A stretch of 36,838 bases of DNA from a virus: positions 1 to 36,838 of the IMG/VR virus record IMGVR_UViG_3300000101_000055. One strand, given 5' to 3'. The position numbers and the translations under genes are program-made. Below are positions 1 to 36,838 of the stretch, piece after piece. The notes under the pieces were generated by a model that saw only the letters and a program-made list of their open reading frames with translations, ran no database searches and was not told where the DNA came from. Positions within the stretch are counted from its first letter, which is position 1. Each line of letters begins with the position of its first letter.

Positions 1-163
1 AGATATCAAATCCAACTTGTTCAATTGTTTTATCTCTATCACTACCAGATATTAACCAAACTTTATTTTTTTTAATAAAAGACTGAAAAAATGTTTTAAA
101 TTTAGGATCAATTAATCCTCGAGATGGAGTTAAGGTTCCATCAACATCAAAAATATATATCAT
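1..163 (-). CDS. Phosphomannomutase-like HAD phosphatase, N-terminal part (runs off the window)
   Basis: Only the first 54 codons are present; the rest lies beyond base 1. The protein opens with FDVDGTLTPSRG (residues 5-16), the DxDxT catalytic motif I of the HAD superfamily. It continues with VWLISGSDRDKTIEQVG, which resembles the segment after motif I in eukaryotic-type phosphomannomutases (PMM1/PMM2 family, HAD class IIB), where a GGSD-x-x-K-x-x-EQ-L-G pattern is usual. That family interconverts mannose-6-phosphate and mannose-1-phosphate. The ATG overlaps the TGA of the nucleotidyltransferase gene upstream (ATGA), which implies translational coupling. With the cupin at 1741-2103 it suggests a mannose-activation role, which is inference. 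A different HAD sugar phosphatase is possible because the cap domain cannot be seen. Confidence 0.7.
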   Translation of the reverse strand, partial: MIYIFDVDGTLTPSRGLIDPKFKTFFQSFIKKNKVWLISGSDRDKTIEQVGFDI

Positions 164-558
164 AACGATTCTGCTATTAATTTTTTAAATTTTGTTGTAG
201 ACCACCCATGGTCTCTAGTAATCCAAAATATAGGAATGTTTAAATCACTTCCTGTAAATTCTTTACCTTGATAATCTACACCTTGAAAACGAACATCATA
301 ATTTGAAGTAGATAAAATTCTATATAAATCTTCTTCTGTTTTATAAGTTCTTACACTATTAATAGTACTAAGTGCTAACAATATATCAATTCGTTCTAAG
401 GAAGATAATATTGGTTTTAGTTTTTCAGGACGTTCTATAGAAGGGTCTTGATGTAATAAAACTGTTAACCTATCACATTGAAGACTTGCTATATTAAACA
501 TTTGAACATAACCCGGATGAATTACATCAAAAGCACCTGCTATAACTCCTTTAATCAT
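160..558 (-). CDS. Cytidylyltransferase-like nucleotidyltransferase
   Basis: This 132-aa protein has the layout of the small cytidylyltransferase-like Rossmann family (TagD/glycerol-3-phosphate cytidylyltransferase and RfaE C-domain type). Near the N-terminus is GAFDVIHPGYV, the GxFDxxHxGH nucleotide-binding signature with Tyr in place of the last His. Near the C-terminus is GWSTTKFKKLI, matching the usual STTxI/L loop that binds the triphosphate. Length is normal for the family. These enzymes join a nucleotide to a phosphorylated sugar or alcohol; the substrate here is unknown. Start and stop both form 4-base ATGA overlaps with neighbours (polymerase C-part upstream, phosphomannomutase-like gene downstream), so it is probably co-translated with them. 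The HPGY change could affect activity. Confidence 0.8.
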   Translation of the reverse strand: MIKGVIAGAFDVIHPGYVQMFNIASLQCDRLTVLLHQDPSIERPEKLKPILSSLERIDILLALSTINSVRTYKTEEDLYRILSTSNYDVRFQGVDYQGKEFTGSDLNIPIFWITRDHGWSTTKFKKLIAESL

Positions 559-1478
559 ATAAAAAACTGGTTAACATATGGATTAGTGGTTAATCTCCAT
601 CCTAAATCGCTATAAAATCCTTCTAATTTATTTAATAGAATAGTATCAAATACTTTTTCTTTATCAGCAAAACGATTTAAAAAATCTCTAATCTTATCAG
701 GCATATCAAAATCAAGATAAGCTAATGCTTCTATATTATATGGATTTTTTTTCATATAAATCCATTTTACTTTATCTCCTTGAACTACAGGACTATGTTT
801 TTTACTTAATTGCCAATAATTGAGTAAGTCATTATATTTTATTGTAGCACGAACAGCAGCAGGTGCCCCTTTGCGTATAACTGTAAAGGCTTCTGCGCCT
901 ACAGGCTTGCGTTCGATATACTTATTTAATGTTTTTACTCCCGTAGGATTACCTAATTCCTCAATAGGCATGTCATGTAGTATCTTTTTTTTAAAATCTA
1001 ATATACGTTTATCTATATCACCTTGAGGAGTACCTTTTAACACATCTTCAAGAGCATTTTTAAAAAAATTACCAAATACCTTAGGGAAGTTTGATTTTTT
1101 ATACTCTAATCCTTTTACATCTAATACTTCTTTTTTAATACCCTCTTGTTTTGTAATCCATTGAGCATAACGTCTTGGGGCTCTAAAATAGGCAGAACGA
1201 ATTACTGCCTCTGTTTTCATCTCTAGTCTATGATCGTTAACATTAAAACAATCTCGAGCAAGACTATCATAATGATTACTAATATAATCTTGGTAATAGA
1301 GAGCAATTTTTTCCAGTTTACTATCTTTTTCTTCATCTGAAAGTTCTTCAAAATTAGGGTTTAAATGATTTAAAAGAGGTTCGGCATTAAAATAATTAGA
1401 ATCCGTATCAACATAAGCACAATAGTTTATGTCTTCTTCATCACAAATATACCAAGGTGTTTCTTCTAAATGTTTCAT
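555..1478 (-). CDS. Family B DNA polymerase, C-terminal part (motif C and thumb)
   Basis: This 307-aa protein begins just before polymerase motif C: YVDTDS at residues 22-27 supplies the second catalytic aspartate pair of family B polymerases. It continues with APRRYAQW, equivalent to the KKRY-type motif after motif C, and DVKGLEYKKSNFP, equivalent to the KGLExxRxD thumb segment, and ends with a GFYSDLGW helix as in gp43-type enzymes. It has no exonuclease, motif A or motif B; these are in the gene at 2103-3818. The two pieces together make 878 aa, close to T4 gp43 (898 aa). The ATG overlaps the stop of the 86-aa gene upstream (TAATG). It is presumably the gp43B half of a two-subunit replicative polymerase. 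Confidence 0.92.
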   Translation of the reverse strand: MKHLEETPWYICDEEDINYCAYVDTDSNYFNAEPLLNHLNPNFEELSDEEKDSKLEKIALYYQDYISNHYDSLARDCFNVNDHRLEMKTEAVIRSAYFRAPRRYAQWITKQEGIKKEVLDVKGLEYKKSNFPKVFGNFFKNALEDVLKGTPQGDIDKRILDFKKKILHDMPIEELGNPTGVKTLNKYIERKPVGAEAFTVIRKGAPAAVRATIKYNDLLNYWQLSKKHSPVVQGDKVKWIYMKKNPYNIEALAYLDFDMPDKIRDFLNRFADKEKVFDTILLNKLEGFYSDLGWRLTTNPYVNQFFI

Positions 1479-1738
1479 TAAAACGTTCTTTCTCCAGGAA
1501 CCTGAACTATTCCTCCGTCCGATTGTCCTATACTATTTAATATACGCTCTCTAAGTTTAATTTCAAACTGGATTCCATCAAATTTAAATTTACCTCCTTG
1601 TTGGAGCATTTTACGAAAAAATATTTCGCGTTTTTCGCTCCAAGATTCACTCATTTTTATAAGTTCTTCTTTTGTAGCGAGTTTATCATCCACCATTACG
1701 TGAATTCCTTTTCTTAATGCTTGTTTTGTTAATGCCAT
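1478..1738 (-). CDS. Unknown 86-aa protein between the DNA polymerase halves
   Basis: I do not recognise this protein. It is small and charged, with a basic N-terminus, a helical middle (KEELIKMSESWSEKREIFF) and a Gly-rich end (GQSDGGIVQVPGER). It shows no membrane segment, signal peptide or metal-binding cysteine. It starts 2 bases after the cupin gene stops, and its own stop overlaps the start of the polymerase C-part, so it is translated from the same message and in similar amounts as both. The position would suit a factor that helps the polymerase halves assemble, but nothing in the sequence shows this. It does not resemble a homing endonuclease. Confidence 0.8.
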   Translation of the reverse strand: MALTKQALRKGIHVMVDDKLATKEELIKMSESWSEKREIFFRKMLQQGGKFKFDGIQFEIKLRERILNSIGQSDGGIVQVPGERTF

Positions 1739-1740
1739 GT

Positions 1741-2103
1741 TTATGTTCTATTATGATCGTCTTCTAATCTTACAATGTCGTCTTCACCAAAGTAAGTCCC
1801 TGTTTGTACTTCTATAAATTGTACTATTTCATCTGTTTCATTCCATGCTCTATGTTTAGCACCTAATGGTATTTTAATTGATTCACCTGGTTCTCTAAAT
1901 ACTTTTTCATTATCTAAAATAATAGTTAAATTACCTCTTATTACAGTCCATTGTTCTTGGCGTTTATAGTGATATTGATAAGATAATCTTTTTCCAGGAG
2001 CAACTGTTATCCGTTTAACTTTACATTCATTTGAATTAAGTAATACTTCATACATACCCCAAGGACGACTTTCTACATTATCTTTTATATATTCAAATTC
2101 CAT
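1741..2103 (-). CDS. Mannose-6-phosphate isomerase-type cupin (ManC C-terminal domain-like)
   Basis: The 120-aa protein is a single cupin domain of the type II phosphomannose isomerase group, found as the C-terminal domain of bifunctional ManC/AlgA. Visible family features are SRPWGMYEV at the start, then PGKRLSYQYHYKRQEQWTVIRG carrying the metal-binding His/Gln/Glu positions, then PLGAKHRAWNE with the late cupin His, and the typical ending GEDDIVRLEDDHNR. Such domains interconvert fructose-6-phosphate and mannose-6-phosphate. The gene sits between the two polymerase halves: its ATG overlaps the TAA of the upstream half by one base. With the phosphomannomutase-like and nucleotidyltransferase genes just downstream it may feed a mannose-derived nucleotide sugar. 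That linkage is inferred. Confidence 0.85.
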   Translation of the reverse strand: MEFEYIKDNVESRPWGMYEVLLNSNECKVKRITVAPGKRLSYQYHYKRQEQWTVIRGNLTIILDNEKVFREPGESIKIPLGAKHRAWNETDEIVQFIEVQTGTYFGEDDIVRLEDDHNRT

Positions 2104-3818
2104 TATACTTCTAACTTTAATTCATTCTTCATAACTTTATTCATATGACGATTAGCAACTAAGGCTGATTCTTGAATTATGCGCCATCCTGATAATGTAA
2201 TGGCTTCACTTAATATAGACAAAGGCATTCCATATCTAAATGAATTTAGTGCTGTAGCTCCATATAAGGAATTAAGTAAAATTTTCATTGTATATTGTAG
2301 TAAATGGTTTTTAGCACCACCTTCATTATTGCCTGCTTTATAACATTTTTTCATTTCATTTTTATATATAACTCTTTCATTAAACCATTTATTTAAAACA
2401 GTAGATAATACAGATTCTTTATCTGTTTTAAAAAAGGTACCATTTGCAGCAACTGACCAATTATTCTTTTCTATTAAGTCAATTAATTGACCAATACTTA
2501 CTCTACGGGTATTATCACTATTTCTATTAGGATCTAATATTACTACTTCTTCCTCAGGATTTTTTTCTTTTAAATCATTTAATCCTAATCTATTATTACG
2601 ATCATCAGGATCTACTATTTTACCTACAATAGTTTCCCTACCAATATTTAAGGTCATTATAATTGAGGGATATAATGAAGTTAAATCTTCATCAAACATA
2701 TATTTATAAAGACCTGCTTTAGGACAAAATAAATAACCTCCAGCATAATTTAATTTTTTTTCCCCTTTAGGTCTTCCAGGGGGTATAATTTTTTGAGAAA
2801 GTAAATATGATGAAATAGCACCATCATGAATTTTTGAAGAAGCATATACCTCACTATAACGAACTTTACCTTTATGTGCTAAATTTTTAGTTAAAGCAAG
2901 ATATTGGAGTTTTTTATCTAATTCAACTAATATTTCAACATCAACAAAGTTATATTGAATGAATTTATGTATATTTTCTTCAAATAGTTTATCAAGTGAA
3001 CCTTCGTATTCGATTTTATTAATTCCTACATATTTTTCACCAATAGAATCTAATTTCCAACTTGGCTCGTCTTCCCAACTATATTTTTTATGTAATCTCA
3101 TATAATCAAGTGATTCAACACCTGCTATATCTACAAATTGATCTCTTTTATACCAATATTTATTGTTTTTTTTATATTTTACAACTCCGATAGGAGATAA
3201 ACGTTTAGCATCTTTTTCACCTAAAACAATACACATTCTATGAAATAGATAAGGAATATCAAAGTAATCACTATTATAACCTACTAAAATATCTGGTTCT
3301 ATCTCTTCCATTTTATTTAAAAATGTATCTAATAGATCAGCCTCATATCTTAATGGTATAATTTCTTTATTTTTAGTTTTTGTACGTTTTAATATACCTT
3401 TTTTATCTAAAATAACAATAGACCACCAATCTGCTTGTTTATCATACCAAGCAATAGAAGTAATAGGTTTAGGAGCATTAGAAATGTATTCTTCAGTTAA
3501 TGCTCCTCCCATTTCACATTCTATATCAAAAAATACTTCTCTATGAGAAGTAGATGGTTCATCATTAATACCATATTCTTCTATAAGAAATTTTTGGTGA
3601 GCTGAGATATCAGCAAAGTGTAAACCATGAGTGTTTCTGTCCCAATTATGAGTACGTATTAAATGTTCTCCCTTTAATCCTTTATATTTAGCATCTTCTT
3701 CTCGACACTCTCTATAAGCATAATTGTTCCAATTAATCTGTCTATAACCATCATCATCCCACAAGTGTATAAGGTGTTTATTTTCACCTTTACCTTGTTC
3801 GTAGATCTTTTTATACAT
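2103..3818 (-). CDS. Family B DNA polymerase, N-terminal part (3'-5' exonuclease, motifs A and B)
   Basis: This 571-aa protein holds the exonuclease and the first half of the polymerase domain of a T4 gp43-like replicative polymerase. Exo I is FFDIE (96-100), Exo II YNSDYFD (181-187), Exo III YNFVD (289-293), so proofreading residues are intact. Motif A is DLTSLYPSII (378-387), almost the same as T4; motif B is KILLNSLYGA (512-521). The protein stops about 50 residues after motif B, before motif C, which lies in a separate gene at 555-1478. The TAA overlaps the ATG of the cupin gene. The upstream sequence AAATAAGTTATG has no Shine-Dalgarno but fits other starts here. A reading error is an unlikely cause of the break, because two whole genes separate the halves. 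Confidence 0.93.
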   Translation of the reverse strand: MYKKIYEQGKGENKHLIHLWDDDGYRQINWNNYAYRECREEDAKYKGLKGEHLIRTHNWDRNTHGLHFADISAHQKFLIEEYGINDEPSTSHREVFFDIECEMGGALTEEYISNAPKPITSIAWYDKQADWWSIVILDKKGILKRTKTKNKEIIPLRYEADLLDTFLNKMEEIEPDILVGYNSDYFDIPYLFHRMCIVLGEKDAKRLSPIGVVKYKKNNKYWYKRDQFVDIAGVESLDYMRLHKKYSWEDEPSWKLDSIGEKYVGINKIEYEGSLDKLFEENIHKFIQYNFVDVEILVELDKKLQYLALTKNLAHKGKVRYSEVYASSKIHDGAISSYLLSQKIIPPGRPKGEKKLNYAGGYLFCPKAGLYKYMFDEDLTSLYPSIIMTLNIGRETIVGKIVDPDDRNNRLGLNDLKEKNPEEEVVILDPNRNSDNTRRVSIGQLIDLIEKNNWSVAANGTFFKTDKESVLSTVLNKWFNERVIYKNEMKKCYKAGNNEGGAKNHLLQYTMKILLNSLYGATALNSFRYGMPLSILSEAITLSGWRIIQESALVANRHMNKVMKNELKLEV

Positions 3819-3833
3819 AACTTATTTTTTATT

Positions 3834-5102
3834 TCAATACGTTTTAGCATCATCTTGATCTCTATGATCTTCTGATATATCATAACCCGGATTATAGGGT
3901 GTTTTTGGTGCAGAACGTAATTTATTCTCAATTATAGGTTCATCTACAGACTTAGTTACTTCAGATTTTTTACCATAATATGGAGCATTTTTATCTAAAT
4001 ATTCATCTATACTTGATAACTTATCCTTCAATGTACGAATTTCTACTGAGGTATCCTCGTATTTATTAGATAATTCTTCATAGTGTTCTCCATCGTTACC
4101 ATTTCTACCAATTATATTCATTCTTTTTTCACCTTCATCTTCGTCCCAATCCCCTAAATTAAAATTTTTATTTTCTTTATTAATCTTATCTTGAGCTTCT
4201 TCAGCAAGACTAATTGCCTCATCTATTCCATCATCCCATTTTTCATCATTATCAAAAACAGAAAGAACATCTTCTTCTCGTTTAGGGAAGGCTTGAGCAA
4301 AAGCAAAATTAGCTGCAATAACAAGTGAAATAGCTAATGGATCAAAAACAAATATTATTGTTAACAACAATATATTAATAATTTTATCCATTGGGATCCC
4401 TGTTAAACCAGATAGATATTGTAAAGGTCCTAATTCACCTGCTACTCCTGCATTATTTTCTAAATCTAAGATTTTAAATTGGTATTTTTGTAAGGAATCG
4501 GCTGCCACTTCTCGTTTAGTTTGAACCTTTTGTCGGTTTTCTTCTTCCACTTCGATACGTTTTTGGGATAACCTAAGTTCTGTAGTAGAGATTGTTTGTC
4601 GAAAGCCTGAAGATACCGAGGTGTCTCGTACTTGGATGTTCGAAACTTTCGCATTAGATAAAGTAGAAATGTTATTAGAGATTCTTTCAAGTTCCTGATC
4701 ATATCGTATTATATCTTTTTCATAAAATTGTTTCTTTTGGTCTAAAAAGGATACTTGATTTTCCTTAATAGTTAATTGTCTATAGGTATCTTGGTATGCA
4801 GCACTTAAAAAACCATAAATACCCATACTAGTAATTAATACTAATATTATAGTAGCAATACTTAAATAAATTTTAAGTAATTTGTTAATAGTACTCCAAT
4901 ATTGGTATAATAATGAAGCTATTATTAACTTAGCTACTTCTAAAGAACCAGCCATAATAATTACTTCAAATGAGGCTCCAGCAAATAGTTTTGACAAACC
5001 ACTAACAGAATAAAATGCTGCGGATGCAGATACTGAAAGTGCTGAAAAAGCTATTATAAATGGAAAAAAACCTTTCTTAATTGAATTTAGAAAGTTCTTC
5101 AT
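3834..5102 (-). CDS. Membrane protein with long coiled coil, unknown function
   Basis: The 422-aa protein has about three membrane segments near the N-terminus (roughly residues 12-33, 42-66 and 78-101), then about 120 residues rich in Glu, Gln, Lys and Ser that should form a coiled coil, then a fourth hydrophobic hairpin near 238-270 (ILLLTIIFVFDPLAISLVI). A charged, mostly acidic tail of about 150 residues follows and is probably cytoplasmic. I recall similar proteins in other large marine phages without an assigned function. It overlaps the MazG-like gene by 26 bases and precedes the DNA polymerase, so it lies in the replication/metabolism block rather than the virion block. Anchoring of replication to the membrane or host envelope remodelling are both guesses. 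Confidence 0.85.
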   Translation of the reverse strand: MKNFLNSIKKGFFPFIIAFSALSVSASAAFYSVSGLSKLFAGASFEVIIMAGSLEVAKLIIASLLYQYWSTINKLLKIYLSIATIILVLITSMGIYGFLSAAYQDTYRQLTIKENQVSFLDQKKQFYEKDIIRYDQELERISNNISTLSNAKVSNIQVRDTSVSSGFRQTISTTELRLSQKRIEVEEENRQKVQTKREVAADSLQKYQFKILDLENNAGVAGELGPLQYLSGLTGIPMDKIINILLLTIIFVFDPLAISLVIAANFAFAQAFPKREEDVLSVFDNDEKWDDGIDEAISLAEEAQDKINKENKNFNLGDWDEDEGEKRMNIIGRNGNDGEHYEELSNKYEDTSVEIRTLKDKLSSIDEYLDKNAPYYGKKSEVTKSVDEPIIENKLRSAPKTPYNPGYDISEDHRDQDDAKTY

Positions 5103-5607
5103 CTTTAAAAAATTTAGTTAAATTAGGACGAAAATAACTGATAGATTTCATGACCTTTCTATCTCTAGTTCGGTACACGACATACATATTATCTAACTTT
5201 TCCCAATGGCAATCCTCACCTTGCTCTGTAGCTCTTTGGCTAACAGTCTGTATGGCTTCTTCTTCAGTTTTGCATGCTTTAGACATATTAGATGCTTGTA
5301 CTTCTTGATAGGCGGGCCATATCTTATTTTTAAGACCGTGTAGCATGGTACCATTCCCAAGGGAAACATAAGCAATATCACACAAAGCATCCAAAACTTC
5401 CACGATGTTTCCTGTTTCGCAAGCTTCCTTATATTCTTCGAGTTCTTCAAGAATAAAATCGTAGACAAATTGCCATTCTTTTTTTTCTGGAATTGTGGGT
5501 TCATAATTGTTAGGTTTTCCAAATGTAGCGTTAAATATTTCTACTTCATCTACAAAGGGTACTCGGGGGGTATTACTAAAACCAAATAAGTCTAATTGTT
5601 TACTCAT
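5077..5607 (-). CDS. MazG-like nucleoside triphosphate pyrophosphohydrolase
   Basis: This 176-aa protein shows the all-alpha NTP pyrophosphatase pattern. EELEEYKEA (54-62) and DALCDIAYV (73-81) supply the acidic residues that bind magnesium, and NMSK (107-110) is typical of the phage and Bacteroidota members related to phosphoribosyl-ATP pyrophosphohydrolase. Members hydrolyse (d)NTPs to monophosphates and pyrophosphate, which can adjust nucleotide pools or remove unwanted nucleotides. That role fits a phage with a ribonucleotide reductase and modified-base genes. An N-terminal extension of about 40 residues and a C-terminal tail of about 60 (DRKVMKSISYFRPNL) flank the core. The last 26 bases overlap the downstream membrane-protein gene. 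The exact substrate is unknown. Confidence 0.85.
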   Translation of the reverse strand: MSKQLDLFGFSNTPRVPFVDEVEIFNATFGKPNNYEPTIPEKKEWQFVYDFILEELEEYKEACETGNIVEVLDALCDIAYVSLGNGTMLHGLKNKIWPAYQEVQASNMSKACKTEEEAIQTVSQRATEQGEDCHWEKLDNMYVVYRTRDRKVMKSISYFRPNLTKFFKDEELSKFN

Positions 5608-5995
5608 TATTTATTTTTTTTATTATTGAATTATTATGATAATATTCTGCATCCTTATATAAAGGGTGGTTTTTATCTATAGGGAGTATTGATCCTACTG
5701 TTAAATCTATTGGGCTACCATCTTCTAATGTAAAACGAATAGGTTGTAAAATTTCATAGTTCCCTTCTAATTCATCTAATGGTGGAGGAGGTATGATGGT
5801 GGATTTATCTTTTGTTTCTATCATATAGGGGAATAATTCATTTAACTTGTTTTGCCTTCTACCACAACCACAATCTTCTTTGCCTGCTGCTTTTGCAACA
5901 GCATCTGCTATTTTATTTAATCCAGTAGCATGGGTAATTTTAGCAATTGTATCTCCAAATCCTTTTGATTTACCTTTTGGTGGTTTAGATTTCAT
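5600..5995 (-). CDS. Unknown 131-aa protein with a CGCGRRQNKLNELFPY motif
   Basis: The N-terminal third is Lys/Gly-rich (KPPKGKSKGFG) followed by an Ala-rich amphipathic helix. Next comes EDCGCGRRQNKLNELFPY, a short C-G-C motif then a helix ending in FPY. I recall similar CGC-x-R/K-LN-x-FPY motifs in proteins of phages that infect Bacteroidota, which would support the host guess, but no function is known to me. The second half (YEILQPIRFTLEDGSPI and after) looks beta-rich. Only two Cys are present, so a complete zinc site would need partners from another molecule. It overlaps the MazG-like gene by 8 bases and starts 4 bases after the phosphoribosyltransferase gene ends. Confidence 0.8.
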   Translation of the reverse strand: MKSKPPKGKSKGFGDTIAKITHATGLNKIADAVAKAAGKEDCGCGRRQNKLNELFPYMIETKDKSTIIPPPPLDELEGNYEILQPIRFTLEDGSPIDLTVGSILPIDKNHPLYKDAEYYHNNSIIKKINNE

Positions 5996-5999
5996 GTAT

Positions 6000-6419
6000 T
6001 TAAAATTTTGTTTTGTCTCTTTCTGTTAGAGCTGTATGCATTTCCCATGGAAACTCTATCCATTCATCGCCTACAACTTTACCATAAATATCGGGTTGTA
6101 TTGAAGCTGTTTTTTTAGTAAATAATGTTAATGTAAGACAATTAGGGTATTTTTCTTTAATTTTTTCTAATGTTTCTCCTGAATCACATATGTCATCTAC
6201 AATTAAAGTATTTGAGGCATCTTCTTGAGTTACAGGTTGTTTATATTCTATCCCTGTTCTATGAGATAATAAGACAGCAGGAATTAAACCTCCTCTAGGA
6301 ATACCATATATAAATAAAGGTGGTTTAAATCCTATTTTTTTAATTTTTTCAGTTAGGATTTTTATAATATCTTCAATATCAGAAAAAAATAATATTTGTT
6401 TACCTTCTAAATTTATCAT
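6000..6419 (-). CDS. Phosphoribosyltransferase (type I, purine salvage-like)
   Basis: The 139-aa protein has the type I phosphoribosyltransferase signature TLIVDDICDSGETL (71-84), the PRPP-binding loop with the acidic pair DD. It also has the IYGIPRGGLIPA loop near residue 38-49 that binds pyrophosphate. The tail contains DEWIEFPWE, similar to the hood region of xanthine/guanine phosphoribosyltransferases (Gpt-like), so a purine base is the likely substrate. The ATG overlaps the TGA of the folE-like gene (ATGA), which places it in the same operon as the GTP-consuming 7-deazaguanine genes. It could recycle guanine or hypoxanthine to feed GTP, or act on another base. The substrate is inferred. 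Confidence 0.85.
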   Translation of the reverse strand: MINLEGKQILFFSDIEDIIKILTEKIKKIGFKPPLFIYGIPRGGLIPAVLLSHRTGIEYKQPVTQEDASNTLIVDDICDSGETLEKIKEKYPNCLTLTLFTKKTASIQPDIYGKVVGDEWIEFPWEMHTALTERDKTKF

Positions 6420-7111
6420 ATCGAATGTGTTCCATTATTAATTTTAATTGAATCAAAAAATTCTTGACGTGCTAAACTTGTATTATCTCTAAATACCCCT
6501 GATGCTTTAGTTGTAACCATTGAAGCACCATTATGTTTTACACCTCTACAAGATACACAATTATGAGTTCCAACTACTGTTACTACAACACCTTTATTTC
6601 CTTCTGTGATTTTTTCTACGGCATTATGGATTGCTGAGGTTAATTGTTCTTGGATAGCACCTCTACGACCAAATAATTCTACAATTCGATTCAATTTAGA
6701 TAAACCAATTACTTGTCCTTCTTCACCAGCAACATATCCTATGTGTACTACACCTTGAATTGTTTGATGGTGGTGAGAACACATGGAAGTTAGGGGAATA
6801 TTACGTTCTATAATGACACCATCATAACCATCGGATGGGAATGAAGTAATTTCACTCATAGCAGTATATCTGCCTCTCCATAAATCATTTACATATGCTT
6901 TAGCTACACGTCTTGGTGTATCTGATGAATTAGGATCGTTTTTCCAATCACATTTTAAAGCATCTAAAAATTTACCATATGCTTCAGTTGCTTCCGATAT
7001 CATTAAGTCCTTTTGATTTTGGTCTAAAGGAAAACCTTCAGCTACCCCGTTTGCAAAACCCTCTTGCACTACTTCTAATTCGTTGTGTATTTTTTTTCTT
7101 TGTTTATTCAT
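6416..7111 (-). CDS. folE: GTP cyclohydrolase I
   Basis: This 231-aa protein matches GTP cyclohydrolase I, which opens GTP to dihydroneopterin triphosphate, the first step of both folate and 7-deazaguanine synthesis. Zinc ligands and active-site segments are visible: SMCSHHHQTIQG with Cys111 and His114, and THNCVSCRGV with Cys185. IGLSKLNRIVE and RRGAIQEQLTSAI are standard family segments, and NGASMVTTKASGVF lies near the C-terminus. In this context it most likely serves QueD/QueE/QueC rather than folate. It follows the small genes at 7136-7433 and overlaps the phosphoribosyltransferase start. The leader AAGTTATATTATG lacks a Shine-Dalgarno. Confidence 0.93.
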   Translation of the reverse strand: MNKQRKKIHNELEVVQEGFANGVAEGFPLDQNQKDLMISEATEAYGKFLDALKCDWKNDPNSSDTPRRVAKAYVNDLWRGRYTAMSEITSFPSDGYDGVIIERNIPLTSMCSHHHQTIQGVVHIGYVAGEEGQVIGLSKLNRIVELFGRRGAIQEQLTSAIHNAVEKITEGNKGVVVTVVGTHNCVSCRGVKHNGASMVTTKASGVFRDNTSLARQEFFDSIKINNGTHSI

Positions 7112-7135
7112 AATATAACTTAATATAATAACCTT

Positions 7136-7279
7136 TTATTTAACTTCAAAGTCTTTGATGTATTCTTCTAAAATATCTACTAATACTAATACATCATCAG
7201 GATCCATTGTAACTGCACAACAAGTATTTATATTCTCTTTTATTGTACTTAAAACCTCTAATGCTGCTTCTTTAGTCAT
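7136..7279 (-). CDS. Small acidic 47-aa protein, unknown
   Basis: A short reading frame fills the space between folE and the small gene after queE. It starts with ATG at 7279 inside the sequence AATGACTAA, so its start overlaps the stop of the 53-aa gene upstream, and it ends with TAA at 7136. The product has the composition of one or two helices, with MTKEAALEVLSTIKENIN at the start, a CCAV stretch, and an acidic run DPDDVLVLVDILEEYI. It has no recognisable family. The tight overlap, the complete use of the gap and ordinary codon choice for this genome support it as real. Confidence 0.6.
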   Translation of the reverse strand: MTKEAALEVLSTIKENINTCCAVTMDPDDVLVLVDILEEYIKDFEVK

Positions 7280-7433
7280 TCCAATTTCTGATAATATTCC
7301 ATACTATAAAAATATTACATATTACTGCTTGTAATACTATTAAAGTTCTTATAAAAGCAATTTTATCTGCTTCTTTTGTGGTTCCAACTTTTTCACCTAA
7401 GGCTTTAGCCCATACCCTCCAAAATGTTTTCAT
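7272..7433 (-). CDS. Small 53-aa membrane protein
   Basis: The ATG at 7433 lies in TAATG, sharing one base with the queE stop, and the frame runs to TAA at 7272. The product begins MKTFWRVWAKALGEKVGTTK and ends in a hydrophobic stretch from about residue 25 to 48 (IRTLIVLQAVICNIFIVWNII), which should be one membrane helix. I have the impression that similar small Trp-rich proteins occur in marine T4-like phages, without a known role. It is coupled to queE upstream and to the 47-aa gene downstream (8-base overlap), so it probably belongs to the same message as the 7-deazaguanine genes. Confidence 0.7.
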   Translation of the reverse strand: MKTFWRVWAKALGEKVGTTKEADKIAFIRTLIVLQAVICNIFIVWNIIRNWND

Positions 7434-8206
7434 TACACTTCACGTTCTGTATCAAAAGCCATAATGTGAGCACGTCCTGTAAACCTCCATCCTTTATCTC
7501 TTACAAAATCCATAACTACAGGATAACTTTCCATTAATGAAATACGATCATCCCCCGCGGGCATTGCCCATACTTTTTCATTAGGGATTTCTAATTCATT
7601 TAAAAAATCTTCAACTTCTCCAACCATTGAAAGCTCTTTGTCAAGGACAGGCTTAATATGGTAGTCATGGTGATAATCAATACTTTTTTTAATTGCATCT
7701 TTATTTAATCTGAGTTTGTTGTGGCGTGTGACCATTTTTTCATCCGTAATTGCACCTTGAGGTGTCTTAACTCCCAATACAGGAATACTATTGGAAAACT
7801 TAGGACTAATACTAAGAAGATTAATGGGATAGTCAGTAGCAAGAAAATGGCTTCCTTCAGTTTCAATAGTAACAAATATATTTCTTTCATTAGCGAGATG
7901 TGTTAATTCATTTACAAGGGCGGGGTGCATAGTTGGTGACCCTCCTGTTAACATCATTTCTGTAATGTGAGGGTTTTCATCATACATTTTAATTATATCA
8001 TTAAATGCATATTTTCCTTTTTCAGGATGAATAGAAGTATACCAAGAATCACACCATCCACCTTCGCCAAAATAGCATCGATGTGTGCATCCAGATGTAC
8101 GTACAACAATGGTAGGATAACCTTGACGACTTCCTTCACTTTGTACTGCGGTATATACTTCGACAATTGGGAGAACTTTAGAATAGTCCTCAACTCTTTT
8201 TAACAT
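7433..8206 (-). CDS. queE: 7-carboxy-7-deazaguanine synthase (radical SAM)
   Basis: This 257-aa protein is a radical SAM enzyme of the QueE family, which converts carboxytetrahydropterin to 7-carboxy-7-deazaguanine. The start VYTAVQSEGSRQGYPTIVV is typical, as is MMLTGGSPTMHP (GGxP, which contacts SAM). The cluster-binding cysteines are C40, C44 and C52: C-x3-C-x7-C rather than the common C-x3-C-x2-C. QueE proteins are known to vary in this loop, so activity is still likely. The ATG at 8206 follows an A-rich leader with two small hairpins. The stop overlaps a 53-aa membrane-protein gene. It works between QueD and QueC in preQ0 synthesis. Confidence 0.9.
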   Translation of the reverse strand: MLKRVEDYSKVLPIVEVYTAVQSEGSRQGYPTIVVRTSGCTHRCYFGEGGWCDSWYTSIHPEKGKYAFNDIIKMYDENPHITEMMLTGGSPTMHPALVNELTHLANERNIFVTIETEGSHFLATDYPINLLSISPKFSNSIPVLGVKTPQGAITDEKMVTRHNKLRLNKDAIKKSIDYHHDYHIKPVLDKELSMVGEVEDFLNELEIPNEKVWAMPAGDDRISLMESYPVVMDFVRDKGWRFTGRAHIMAFDTEREV

Positions 8207-8276
8207 ATGTTAATTTTTTTAAGTGGTTTTACAGTCACTTGACCATTTATATTGGTCCCAATATAATAAAACTATT
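8207..8276 (-). promoter_or_regulatory. Tandem hairpins in the queE leader
   Basis: The 70 bases between the S74 fibre gene and queE contain two small inverted repeats: GACCA (8241-8245) with TGGTC (8253-8257), 7-base loop, and AAGTG (8221-8225) with CACTT (8236-8240), 10-base loop. In the gene direction they are followed by an A-run, not a T-run, so they do not look like an intrinsic terminator. The sequence does not match a preQ1 riboswitch. It may be a leader structure or a weak transcription end for the fibre gene. Confidence 0.3.
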
Positions 8277-9617
8277 TTAGGTATCCAAACTATCTAATCG
8301 AGTTTTTAAATCTATTATTTCTTTTTGTTGATCTTGAACAGCTTTAATTAATAAAGATGTTAATTTAGAATATTTTATACCATCCGCTCCTCCATTTTCA
8401 TCAATATGTACTAATTCAGGGATGTGTTTTTCTACTTCTTCTGCAATTAATCCTATATCTTTAAACCCAGTATCTTTCCAATCAAATGTAACAGGACGTA
8501 ATTTATATAAATTAGCTACTGAATCTAAACTAGATACATTTTGCTTATATCTTAAAGCTGAGGTTTCTGTTATGCTAGTAGCAAAGAAAGTACCTGTAAC
8601 TGCTAAAGAACCTGTTATATCAGCTGATCCGCTAAATGGAAATCCTGAAGCAGCACCACCACCTGCGTTTAATGCAAATGAAGCAGTTTCAGCAAATGAA
8701 GATGAAATAACACCTACAATTTGAGCTCCACTACCTGTAAAAGATCCTGTATAAGAACCAGTCATTGATCCTGATAGGAAAGAATAAAAACTACTTGAAA
8801 ATGAACCTGTAAATGGACCATCACCACTTGCTGCAAATGAACCAGAGGTAATAATATTAACAGAAGAACTTTCAGCATATGATGCTGTAACAGCAAAAGA
8901 GGCTGAGGTAATTGTACCTAGTACTACAGAAGCTGTATCTGCAGATGTTGCATTCCCTTCTAAAGCACCTATAAATTTAGTTGCTGTTAATGTATTAGTA
9001 GAAGGAACATAATTAAGCCCTATATCTGTATTAGCTCTATGACTTCCAGATGTACCTTGAGCAAATAAAATATAATTTGTACTAGCATCACTATCATCAG
9101 GATTTACAAATACATTTGTTGCTAATGTTGCTTCCGAGGCAGATACTGCATAACTAGAAGATATAGCATGACTTGCTGTAACCGCATGTGATGAAGTTAT
9201 TGTTCCTGTTAATCCAGAACCATCACCTTGATATGACCCACTAAATGAACCACTGATATAAGGACTATTTAAAGAACCCGTTATGGTTACACTACCTGTA
9301 AATTGATGAGTATCATCTAAGGAATCTCCAAACTTAGTAGAACCACTTGCAAATATAATAGAAGAAGATTCATACGTAGTTACTAAATAAGTAATAGAAG
9401 CAGTACCATCTATAATTAAATTTCCAGACATACTAACAGAACCCGTAAAAGCGGTTGTCCCACTTACAAATAATGATCCTGTGAGCGCAGTTGAACCTGA
9501 TAAATCTAGTGAAGCAGTTAAACGAGTATATCCTAATCCATTTTGAATTCTCTCATTTTCTATATGTAATAACTGATCATAGGTAGACTTGATCGTCCTA
9601 TTAGTGAATGTAGACAT
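8277..9617 (-). CDS. Tail fibre/spike protein with C-terminal S74 chaperone-peptidase domain
   Basis: The 446-aa protein is built of short Gly/Ser/Thr-rich beta repeats (ITGSL, VSGTTAFTGS, GDGSGLTG) through about residue 345, as in trimeric fibres. It ends with an intramolecular chaperone of the peptidase S74 type: ETSALRYKQNV carries the Ser and Lys expected for self-cleavage, then PVTFDWK, DIGLIAEEVEKHIPEL and a terminal coiled coil (KAVQDQQKEIIDLK). Such domains trimerise the fibre and then cut themselves off. It is likely a receptor-binding virion protein, although it sits amid the 7-deazaguanine genes. It has its own upstream late-type box (9641-9648) and a terminator just before that, so it can be expressed separately. 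A paralogue lies at 35297-35977. Confidence 0.88.
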   Translation of the reverse strand: MSTFTNRTIKSTYDQLLHIENERIQNGLGYTRLTASLDLSGSTALTGSLFVSGTTAFTGSVSMSGNLIIDGTASITYLVTTYESSSIIFASGSTKFGDSLDDTHQFTGSVTITGSLNSPYISGSFSGSYQGDGSGLTGTITSSHAVTASHAISSSYAVSASEATLATNVFVNPDDSDASTNYILFAQGTSGSHRANTDIGLNYVPSTNTLTATKFIGALEGNATSADTASVVLGTITSASFAVTASYAESSSVNIITSGSFAASGDGPFTGSFSSSFYSFLSGSMTGSYTGSFTGSGAQIVGVISSSFAETASFALNAGGGAASGFPFSGSADITGSLAVTGTFFATSITETSALRYKQNVSSLDSVANLYKLRPVTFDWKDTGFKDIGLIAEEVEKHIPELVHIDENGGADGIKYSKLTSLLIKAVQDQQKEIIDLKTRLDSLDT

Positions 9618-9640
9618 TTACAGCTGTTTTTTGTACTATG

Positions 9641-9648
9641 ATAAATAT
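9641..9648 (-). promoter_or_regulatory. Putative late promoter box (ATATTTAT) of the S74 fibre gene
   Basis: Read on the minus strand this is TTATATATTTATCATAG, ending 23 bases before the fibre ATG at 9617. It shares ATATTTAT with eight other sites upstream of mostly virion genes in this window. Its occurrence here, isolated among metabolic genes but in front of a virion gene, is good support for a late-class role. Confidence 0.6.
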
Positions 9649-9654
9649 ATAAAG

Positions 9655-9674
9655 GAGACCGCTTAAGCGGCCCC
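9655..9674 (-). terminator. Intrinsic terminator after queC
   Basis: On the minus strand GGGCCGC-TTAA-GCGGTCT forms a stem of about 8 base pairs (two G-U pairs) around the perfect palindrome CCGCTTAAGCGG. A C then TTT follow. It lies 26 bases after the queC stop and immediately before the fibre promoter box, so it separates the 7-deazaguanine message from the late fibre message. Confidence 0.7.
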
Positions 9675-9699
9675 ATTTTTTAAAAATTTAATTTATTTA

Positions 9700-10509
9700 T
9701 TAAGCATCACCCAATACTGCAGTATGATTTGCTAAAAGTTCCTTTACATATGTTTCCGCAATATCATATTTAACTTCTCCACTTTCATCCTCATATTGTA
9801 CGGGATCTTTACGACCCAAATTAATAAACGCTTCAATTCTTTCAACAGATGAAGCACTTTTGTAATCAGAGTTACCTGATGGGTAGGGTTTGTATGAGGT
9901 ATTTGTTCTTTTGTATACTTCATCAAAATCCAATTCCAATTGTTTAATGAGTTCTTGTCCATCTTTTAATATTCCAAGTTTATCTGTGTCTAAATATGGG
10001 GTAAAATAGCCAACACGATCAGCTTCCCAATTTCCAATTCTAAATGCGGCATCATCGGCATCTCTAAATTCTTGTCTACAATCAGGATAAATAGCATGAT
10101 CTCCAGCGTGAATGCCTAAAGCAATATCTGTTTTTTCTTCAGTATCATTTGCTATAGATAATGCTACAGCTTGAACAATAGAAGCAAATATTTTATTCCT
10201 ATTAGGTACAACTGTTTCTTTCATATTATCTTGTTCATAATGACCTTCAGGAACATCCTCACCTCCATCTACTAAAGCTGAGCTTAATAATTGTGATAAT
10301 CCATCAAGTTTAACTACTTGATATGTAATATAATGCCCATTTTCTTTTAAATAGTCTACTAATTCTTGGGCTTTATCTAATTCTACTTTATGTTTTTGAC
10401 CATAATCAAAAGATAAAGCAGTTACTGTATTATACTCAGTTAATGTTCTAAGTAATAATGTTGAGGAATCCATTCCTCCACTTAAGGATACTACGACGTT
10501 TTTTGCCAT
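9700..10509 (-). CDS. queC: 7-cyano-7-deazaguanine (preQ0) synthase, zinc-cysteine-less form
   Basis: The 269-aa protein is QueC, which turns 7-carboxy-7-deazaguanine into preQ0 with ATP and ammonia. The PP-loop SLSGGMDSS (8-16) binds ATP, and VPNRNKIF, GIHAGDHAIYPDCRQEF and DTDKLGI are conserved family segments. Usual QueC carries four zinc-binding cysteines near the C-terminus, in the TxSCY and CGxCxxC region. Here the same place reads TNTSYKPYP then NSDYKSASSVERIEAF: the cysteines are replaced (candidates Ser205, Ser214, Lys217, Ser220), and only one Cys (144) remains in the protein. The rest is intact, so a zinc-free but active enzyme is more likely than a dead one. The leader is A-rich (AAATAAATAAAAATG). 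Confidence 0.92.
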   Translation of the reverse strand: MAKNVVVSLSGGMDSSTLLLRTLTEYNTVTALSFDYGQKHKVELDKAQELVDYLKENGHYITYQVVKLDGLSQLLSSALVDGGEDVPEGHYEQDNMKETVVPNRNKIFASIVQAVALSIANDTEEKTDIALGIHAGDHAIYPDCRQEFRDADDAAFRIGNWEADRVGYFTPYLDTDKLGILKDGQELIKQLELDFDEVYKRTNTSYKPYPSGNSDYKSASSVERIEAFINLGRKDPVQYEDESGEVKYDIAETYVKELLANHTAVLGDA

Positions 10510-10511
10510 TT

Positions 10512-10697
10512 TTATTTATTTTTCTTTTGCCAGGTATTACTAAGCGTATAGGCAAACGCTTTAAATTTACATTTTATATAAGAAATAATATACGAAAAGA
10601 TTGTTGATATCCCAAATCCTCCTATTAAAAGGGTCCAAATATTTGGGTGAAAATGTTCTCCACAAAAACCAAAAATATGTTTAATTATTTCTGTCAT
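10512..10697 (-). CDS. Small 61-aa membrane protein
   Basis: The product has one clear hydrophobic segment (WTLLIGGFGISTIFSYIISY, about residues 21-40) after a short N-terminal part with His and Cys, and a basic C-terminus (FKAFAYTLSNTWQKKNK). It has no known motif. The start overlaps the end of the DpdA-like gene by 17 bases and the stop is 2 bases before queC, so it is part of the 7-deazaguanine operon. A holin-like or envelope role cannot be judged from the sequence. Confidence 0.7.
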   Translation of the reverse strand: MTEIIKHIFGFCGEHFHPNIWTLLIGGFGISTIFSYIISYIKCKFKAFAYTLSNTWQKKNK

Positions 10698-11484
10698 AAT
10701 TTTTTAATCCATTTATTTTACGAAATTGTTTTACATTTGTTAATACTAAATTATAATTTAATGCATTATGATTTATATCAAAATAAGTATTCATATTAGG
10801 AGATGGTTTTTTATTTAAACCAAAACTTTTATATTTAATACCTTCTAAAGCTGACATAATGGGGTTTGATGTGTCAATCGATTCTATTTGTGGATGGTTA
10901 TCATACCAACCAAATTCCTGTGGAATTGAACAACCTAATAAATGGAGTTTAATATCATTAAAATTATTTAATTTTAGTAAACCATTTACAAATCTTACTC
11001 TACCTAATGATTTTCCCATATCTACATTAGTATGAGGAAAAAAACTATTATACCAAGTTGCACCATATGAAACACATAATTTTTTATAACCTAAATTTAT
11101 TAATAAATTAGCACATAAATAAGCTTCATTTTTATCTTCACCTTGAATTACCGCTACTAATTTTGTTTTTTCTGGGTATTCAAATTGTTTCCAATATTTA
11201 GCCTGTGCAGCTGTTTGACTACATTTCATCCAAACATCAGGTACAATAAATTCATCGGGTTCTAATTCATCAATCCAATATCTTAAACGTCTATGATCAT
11301 ATGCTTCACCTAATTCGTGAAGCGAATTATCCATTATAATATAACGTCCTTGTTTTTTAGATTCATAAAAGAAGTTTTTATATTGTTCATCCTTATCTAA
11401 TAGATGAGGGAGGCAATAATCATAATCATTCCATTCACGACTATTATTTAATAAACAACGGGGAACTTCATGACTAACCTTCAT
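10681..11484 (-). CDS. DpdA-like DNA 7-deazaguanine transglycosylase (TGT superfamily)
   Basis: The 267-aa protein resembles the shorter phage DpdA group of the tRNA-guanine transglycosylase superfamily. YIIMDNSLHELGE sits where TGTs have their first catalytic Asp, followed by DEFIVPDV, KLVAVIQGE, HLLGCSIPQEFGW and IESIDTSNPI, where the last Asp may be the nucleophile. Such enzymes exchange guanine in DNA for a 7-deazaguanine such as preQ0. The surrounding queD, queC, queE and folE genes fit this well. ATG at 11484 was chosen: it overlaps the queD stop by 11 bases, and the only upstream alternative (11493) is a GTG. No tRNA-TGT zinc motif is visible. The final modified base is unknown. Confidence 0.8.
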   Translation of the reverse strand: MKVSHEVPRCLLNNSREWNDYDYCLPHLLDKDEQYKNFFYESKKQGRYIIMDNSLHELGEAYDHRRLRYWIDELEPDEFIVPDVWMKCSQTAAQAKYWKQFEYPEKTKLVAVIQGEDKNEAYLCANLLINLGYKKLCVSYGATWYNSFFPHTNVDMGKSLGRVRFVNGLLKLNNFNDIKLHLLGCSIPQEFGWYDNHPQIESIDTSNPIMSALEGIKYKSFGLNKKPSPNMNTYFDINHNALNYNLVLTNVKQFRKINGLKNYDRNN

Positions 11485-11938
11485 ATATAGCACTATTTTT
11501 ACTGTGTTCCATAAATTCTACCCTTACTACTTTAACTCTGTTTTTAGTTTCAGCTTTAACAAAGGTATTTAATTTATTAAAAACATATTCAGCAAATTTT
11601 TCTGCTCCAACTGCTGGGACTACTCTTACTTGTGCTACTTCATGTACACCCATTGATTGAAACGATTCTACAAATGGATCATCTTCTGCTACTATAACAG
11701 TATGATCAAACATATAATCCATCCACTCTTTAGGGGATTTACCATCAATTTGAGTTTCAGCACGTTTCATACCTCCAAAATCCCAAACCCAGTTTTTTTC
11801 ATCTAATTCACCTTCAAACCATACTTTAAATGATATCCCATAACCATGAAGATATTTACAGTGTGTTTCTTCTGCTTTAAATTGACGAAATACAGTTGAG
11901 AACCCGTCAAATATTTTTGTTGATTGAAATTTACCCAT
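11474..11938 (-). CDS. queD: 6-carboxy-5,6,7,8-tetrahydropterin synthase, variant metal site
   Basis: This 154-aa protein is QueD, the second enzyme of preQ0 synthesis. ETHCKYLHGYGISFKVWF holds the catalytic Cys27 and His31, and MFDHTVIV (His of the catalytic triad), VGAEKFAEYV and EHSKNSAIYEG complete the family pattern. Standard QueD binds zinc with three His (one in FSAAH, two in HGH). Here the first is Phe17 (FSTVFRQ) and the third is Tyr33 (HGY), with an extra His26 before the catalytic Cys. I recall a marine subfamily with the same THCKxLHGY pattern, so it is probably functional with a rearranged site. The start overlaps the thioredoxin stop region by 8 bases and the end overlaps the DpdA-like gene. 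Confidence 0.9.
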   Translation of the reverse strand: MGKFQSTKIFDGFSTVFRQFKAEETHCKYLHGYGISFKVWFEGELDEKNWVWDFGGMKRAETQIDGKSPKEWMDYMFDHTVIVAEDDPFVESFQSMGVHEVAQVRVVPAVGAEKFAEYVFNKLNTFVKAETKNRVKVVRVEFMEHSKNSAIYEG

Positions 11939-12179
11939 TATAAAAATTTAAAATTGCTTCTTTTGATTGCATTCCTACTAACCTCCCTTTAGCAACTCCT
12001 GATTCATCTACTAAAATTAATGAAGGTACATTTCTAACTCCATATTTTATAGACATATCTTGGTTACCATCTACATCAACTTTTTGAAAGTTAATTTGTC
12101 CACTTAAAGAATCCATTACTGGACCTAATGTTTTGCATGGCCCACACCATGCTGCAGTAAAATAAAGTATTTTTTTCAT
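11931..12179 (-). CDS. Thioredoxin
   Basis: This 82-aa protein is a compact thioredoxin: ILYFTAAWCGPCKTLGP carries the WCGPC redox site, then VDVDGNQDMSIKYGVRNVPSLILV with the cis-Pro (VPS), then a short C-terminal strand and helix. It is shorter than E. coli thioredoxin (about 108 aa) and lacks the first strand and helix, as common in phage versions. It is the natural electron donor for the ribonucleotide reductase encoded at 13120-16322. T4 also encodes its own thioredoxin (NrdC) for this. It is translated with queD (8-base overlap). Confidence 0.92.
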   Translation of the reverse strand: MKKILYFTAAWCGPCKTLGPVMDSLSGQINFQKVDVDGNQDMSIKYGVRNVPSLILVDESGVAKGRLVGMQSKEAILNFYNG

Positions 12180-12192
12180 GTTGCTAATTTAA

Positions 12193-12381
12193 TTAAACTA
12201 ATTCTTCATAAACACCAACCACTTCAGCTAAAAGTAATCCTATAAATCCTATTTCATACCATCCCCATAATCCAGCTACACAAGCTACAATTCGGATTGT
12301 TGATTTGATAAAAGATACTATTTGGTGTAATTTTGGGTTAGGCAGTTTTTCTAGGTCTACCTCTTTTTTTAATTTGTTCAT
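12193..12381 (-). CDS. Small 62-aa membrane protein
   Basis: A basic N-terminal part (MNKLKKEVDLEKLPNPK) is followed by a hydrophobic stretch from about residue 22 to 57 with Gly/Trp (VACVAGLWGWYEIGFIGLLL), enough for one or two membrane passes. No family is recognised. Its first 44 bases overlap the end of the upstream 171-aa gene in another frame. No later ATG exists, so either the overlap is real or this gene is spurious. The hydrophobic profile makes it likely real. Confidence 0.6.
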   Translation of the reverse strand: MNKLKKEVDLEKLPNPKLHQIVSFIKSTIRIVACVAGLWGWYEIGFIGLLLAEVVGVYEELV

Positions 12382-12853
12382 AACTTATATGTAATATTTT
12401 ATATTTGTCATCTATATGATAATAAAAATCAATCAGGGAACCACTAAAGTTTACCATTTCCTCTTTTACTTGTTCCTTATTAACACGAAAGTATTTAGGA
12501 AACTCATTATATAATGAATTTAACTTATCAAATTCATCTTTTTCAAAATCTTCAAGTAAACGTTTGCGACGTGCTCTTAATACAGCACCTTTTTCTACAA
12601 ACAAACCACTATCACCATTACATTCAATTTCCAAATCATTTAGTTCATGTTCAACCCATGCTGCTTGATACCAATAATGTGAAAAATCATAATCACCATT
12701 AAAAATACGATCGCGAAGTGGTTTACGATTATCTAATGGTTTGACTTTTGTATCATACATTCTCCACCATCGAAATTGATTGTAATTGAGTTTTTGTAAT
12801 TTAGAAAACTCCTTTTTTAAACGAGAACGTGATAGGGTAGGATTAAATGCCAT
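12338..12853 (-). CDS. Unknown 171-aa protein with AT-hook-like C-terminus
   Basis: I do not recognise the body of this protein. It starts MAFNPTLSRSRLKKEF and contains several aromatic segments (YNQFRWWRMYDTK, SHYWYQAAWVEHEL) and a basic stretch RARRKRLLEDFEKDEFD. The C-terminus is KKRGRPRKTA, a match to the AT-hook core (RGRP) that binds the minor groove of AT-rich DNA, which would suit this genome. The hook is encoded inside the overlap with the next gene. The start was set at the ATG at 12853, which overlaps the upstream gene by 11 bases; the upstream alternative is a TTG at 12874. DNA binding is inferred from the hook only. Confidence 0.7.
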   Translation of the reverse strand: MAFNPTLSRSRLKKEFSKLQKLNYNQFRWWRMYDTKVKPLDNRKPLRDRIFNGDYDFSHYWYQAAWVEHELNDLEIECNGDSGLFVEKGAVLRARRKRLLEDFEKDEFDKLNSLYNEFPKYFRVNKEQVKEEMVNFSGSLIDFYYHIDDKYKILHISYEQIKKRGRPRKTA

Positions 12854-13064
12854 ACTTCTTTTTATAACGTTCAATGAATATTTTCCCCATACCTACTTCT
12901 TTGATAATTGCCTTATTAGGTATACCAGGTATGCGGTAATCTAAATCTATTAGTTCATCAATATTTCTATTGCTAACAGTCTTTATTTTAATTTTTGCAT
13001 TTGAATTTTTTGATGTTGCAAATACAATTGAAATTGGTATTTTTGGATATTTTCCGTCTGCCAT
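12843..13064 (-). CDS. Unknown 73-aa protein
   Basis: A small basic protein, MADGKYPKIPISIVFATSK at the start, then a Lys/Asn-rich middle, and LDYRIPGIPNKAIIKEVGMG near the end. No motif is recognised. The leader AAAGGTTATG belongs to the GTTATG start context seen at other genes. It stands 55 bases after the end of the ribonucleotide reductase large subunit, and its end overlaps the next gene by 11 bases. Confidence 0.7.
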   Translation of the reverse strand: MADGKYPKIPISIVFATSKNSNAKIKIKTVSNRNIDELIDLDYRIPGIPNKAIIKEVGMGKIFIERYKKKYGI

Positions 13065-13119
13065 AACCTTTATTTTTTGTTTATCCGTAAATATACGAAC
13101 TTATTTTCAGGTAACCAAA

Positions 13120-14832
13120 TTACCCATCACAAGAAACACAATCAGCCATTCTGGATCCTAAATCTCCCTTAATTACCGAATCTGTTCTTAGGTAATATAA
13201 AGTTTTAACTCCTAATTTCCAAGCTTCTATATGAACTTGATTAATCCACTTAGGTGAATCACTTGGGTCAAAAGATAAATTTAAAGATTGAGTTTGATCA
13301 ATGTAACGTTGGCGGATAGCTGATTGTCTAACTAATTCTAATTGATTGATTTCTGAAAATGTTAAGAATAATTCTTTATCTTCGGGAGATAAAATAGTAT
13401 CAGGTAAATTTTGAACTGATCCTCCTTCTTGGAGCATTTGATCCCACCATTTATTTTTATCTTCCTTTTTATTAGCTAAAATATCCTGTAATACTTTATT
13501 TTTACGAATAAAAGTTCCTTTAGCGCCGTTAAATGTGTAAATATTAGCGGGTAACGGCTCAATACCAGCAGAAATACCACCAGTTATAACGCTATTCGAT
13601 ACGGTAGGAGCTATTGCAAGTAAATGTGTGTTTCTCATACCAGTACCTTTACACCATAATGGTTCTCCATATTCAGCAGCTAAATCTCTTGAAGCCTTTT
13701 CAGCTTTTAATTTAATATCTGAAAATATATTATGAGTATATGCTGTTGAGGAAATTGAGTTAAAAGGCATTCCTTTTTGTTGTAAAAATGTGTGCCATCC
13801 CATTACACCTAATCCTAAAGCTCTACCTTTTTTAGCATGAGCATGTGTTCTTTTTAGTGAATCTCTACCATTAGATTTATCTATAAATTCTTGCATTACA
13901 CCATCTAAAAACCAAGTAGATAATTCTACAGCATCTGTATCTTTCCATTCATCATATTTAGCTAAATTTAAAGAAGATAAACAGCAAATAAATGAATGTT
14001 CTTCATCTGTAAATAAAGTAATTTCAGTACAAATGTTAGTCATAGAAACATCCAAATTGTTCATCATATAAGCAATTGGGTTGTTTTTATTAACATTATC
14101 TTTATACATAATATAGGGTTCACCGGTTTCCATTCTTGCTTTAAGAATTTTAGCCCAACGTTCCATAGCGTCTGAATCTCTAGATTCTAACTTACGCATA
14201 AATGTATCGTCTACTACTACACATTGATGTAAATTAAGACATTGTCTATTTGGATCTCCTTTTGGTCTGCGAATTTCTAAAAACTCATCTATATCTAAAT
14301 GGTTAATATCTAAATTAACGGAAGCAGCTCCTCTTCTTACTGAACCTTGATTAGTAGCAATAATTGAAGAATCATAAATTTTACACCAAGGAACAACTCC
14401 CTCACTTTTACCATTACCTGTAATTTCTGTTCCTCTATGACGAATTCTTGATACAGAAATTCCAACTCCTCCTCCTTGAGAAGTTAATTTCATTAATTCA
14501 GCATTTGTTAAACCAATACCTCTAACAGAATCAGGTGTATCAATACCAAAACATGAAATTGGTAAACCTCTATCAGTTCCCATATTTGATAAAACCGGAG
14601 AGGCTAAGCCTAACCACCCATTCCACATTAGTTTGTAGAATTTATTTTCTAATTCTGGTTTTTTTAAACGCATTGCTGCAGCTGAGGCTACTCTTCTATA
14701 TGCTTTTTTAGGGGTTTCTCCAGGAAGTAAATAACCTTTTGAAATTGTAGCTAAGGATATTTCATCCATAAATTCGGGATAATCTTTACCTTTTTCCCAA
14801 TTTTCTGTACTTACTGTTAAAGTATTGTCCAT
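13120..14832 (-). CDS. nrdA: Ribonucleoside-diphosphate reductase, large subunit (class I, no ATP cone)
   Basis: This 570-aa protein is the catalytic subunit of class I ribonucleotide reductase, which makes deoxynucleoside diphosphates. LPISCFG (Cys94) gives one of the substrate-reducing cysteines. NICTE (266-270) carries the thiyl-radical Cys268 with Asn and Glu. CCLSSLNL gives the partner Cys283. PTVSNSVITGGISAGIEP is the phosphate-binding loop, and TLYYLRTDS has the radical-relay tyrosine pair. The end DCVSCDG is a C-terminal CxxC used for re-reduction, probably by the adjacent thioredoxin. At 570 aa it lacks the roughly 90-residue N-terminal ATP cone of E. coli NrdA, so dATP feedback is probably absent. 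A lipoprotein gene separates it from nrdB. Confidence 0.95.
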   Translation of the reverse strand: MDNTLTVSTENWEKGKDYPEFMDEISLATISKGYLLPGETPKKAYRRVASAAAMRLKKPELENKFYKLMWNGWLGLASPVLSNMGTDRGLPISCFGIDTPDSVRGIGLTNAELMKLTSQGGGVGISVSRIRHRGTEITGNGKSEGVVPWCKIYDSSIIATNQGSVRRGAASVNLDINHLDIDEFLEIRRPKGDPNRQCLNLHQCVVVDDTFMRKLESRDSDAMERWAKILKARMETGEPYIMYKDNVNKNNPIAYMMNNLDVSMTNICTEITLFTDEEHSFICCLSSLNLAKYDEWKDTDAVELSTWFLDGVMQEFIDKSNGRDSLKRTHAHAKKGRALGLGVMGWHTFLQQKGMPFNSISSTAYTHNIFSDIKLKAEKASRDLAAEYGEPLWCKGTGMRNTHLLAIAPTVSNSVITGGISAGIEPLPANIYTFNGAKGTFIRKNKVLQDILANKKEDKNKWWDQMLQEGGSVQNLPDTILSPEDKELFLTFSEINQLELVRQSAIRQRYIDQTQSLNLSFDPSDSPKWINQVHIEAWKLGVKTLYYLRTDSVIKGDLGSRMADCVSCDG

Positions 14833-14836
14833 TTTT

Positions 14837-15325
14837 TTATTCAGTAAAAGTTTTAGTTGTGAATGTTACTACTGAATTTATACCTTTACCACTTGCAAAA
14901 GCAGCATCAAATACCCAGTTACAACCCGTATAATGTGTTTTTTCTGTTGGATTTGAATTATTACAAATATCATCACAAGTAACATGAGCAGCCCCATTCC
15001 AATAACCATATGTCATTTGAAACGTTCCTTCACTAGGATCTGGTTGAGTAATTGTAGTTGGTGGTTTAGGATGAACAGTAAATACTGTACCACTTGGATC
15101 ATGTGTATTTGATTGTAATAAATAACTATCACCAGCTTTAACAGTAGTAGATTGATCTTTTTTATCTACACACCAAGAACAATTAACTATAAAATCAGCA
15201 TCAGTACTATTTACAACTTTCATTGTTATAGTAACAGGATCAGATTCTACTTTTTTAGTTGTTGTTTTTGATGCACAACCAAATAACATTGTAGTTGCGA
15301 TAATTGATAAAATTAGTTTTTTCAT
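14837..15325 (-). CDS. Lipoprotein inserted between nrdB and nrdA
   Basis: The 162-aa product begins MKKLILSIIATTMLFGCAS: two Lys, a hydrophobic stretch and a lipobox LFGC with Cys17 as the lipidation site. The start at 15325 was chosen for this signal; a longer frame reaching 15445 would run into nrdB and bury the signal. The mature part has a Thr/Lys linker and then a beta-rich domain with paired cysteines (CSWC, CDDIC, GC) that could form disulfides, which fits an envelope location. Residue +2 is Ala, so sorting to the outer membrane is possible. Phage lipoproteins often act in superinfection exclusion or envelope alteration; that role is a guess here. It has no similarity to reductase proteins. 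Confidence 0.8.
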   Translation of the reverse strand: MKKLILSIIATTMLFGCASKTTTKKVESDPVTITMKVVNSTDADFIVNCSWCVDKKDQSTTVKAGDSYLLQSNTHDPSGTVFTVHPKPPTTITQPDPSEGTFQMTYGYWNGAAHVTCDDICNNSNPTEKTHYTGCNWVFDAAFASGKGINSVVTFTTKTFTE

Positions 15326-15341
15326 TGTATTGTTTTTTAAA

Positions 15342-16322
15342 TTAAAATAAATCATTTGCGTCCCAGTTTTGGGCACCTTTGGAATAGTTTGTAACTCTAG
15401 ATGCAAAGAAATCAGTGTGTTGCTTTCCTGCTGATAGAGAATCAAACCATTTCATTCTTTCTATTGATGCTTTATCAATATCATTAACAATAGGTTTATA
15501 ACCTAAGTCACCCATTTTAGTATTAGTCCTGTGTTTAATAAAAGAAACTAAATCATATTGAGTACATCCTTCTAAATCACCCATTTCAAATACTTTTTTA
15601 ATAAAATCTAATTCTAATTTTAAAGATAAATTAGCAGCATCTTCTATTTGTTTTTGTAATTTGGGAGTATTTAATTCTGGTTTTTCTTCTAATAATTGTC
15701 TAAATAACCAACATCCAGCATCTGAATGCAATGATTCATCTCTGATGCTCCACTCTACTATTTGGCCTACTCCTTTAAGTTTATTTCTTAATTTAAAAGA
15801 TAATAAAATAGCAAAAGAAGAGAATAAATTTACTCCTTCAGTAAATGCAGAAAATATAGCTAATGAACGAGCTCTTTCACTCCAATTAACTTCTCCATTA
15901 TGGTCATCTCTTACACTAGTTAAAGCTTCAATTTTAGCCATTGTTGCTTCATCTTCCATAAATTCAGCAAAATTATCTAAGCCCAATTCTTCATTTAATA
16001 ATGAATAAGCTTCGGCATGAATGGTTTCAAAAGCACCAAAAGTAACAGCCATCATAATTATTTCTGGTTTTCTAAACCATTTTGTAACTAAACTTGACCA
16101 ATAATCATTTACTACAGTTTCTGTTTGAGCAAAACCCTTTAAAATAGTACCAATAATATTTTTTTCAGTTTTATTAAGGTTTTGTTTCCAATCATTTACA
16201 TCAGACATCATAGGAACTTCAGTATGTAACCAATGAGCTTGGTGTTGCTTCATCCAATAATCATAGGGTTCTTGATATTCAAAAGGTTTATAAACTATTC
16301 TTTCTTTAGTAATGTCTCTCAT
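15342..16322 (-). CDS. nrdB: Ribonucleoside-diphosphate reductase, small subunit
   Basis: The 326-aa protein is the radical-generating subunit of class I ribonucleotide reductase. Metal ligands and the radical Tyr can be placed by spacing: Glu68 (FAQTETV), Glu99 and His102 with Tyr106 in FETIHAEAYSLL, a Glu in FTEGVNLF, and Glu/His in IRDESLHSDAG. E. coli NrdB has Asp at the first ligand (Asp84), so Glu68 is a conservative change; the distances 68-99-102-106 equal 84-115-118-122. The C-terminus (NWDANDLF) is the acidic tail that docks on NrdA. A late-type box lies 31 bases upstream (16354-16362), the only such box seen before a non-virion gene. Confidence 0.94.
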   Translation of the reverse strand: MRDITKERIVYKPFEYQEPYDYWMKQHQAHWLHTEVPMMSDVNDWKQNLNKTEKNIIGTILKGFAQTETVVNDYWSSLVTKWFRKPEIIMMAVTFGAFETIHAEAYSLLNEELGLDNFAEFMEDEATMAKIEALTSVRDDHNGEVNWSERARSLAIFSAFTEGVNLFSSFAILLSFKLRNKLKGVGQIVEWSIRDESLHSDAGCWLFRQLLEEKPELNTPKLQKQIEDAANLSLKLELDFIKKVFEMGDLEGCTQYDLVSFIKHRTNTKMGDLGYKPIVNDIDKASIERMKWFDSLSAGKQHTDFFASRVTNYSKGAQNWDANDLF

Positions 16323-16353
16323 AGATTGTTAATTAACTTTTTAATAACGGGTT

Positions 16354-16362
16354 TATAAATAT
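16354..16362 (-). promoter_or_regulatory. ATATTTATA promoter-like box upstream of nrdB
   Basis: On the minus strand TTATATTTATAAACCCG ends 31 bases before the nrdB ATG. It matches the box seen before virion genes and lies in a 48-base gap after the helicase gene. Its presence here means either that nrdB is expressed late too or that the box is a general promoter element. Confidence 0.5.
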
Positions 16363-16370
16363 AATATATA

Positions 16371-17738
16371 TTAAGCACTATTGGTAGAGTTTTGAAAAAA
16401 TTTACTTAAAGTTCCTTTATCTCTTTCAGAATAATCATTTGCAAAAGCCTGTTTAGGTGCAGCTGGGGATTCATCAATTTCTCTGATAGTATCCTCAATT
16501 TCTATGTGGCCCGTTGAGACATCAACAGTAGCATAATAAGTCATTCCATCCATACCATATCTATTTTTCATTAAGAAAAATCTACCAGTACCATTAATTT
16601 TATCTTGAGGTAATCTTGATAAAGACATACAGAAATCTGTAATCATAATTTTATTATATGAACCTGCTGCTTTATCTCCTTCAATTACATCATCTTTTGC
16701 ACCTGCTCTATTAACTTGAGAAACAGACCATATAGGTACATTTAAAGTTCGAGCTAATGCTTTGGTAGAAACATAGGTATTATCTAATTTTTCTTTTTCA
16801 TCTTTAACATTTGAATTGCTTTTTAATAAATCAACATAATCAATAATAATTAAATCTGGAGGATATCCTAAATCGGTCATTTTTTGTATATGCCCCTCAA
16901 GTGTAGAAATAGAAGCATTACCAGGAGCATATTCTTTAATAGTTAAAGTTCCTTTTAATCCATCTATATACTTTTCTACTTTTTCTTTTTGTAAATGTAT
17001 TGTGTTTACTGGGTGATTAAGGAAATAAGAATCATAACGTTTACCAATATATCCCTCAGATAATTCTAAAGTATAATGTACTACATTTAATCCTAATTTT
17101 ACGGCATGTGCTCCTAAAGCAACCATAGTCCAAGATTTACCTCCACCAGGTGAACCAAATATTAAACCGAAATCACCTCCACCTAAACCACCCATTAGTT
17201 TTTCATTAATAACAGGCCATGGTGTAGGTATTACTTGTCTATCTTCTTCAGTATAACGTGCTTCAACATCTTTAATATATTCATGTCCTATATTTTTATC
17301 TTGTCCTGCTTTTAAAGCATTATCAATAGTAAATCTAATATCATCAAACATCCCATCCTGTAGTAAATCTACAGATTTTAATAAAGCTGATTTTAATGAT
17401 TGGTTTTTACAAAAATTAGAAAATTCCTGTTCAACATACTCTTGATCTTCATTTATTAATTTATAAACTTCTTTTAATTGATCAACAATAGCAGTTTGTA
17501 AAACATCATTATCTATCTTTTTAACTTCTATTTTTAAAAAATCTAAAGTAGGTGATAAATGATATTCATCAAAATATTGTAGTGTTTCTTTTACAATCCA
17601 TTGGTGAGCTTGATTTTCAAAAAACGAAGGTAAAATTACGTCCCTTATATTTAATGTAAACTTTTTATTTTTAAGTAAAGAATTTAACACCTTAACTTGA
17701 AAATGGGGGCCGTATTGTGATAAACTCTTTAACGTCAT
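16371..17738 (-). CDS. Replicative DNA helicase (DnaB/T4 gp41 family)
   Basis: This 455-aa protein is a hexameric RecA-fold helicase of the DnaB family. The N-terminal helical part (to about residue 170) is followed by FGSPGGGKSWTMVALG, the Walker A loop, then VVHYTLELSEGYIGKRYDSY (H1a-like Glu), LIIIDYVDLL (Walker B), and WSVSQVNRAGAK (H3-like Gln). An arginine-rich segment, FFLMKNRYGMDG, follows. In T4 the equivalent gp41 unwinds DNA on the lagging strand with the gp61 primase; no primase is visible in this window. The gene starts 3 bases after the flap nuclease gene ends. The leader is AAATAAGTTATG. Confidence 0.93.
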   Translation of the reverse strand: MTLKSLSQYGPHFQVKVLNSLLKNKKFTLNIRDVILPSFFENQAHQWIVKETLQYFDEYHLSPTLDFLKIEVKKIDNDVLQTAIVDQLKEVYKLINEDQEYVEQEFSNFCKNQSLKSALLKSVDLLQDGMFDDIRFTIDNALKAGQDKNIGHEYIKDVEARYTEEDRQVIPTPWPVINEKLMGGLGGGDFGLIFGSPGGGKSWTMVALGAHAVKLGLNVVHYTLELSEGYIGKRYDSYFLNHPVNTIHLQKEKVEKYIDGLKGTLTIKEYAPGNASISTLEGHIQKMTDLGYPPDLIIIDYVDLLKSNSNVKDEKEKLDNTYVSTKALARTLNVPIWSVSQVNRAGAKDDVIEGDKAAGSYNKIMITDFCMSLSRLPQDKINGTGRFFLMKNRYGMDGMTYYATVDVSTGHIEIEDTIREIDESPAAPKQAFANDYSERDKGTLSKFFQNSTNSA

Positions 17739-17741
17739 AAC

Positions 17742-18773
17742 TTATTTAATCTTATATTTGTGAAGATACGAAAATACTTCTGATAACCAAAATTCTGTAT
17801 TAGGTATTCCTCTTCCTAATAGATCCTTTTCATACATCCCTAAAAATTTAGCTTTGTTAAAATTATAAGGAGAGGTTTCTATTAAGGTATCTAATTCCTG
17901 TTGGTCTTTATTTAATAATACAATGTCTTCTAATGACATTAATTCATAATTAATTTCCAATTGACTTTTAAATAAATGAATATTACCATAAAGTCCATGT
18001 TCTTCAACTTTCTCAGTAGACTTATCATAAGCTTCCTTTAAAGTAAATTTTTCTTTACCTCCTAATTCGGGAAATAATTTGAATAATTTTTTAGGACCTA
18101 AACCTTTAACACCAGGTAAATTATCAGACTTATCTCCCATTAAACATTTCATCGTAATAAAATTCTTAGGATATAAACCATATTGATCATAAATGTCTTG
18201 AGGTCTATAAAATTTCTTTTTAATTGGAGAATATACTGTAATTCTTTTATTTACTAATTGTAAAAAATCTTGATCTGCAGAATAAATAATAACATCATCT
18301 TTTAATTTTTGAGATAGATATGCTATAGTATCATCAGCTTCTATTTTATCTATAATAGAAATATTTACTGGTAGTGTTTTTAAATAATCTAATAATCTCA
18401 TCATTTGAGTTGAAACAGAATCTGATTCTTCTTCTAAAGATGAAAAAACATTAAAATTTGTTATTCTTTTTATTTGTCTATTAGCTTTATACTCTGAATA
18501 AGTGTTTCTTCTATTAGTAATATTACCCTGGCCATCAAATACTAAAACTACCCTAGTAGGTTTGATTAATTTTATAGCATAGCCTAAAGATTTCATAAAC
18601 CCCACTAAACCACCAATATGATTACCTTGAGGATTAATTGCTGGGATAACAGCAAATGACCTTAAAAAAGTATTCATAGAATCAATTAAGAGCACCCTAC
18701 TATTTAAATGTAGGGGCTCTAAATCGGATCCCTCGTGCAAGTTATCGAGTATCGCTTGATGTGATTTATTCAT
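17742..18773 (-). CDS. 5'-3' exonuclease / flap nuclease (T4 RNase H-like)
   Basis: The 343-aa protein belongs to the FEN/PIN 5' nuclease family. RVLLIDSMNTFLR has the first metal-binding Asp, VVLVFDGQGN the second, YKANR the arch region, IEADDTIAYL and IYSADQDFLQLV the acidic cluster, and LMGDKSDNLPGVKGLGPKK the helix-hairpin-helix. All expected acidic residues are present, so it should be active in removing RNA primers and flaps. The ATG at 18773 was chosen; it overlaps the uvsX end by 8 bases. A longer frame to 18821 would add a hydrophobic 16-residue lead inside uvsX and is less likely. It belongs to the replication operon with uvsX and the helicase. Confidence 0.92.
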   Translation of the reverse strand: MNKSHQAILDNLHEGSDLEPLHLNSRVLLIDSMNTFLRSFAVIPAINPQGNHIGGLVGFMKSLGYAIKLIKPTRVVLVFDGQGNITNRRNTYSEYKANRQIKRITNFNVFSSLEEESDSVSTQMMRLLDYLKTLPVNISIIDKIEADDTIAYLSQKLKDDVIIYSADQDFLQLVNKRITVYSPIKKKFYRPQDIYDQYGLYPKNFITMKCLMGDKSDNLPGVKGLGPKKLFKLFPELGGKEKFTLKEAYDKSTEKVEEHGLYGNIHLFKSQLEINYELMSLEDIVLLNKDQQELDTLIETSPYNFNKAKFLGMYEKDLLGRGIPNTEFWLSEVFSYLHKYKIK

Positions 18774-19842
18774 CTGTAGGAGTAGGATTATGAAAATCTT
18801 CTGCTTCAGATCCTTCAACAACTACTTCAAATGGACCATCTCCTAAAATTTTACCCCACTCATGTTGATGAGCTTTTTTATATTTTTCTATATCACTTTT
18901 CTTTTCAGAAATAAAACCATGAGGAGTAGCTAAAATCTTACCAGTTGTTGTAATACCATTAATGTGGTTTTTTTCAATAGCAACTTTAACTTTTTTAGCC
19001 CACTCTACTTTCTTACCATCTTTAACTGCATTTATTTTTAATGAACCTGAATTGGAAATGTTTCCAAAGGTAACAATTAAAGTAGAATCAAAGAACATTG
19101 TATTCCCACCTTTATTTTTCATAATAGGAGGTGACATAGGTCCTATTGGTTTTTCAACCCATATTTTATTAACAGCAACAAAGGAATTTGTGTAAGGATA
19201 TGATTCTTTTCTTGATAATAGTATTTCTTGATTAATAAAATTACCAAATTGAGTAGACATTGCACCTGCATTCCATTCATTATTGTTTTTTGCCTTCTCT
19301 ACAGACATTTGACACGGCACAGATCCAATTGAATCCCATAGAAACACCATATCCATCGGTAAATTACCTTTTTTCTGTTCATTCATTAGATCTGCCATGA
19401 ATCCTGCAACAGCTTCTACAGTTGGTAATTGGCCTCTATCTGCAAAGATAAAATTACCATCTATTCCAGAAACTTTACCATCACTATCTTTTTCTACATT
19501 TACCTCTAGCCCCATCATTTGAGCATGTTCCCAAGACCATTTCATCTCGGTAACAATAAAAACAGGTAAAATACCCATTTTTTGGGCATTAACTGCTACC
19601 TCTAACAAAGCAGTAGTTTTTCCTGTATCAGAATGACCACGTAGCAGAGTAATATGACCGTGAGGAATTCCAGGTAATGAAACCATATCTTGCCATGCTG
19701 GTGATAATGGTATCCATTCTTGTTCCTTAAAGGTATTATTTGTTGATCCTAACCCTTTAGCTGCTTTAAAATTATTAAGGGAGAATGTCCCCTTAACAGA
19801 CTTAGAGATATCACCTCCAAGGCTTGCTTTTTTCTTACCCAT
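18766..19842 (-). CDS. uvsX: UvsX-like recombinase (RecA family)
   Basis: The 358-aa protein is a RecA-fold strand-exchange protein of the T4 UvsX type. GHITLLRGHSDTGKTTALLE carries Walker A (GHSDTGKTT), FIVTEMKWSWEHAQMMG the ATP-sensing Glu, MVFLWDSIGSVP the Walker B strand, and SFVAVNKIWVEKP a loop equivalent to the Gln/Asn sensor region. UvsX drives recombination-dependent replication and repair. It starts 5 bases after the ssDNA-binding protein gene ends and overlaps the nuclease gene, so gp32-, UvsX-, nuclease- and helicase-like proteins come from one message in a T4-like functional set. A UvsY homologue is not recognised here. Confidence 0.92.
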   Translation of the reverse strand: MGKKKASLGGDISKSVKGTFSLNNFKAAKGLGSTNNTFKEQEWIPLSPAWQDMVSLPGIPHGHITLLRGHSDTGKTTALLEVAVNAQKMGILPVFIVTEMKWSWEHAQMMGLEVNVEKDSDGKVSGIDGNFIFADRGQLPTVEAVAGFMADLMNEQKKGNLPMDMVFLWDSIGSVPCQMSVEKAKNNNEWNAGAMSTQFGNFINQEILLSRKESYPYTNSFVAVNKIWVEKPIGPMSPPIMKNKGGNTMFFDSTLIVTFGNISNSGSLKINAVKDGKKVEWAKKVKVAIEKNHINGITTTGKILATPHGFISEKKSDIEKYKKAHQHEWGKILGDGPFEVVVEGSEAEDFHNPTPTDE

Positions 19843-19847
19843 ATAAA

Positions 19848-20633
19848 TTAATCTTTAAATAAATCGTCGAATTCGCTTTCGCTAAATCCCTTTTTTTCTT
19901 TAACGTTTAAGGTGTAACCTTCGTCTTTTTTAGGTGGTGCGTTAACAGCAACTTTTGTATCATCTGCCCCATCTTCTGGATTTAACCAATCTTGGAGGGC
20001 TGTTTTCATTTCATCATAAGTGTATTTCTTATAATATTTGAATAATTCTGGTTGCTCTTTTAACCATGTTTCAACTGAAGTATTATCATCTGATAATGGT
20101 GTTTGTTTTGGTTTTACACGTAACGAAGTTTGTGGATAAGGATTACCTTGAACTACTTCTACTGTCATATCTAAACCAGACATTACATCAGTAAAATCAC
20201 CGTAATCTTCATCTGCAGCATAACTCAATAGTTCTTGGTATACTTGCTTTCCAAATTCCCAAAAACGTACGCCTCTATTTTCTTCACCACGAACAATAAT
20301 AGGAGCAAATACTCTCATTTTAGGTTCTAACTTTTTAGCTAGCCTCCAATTTTCGGGTTCAGATGTTTTACGTAATTCTTTTGAAAATTCTACAATTGGA
20401 TCCTTATCACCAAAATTAATTGGGGAGATCATTGTTCGATTACCTATTCCATAATGAAAAAATACTTCCTGAAACGGGTTATCTTTGTTTTCAGCATAAG
20501 GTACAAATCGAATTTGTGATTTACCTTGTGGTGCTTTCCAAAAATATTGACTTCTGTCAAACTTTTGTTGGGATTGTTGCCCTTGTGGGGCTTGAAGTTT
20601 TTCTAACTTGCCTGATAATAAATTTAAGTCCAT
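19848..20633 (-). CDS. Single-stranded DNA-binding protein (T4 gp32-like)
   Basis: The 261-aa protein fits the gp32 family: an N-terminal basic segment (GKLEKLQAPQGQQSQQKFDRS), the OB-fold start YFWKAPQGKSQIRFVPYAE, a middle VFAPIIVRGEENRGVRFWEFGKQVY, and an acidic, flexible C-terminus ending FSESEFDDLFKD that should bind other replication proteins. The Cys/His zinc ribbon of T4 gp32 is absent, as in marine relatives. Position directly before uvsX supports the call. The start uses the AACAGTTATG context without a Shine-Dalgarno. It is expected to coat single strands during replication and recombination. Confidence 0.9.
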   Translation of the reverse strand: MDLNLLSGKLEKLQAPQGQQSQQKFDRSQYFWKAPQGKSQIRFVPYAENKDNPFQEVFFHYGIGNRTMISPINFGDKDPIVEFSKELRKTSEPENWRLAKKLEPKMRVFAPIIVRGEENRGVRFWEFGKQVYQELLSYAADEDYGDFTDVMSGLDMTVEVVQGNPYPQTSLRVKPKQTPLSDDNTSVETWLKEQPELFKYYKKYTYDEMKTALQDWLNPEDGADDTKVAVNAPPKKDEGYTLNVKEKKGFSESEFDDLFKD

Positions 20634-20705
20634 AACTGTTTTATTGTTTTAAATGTAACTGTTGGTAATATAATAAAAAAAGGGGTGGTAACCAAGTAAT
20701 TTTGG

Positions 20706-21125
20706 CTAAAAGGTAATAATATTGTATACCTTTGTATCTAGTCGTTTCAATTCTCCTCCAGTAGTTAACAAAATACAATTTCTGTAATCTTGCCAATTTA
20801 CTTTAAAACTAGTATCTAAAACACCTTCATTTAATTCTTTAATTAAATCATTAAGGGCGTTTATTGTGTATAGAGTGTTTGAATCTTTTTTTCTATGGAG
20901 AAGAATAGTATTATCTAATATAGTATTAGACATATTAAAGGAATCCACATTATAAGTACAAACATACTCATTTGTTGATTCTACAAAAAGAACAAATATC
21001 TTATTAAATAAGATTGTGTATTGTTCCCTTATGGTTTCTAATGTGGAATCTAATTCTTCCTTAGTTGTAAAAGTGCAAAATAGTTTATTTGCCAAATCGT
21101 CTAAATTAATTTCGTAATCTACCAT
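20706..21125 (-). CDS. Unknown 139-aa protein downstream of the PolA-like gene
   Basis: I cannot assign this protein. It has a helical, acidic first third (YEINLDDLANKLFCTF and following), a middle with many Ser/Thr/Asn, then LYTINALNDLIKELNEG, and a basic/aromatic C-terminus (VNWQDYRNCILLTTGGELK). I have the impression that the TINALN and W-x-x-YRN-x-x-LL patterns recur in small phage proteins of unknown function. It starts 5 bases after the PolA-like gene and ends 72 bases before the ssDNA-binding protein gene, so a part in replication is plausible only by position. Confidence 0.75.
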   Translation of the reverse strand: MVDYEINLDDLANKLFCTFTTKEELDSTLETIREQYTILFNKIFVLFVESTNEYVCTYNVDSFNMSNTILDNTILLHRKKDSNTLYTINALNDLIKELNEGVLDTSFKVNWQDYRNCILLTTGGELKRLDTKVYNIITF

Positions 21126-21130
21126 AAATA

Positions 21131-22435
21131 TTAAATATTTTTTAAGGAATTATAGTTATGGCCATAACCAGCTTTAATAACATAACCCTCTGATTCTAGT
21201 AATTGTTTTATTTTTTGTAATGTGTGTTTACCATCACTGATAGAATAGTCTATAAGAAACGAATCGTACGTGTATAATATAACTTTACTTTGTCGCTCCT
21301 CCAAATATTCTATAACTTTTTTTACAGAAATTACATTATTATATGTTTCTGCTGATTGGATAATATAATTTAGTATTTTATTTGGTGTTGGGTTTAATAT
21401 TTGTTCTTTAGCTAACACCTTACCTCCTATTAACTCTAGTTTATTTTCTGCATTAAATTTTTCCCATAATTTATTTACATATTCTGTCATTAATTTAAAA
21501 AATGGGATTTCTTTATATTGATCAAACACACCTCCATATAATTGTTTGAAAGTTTGTTCTTTAGATTGCTTATATTCGGCATCAGTTAAAGTATCTTTGC
21601 CAAAATACATTTTTCCTAATTGAGTATGTACAGAATCTTTATCTAGTTCATAATTAATTAATTTTGCTAGAATTCTTACATGATAAGAATCATAATCAAA
21701 TTCAAAAAACAAATCATTTTTAGGAATAAACGCAGTTCTTGAACCATCATTTTTATTTAAAGCAGCAAAGTTAACGCCGTTAAATGAGTTTGTGGGGCGA
21801 GTGGTGAGGTTGTATAGGTTGTATTTAGTATACACGGTTTCACCGTTTAAAAACCATGATTTTTCATTGTATTTAAAGTGTTTATGAAAATAATCCGGAT
21901 GAATTTTTATTCCTTGTTCTTCAATCGCTTTGAAAACTTTAGGTAAAGTTTCATTATAAAATATATTTGGATTTTGTAAAAAGGACGACTTAATATCTTC
22001 ATAAGTTTTTTCTTCTGTTTCATAATGCTTCGATATGGGAACAAGAGAGTTAGTAAACTCCAAATGAGAGAAGTAAGAATACATCCTATCACGAAACTTA
22101 GTATAATGTTGAAAATCAGAATCTCCATCATAAGAAATGTCAACTAATTTATTATTATCAAAATAATACAAAACTTCTTTCTTATTTAAGGTATAAATTC
22201 GATCATATTTAGAATCTATCCACTTCATTACTTTATCAAAAGGTAACTTAAATGCCTCACTGTGGTTAATAGGAAACATATATCCCTTACTATTTTCAGT
22301 TTTAAAATAAACTAAACAGGGAGATGACAAAACAGAATGATATTCATCATTCATGGGTATTATCTTAATATAACATTTATTACCAGAACAGTGTAAGTTT
22401 TTTAGTTGCTGTTCCGTCTCAACAATATAATACAT
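21131..22435 (-). CDS. Compact, divergent family A DNA polymerase-like protein
   Basis: The 434-aa protein carries the ordered palm/finger motifs of DNA polymerase I. TTRPTNSFNGVNFAALN (211-227) stands for the TGRLSSxxPNLQNIP segment. Motif A is DYDSYHVRILAKL, with Asp247 at the catalytic place and His252 where Glu is usual. Motif B has Lys292, Phe296, Tyr300 and Gly301 with exact spacing (K-x3-F-x3-YG). The O/Q helix segment is IIQSAETYNN, and motif C is YTYDSFLI with Asp391 but Ser392 instead of Glu. The first 100 residues resemble a worn 3'-5' exonuclease fold without its acidic residues. At 434 aa it is far shorter than Klenow. The two metal-binding aspartates remain, so it may polymerise, with altered steric gate and metal site. 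It is unusual beside a family B enzyme. Confidence 0.8.
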   Translation of the reverse strand: MYYIVETEQQLKNLHCSGNKCYIKIIPMNDEYHSVLSSPCLVYFKTENSKGYMFPINHSEAFKLPFDKVMKWIDSKYDRIYTLNKKEVLYYFDNNKLVDISYDGDSDFQHYTKFRDRMYSYFSHLEFTNSLVPISKHYETEEKTYEDIKSSFLQNPNIFYNETLPKVFKAIEEQGIKIHPDYFHKHFKYNEKSWFLNGETVYTKYNLYNLTTRPTNSFNGVNFAALNKNDGSRTAFIPKNDLFFEFDYDSYHVRILAKLINYELDKDSVHTQLGKMYFGKDTLTDAEYKQSKEQTFKQLYGGVFDQYKEIPFFKLMTEYVNKLWEKFNAENKLELIGGKVLAKEQILNPTPNKILNYIIQSAETYNNVISVKKVIEYLEERQSKVILYTYDSFLIDYSISDGKHTLQKIKQLLESEGYVIKAGYGHNYNSLKNI

Positions 22436-22455
22436 AACCTATTTTCCATAACTAT

Positions 22456-23415
22456 TTAATAACCTCCACCACCACCTCCTGAGGGTTGTCTTACTACAGG
22501 TGTAGTAGAGATGTTATTTTCTAATTGCGTTTGTAATGTACGACTGTTATTTGTAGGAACCACGCTATCTTGTGCTCCTACTTCTCCTAAAGCTTGTTGG
22601 ATTAAACCATTTATTGAATTTGTTACTAAATAATCAGATGCTAAAAGTATTATTCCTGTAGATTGTTTATGTGTAGCACCATCCATAATTTTTTTATCAG
22701 CCATAATATGATAATAACCAATATAATTACTATTATCTTTTCTATCTGTTAATTCGTCACCTCCAGTATATAATCCTTCTATTAATATTAATTCAGATTT
22801 AGCAGCGAATTGAATTAAATTAGATAAATATTGTTTAATACCCTTAAAAGTTTCTTCTGCTGTATTTACTAATCTTTGATTTGTATCAACAATTCCAGAT
22901 GTTTTAACACCGTTAGAATTTAATGAATCTTTTAATGGGCCTGAAATTTTCCAAAATACACGAGTTACAGTCCATAACGCATAGTTATACCTTCCCGCAT
23001 TTACATTTAAATCATTATAAGCTTCTTTAGATATTTCTATAATTTTAGGAGTAATATCATTTCTTTTTTTAGCAAAATATCTTATTATTTGACCTCTTTG
23101 GTAATCTTTGCCTGTAAGAATAGGAAACATAGGTAAAGGATCACCAGAGGATTGATATAATGCTTGGTTTGCTGGTTGAATACCTGAATAATTTAAATTT
23201 TCAGGTGTTTGGACTATATAATTATTAATAGGATTTGGATTGTAATTTTCTATTAATTTAACAGAATTAGGACTATTAGGAGTTTTTCCTGTAGATATAT
23301 TACCACTAAAAGTTTGATGATAATAACCAACATAAGCTTTACCAGACGTAGTAGTAAATTCACCACCCGAAGTGTATAAATTACTATTAACTAAAGATTT
23401 GGGTATGTATGACAT
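22456..23415 (-). CDS. Virion-module protein with duplicated YxGYYH motif
   Basis: This 319-aa protein is probably structural, because it ends the baseplate block and is nearly contiguous with it (1-base gap). Two copies of one motif are visible: LYTSGGEFTTTSGKAYVGYYH near the N-terminus and LYTGGDELTDRKDNSNYIGYYH near residue 216. The second continues KKIMDGATH, a pattern I associate with marine phage virion proteins of unknown role. Between them is a helical domain (TPKIIEISKEAYNDL and FKGIKQYLSNLIQ). The C-terminus is Gly-rich (PSGGGGGGY). A baseplate or tail-completion role is likely; the exact T4 counterpart is not clear. Confidence 0.8.
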   Translation of the reverse strand: MSYIPKSLVNSNLYTSGGEFTTTSGKAYVGYYHQTFSGNISTGKTPNSPNSVKLIENYNPNPINNYIVQTPENLNYSGIQPANQALYQSSGDPLPMFPILTGKDYQRGQIIRYFAKKRNDITPKIIEISKEAYNDLNVNAGRYNYALWTVTRVFWKISGPLKDSLNSNGVKTSGIVDTNQRLVNTAEETFKGIKQYLSNLIQFAAKSELILIEGLYTGGDELTDRKDNSNYIGYYHIMADKKIMDGATHKQSTGIILLASDYLVTNSINGLIQQALGEVGAQDSVVPTNNSRTLQTQLENNISTTPVVRQPSGGGGGGY

Positions 23416-23416
23416 A

Positions 23417-26400
23417 TTATGTTTTTAAATATCCTATTTCTTTTAATCTACGAGATGGAACTTGATTTGGTCCTAAATCGGCTCTTCTTTGTAATTCATT
23501 AATTAACCCTTGTTTTCCATCTGCTATATAAGCATTTATAAACGAATTGTATAAAGTTCTATGGTTCCCACCATAATTATAAGCTATATCTAAAAATATA
23601 ACCTGTACTTTTACATCTAAAGTATTATAGTCAATTCCTCTTCCTTGTAATTTACTAATTACAAAGGGTTTTGTCACAGTTGTTATTAGTCTATAAAAAT
23701 CATCATAGGCTTCATCATTTGTTATTTTATCACTTCTTAATACGTCTCTAAATGTTCCATTTCTAGTAATAGTTTCAGTACCAAACCCAATCCTCCATTT
23801 AAAACCTTCTGATACTGTATAATCTGTATCTTTATATGGTTCATATGTAGATTCATTAGGATAATTTTCCCATGATGGAATTATTTGTGCCGCTGCTATA
23901 ATATCTGGTGGATATTGTGCCCTTGGAGCTAAAGGGGTTACATTTATATTAGGATTAGTGGGAATAACAGTAAAAGCATCCAAAACGGGGGATGGAGGGG
24001 TAGCATTAGAATTTTCTGTTGTTCCACCAGGACTATCAATTTCTGTATATGTTACTTCTTTTTCAGTAGTTGTTATTCCTGTTAAAGTTTCATTAGGATA
24101 ACTTAAAGATATAGACGGGTTTATTTTAGGTGGGTCAGCATCTCCACCTCCCCCAACTGTAGAGGTAGTGGATAAAGTTTTAGGAGTATCTAACATAATA
24201 GTTTGACCTCTTAAAGTAGTAAGCCAACTATTATTTTCAAAACTATGATTTATTGAAAATACAGCAAATGCTACTCTATTTCGATACCTTTCAGGTAATC
24301 TATTATTAGGTATTCTAAAAGCGTTATAAGGTAAAATTCCTCCTATTCCATCTATTGTAACGGTGTATTCTAAGGGGATTAATATAGAAGATTTATTTTT
24401 ATTTTGATTAGCATCTCCTGAAAATATTTTTTTAGAAGTAGTATTTGATAAATCAATATATGGACTTGTCATATTATTACAATTTGTATTACTAATCTCT
24501 TCAGGATCTGTTGTATAAACGGTCCATATATGATCATATAATTTTAATTGTAACTTTACATTCTTAGCGGATTCCGCATCTTTAGTTTTTTGGTCAACCC
24601 CATCTAAATTTTTAATAGCAGGAAACTTATAAGAAGAAAATCTATCTTTTACACCAGCATTTAAAGACTGATATGATAAAACATCTTCTGAAAAATCTTG
24701 AATTCCTCCTCCTTGTGCTTGAGTTGCAATAACTATTTGGGCTGATAGTTTTGGAGTTATAGCAGAACTATAACTTGCATCATAAGCTATAGAGGTAGTA
24801 CCAAAAGTTGGAATAGTAACTAACCTTGAATCATTTGGGTCAGTAATAGGTTCTAAAAGTTTTTCATCAATAATTCTTAAAACAGACCCACATTCATCTA
24901 CAAAAGTTCTAAAATTATTTACTCCTCCTAAAGATTCATTAATTCCCGCTAATATTTTAGTAATATATTCTATTAAATTTACATCATTATTAGAATCCTT
25001 AGTTTTTCTTAAGGTATCTCTAGCAAAATCAATGTTAATTAAAACATTCATTAATTTACCTTTATTTTTATTATCTACAAATTCACTAGGTGGGTATGTA
25101 TCGTTTATTTTATTACCTACTCCAGCTTTATTAAGATTGTGAGATGATAACCCTTGGTTTTCAGGAACTTTATTCCAAGGCCATACTGTAGGTTTGTCAA
25201 TAGATAAAACCTTAAAAAAATCTTTATAAGGTGTTATAGGTTTAAAGGGGACTATACATTTAAAAGGATTAATACTTGCTACTACAGGAGCTAAATCTAT
25301 TTCTGTGTTATCAGGGTGGTAATCTATATAAAGTGCAGGTGTAGCATCTTTATTTAGGATTTTTGTTTTTGATTCAACAAATATTCCTAAACTATTAATT
25401 AAAGCTAGTAAATGACCAAAGGTTATAAAAGATTGAATATCTTTATCTGCATCAATCTTCCAATCCCAAAATCCACCTCTAAAGGCACCAGCATATCCGG
25501 CATAAAATTTAGTTGGTATAGGAGAAAGTTCATCATTATCTGATGATATTCCAGAAATTATTTGATGAGCGTTACCATATTCAGCAGGGGAATTTTCATT
25601 AGTATAATTAACAGTACCCTCTTCATTATTTTCTATAAAGGAAAAAGGACTATATGCAGCAGATCCATAAATTTTATTTAATAAAGTACCCCATTTTAAG
25701 TTTATACCTAATGATTTAGCTTGTGTTTCATTTGTTCCTGAAGCTGTAAAATTTTTAAAAAAACTTTCCTTAGAAACTTTACCAAAAGTTCCATCAATTG
25801 CCTCAATTGGAGGAGGATTTCCAGTAATAAGTTCTCCTAATTTATCAAAAACACCATCTGCTTGCTTTGTAGTTTTTGTAGTACCATAAATTTTTCCTTG
25901 TTTTAAAAATTCTGAGAGTGAAGCTAAGGCATTATCTAAAGTGCAAAAATACTTATCGCTAGCATTAGAATCAGATGCATTTGTAAAATCAATATTAAAA
26001 GCTGTGTTTATCTTTAAGGATTCTACCATACCACCGGCACCCATAAGTTGCACCTTACATAGATACGCCCCATCCTTATCTCCTTGATAACTAAAATTAT
26101 AAACAGTACCTACAAAACCGTCATAATTACCACCAGTAGCTTCTCTTTTTTTAGAAATTGATTTTATTAGTTGATTTTTATCTTTTTCACCAAAAAAATC
26201 CAAATTAGGGTTTTGGTTAATTAGTTTACCTGAATTATCTAAATAGGGAACGTGCCCCCATTCTAAAAAACAGGTTACACCTAAACTCATATAGAGTTTA
26301 GACATTTCATTAAGTTGATCTAAATCATAGCAAATAATTTCAACATCTGCTTGCATTAAAGTTTGCCATTTTCCTCCTGTACCTATAGTAATACCCGTAA

Positions 26401-26836
26401 TACCAGGCATAGGTCTTAAACCTAAATCATCAGTTGGTCCTTTTGAATAGGTACTTTTAAAACCTTTTCTTAAATTAGTAGAATTGTTATCACCAGATAT
26501 TATGGTACCCCCTTGTAAAACATTATTTTTAGCAGAACCCCCACTAAAACTATTATTAAAAGCTGCTAACTTGTCTAAATTTTGTCTTTCAATTTCATCT
26601 CTAGGAGTTGCTCCTTCTTCTTGAGGGCCATAAGGGTTAGGGATTTCTTGAGGAGGAATAACATTTGTTGTTTCTGCTGAGGAACTTAATCTAAACCAAG
26701 CATTTCTATTTGTAAGGTATTGAAGATCTGAATTTGATCTTGTTTTCTTTTTAACTATAGATGATCGAGTGTCAAATTGTTTTTTTATATGAGGGAGAAA
26801 AGCAGATCCAACAATATTTTTATATTTAGTAGCCAT
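23417..26836 (-). CDS. Large baseplate/tail protein with C-terminal muramidase-like domain
   Basis: The 1139-aa protein is the largest here. The N-terminal region is Ser/Asn-rich and contains ADVEIICYDLDQLNEMSKLY and GVTCFLEWGHVPYL, a pattern I know from tail proteins of marine myoviruses. The middle carries long beta-rich stretches. The last about 150 residues look like a phage lysozyme: WENYPNESTYEPYKD with the candidate catalytic Glu, FKWRIGFGTETIT (the GYG-type strand), DVLRSDKITNDEAYDDFYRL, and VIFLDIAYNYGGNHRTLYNS. T4 places a lysozyme in gp5 of the central spike for local cell-wall digestion, and this protein may be its functional counterpart. The usual active-site Thr seems to be Arg here (WRIGFG). 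It is co-transcribed with the gp53-like gene. Confidence 0.8.
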   Translation of the reverse strand: MATKYKNIVGSAFLPHIKKQFDTRSSIVKKKTRSNSDLQYLTNRNAWFRLSSSAETTNVIPPQEIPNPYGPQEEGATPRDEIERQNLDKLAAFNNSFSGGSAKNNVLQGGTIISGDNNSTNLRKGFKSTYSKGPTDDLGLRPMPGITGITIGTGGKWQTLMQADVEIICYDLDQLNEMSKLYMSLGVTCFLEWGHVPYLDNSGKLINQNPNLDFFGEKDKNQLIKSISKKREATGGNYDGFVGTVYNFSYQGDKDGAYLCKVQLMGAGGMVESLKINTAFNIDFTNASDSNASDKYFCTLDNALASLSEFLKQGKIYGTTKTTKQADGVFDKLGELITGNPPPIEAIDGTFGKVSKESFFKNFTASGTNETQAKSLGINLKWGTLLNKIYGSAAYSPFSFIENNEEGTVNYTNENSPAEYGNAHQIISGISSDNDELSPIPTKFYAGYAGAFRGGFWDWKIDADKDIQSFITFGHLLALINSLGIFVESKTKILNKDATPALYIDYHPDNTEIDLAPVVASINPFKCIVPFKPITPYKDFFKVLSIDKPTVWPWNKVPENQGLSSHNLNKAGVGNKINDTYPPSEFVDNKNKGKLMNVLINIDFARDTLRKTKDSNNDVNLIEYITKILAGINESLGGVNNFRTFVDECGSVLRIIDEKLLEPITDPNDSRLVTIPTFGTTSIAYDASYSSAITPKLSAQIVIATQAQGGGIQDFSEDVLSYQSLNAGVKDRFSSYKFPAIKNLDGVDQKTKDAESAKNVKLQLKLYDHIWTVYTTDPEEISNTNCNNMTSPYIDLSNTTSKKIFSGDANQNKNKSSILIPLEYTVTIDGIGGILPYNAFRIPNNRLPERYRNRVAFAVFSINHSFENNSWLTTLRGQTIMLDTPKTLSTTSTVGGGGDADPPKINPSISLSYPNETLTGITTTEKEVTYTEIDSPGGTTENSNATPPSPVLDAFTVIPTNPNINVTPLAPRAQYPPDIIAAAQIIPSWENYPNESTYEPYKDTDYTVSEGFKWRIGFGTETITRNGTFRDVLRSDKITNDEAYDDFYRLITTVTKPFVISKLQGRGIDYNTLDVKVQVIFLDIAYNYGGNHRTLYNSFINAYIADGKQGLINELQRRADLGPNQVPSRRLKEIGYLKT

Positions 26837-26844
26837 AACATTTT

Positions 26845-27150
26845 TTAAATTGTACTGTTTTCAACATCATATGCAGTTAAAGCATTATTTAGATTTCCAG
26901 GTACCCTTAATTGGAAGCCAGGTGGTGCATACATTGAATCACCAGGTAAATCATTAGCCATTACTACAACCCACCATAAAGTAGGGTCACCAAAAAAATC
27001 ATTTGCAATTAAATCAAATCTATCTTCTTCTCTCGCTATAATATAATAATCATCATTTGAGGGGACAAGTGTTGGGTACTTAGTTGGCAAATAAATTGTT
27101 TCACCATTAGTAGTTTTTTGAGTTCCTATATTTTGATATCTTCCTGCCAT
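26845..27150 (-). CDS. Baseplate wedge protein, gp53/LysM-like
   Basis: The 101-aa protein has a LysM-type core: DDYYIIAREEDRFDLIANDF, then FGDPTLWWVVVMANDLP and a PPGFQLRVP end, as in gp53 of T4-like phages and tail protein X. Members join the baseplate wedges and can contact cell-wall glycans. Length is typical for the minimal form found in marine myoviruses (T4 gp53 is longer). Its start overlaps the stop of the 672-aa gene by one base and its end lies 8 bases before the large baseplate protein, which supports coordinated production. Confidence 0.82.
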   Translation of the reverse strand: MAGRYQNIGTQKTTNGETIYLPTKYPTLVPSNDDYYIIAREEDRFDLIANDFFGDPTLWWVVVMANDLPGDSMYAPPGFQLRVPGNLNNALTAYDVENSTI

Positions 27151-29168
27151 TAGGTGTTTCCTAAAAATTTATTAGCTGAGCTTCCTTGTGAAGCAATCAA
27201 TATTGGAGATTGTTTATTATTTCCACTATCAATGTCAAATCCTGTTTGTGGTAATACGTTTAAAATAGGTTTAAAACTTACAGCTACATCTATAATTTGA
27301 GGAACTTCTAACATTTTTAAATCTTCATTTACTAATTCTCCAACACCACCAGCAGCTACATTTTCTTGAAAGGCTATTTCCCATGGGTAATCATCAGCTA
27401 CAGTTAAATTTAAACTAGTTAAAACTCCAGCTTGTCTAACAAATAAATCTCCTATTGTTAATTTAGTTATATTACCTCTCATAGATCCAGCACTGCTATA
27501 GTCAGGATATAAAGTTGAAAGTAAATAATTTAATTTTCTATAAAGAAATTTCATTTCTTGTTTTGATTGAGCTGCTACTTTAAAATTAAAACTTACATCT
27601 CTATCAACTCCTTGGTAAGTGTAAAAATTTTCACCTCTACCTGAATATCTTTTAGCACTCCATTCAGCACTATGACTATCATTATATCCTGACAAATATG
27701 CTCTAAAATGGGTTGCATTAACTAAATTTGTATTAGAATTTAAAATTGTTTCAAAACTAAATTTAATTAAATCTCTCGTACCATAATCTTTAGTAAAAGG
27801 ACTAAAGCCTACACCTTTAACAATATCCTTCATGTTAACGCTATCTTGCCCACTTCTATAAGGAGCATCAGGATTTTTTCTTAAATTTTCAGGTCTGCTA
27901 CCTGGATCCCCTATTCCTACTCTTGTTGCTATATTAACATTAGGATTTGTATAATCTCTAGATTGAACTAATGAAGGATCTATAACATCTTTTCTAAAAT
28001 CTTGATTAGGTTTTAAACTATTTAATCTATTAGGAATTTGGTTTACAAGGGTTTGATAGCCCATTGTATAACTAAATTGATTTTCGTTATTTTGTGGGGG
28101 TTCTTGATCAGCTCTAATAAAACCATCTCCAGATTGCCTAAATAAGGTTTCAGTATCATCATTTGCATTTATTCCTATTAATGGTTGTGATAAATTGTAT
28201 TTTAAACTAACACCTAAATGTTTGGATAAAGCTAAATTTACTAATGGTCTACCTTGTACCTGTTCCCCATATATATTTTTTGTAACTGATGTTCTTGTGT
28301 CTTCTTCTCCAAATCCTCCAATCCATCTTTGAGCTCTACTAGTATCAATAAAAGCATTTTTAGAGTTTGTAGCTTTTAATATCAACGTATTATTTACAAT
28401 CCCATATAATGAACCGGGCCCACCTGTGTAATTGAATAATTCACCAGAAGTAACGGTGTTTATCCCTAATTTCGTTGCAACGTTTAATTGTGTTGAAGAA
28501 ACAGTGGGGGATATAGAGGGAGCATCATTAACTAAGCTTTGTATAGTACCTAATAAGTTATTAGTAATAGTACCAATTTGGTTTATTGAACTTATTGTGG
28601 ATGGTGGTGGTTGAGATAGTTTAAGGTCTTTTAATAATACTAATCTATTTTCATTAGTAGGAGTAGTAGCAGTTACATATTCATATTTATTTTCAAACCT
28701 TTCTAAAACATTTATATCTATTCCAGCATTAGGATTTCTTATTCCTGTTCCAGCATCAGCTATTTGCGTCATTAAATTACGACCATCACTATATGCTTGA
28801 TTTGCAAAGAGTCCACCCGATTGTGCCATTGGCATTCTTGGGTTAGATAGCATTAAACCTGCTTGTTTATCTAAAAAAGCTTGACCTCCAGGGTAAGATA
28901 ATAAAAAACGATCTATTCTAGCAAAATCTTCTCTTGCTGCAATTTCTTCATATGAACCCCCACGAATTGGATAATCCAGACTAAGTGCCTGTGATGTTAA
29001 AGAATTTAAATTATCGATACTATCAGGTGCAATCCTTTTAATCCAAGGTTGCCCTGAGTAACCGCCACCTCTAATATCTTTATCGTATTTTAAATTTTTC
29101 GATTGATATTGGAAACTTTGGGGGTTACTATAAATATCTAATAATGATCCAGAAGGGGATATTGCCAT
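27150..29168 (-). CDS. Baseplate/tail structural protein, possibly tail-tube initiator (gp48/gp54-like)
   Basis: A 672-aa protein with no membrane segment, rich in Asn, Gly and Ser. The N-terminus has repeated RGGGYS/RGGSYEE elements and a segment YPGGQAFLDKQAGLMLSNPR. The C-terminal 170 residues look like a tube-type beta domain: YTYQGVDRDVSFNFKVAA, MKFLYRKLNYLLSTLYPDY, LTIGDLFVRQAGVLTSLNL and YPWEIAFQE. This ordering recalls the tube-like proteins that cap the baseplate (T4 gp48 and gp54). The identity is an inference from position between the tape measure and the gp53-like gene together with this domain. Start and stop both touch neighbouring genes by one base. Confidence 0.7.
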   Translation of the reverse strand: MAISPSGSLLDIYSNPQSFQYQSKNLKYDKDIRGGGYSGQPWIKRIAPDSIDNLNSLTSQALSLDYPIRGGSYEEIAAREDFARIDRFLLSYPGGQAFLDKQAGLMLSNPRMPMAQSGGLFANQAYSDGRNLMTQIADAGTGIRNPNAGIDINVLERFENKYEYVTATTPTNENRLVLLKDLKLSQPPPSTISSINQIGTITNNLLGTIQSLVNDAPSISPTVSSTQLNVATKLGINTVTSGELFNYTGGPGSLYGIVNNTLILKATNSKNAFIDTSRAQRWIGGFGEEDTRTSVTKNIYGEQVQGRPLVNLALSKHLGVSLKYNLSQPLIGINANDDTETLFRQSGDGFIRADQEPPQNNENQFSYTMGYQTLVNQIPNRLNSLKPNQDFRKDVIDPSLVQSRDYTNPNVNIATRVGIGDPGSRPENLRKNPDAPYRSGQDSVNMKDIVKGVGFSPFTKDYGTRDLIKFSFETILNSNTNLVNATHFRAYLSGYNDSHSAEWSAKRYSGRGENFYTYQGVDRDVSFNFKVAAQSKQEMKFLYRKLNYLLSTLYPDYSSAGSMRGNITKLTIGDLFVRQAGVLTSLNLTVADDYPWEIAFQENVAAGGVGELVNEDLKMLEVPQIIDVAVSFKPILNVLPQTGFDIDSGNNKQSPILIASQGSSANKFLGNT

Positions 29169-29419
29169 TATCGAGGTAAATTATCTATGTATTTTACTCT
29201 TGTAAGTGATGATTCTCCATTTAAAAGTGAATCTACTAATGGATTCTGAAATTTAAGTGGTGCGGGACCTTTATAAGGAAGTGGTGGGATATTATCTGCT
29301 GAAGTAATATCATGTAGTGTTGATTTAGCTTGTTCTGAAGCAGATGGTACTACAGGATCACCAGTCCCATCTGGACTAAAAGTCGATGTTAATTGTTGTC
29401 CTAATATTGGTTTTGTCAT
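29168..29419 (-). CDS. Unknown 83-aa virion-module protein
   Basis: A short Pro/Ser-rich protein (STFSPDGTGDPVVPSASEQ, NIPPLPYKGPAPLKFQNP) with little predicted structure. It is the first gene after a late-type box at 29440-29448 and is coupled to the 672-aa structural gene (one-base overlap). It is probably a small baseplate or tail component, but no family is recognised. Confidence 0.75.
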   Translation of the reverse strand: MTKPILGQQLTSTFSPDGTGDPVVPSASEQAKSTLHDITSADNIPPLPYKGPAPLKFQNPLVDSLLNGESSLTRVKYIDNLPR

Positions 29420-29439
29420 AATTAATGTATTTTATTTAT

Positions 29440-29448
29440 TATAAATAT
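29440..29448 (-). promoter_or_regulatory. Putative late promoter box for the baseplate operon
   Basis: Minus-strand AAAATATTTATAATAAATAA begins at the tape-measure stop and lies 20 bases before the ATG of the 83-aa gene. It shares ATATTTATAATAAA with the box upstream of the tail tube gene. It would drive the genes down to about 22456, since these are all contiguous. Confidence 0.65.
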
Positions 29449-29449
29449 T

Positions 29450-31537
29450 TTAAACTGAATATTTCCTTGTACTCATTGCTAATGGTGCTTGTATTCTGTT
29501 TGATACTTTTGATCCATCTAAATTAGTTGTTACATTAGCACGAGATGTACCTTTTTCAGCACCCATAGCAATTGCGTTAGCTAATTTTTCATAATCAAGT
29601 TGAGTGTTGTTATTTCTAGTATTTTCTCTTGAAATATTTGGTGATACTGCTAATCCATCTCCTTTAGCTGTGATTGCAGTTGCACCAAAACTATCTGTAA
29701 TAGTAAATGGGCCTTTTGATGATGGTGCTATACCATCTTCAACTTGTTGAGAATTTACACTTTTAGTAGCTAAAGCTATTGCTCCTAGCAAACCAGCAAC
29801 TAAAGCAACACCAATAAATCCTTTCATAGATAAGGTTGCAACAGCTGCAGTTACAGCTTTAACAGCAAATGAGGCTATTAATGGAGTTAAAGCAGCAAAA
29901 ATAACAACCATCCCTGCTGTAGAACTAGCTATAGCAGCAAAAGCAGCTGCAGGTATTGCAACAATTTCTGCCATTTTAGCTATAGAATCATTTAGCATTT
30001 GTTGTGCAGTTAATGCCTTTAAATCAGATGCTTCCTTAGCTTTAATTTCTTCAGCAGACATGGTACTAAGTAAAGCTTGTTCTCGTAAGGAAGCAGCTAA
30101 TTCATCTCTACTTAAACCAATAGCCCCAGCTACTGCTTCTTGTTCTATTCTATTAGATTCAGCAAAGGATTTTTGTGTAATCCCTTGATTAGTTAACTCT
30201 TTTGTTACTCCTGCTAAATCATTAGTTAAAGCAAAATATCTTGCTCGTTCTAAATTTAATTGTTTACCTGATATAACTTCTGCTTCAAATTCTTTAGCTA
30301 TTGAGCTTTCAATATCTAATAAACCTCCCGCTATTTTATCAACTTGATCTAAATTTAATCCTAATTCTTTAGCATCTGAAGCTGCTTTTGCTAATGCAAC
30401 ATTGCTGTTTCCAAATGAAATTGCAATAGATGCTGAGAGTTTAGCTATATCTTGTAGTATTTTTCTTTGTGAGAATGCAGGGTTAATAGCTCTAACAGCT
30501 TGATCTGCTCCTTCTTTTAAATTTTCACCACTTATTTGGGCATTTAAAGCTAGAGCATTAGCTTCTCCAGCTGCTAAGCCCATAAATTTAGTTAATTCTG
30601 CAGCTTCCTCTATATTTAAAGCATCAAAAGCTTTAGTTGTATTAAAACCAAATTGTTCTGTTAAAGAATTAATTTGATCTAAGTAATCAGCACCTAATAA
30701 TAATGAATCATTAAATTGTTGATTTATATTAACAATCTCTCCTGTATTTCTAAGAGATGCAACTTGAGCTTCATTTAATCTTTGAAAGGCTCCAACCATT
30801 TTATTTAATACTAAAAGAGCAGCAGCACTATATAAATTAGTAAGACTAAAACTTTCTGCTATATTATCAGCAAGAGAAGTTTGGGATTGCAAAGTTTCAT
30901 TTTGTTCTTTTAAAAACTTAACACGTTTTTTATCACTATTACCTAAATCTTTAATTTCTTTATTATTAAGAGCAATTGCTCCTCTAGCTGCTTTAGTTTT
31001 TTCTAAAGCTTCTCCAAAAGGATTACTTATTCCTATTGATTTAAATATTTTATCTATAGCAGAAAAAAGCCCACCTGAAATTCCTAATTCTCTATTAATT
31101 TTATTTTGAATATCTTCAATTTCCTGTAATTCTGCTTTTCTATCTTCAGCAAATTTTATTGCATCTTTGGCTCTTTCATTTTCTTTATTAGATAATTCTA
31201 CTCCTGATTTTAACAGTGCAATTTTGTCTACACTTAATTTGTTAATTTGGGAATCTATTGAAGCTTTAGCTTTATCTAAATCTCTTTGTTTAATAGAACC
31301 ATCTCTTAATTTTGATTGAATATCAAGTAATGATGAAGCTCCTCGAGCTGTTGAAGCTATATTATTTTTAAAATTTCTAAGGAGAGTTTTTTGTGCATCA
31401 TCTAAAGTAGATGTTTCTTCTCTTAGTTTTTCACCAAAAGTAGCAGCAATGCTAGTTAAAGCATCCTGAAATATAGCAGCAGCCTCTTCAGCTACTCTAT
31501 TTAATTCTTTTTTAATTTCTTCTGTTCCGTCAGCCAT
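29450..31537 (-). CDS. Tail tape measure protein
   Basis: The 695-aa protein is long, helical and coiled-coil-rich (ADGTEEIKKELNRVAEEAAA at the start, many Leu/Ala/Lys heptads through about residue 240). Near residue 540-610 are hydrophobic Ala/Gly/Val stretches (AAFAAIASSTAGMVVIFAAL, GVALVAGLLGAIALA), as expected for a tape measure that inserts into the host membrane. The C-terminus is Asn/Thr-rich. At about 0.15 nm per residue it predicts a tail close to 100 nm, similar to T4, whose gp29 has 590 aa. It lies downstream of the tail tube and gp26-like genes, a standard place. A late-type box sits 18 bases upstream of the ATG. Confidence 0.85.
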   Translation of the reverse strand: MADGTEEIKKELNRVAEEAAAIFQDALTSIAATFGEKLREETSTLDDAQKTLLRNFKNNIASTARGASSLLDIQSKLRDGSIKQRDLDKAKASIDSQINKLSVDKIALLKSGVELSNKENERAKDAIKFAEDRKAELQEIEDIQNKINRELGISGGLFSAIDKIFKSIGISNPFGEALEKTKAARGAIALNNKEIKDLGNSDKKRVKFLKEQNETLQSQTSLADNIAESFSLTNLYSAAALLVLNKMVGAFQRLNEAQVASLRNTGEIVNINQQFNDSLLLGADYLDQINSLTEQFGFNTTKAFDALNIEEAAELTKFMGLAAGEANALALNAQISGENLKEGADQAVRAINPAFSQRKILQDIAKLSASIAISFGNSNVALAKAASDAKELGLNLDQVDKIAGGLLDIESSIAKEFEAEVISGKQLNLERARYFALTNDLAGVTKELTNQGITQKSFAESNRIEQEAVAGAIGLSRDELAASLREQALLSTMSAEEIKAKEASDLKALTAQQMLNDSIAKMAEIVAIPAAAFAAIASSTAGMVVIFAALTPLIASFAVKAVTAAVATLSMKGFIGVALVAGLLGAIALATKSVNSQQVEDGIAPSSKGPFTITDSFGATAITAKGDGLAVSPNISRENTRNNNTQLDYEKLANAIAMGAEKGTSRANVTTNLDGSKVSNRIQAPLAMSTRKYSV

Positions 31538-31555
31538 TATATAGGGTTTCTCTAA

Positions 31556-31564
31556 TATAAATAT
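31556..31564 (-). promoter_or_regulatory. Putative late promoter box for the tape measure gene
   Basis: Minus-strand CATATTTATATTAGAG lies 18 bases before the tape measure ATG at 31537. It stands only 5 bases after a strong terminator hairpin, so the tape measure appears to have its own transcript. Confidence 0.62.
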
Positions 31565-31565
31565 G

Positions 31566-31591
31566 AAAAGTGCCTACTTTTTAGTAGGCAC
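31566..31591 (-). terminator. Intrinsic terminator before the tape measure gene
   Basis: On the minus strand GTGCCTACT-AAAA-AGTAGGCAC forms a perfect 9-base-pair stem (31570-31578 with 31583-31591) followed by TTTT. The stem includes the TAG stop of the 75-aa gene at 31574. It ends the tail-tube/hub transcript just before the tape measure promoter box. Confidence 0.8.
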
Positions 31592-31801
31592 CGTTGCATT
31601 ATATACATTACTGGGGTTTATATCAGGTCTTGATATTTCTTTTGGATTTTTTAATGTATTAGAGTTTTTGTTTTGAGCTTCTTCTTGTTTTTTATAAAAT
31701 TCCTCTATTTTTTTAAAAGTAAAATTTCTTAACCAAATAGGCATATCATATAAGGTATGCCAATCATAACCACCATTACCATGGAACACAATTTCATGCA
31801 T
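31574..31801 (-). CDS. Small tail/baseplate assembly protein, possible frameshift extension of the gp26-like gene
   Basis: This 75-aa frame begins MHEIVFHGNGGYDWHTLYDM and continues PIWLRNFTFKKIEEFYKK, then a charged linker. I associate the GGYDW-x-x-YxMPxxLR pattern with small hub-assembly proteins encoded next to gp26 in T4-like phages (gp51-like); the recollection is not firm. The frame is open upstream of its ATG as far as a run of seven T in the end of the gp26-like gene, and the extra codons (GLTPNYRQNLFSQ) look like a natural lead-in. It may therefore be made as a fusion by ribosomal frameshift, on its own from the ATG at 31801, or both. It ends inside a terminator stem. Confidence 0.7.
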   Translation of the reverse strand: MHEIVFHGNGGYDWHTLYDMPIWLRNFTFKKIEEFYKKQEEAQNKNSNTLKNPKEISRPDINPSNVYNATVPTKK

Positions 31802-31826
31802 TTGACTAAATAAATTTTGCCTATAA

Positions 31827-32594
31827 TTAGGCGTCAGGCCAAAAAAAGTTAAGACCTATGGGGATGTTGATGTCCTCCTCGCCATCTTCCCCGTGATACT
31901 TTAACTCAACATCTGGTGATATTCTTTTAATTTCTTCTCTTAATGATCTAGAATCTTTAGCTAACATATAATTATCTACAAATTCCCTAATAGTTTTTTT
32001 ATCACTATCTCCATCAATAGAAGTTATAATATATTTTAACCTAGTAGATATTTCAGGGTTTGAACCGGGTCTAATTTTGTTTTGACCTGCTACTTCTTTA
32101 GCAATAGATACCTCATCTCCATGAGTTAATAATTTAAATGTAATTAATTTATTAGTAGTTGGTAATGTATATTCAAATTCATTAATACCAACTTCTTTTA
32201 AATCTTTCTTTTTTAATTCTTTGTCATTTAAAGTAGTTAAATCAATAGTAAAATCTTCTATTTTATTAGTAATTTTACTTTGAGCTCTAAAACTATAATC
32301 TTTACCATATCCTAATACGCGAGATGCAATTAATAATGCATTTTTATCTCCTATTATAATATCCTTATAATCAACTTTAGATACAATTAATGATTCAAGA
32401 AGTTTATCTAAAACTATTCCTTTTGAAATATAATTTTGGTTAGTTAGGATATCTTCCTCTCTAGCCGTCATATACTTCATCTCAATTTTACCTGATGATA
32501 AGGGGTTATCTTTAGGATAAATTAATCCTTTGGAAGGTAGATCAACTACCTCTGTAGGAAACTTAAATTTTGATTTTTCTGTAACGTTTTCCAT
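31827..32594 (-). CDS. Baseplate hub protein (T4 gp26-like)
   Basis: The 255-aa protein has the features I know from gp26-type hub proteins of marine T4-like phages: FPTEVVDLPSKGLIYPKDNP, then GKIEMKYMTAREEDILTN, a segment GIVLDKLLESLIV, and GDKNALLIASRVLGYGKDY. It ends in LKYHGEDGEEDINIPIGLNFFWPDA. It probably acts in baseplate hub assembly. It lies between the tail tube and the tape measure, where tail assembly chaperones are often encoded. Its last codons contain seven T in a row and may be a frameshift site (see 31841-31847). A late-type box precedes it by 21 bases. Confidence 0.82.
   Translation of the reverse strand: MENVTEKSKFKFPTEVVDLPSKGLIYPKDNPLSSGKIEMKYMTAREEDILTNQNYISKGIVLDKLLESLIVSKVDYKDIIIGDKNALLIASRVLGYGKDYSFRAQSKITNKIEDFTIDLTTLNDKELKKKDLKEVGINEFEYTLPTTNKLITFKLLTHGDEVSIAKEVAGQNKIRPGSNPEISTRLKYIITSIDGDSDKKTIREFVDNYMLAKDSRSLREEIKRISPDVELKYHGEDGEEDINIPIGLNFFWPDA
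31841..31847 (-). other. Candidate programmed ribosomal frameshift site (T7 run)
   Basis: On the minus strand the gp26-like gene reads AAC TTT TTT TGG CCT GAC GCC TAA. Skipping one base at the seven T (a +1 shift, or an equivalent -2) enters GGC CTG ACG CCT AAT and continues without a stop into the 75-aa gene. The P-site tRNA can re-pair with TTT after the slip. I see the slippery run and the open frame directly; use of the site is inference. Confidence 0.5.
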
Positions 32595-32615
32595 TTAATA
32601 ACTATATTTTGTGGA

Positions 32616-32624
32616 TATAAATAT
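32616..32624 (-). promoter_or_regulatory. Putative late promoter box for the gp26-like gene
   Basis: Minus-strand TTATATATTTATATCCAC ends 21 bases before the ATG at 32594. A terminator hairpin lies 14 bases upstream, so this box starts a new transcript after the tail tube gene. Confidence 0.65.
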
Positions 32625-32638
32625 ATAAAAAAGGAAAA

Positions 32639-32656
32639 GGTGCTCAAAAGAGCACC
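32639..32656 (-). terminator. Intrinsic terminator after the tail tube gene
   Basis: On the minus strand GGTGCTC-TTTT-GAGCACC is a perfect 7-base-pair stem with a 4-base loop, followed by TTTTCCTTTTTT. It lies 30 bases after the tail tube stop. Tail tube protein is needed in many copies, so a separate short message that ends here makes sense. Confidence 0.85.
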
Positions 32657-32686
32657 TAATCCAGGGGTAGGAGGGGTAAAAAGTTA

Positions 32687-33172
32687 TTAGAAGTTTAATA
32701 TACAATAATCCATTGCAAGAGTTAAACTTAAATCAATTGCGGCTTCATTAGCCCAATCGTATTCTCCAAATGTTGCGTTTTTAACATAAGCTCCTTTAAT
32801 TACCCATTCTCCGACGATATCGCCAACAGGTCCTAGGATGTCTAATGTTAAATCTTTTTTATAAAAATCAGAATAACCATCTCTTCCGGTTACTGATTCG
32901 TGTGCTAAACGAGCCCATTCCATTACTGCCTGAGCACCTGATGGAGTTACGGGATCATATAGACCGATTGTCATGTCATTCCAACGTACTTTACCCTTTA
33001 CCTTACGGTAAACGTTGATGTGGTCCAATATGATTTCACCTGCTTCATATCCCGGAGCTGTCGCTGATTTTATTAAATAAGATGGTAATCCATCAATATA
33101 CATTATAAACCTGTTTTGTACTTTAGGTTCGAATGCGGTGAACATTATTTCGTTTGGATCTATTACTGCCAT
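32687..33172 (-). CDS. Tail tube protein (T4 gp19-like)
   Basis: The 161-aa protein matches the gp19 family of contractile tails in size and sequence order: an N-terminal FEPKVQNRFIMYIDGLPSY, then IKSATAPGYEAGEIILDHIN, VKGKVRWNDMTIGLYDPVTP, a helix GAQAVMEWARLAHES and a C-terminal beta sheet ending LTLAMDYCILNF. It polymerises into the inner tube. It directly follows the tail sheath gene, as in T4. It has its own late-type box 16 bases upstream and a strong terminator downstream, so it is probably on a single-gene message. Confidence 0.93.
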   Translation of the reverse strand: MAVIDPNEIMFTAFEPKVQNRFIMYIDGLPSYLIKSATAPGYEAGEIILDHINVYRKVKGKVRWNDMTIGLYDPVTPSGAQAVMEWARLAHESVTGRDGYSDFYKKDLTLDILGPVGDIVGEWVIKGAYVKNATFGEYDWANEAAIDLSLTLAMDYCILNF

Positions 33173-33188
33173 GTTATTTTCTGTTTAT

Positions 33189-33197
33189 TATAAATAT
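33189..33197 (-). promoter_or_regulatory. Putative late promoter box for the tail tube gene
   Basis: Minus-strand GACAATATTTATAATAAACAG ends 16 bases before the tail tube ATG at 33172. It shares ATATTTATAATAAA with the box at 29440-29448. It falls in the 41-base gap after the sheath gene. Confidence 0.66.
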
Positions 33198-33213
33198 TGT
33201 CTATTTAGTTTTT

Positions 33214-34971
33214 TTAAAACTCTACTCCCGTTGGAGTAATGTTAAAGTCTAAGATGATAAATTCAGCTGTTCTAGTTGGTTGGATAAATATCTGGCCTAC
33301 CATTTGATTTCTGTCAATTACATCAGCTGTATTGTTAGCTGCATCCATTTGCACTCTATAGGCATATAATCCTTGTCTTTGTTGTACTGATTCTAAATAA
33401 GGATTAACCTGATTTATGAATCTATTTCTTGTAGCCGAGGTATTTTGTTCAAATAATAATCCTTCTGCTACATTTCCAATTACACGTTTCAGTTCAATTA
33501 ACAATCTACGAACATTTACTCTATCTAGAGATGTTGCTTTAGATTGTAGTGTTTTCTGACCAAATATTACTGGTCCTTGTCCTGGGAATGTTGCTATTGG
33601 ATTAACTTTTCCTAGATATAAAGTATCTCTATTAGTTGGAGATAATTTTCTTTCTGCTTGAATTGTTCCACCAACACCACCTCTATTGAATCCAGCGGGT
33701 GCGAACCATTCAGCTCCTAATCTATCATTTGTTGCATATACTCCAGGTATTACTGTTGAAGCAGGTACATATACTAATTTACCTGTTTCGTTTGATAATA
33801 CTTGAACCCATGGCCAGTAAGTAGCTGCATAACTTGAATCTTGTGTTGCTGCGTTAGTTACAACTGTTGATATATTTGATCCGTAATTTACAGAATCAAT
33901 TATTGTCATTGCATCTCCTCTATTTTGAACTGTAGAGATTAATGATGTAACAGTTCCGGCTCCATTTTGTGTTGTAACACCAGGTGCTACTAATAATTCG
34001 TAATCGTATTCATCTTGATTTTCTAATAAAGCAATTGAAGCTGTATAATAAGCAGGTTCTAAACCTTGAATACTTGCTACACTAATGTTTTCAAACATTC
34101 CGAGTGCAGTATTTCCATTAGCTCCACCTCCATATACTTTACCTTTAGCTCCTGTAAATGAACCTTCTTGTAGGTGGTTTAAATAACTACCACTACCTAT
34201 TTTTGGTAAAGATGATGTAAATTCTGGTTTAAAATTACCTTCGTTATCAAAATAATTAAATGTAGGACTATTTACAGCAGATACTCTTACGTATCTACTA
34301 TTGTTTATAAATGATCCTGTAACATTGATTTGGCCACCGTCTAAAGTAGAAAATGTTTTTCTTTGGTTACCAATTGTTCTTTCTATATAGTTATTAGAAT
34401 TTGGATCTAAAGACAAACCTGACCAAGATTCTAATATAATTTTGTTAGCATTAGTGTCATTTCCTTGACGAATCAATAAATTAAATTGCCCACTTCCTGA
34501 ATCAACATTTGCTATTTCAAATCTAACATTATCTCCTGATCCGCTTAATAATGATCCACTAGTAGAAACACTACCGGAGTTGTTCATTATCTCTCCTTGA
34601 GATAAAGTTTCTAATGTAAATGAAGCTGTCGTATAATCTCCAGAACCTGTACCTAAAGCAGCAATTTGACCAATTGATGGTAAAAACGTACCTGAAACTA
34701 TTCTAGTAACAAGCATTGTTTCTCCACCTTGTTGGAAATAATTATTAGCAGCAATTGAAGTTAAGTATTCATAAGTAACACTAGCACTTTCAAATGCAGC
34801 ACCAAATACACTTTTATAGTCACTATAGGAAGTTACTAACGTTGGTATACCAACGGGGCCTTTAATTGTAGGACCTAATATAGCGGTACCTGCGGTTATA
34901 GGACCCTGTGTTATTAACGTTTGATCATTTTCACGTGTTAATATTCCTGGGGAAAGTAAAGTTTCAGCCAT
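33214..34971 (-). CDS. Tail sheath protein (T4 gp18-like)
   Basis: The 585-aa protein begins LLSPGILTRENDQT, the usual sheath N-terminus that links neighbouring subunits, followed by AILGPTIKGPVGIPTLVTSY and DYKSVFG. The middle is a Gly/Ser/Thr-rich, variable protrusion domain. The C-terminal domain is well conserved: FPGQGPVIFGQKTLQ, LDRVNVRRLLIELKRVI, LLFEQNTSATRNRFINQV and a last strand FIILDFNITPTG. It forms the contractile outer tail layer. Length is near T4 gp18 (659 aa). It is followed by the tail tube gene. The start has an A-rich leader (AATAAAAAAATG) with a late-type box 27 bases upstream. Confidence 0.95.
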   Translation of the reverse strand: MAETLLSPGILTRENDQTLITQGPITAGTAILGPTIKGPVGIPTLVTSYSDYKSVFGAAFESASVTYEYLTSIAANNYFQQGGETMLVTRIVSGTFLPSIGQIAALGTGSGDYTTASFTLETLSQGEIMNNSGSVSTSGSLLSGSGDNVRFEIANVDSGSGQFNLLIRQGNDTNANKIILESWSGLSLDPNSNNYIERTIGNQRKTFSTLDGGQINVTGSFINNSRYVRVSAVNSPTFNYFDNEGNFKPEFTSSLPKIGSGSYLNHLQEGSFTGAKGKVYGGGANGNTALGMFENISVASIQGLEPAYYTASIALLENQDEYDYELLVAPGVTTQNGAGTVTSLISTVQNRGDAMTIIDSVNYGSNISTVVTNAATQDSSYAATYWPWVQVLSNETGKLVYVPASTVIPGVYATNDRLGAEWFAPAGFNRGGVGGTIQAERKLSPTNRDTLYLGKVNPIATFPGQGPVIFGQKTLQSKATSLDRVNVRRLLIELKRVIGNVAEGLLFEQNTSATRNRFINQVNPYLESVQQRQGLYAYRVQMDAANNTADVIDRNQMVGQIFIQPTRTAEFIILDFNITPTGVEF

Positions 34972-34998
34972 TTTTTTATTGAATTATTTTGTCTATTA

Positions 34999-35006
34999 AT
35001 AAATAT
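34999..35006 (-). promoter_or_regulatory. Putative late promoter box for the tail sheath gene
   Basis: Minus-strand TTATATATTTATTAATAG lies 27 bases before the sheath ATG. It shares TTATATATTTAT with the boxes at 9641 and 32616. It lies in the 55-base gap after the coiled-coil gene. Confidence 0.62.
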
Positions 35007-35026
35007 ATAAGGAAGTTTAAAGAATA

Positions 35027-35284
35027 TTATTCTGATTGTATTAATTCACCGGTTTTTAAATCTATTTGCGAATCACCGTATTTTTCTTTTAATTTATCAC
35101 CTAATTTTCTTTCTGTTAATAATAAGTCGGAATATTGGGTTTTTAGATTATTTTCTTCGGATTCTAAATTTAACTTTCTTAATGATAATTGACCTAATTG
35201 ATAGGTTATTGCATTAATAGTTTGTTGAAAATTTTCTAACTCTTTTAACTCTTCTTCTGTAATCTTTGTTTGTTGAATTGCCAT
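35027..35284 (-). CDS. Small coiled-coil protein (85 aa), unknown
   Basis: Almost the entire protein has heptad-like spacing of Leu/Ile with Glu, Lys and Gln (KITEEELKELENFQQTINA, QLSLRKLNLESEENNLK, LLLTERKLGDKLKEKYG), so a helical coiled coil is expected. Similar short coiled-coil proteins are common near the structural genes of marine myoviruses with no assigned role. The start has the GTTATG context, and no late box precedes it within the 12-base gap, so it shares a message with the S74 fibre gene upstream. Confidence 0.78.
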   Translation of the reverse strand: MAIQQTKITEEELKELENFQQTINAITYQLGQLSLRKLNLESEENNLKTQYSDLLLTERKLGDKLKEKYGDSQIDLKTGELIQSE

Positions 35285-35296
35285 AACTTTTTTTAT

Positions 35297-35977
35297 TTAT
35301 TTTTTCTTTTCTAATTTATCTATACGAGCACTTAATTCCTGAACTGTTTTAATTAGTACAGAGGTTAATTTAGTATAACTTATACCTTCTGCTTGTCCGT
35401 CTATACCCATAGAAACTAATTCGGGGTAGATTTTTTGTACTTCCTCCGCTATTAACCCTATATCTCCTTTACTATTATTCTTCCATTCAAAATGAACAGG
35501 TCTTAGTTTATAAACATTAGTAGATTGTTTTTTTAGGGATTTAACAGATTTTTTATATCTTAATGCTGATGTTTCTGTTAATGAAGTTACAAAAGCAGAT
35601 CCAGTTACATTTAATGATCCTGTTATTTCTGCAGATCCTGAAAATGGAAAGGGTGCTGATGATATACCTGATAGGCCTGAACCATCACCTATAAATGAAC
35701 CGCTTACGGTACCACTAACAAATACACTACCTGTAAACGTTGAACTACCACTAACTCTAAATGCTAATGCTGTACTACCTGTAACAATTAAAGATCCGGA
35801 TACTGTAGCTGCTGATCCTGTAAAAGGGAACCCTGATACGCCAGTTAATCCTGACCCATCACCTGAATATGAACCACTAAAGTGACCACTTGCTGTTGTT
35901 ACTAGTAAAGTACTACCAGTGATATTTACTTTGGCTCCTGAATTTGGTGATATGCTACCTACTTTTAATATACTCAT
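35297..35977 (-). CDS. Short fibre protein with S74 chaperone-peptidase domain
   Basis: This 226-aa protein is a shorter paralogue of the fibre at 8277-9617. The N-terminal half has the same Gly/Ser/Thr units, with two GDGSGL elements (GSYSGDGSGLTGVSG and GSFIGDGSGLSGIS). The C-terminal half is an S74 domain: ETSALRYKKSV with the Ser/Lys pair, PVHFEWKN, DIGLIAEEVQKIYPEL, ISYTKLTSVLIK, and a coiled-coil end (LSARIDKLEKKK). It should trimerise and self-cleave. A late-type box ends only 4 bases before the ATG, so the message might be leaderless. It is possibly a short tail fibre, head fibre or decoration protein. Confidence 0.85.
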   Translation of the reverse strand: MSILKVGSISPNSGAKVNITGSTLLVTTASGHFSGSYSGDGSGLTGVSGFPFTGSAATVSGSLIVTGSTALAFRVSGSSTFTGSVFVSGTVSGSFIGDGSGLSGISSAPFPFSGSAEITGSLNVTGSAFVTSLTETSALRYKKSVKSLKKQSTNVYKLRPVHFEWKNNSKGDIGLIAEEVQKIYPELVSMGIDGQAEGISYTKLTSVLIKTVQELSARIDKLEKKK

Positions 35978-35981
35978 CGTT

Positions 35982-35990
35982 TATAAATAT
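35982..35990 (-). promoter_or_regulatory. Putative late promoter box next to the short S74 gene start
   Basis: Minus-strand AAAATATTTATAAACGATG: the box ends 4 bases before the ATG at 35977. If it is a -10 type element, transcription would begin at or inside the first codon, giving a leaderless message; otherwise this copy serves another purpose. Confidence 0.5.
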
Positions 35991-35992
35991 TT

Positions 35993-36298
35993 TTATTCTA
36001 AATCCTCTATTACTAAAATTGAACCCGCTCCTACTATTATTTCTGCATTAACAGTCAATGGACCGAACATTTTAGAATAATAAGCTATTGGGATTGTGAT
36101 ATTACTTGTGATATCTTGGAAATTACCAAAAAAGGATGGAGAGCCTGCTGAAATGCCTGTTAAAGATGAACCATCACCTGCGTATGAACCTGTAAAAGAT
36201 CCCGTCATAGCACCACTACTAATAGTAGCAGAACCTACTTCAAGAGAATTTAGAGTGGCATCAGAACCACTAACAATAAGTTTTTTCCAGTTAGGCAT
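35993..36298 (-). CDS. Small fibre-like protein (101 aa)
   Basis: The protein starts MPNWKKLIVSGSDATLNSLE, then has AMTGSFTGSYAGDGSSLTG, the same module as in both S74 fibre proteins, and a C-terminal beta stretch (TIPIAYYSKMFGPLTVNAE, IIVGAGSILVIED). It has no S74 domain. It may be the N-terminal attachment part of a fibre that once had or still shares modules with the gene downstream, or a small independent virion protein. It follows a 66-base leader after a late-type box. Confidence 0.75.
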   Translation of the reverse strand: MPNWKKLIVSGSDATLNSLEVGSATISSGAMTGSFTGSYAGDGSSLTGISAGSPSFFGNFQDITSNITIPIAYYSKMFGPLTVNAEIIVGAGSILVIEDLE

Positions 36299-36396
36299 TT
36301 ATTTTTTATTATGGTTGGCTACAGGATTGCCTGTCCACTTCCCTTACGGGCCAATAATATCAAGTATAAATATTTTAAATCTACGAAAAAAAATAA
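36299..36396 (-). promoter_or_regulatory. Late-type box and hairpin leader before the small fibre gene
   Basis: The longest gap of the window. A box TATAAATAT on the plus strand (36365-36373; minus-strand AATATTTATACTTGA) lies 66 bases before the ATG, farther than at other genes. In between, ACAGG (36321-36325) pairs with CCTGT (36330-36334) around a 4-base loop, and CCC-TTAC-GGG lies at 36341-36350. The GC-rich leader stands out in this AT-rich genome. It may be a structured untranslated leader or the transcription end of the upstream gene; no T-run supports the second. Confidence 0.5.
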
Positions 36397-36630
36397 TTAC
36401 TTGTTATCTCTTAAAGATAATAATGCTTGTTGGATTTTCCAAGTTAAGTTATATATAACTTCTATTTGTTCTCCTTTAAATGTTGAATCTTTTATTATTT
36501 TTAACATGAACGTTAATTCATCATTATTTAATAATATATCTTCAATATCATTTTTGGGAATTTCCTTTATTAACTTTTCTTGGTTGTTTTTATTAATTTT
36601 ATCAATTAACCCCATAACTATTTTAAACAT
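36397..36630 (-). CDS. Unknown 77-aa helical protein
   Basis: A Lys/Asn/Ile-rich, probably all-helical protein (GLIDKINKNNQEKLIKEIP, then DDI-type acidic helix and NLTWKIQQALLSLRDNK). No family is recognised. I chose the ATG at 36630, which follows the upstream stop by 4 bases and an A-rich stretch (CATAATAAAATG). An ATG at 36663 would add 11 residues and overlap the upstream gene by 29 bases; it cannot be excluded. It precedes the small fibre gene, in the virion module. Confidence 0.65.
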   Translation of the reverse strand: MFKIVMGLIDKINKNNQEKLIKEIPKNDIEDILLNNDELTFMLKIIKDSTFKGEQIEVIYNLTWKIQQALLSLRDNK

Positions 36631-36634
36631 TTTA

Positions 36635-36838
36635 TTATGACCAAATATATATATTTCCGTCATTACTATTTACAAATACTGTACCAAATCCATTTGCTGC
36701 ACCATATACTGGAGCTGTACTTGGAGCTGATGTTCCTTCTTGAATTACACCCATAAATGCATCAGGAGTAATTACTGAAGCACTATCGTTTAATCCTGTT
36801 TCAAGTGCCCATCTATTTGCACTAGAATCATAAGCAAA
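36635..36838 (-). CDS. C-terminal end of an unknown virion-module protein (partial)
   Basis: The frame is open from the window edge to TAA at 36635 and gives 67 residues, beginning FAYDSSANRWALETGLNDSA and ending VNSNDGNIYIWS. The composition (Ser, Gly, Asn, Ala, Thr; strand-forming; Trp near the end) suits a phage structural protein such as a fibre or decoration protein. Its start lies beyond the window, so the family cannot be determined. Confidence 0.7.
   Translation of the reverse strand, partial: FAYDSSANRWALETGLNDSASVITPDAFMGVIQEGTSAPSTAPVYGAANGFGTVFVNSNDGNIYIWS

Follow-up and report, generated by a model that had tools for sequence, protein, structure and literature searches.

The window (the whole stretch of DNA analysed, i.e. 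36,838 nucleotides of IMG/VR virus record IMGVR_UViG_3300000101_000055) carries on its minus strand, at positions 21131-22435, an open frame of 434 amino acids (P0001), here called divPolA1, which lies between a tail/baseplate module and a block of replication genes. The coordinates given in the initial annotation were correct, with the strand being left unsaid. The genes and elements relevant to its context are as follows.

22456..23415, minus strand: orf319, conserved upstream neighbour, end of the tail/baseplate module
21131..22435, minus strand: divPolA1 (P0001), 434 aa, thumb-less and predicted exonuclease-dead family A DNA polymerase
20706..21125, minus strand: n139, conserved partner, 139 aa, 5 nt downstream of divPolA1, predicted alpha/beta fold
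20667..20695, minus strand: promoter-like TTGG-N19-TATATT in the n139-gp32 gap (consensus match only)
19848..20633, minus strand: gp32-like ssDNA-binding protein
18766..19842, minus strand: UvsX-like recombinase
17742..18821, minus strand: FEN-type 5'-3' exonuclease
16371..17738, minus strand: DnaB/gp41-type helicase
2103..3818, minus strand: N-terminal half of the family B replicase, exonuclease and motifs A/B, 571 aa
555..1478, minus strand: C-terminal half of the family B replicase, motif C YVDTDS, 307 aa

The window also encodes a queuosine/7-deazaguanine gene set (6000-11938, minus strand; FolE, QueE, QueC and QueD-like), which includes a phosphoribosyltransferase-like ORF. Flavobacterium phage immuto has the same queuosine-pathway genes plus, by annotation, a DpdA-type transglycosylase; together with the T4-like structural genes, the deazaguanine set puts the contig close to immuto and to the Far-T4 phages (PMC4360716). 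At 8277-9617 and 35297-36298 (minus strand) are repetitive GSFxGSYxGDGSGLTG tail-fibre-like proteins, two of which have at their ends a chaperone-like segment, SALRYK...AEEV.

On the basis of sequence comparisons and a structural model, the 21131-22435 ORF is a real and strongly constrained gene for a divergent family A DNA polymerase. Changes between relatives are mostly synonymous (dS of 0.19, 0.62 and 0.90 versus dN of 0.028, 0.093 and 0.125), with dN/dS being ~0.14-0.15 for divPolA1 versus three relatives (L001, L002 and L009). P0001 alone matches Pfam DNA_pol_A at E=0.001, under the cut-off, and other searches with the single sequence (NCBIfam, PHROGs, PDB) gave nothing useful, only the profile being informative. 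The immuto homologue matches DNA_pol_A above the cut-off (E=4.6e-11), 41/83 relatives match it at E<=0.001, and a profile of the 83 relatives matches Klenow (E=5.8e-10), with all 50 of its PDB matches being Pol I or Pol theta entries. A DUF5614 match (E=0.0008, one member, below cut-off) was taken as chance. An AlphaFold2 model of P0001 built from the 83 alignment rows (mean pLDDT 95.8, pTM 0.92) has Klenow 1kfd as its best Foldseek match in the PDB (E=2.2e-18) and gives a VIA match to M. smegmatis Pol1 (Z 26.4, 401 residues, rmsd 3.6). Some 405 of its 434 residues superpose on the Bst large fragment, and this near-whole-chain superposition implies a Pol I palm in the predicted structure, which has the palm/finger fold. 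The proposal of a miniature, divergent PolA is thus borne out by profile, model and the invariant catalytic residues described below, neither of the outcomes named beforehand as refuting it (a model lacking the palm/finger fold, or a profile lacking PolA matches) having occurred.

The profile and model reveal a loss that the initial annotation omitted, along with the constant 139-residue partner and the split gp43. The profile aligns with the Klenow chain at residues 199-233 and again at 312-588, leaving most of the thumb, ~78 Klenow residues (Pol I ~557-634), with no counterpart in divPolA1; between H180-186 and the TxRP motif, the model contains only short elements. The N-terminal region aligns in the model from residue 1 with the exonuclease-like domain of Bst. 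It had been described as lacking acidic residues, which does not hold in general, conserved E/D60 and D99 being present, but appears to hold for the catalytic DEDD acids, none of which was found at the exonuclease motif positions when these were matched by eye from element order only.

All the residues named in the initial annotation lie at their assigned positions in P0001, i.e. TTRPTNSFNGVN at 211-222, Asp247, His252, Lys292, Phe296, Tyr300-Gly301, IIQSAE at 358-363, Asp391 and Ser392. Those most pertinent to catalysis map to the DNA as follows.

21797..21799, minus strand: Arg213 of the TxRP motif, Klenow Arg668 position, invariant
21695..21697, minus strand: Asp247, motif A catalytic Asp, Klenow D705, invariant
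21680..21682, minus strand: His252, steric-gate position, Klenow E710, invariant in the family
21560..21562, minus strand: Lys292 of motif B, Klenow K758, invariant
21347..21358, minus strand: Gln360 (Klenow Q849) and Glu363 (family-specific invariant)
21260..21265, minus strand: Asp391 (Klenow D882, invariant) and Ser392 (Klenow E883; Ser/Ala in the family)

Over 86 clusters below 80% identity, representing 203 near-full-length relatives, T211, R213, P214, N222, D247, H252, K292, G301, Y357, Q360, E363, Y390, D391 and D396 are invariant. The relatives were fetched by motif C and TxRP patterns, with motif A, motif B and residues 357-363 not being used; the motif C pattern is itself absent from 27/86 clusters and the TxRP pattern from 32/86. 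The same residues are kept in a second set (n=59) fetched solely via the neighbour n139, in which D247 and H252 are present in 58/58 sequences with a letter there; since this set was never selected by motif, its invariance is free of motif-retrieval bias. The profile alignment further equates F296 with F762, Y300 with Y766 and Y390 with H881 of Klenow.

The changes noticed at two family-typical positions are confirmed. The canonical Glu of the motif A steric gate is absent from divPolA1, the Klenow E710 position being occupied by the invariant His252; immuto's own full-length PolA keeps the Glu (DYTSLE). At the Klenow E883 position in motif C the family has Ser, as in Ser392, or Ala. In PolA enzymes the E710 position is the steric gate, a main barrier to rNTPs; substitution at this position in the Thermus phage Tt72 polymerase (E389A) leaves 35% activity, and that enzyme, in which Ser occupies the second motif C position, retains 76% activity as the S616A variant (PMC9324360). 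Ser or Ala at residue 392 thus need not inactivate divPolA1. In addition, Tyr288 replaces the triphosphate-binding Arg754. From the alignments, His252, Tyr357, Glu363 and Tyr390 are invariant signatures of divPolA1.

Sequence searches indicate that divPolA1 is present on hundreds of environmental contigs from a large group of T4-like phages, each of three alignment-based IMG/VR scans giving at least 580-587 confirmed matches among those listed; a 484-kb phage and a phage of Microcystis are among the carriers. One copy occurs in each of 16/16 long records, 10 of which also encode PolB, including every IMG/VR contig >100 kb, Mel-JY01 and LR756508; immuto has a full PolA in place of PolB. The six loci in bacterial genomes, all in MAGs and mostly of marine Flavobacteria, are probably phage contigs. 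A profile search of the Far-T4 relative Rhodothermus phage RM378 found no divPolA1. That the window encodes divPolA1 in addition to a family B replicase is supported, with the gp43 homologue being divided between motif B and motif C into two ORFs, which are separated by a cupin-like ORF and one of 86 aa. The gene is divided likewise in L316, a 158-kb relative, into ORFs of 556 and 310 aa with overlapping ends and no insert, and in LR756508.1 (260623-266900) PolB matches fall in two long frames (1022 and 625 aa) separated by ~5 kb, the gene there being either split or insert-bearing.

The gene does adjoin the gp32/UvsX block, as was proposed. The order across clusters is gp53-like, gp5-like, orf319, divPolA1, n139, gp32, UvsX, FEN and DnaB, with the n139-gp32-UvsX-FEN-DnaB portion being found in the window, immuto and most clusters. 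divPolA1 is present at 51/51 n139-found loci with enough upstream sequence, and, among 50,697 phage records, the 6 that contain divPolA1 are also the 6 that contain n139. Other genes intervene between divPolA1 and n139 in 38/78 clusters, i.e. in about half, so the two are linked but not always adjacent; the inserts, as in L137, L124, L161 and others, encode up to ~2100 aa. n139 is better conserved than divPolA1 (60% versus 37% to immuto), with invariant H77, K79, N83, Y86, N89, N92 and W111. It matches no Pfam family and its PHROG matches are scattered; the closest folds (best Foldseek E 0.099, best Z 6.6) are within noise and no family was assigned. A search for the T4 sliding clamp (PF02916) gave no match, with controls giving no match anywhere either.

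Comparison of relatives, by which alone the element is visible, reveals a recurring TTGG-N15..23-TATATT element in the n139-gp32 gap (20634-20705 in the window). TTGG/TATATT-like elements occur in 23/67 orf319-divPolA1 gaps (1.6 in shuffles), 23/45 n139-gp32 gaps (2.2 in shuffles) and 0/40 divPolA1-n139 gaps, with weak enrichment in the gp32-UvsX gap (4/59 versus 0.6 in shuffles), the patterns having been picked after viewing some of the same sequences and the shuffles preserving base composition only. This enrichment suggests that a separate transcription unit often begins with divPolA1, beside the tail module, under a promoter of the same type as that of gp32. In the window itself the gap upstream of divPolA1 is only 20 nt, with no visible element, and a sigma-70 promoter scan was at chance level.

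Taken with the model, the sequence data are best explained by an active, non-proofreading, distributive polymerase that carries out short synthesis beside the replicase, a reading which we consider probable. The catalytic pair D247/D391, the dNTP-helix residues K292/F296/Y300 and the primer contacts R213/Q360 are kept in sequence and model, and we infer an enzyme that would be active but distributive and unable to proofread. It would be recruited to ssDNA-coated 3' ends, perhaps via n139 and/or gp32, and would fill gaps behind the FEN nuclease, e.g. in Okazaki maturation and repair, or alternatively extend 3' ends at UvsX D-loops, with bulk replication being left to PolB, or to the full-length PolA in immuto. 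Bacterial Pol I carries a FEN-type nuclease domain in cis; in these phages the Pol I functions (5' nuclease and polymerase) would be spread over separate genes of one replication block. Repair, recombination and gap filling may each be served. As divPolA1 also adjoins the tail module via orf319, the replication link comes from one side of its neighbourhood. Replacement of the gate Glu by His, of Arg754 by Tyr288 and of His881 by Tyr could reflect either a different substrate or poor catalysis, and with no thumb the enzyme may need a partner to hold primer-template firmly enough for activity.

In a more elaborate, and rather unlikely, reading, divPolA1 and n139 would form a two-subunit polymerase, with n139 replacing the thumb or clamping DNA and with His252, Tyr357, Glu363 and Tyr390 altering sugar or primer-end choice, e.g. 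such that rNTPs or RNA 3' ends are tolerated. T7-type RNA polymerases arose from family A, and divPolA1 might, by a relaxed sugar choice, use rNTPs and serve in RNA or primer synthesis instead of being a DNA polymerase. The exchange of the Glu gate, a main rNTP barrier in PolA (PMC9324360), for an invariant His accords with this proposal, as does the RNA polymerase role raised by Yutin et al. for a separate family, divPolA2 (PMC11348598). We nevertheless regard it as unlikely: the gate-pocket residues Phe296 and Tyr300 are kept, His is not small and so may still exclude rNTPs, and a primer-making role is weakened by the separate DnaG-type primase encoded in immuto, Mel-JY01 and LR756508 and in G002, G003 and G008, several DnaG-like genes having been overlooked by the Pfam DNAG_N model alone.

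A translesion or modified-base polymerase matched to 7-deazaguanine phage DNA is very unlikely; QueC, QueD, QueE and FolE are encoded in both the window and immuto, and lesion bypass would be a fitting task for a polymerase with neither thumb nor active exonuclease, but we found no specific support for handling of 7-deazaguanine DNA by divPolA1. DpdA-type transglycosylases work on DNA after synthesis, and with the DpdA annotated in immuto acting in this way a special polymerase would not be required. That catalysis has been lost, leaving a structural or DNA-binding protein, is highly improbable because, despite the lost thumb, the predicted dead exonuclease and several changed active site positions, both metal-binding Asp residues, Lys292, Arg213 and Gln360 are invariant in the 86 clusters and in the n139-fetched set, a degree of conservation that a dead enzyme would not be expected to show.

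A widespread group of T4-like phages retains a second polymerase without the part thought to hold DNA, and with a sugar gate differing in kind from the usual family A gate. Definition of its role would show how DNA synthesis is divided between the polymerases of these phages and whether the thumb is dispensable to a family A enzyme, with the constant 139-aa neighbour n139 being the immediate candidate partner.

With respect to known systems, alignment identifies the gene as a new member of a published family rather than a novel kind of polymerase; the novelty of the second polymerase is unsupported because Yutin et al. (2024, Virol J 21:200) had described divPolA1 in immuto and relatives (PMC11348598), the only source of the name, with its preprint, in the literature searched. 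The published set comprises 14 named genomes, with immuto gp001 as type member; its traits are an additional PolA with conserved palm residues, a truncated thumb and an inactivated exonuclease, with replication genes conserved downstream and the regular DNAP elsewhere near GroEL/GroES (PMC11348598). Immuto gp001 (L015:1-1326) and the present ORF are syntenic (tblastn E=1e-79, 36.5% identity, 98% length) and align together with invariants in common. They share the conserved palm residues, the truncated thumb, the presence of a regular DNAP in addition and the downstream replication genes, and the present member has an exonuclease-like domain in which matching by eye located no DEDD acid; its replicase is a split family B enzyme, whereas that of immuto is a 777-aa PolA adjoining groES/groEL. 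The published text mentions neither a steric gate, histidine, ribonucleotides or gp32 nor the accompanying 139-aa protein, so that both the changed gate and the small gene that always travels with divPolA1 look like new observations.

Compared with Klenow, Bst and Taq, divPolA1 has the same fold, motif order, catalytic Asp pair and K758/F762/Y766/R668/Q849 equivalents at ~13% identity, but most of the thumb is missing, the fingers are shorter, and E710 is changed to His, E883 to Ser/Ala, R754 to Tyr and H881 to Tyr. Tt72 PolA likewise has Ser for the second motif C acid and is active (PMC9324360), but differs in having a full thumb, an active proofreading exonuclease and the Glu gate. The barbavirus PolA variant divPolA2 (PMC11348598) is also a second thumb-less PolA beside a PolB replicase, but has an unrelated N-terminal domain, which is absent here, and a variable neighbourhood, whereas divPolA1 has an exonuclease-like N-terminal domain, with the model aligning to Pol I from residue 1, and fixed neighbours.
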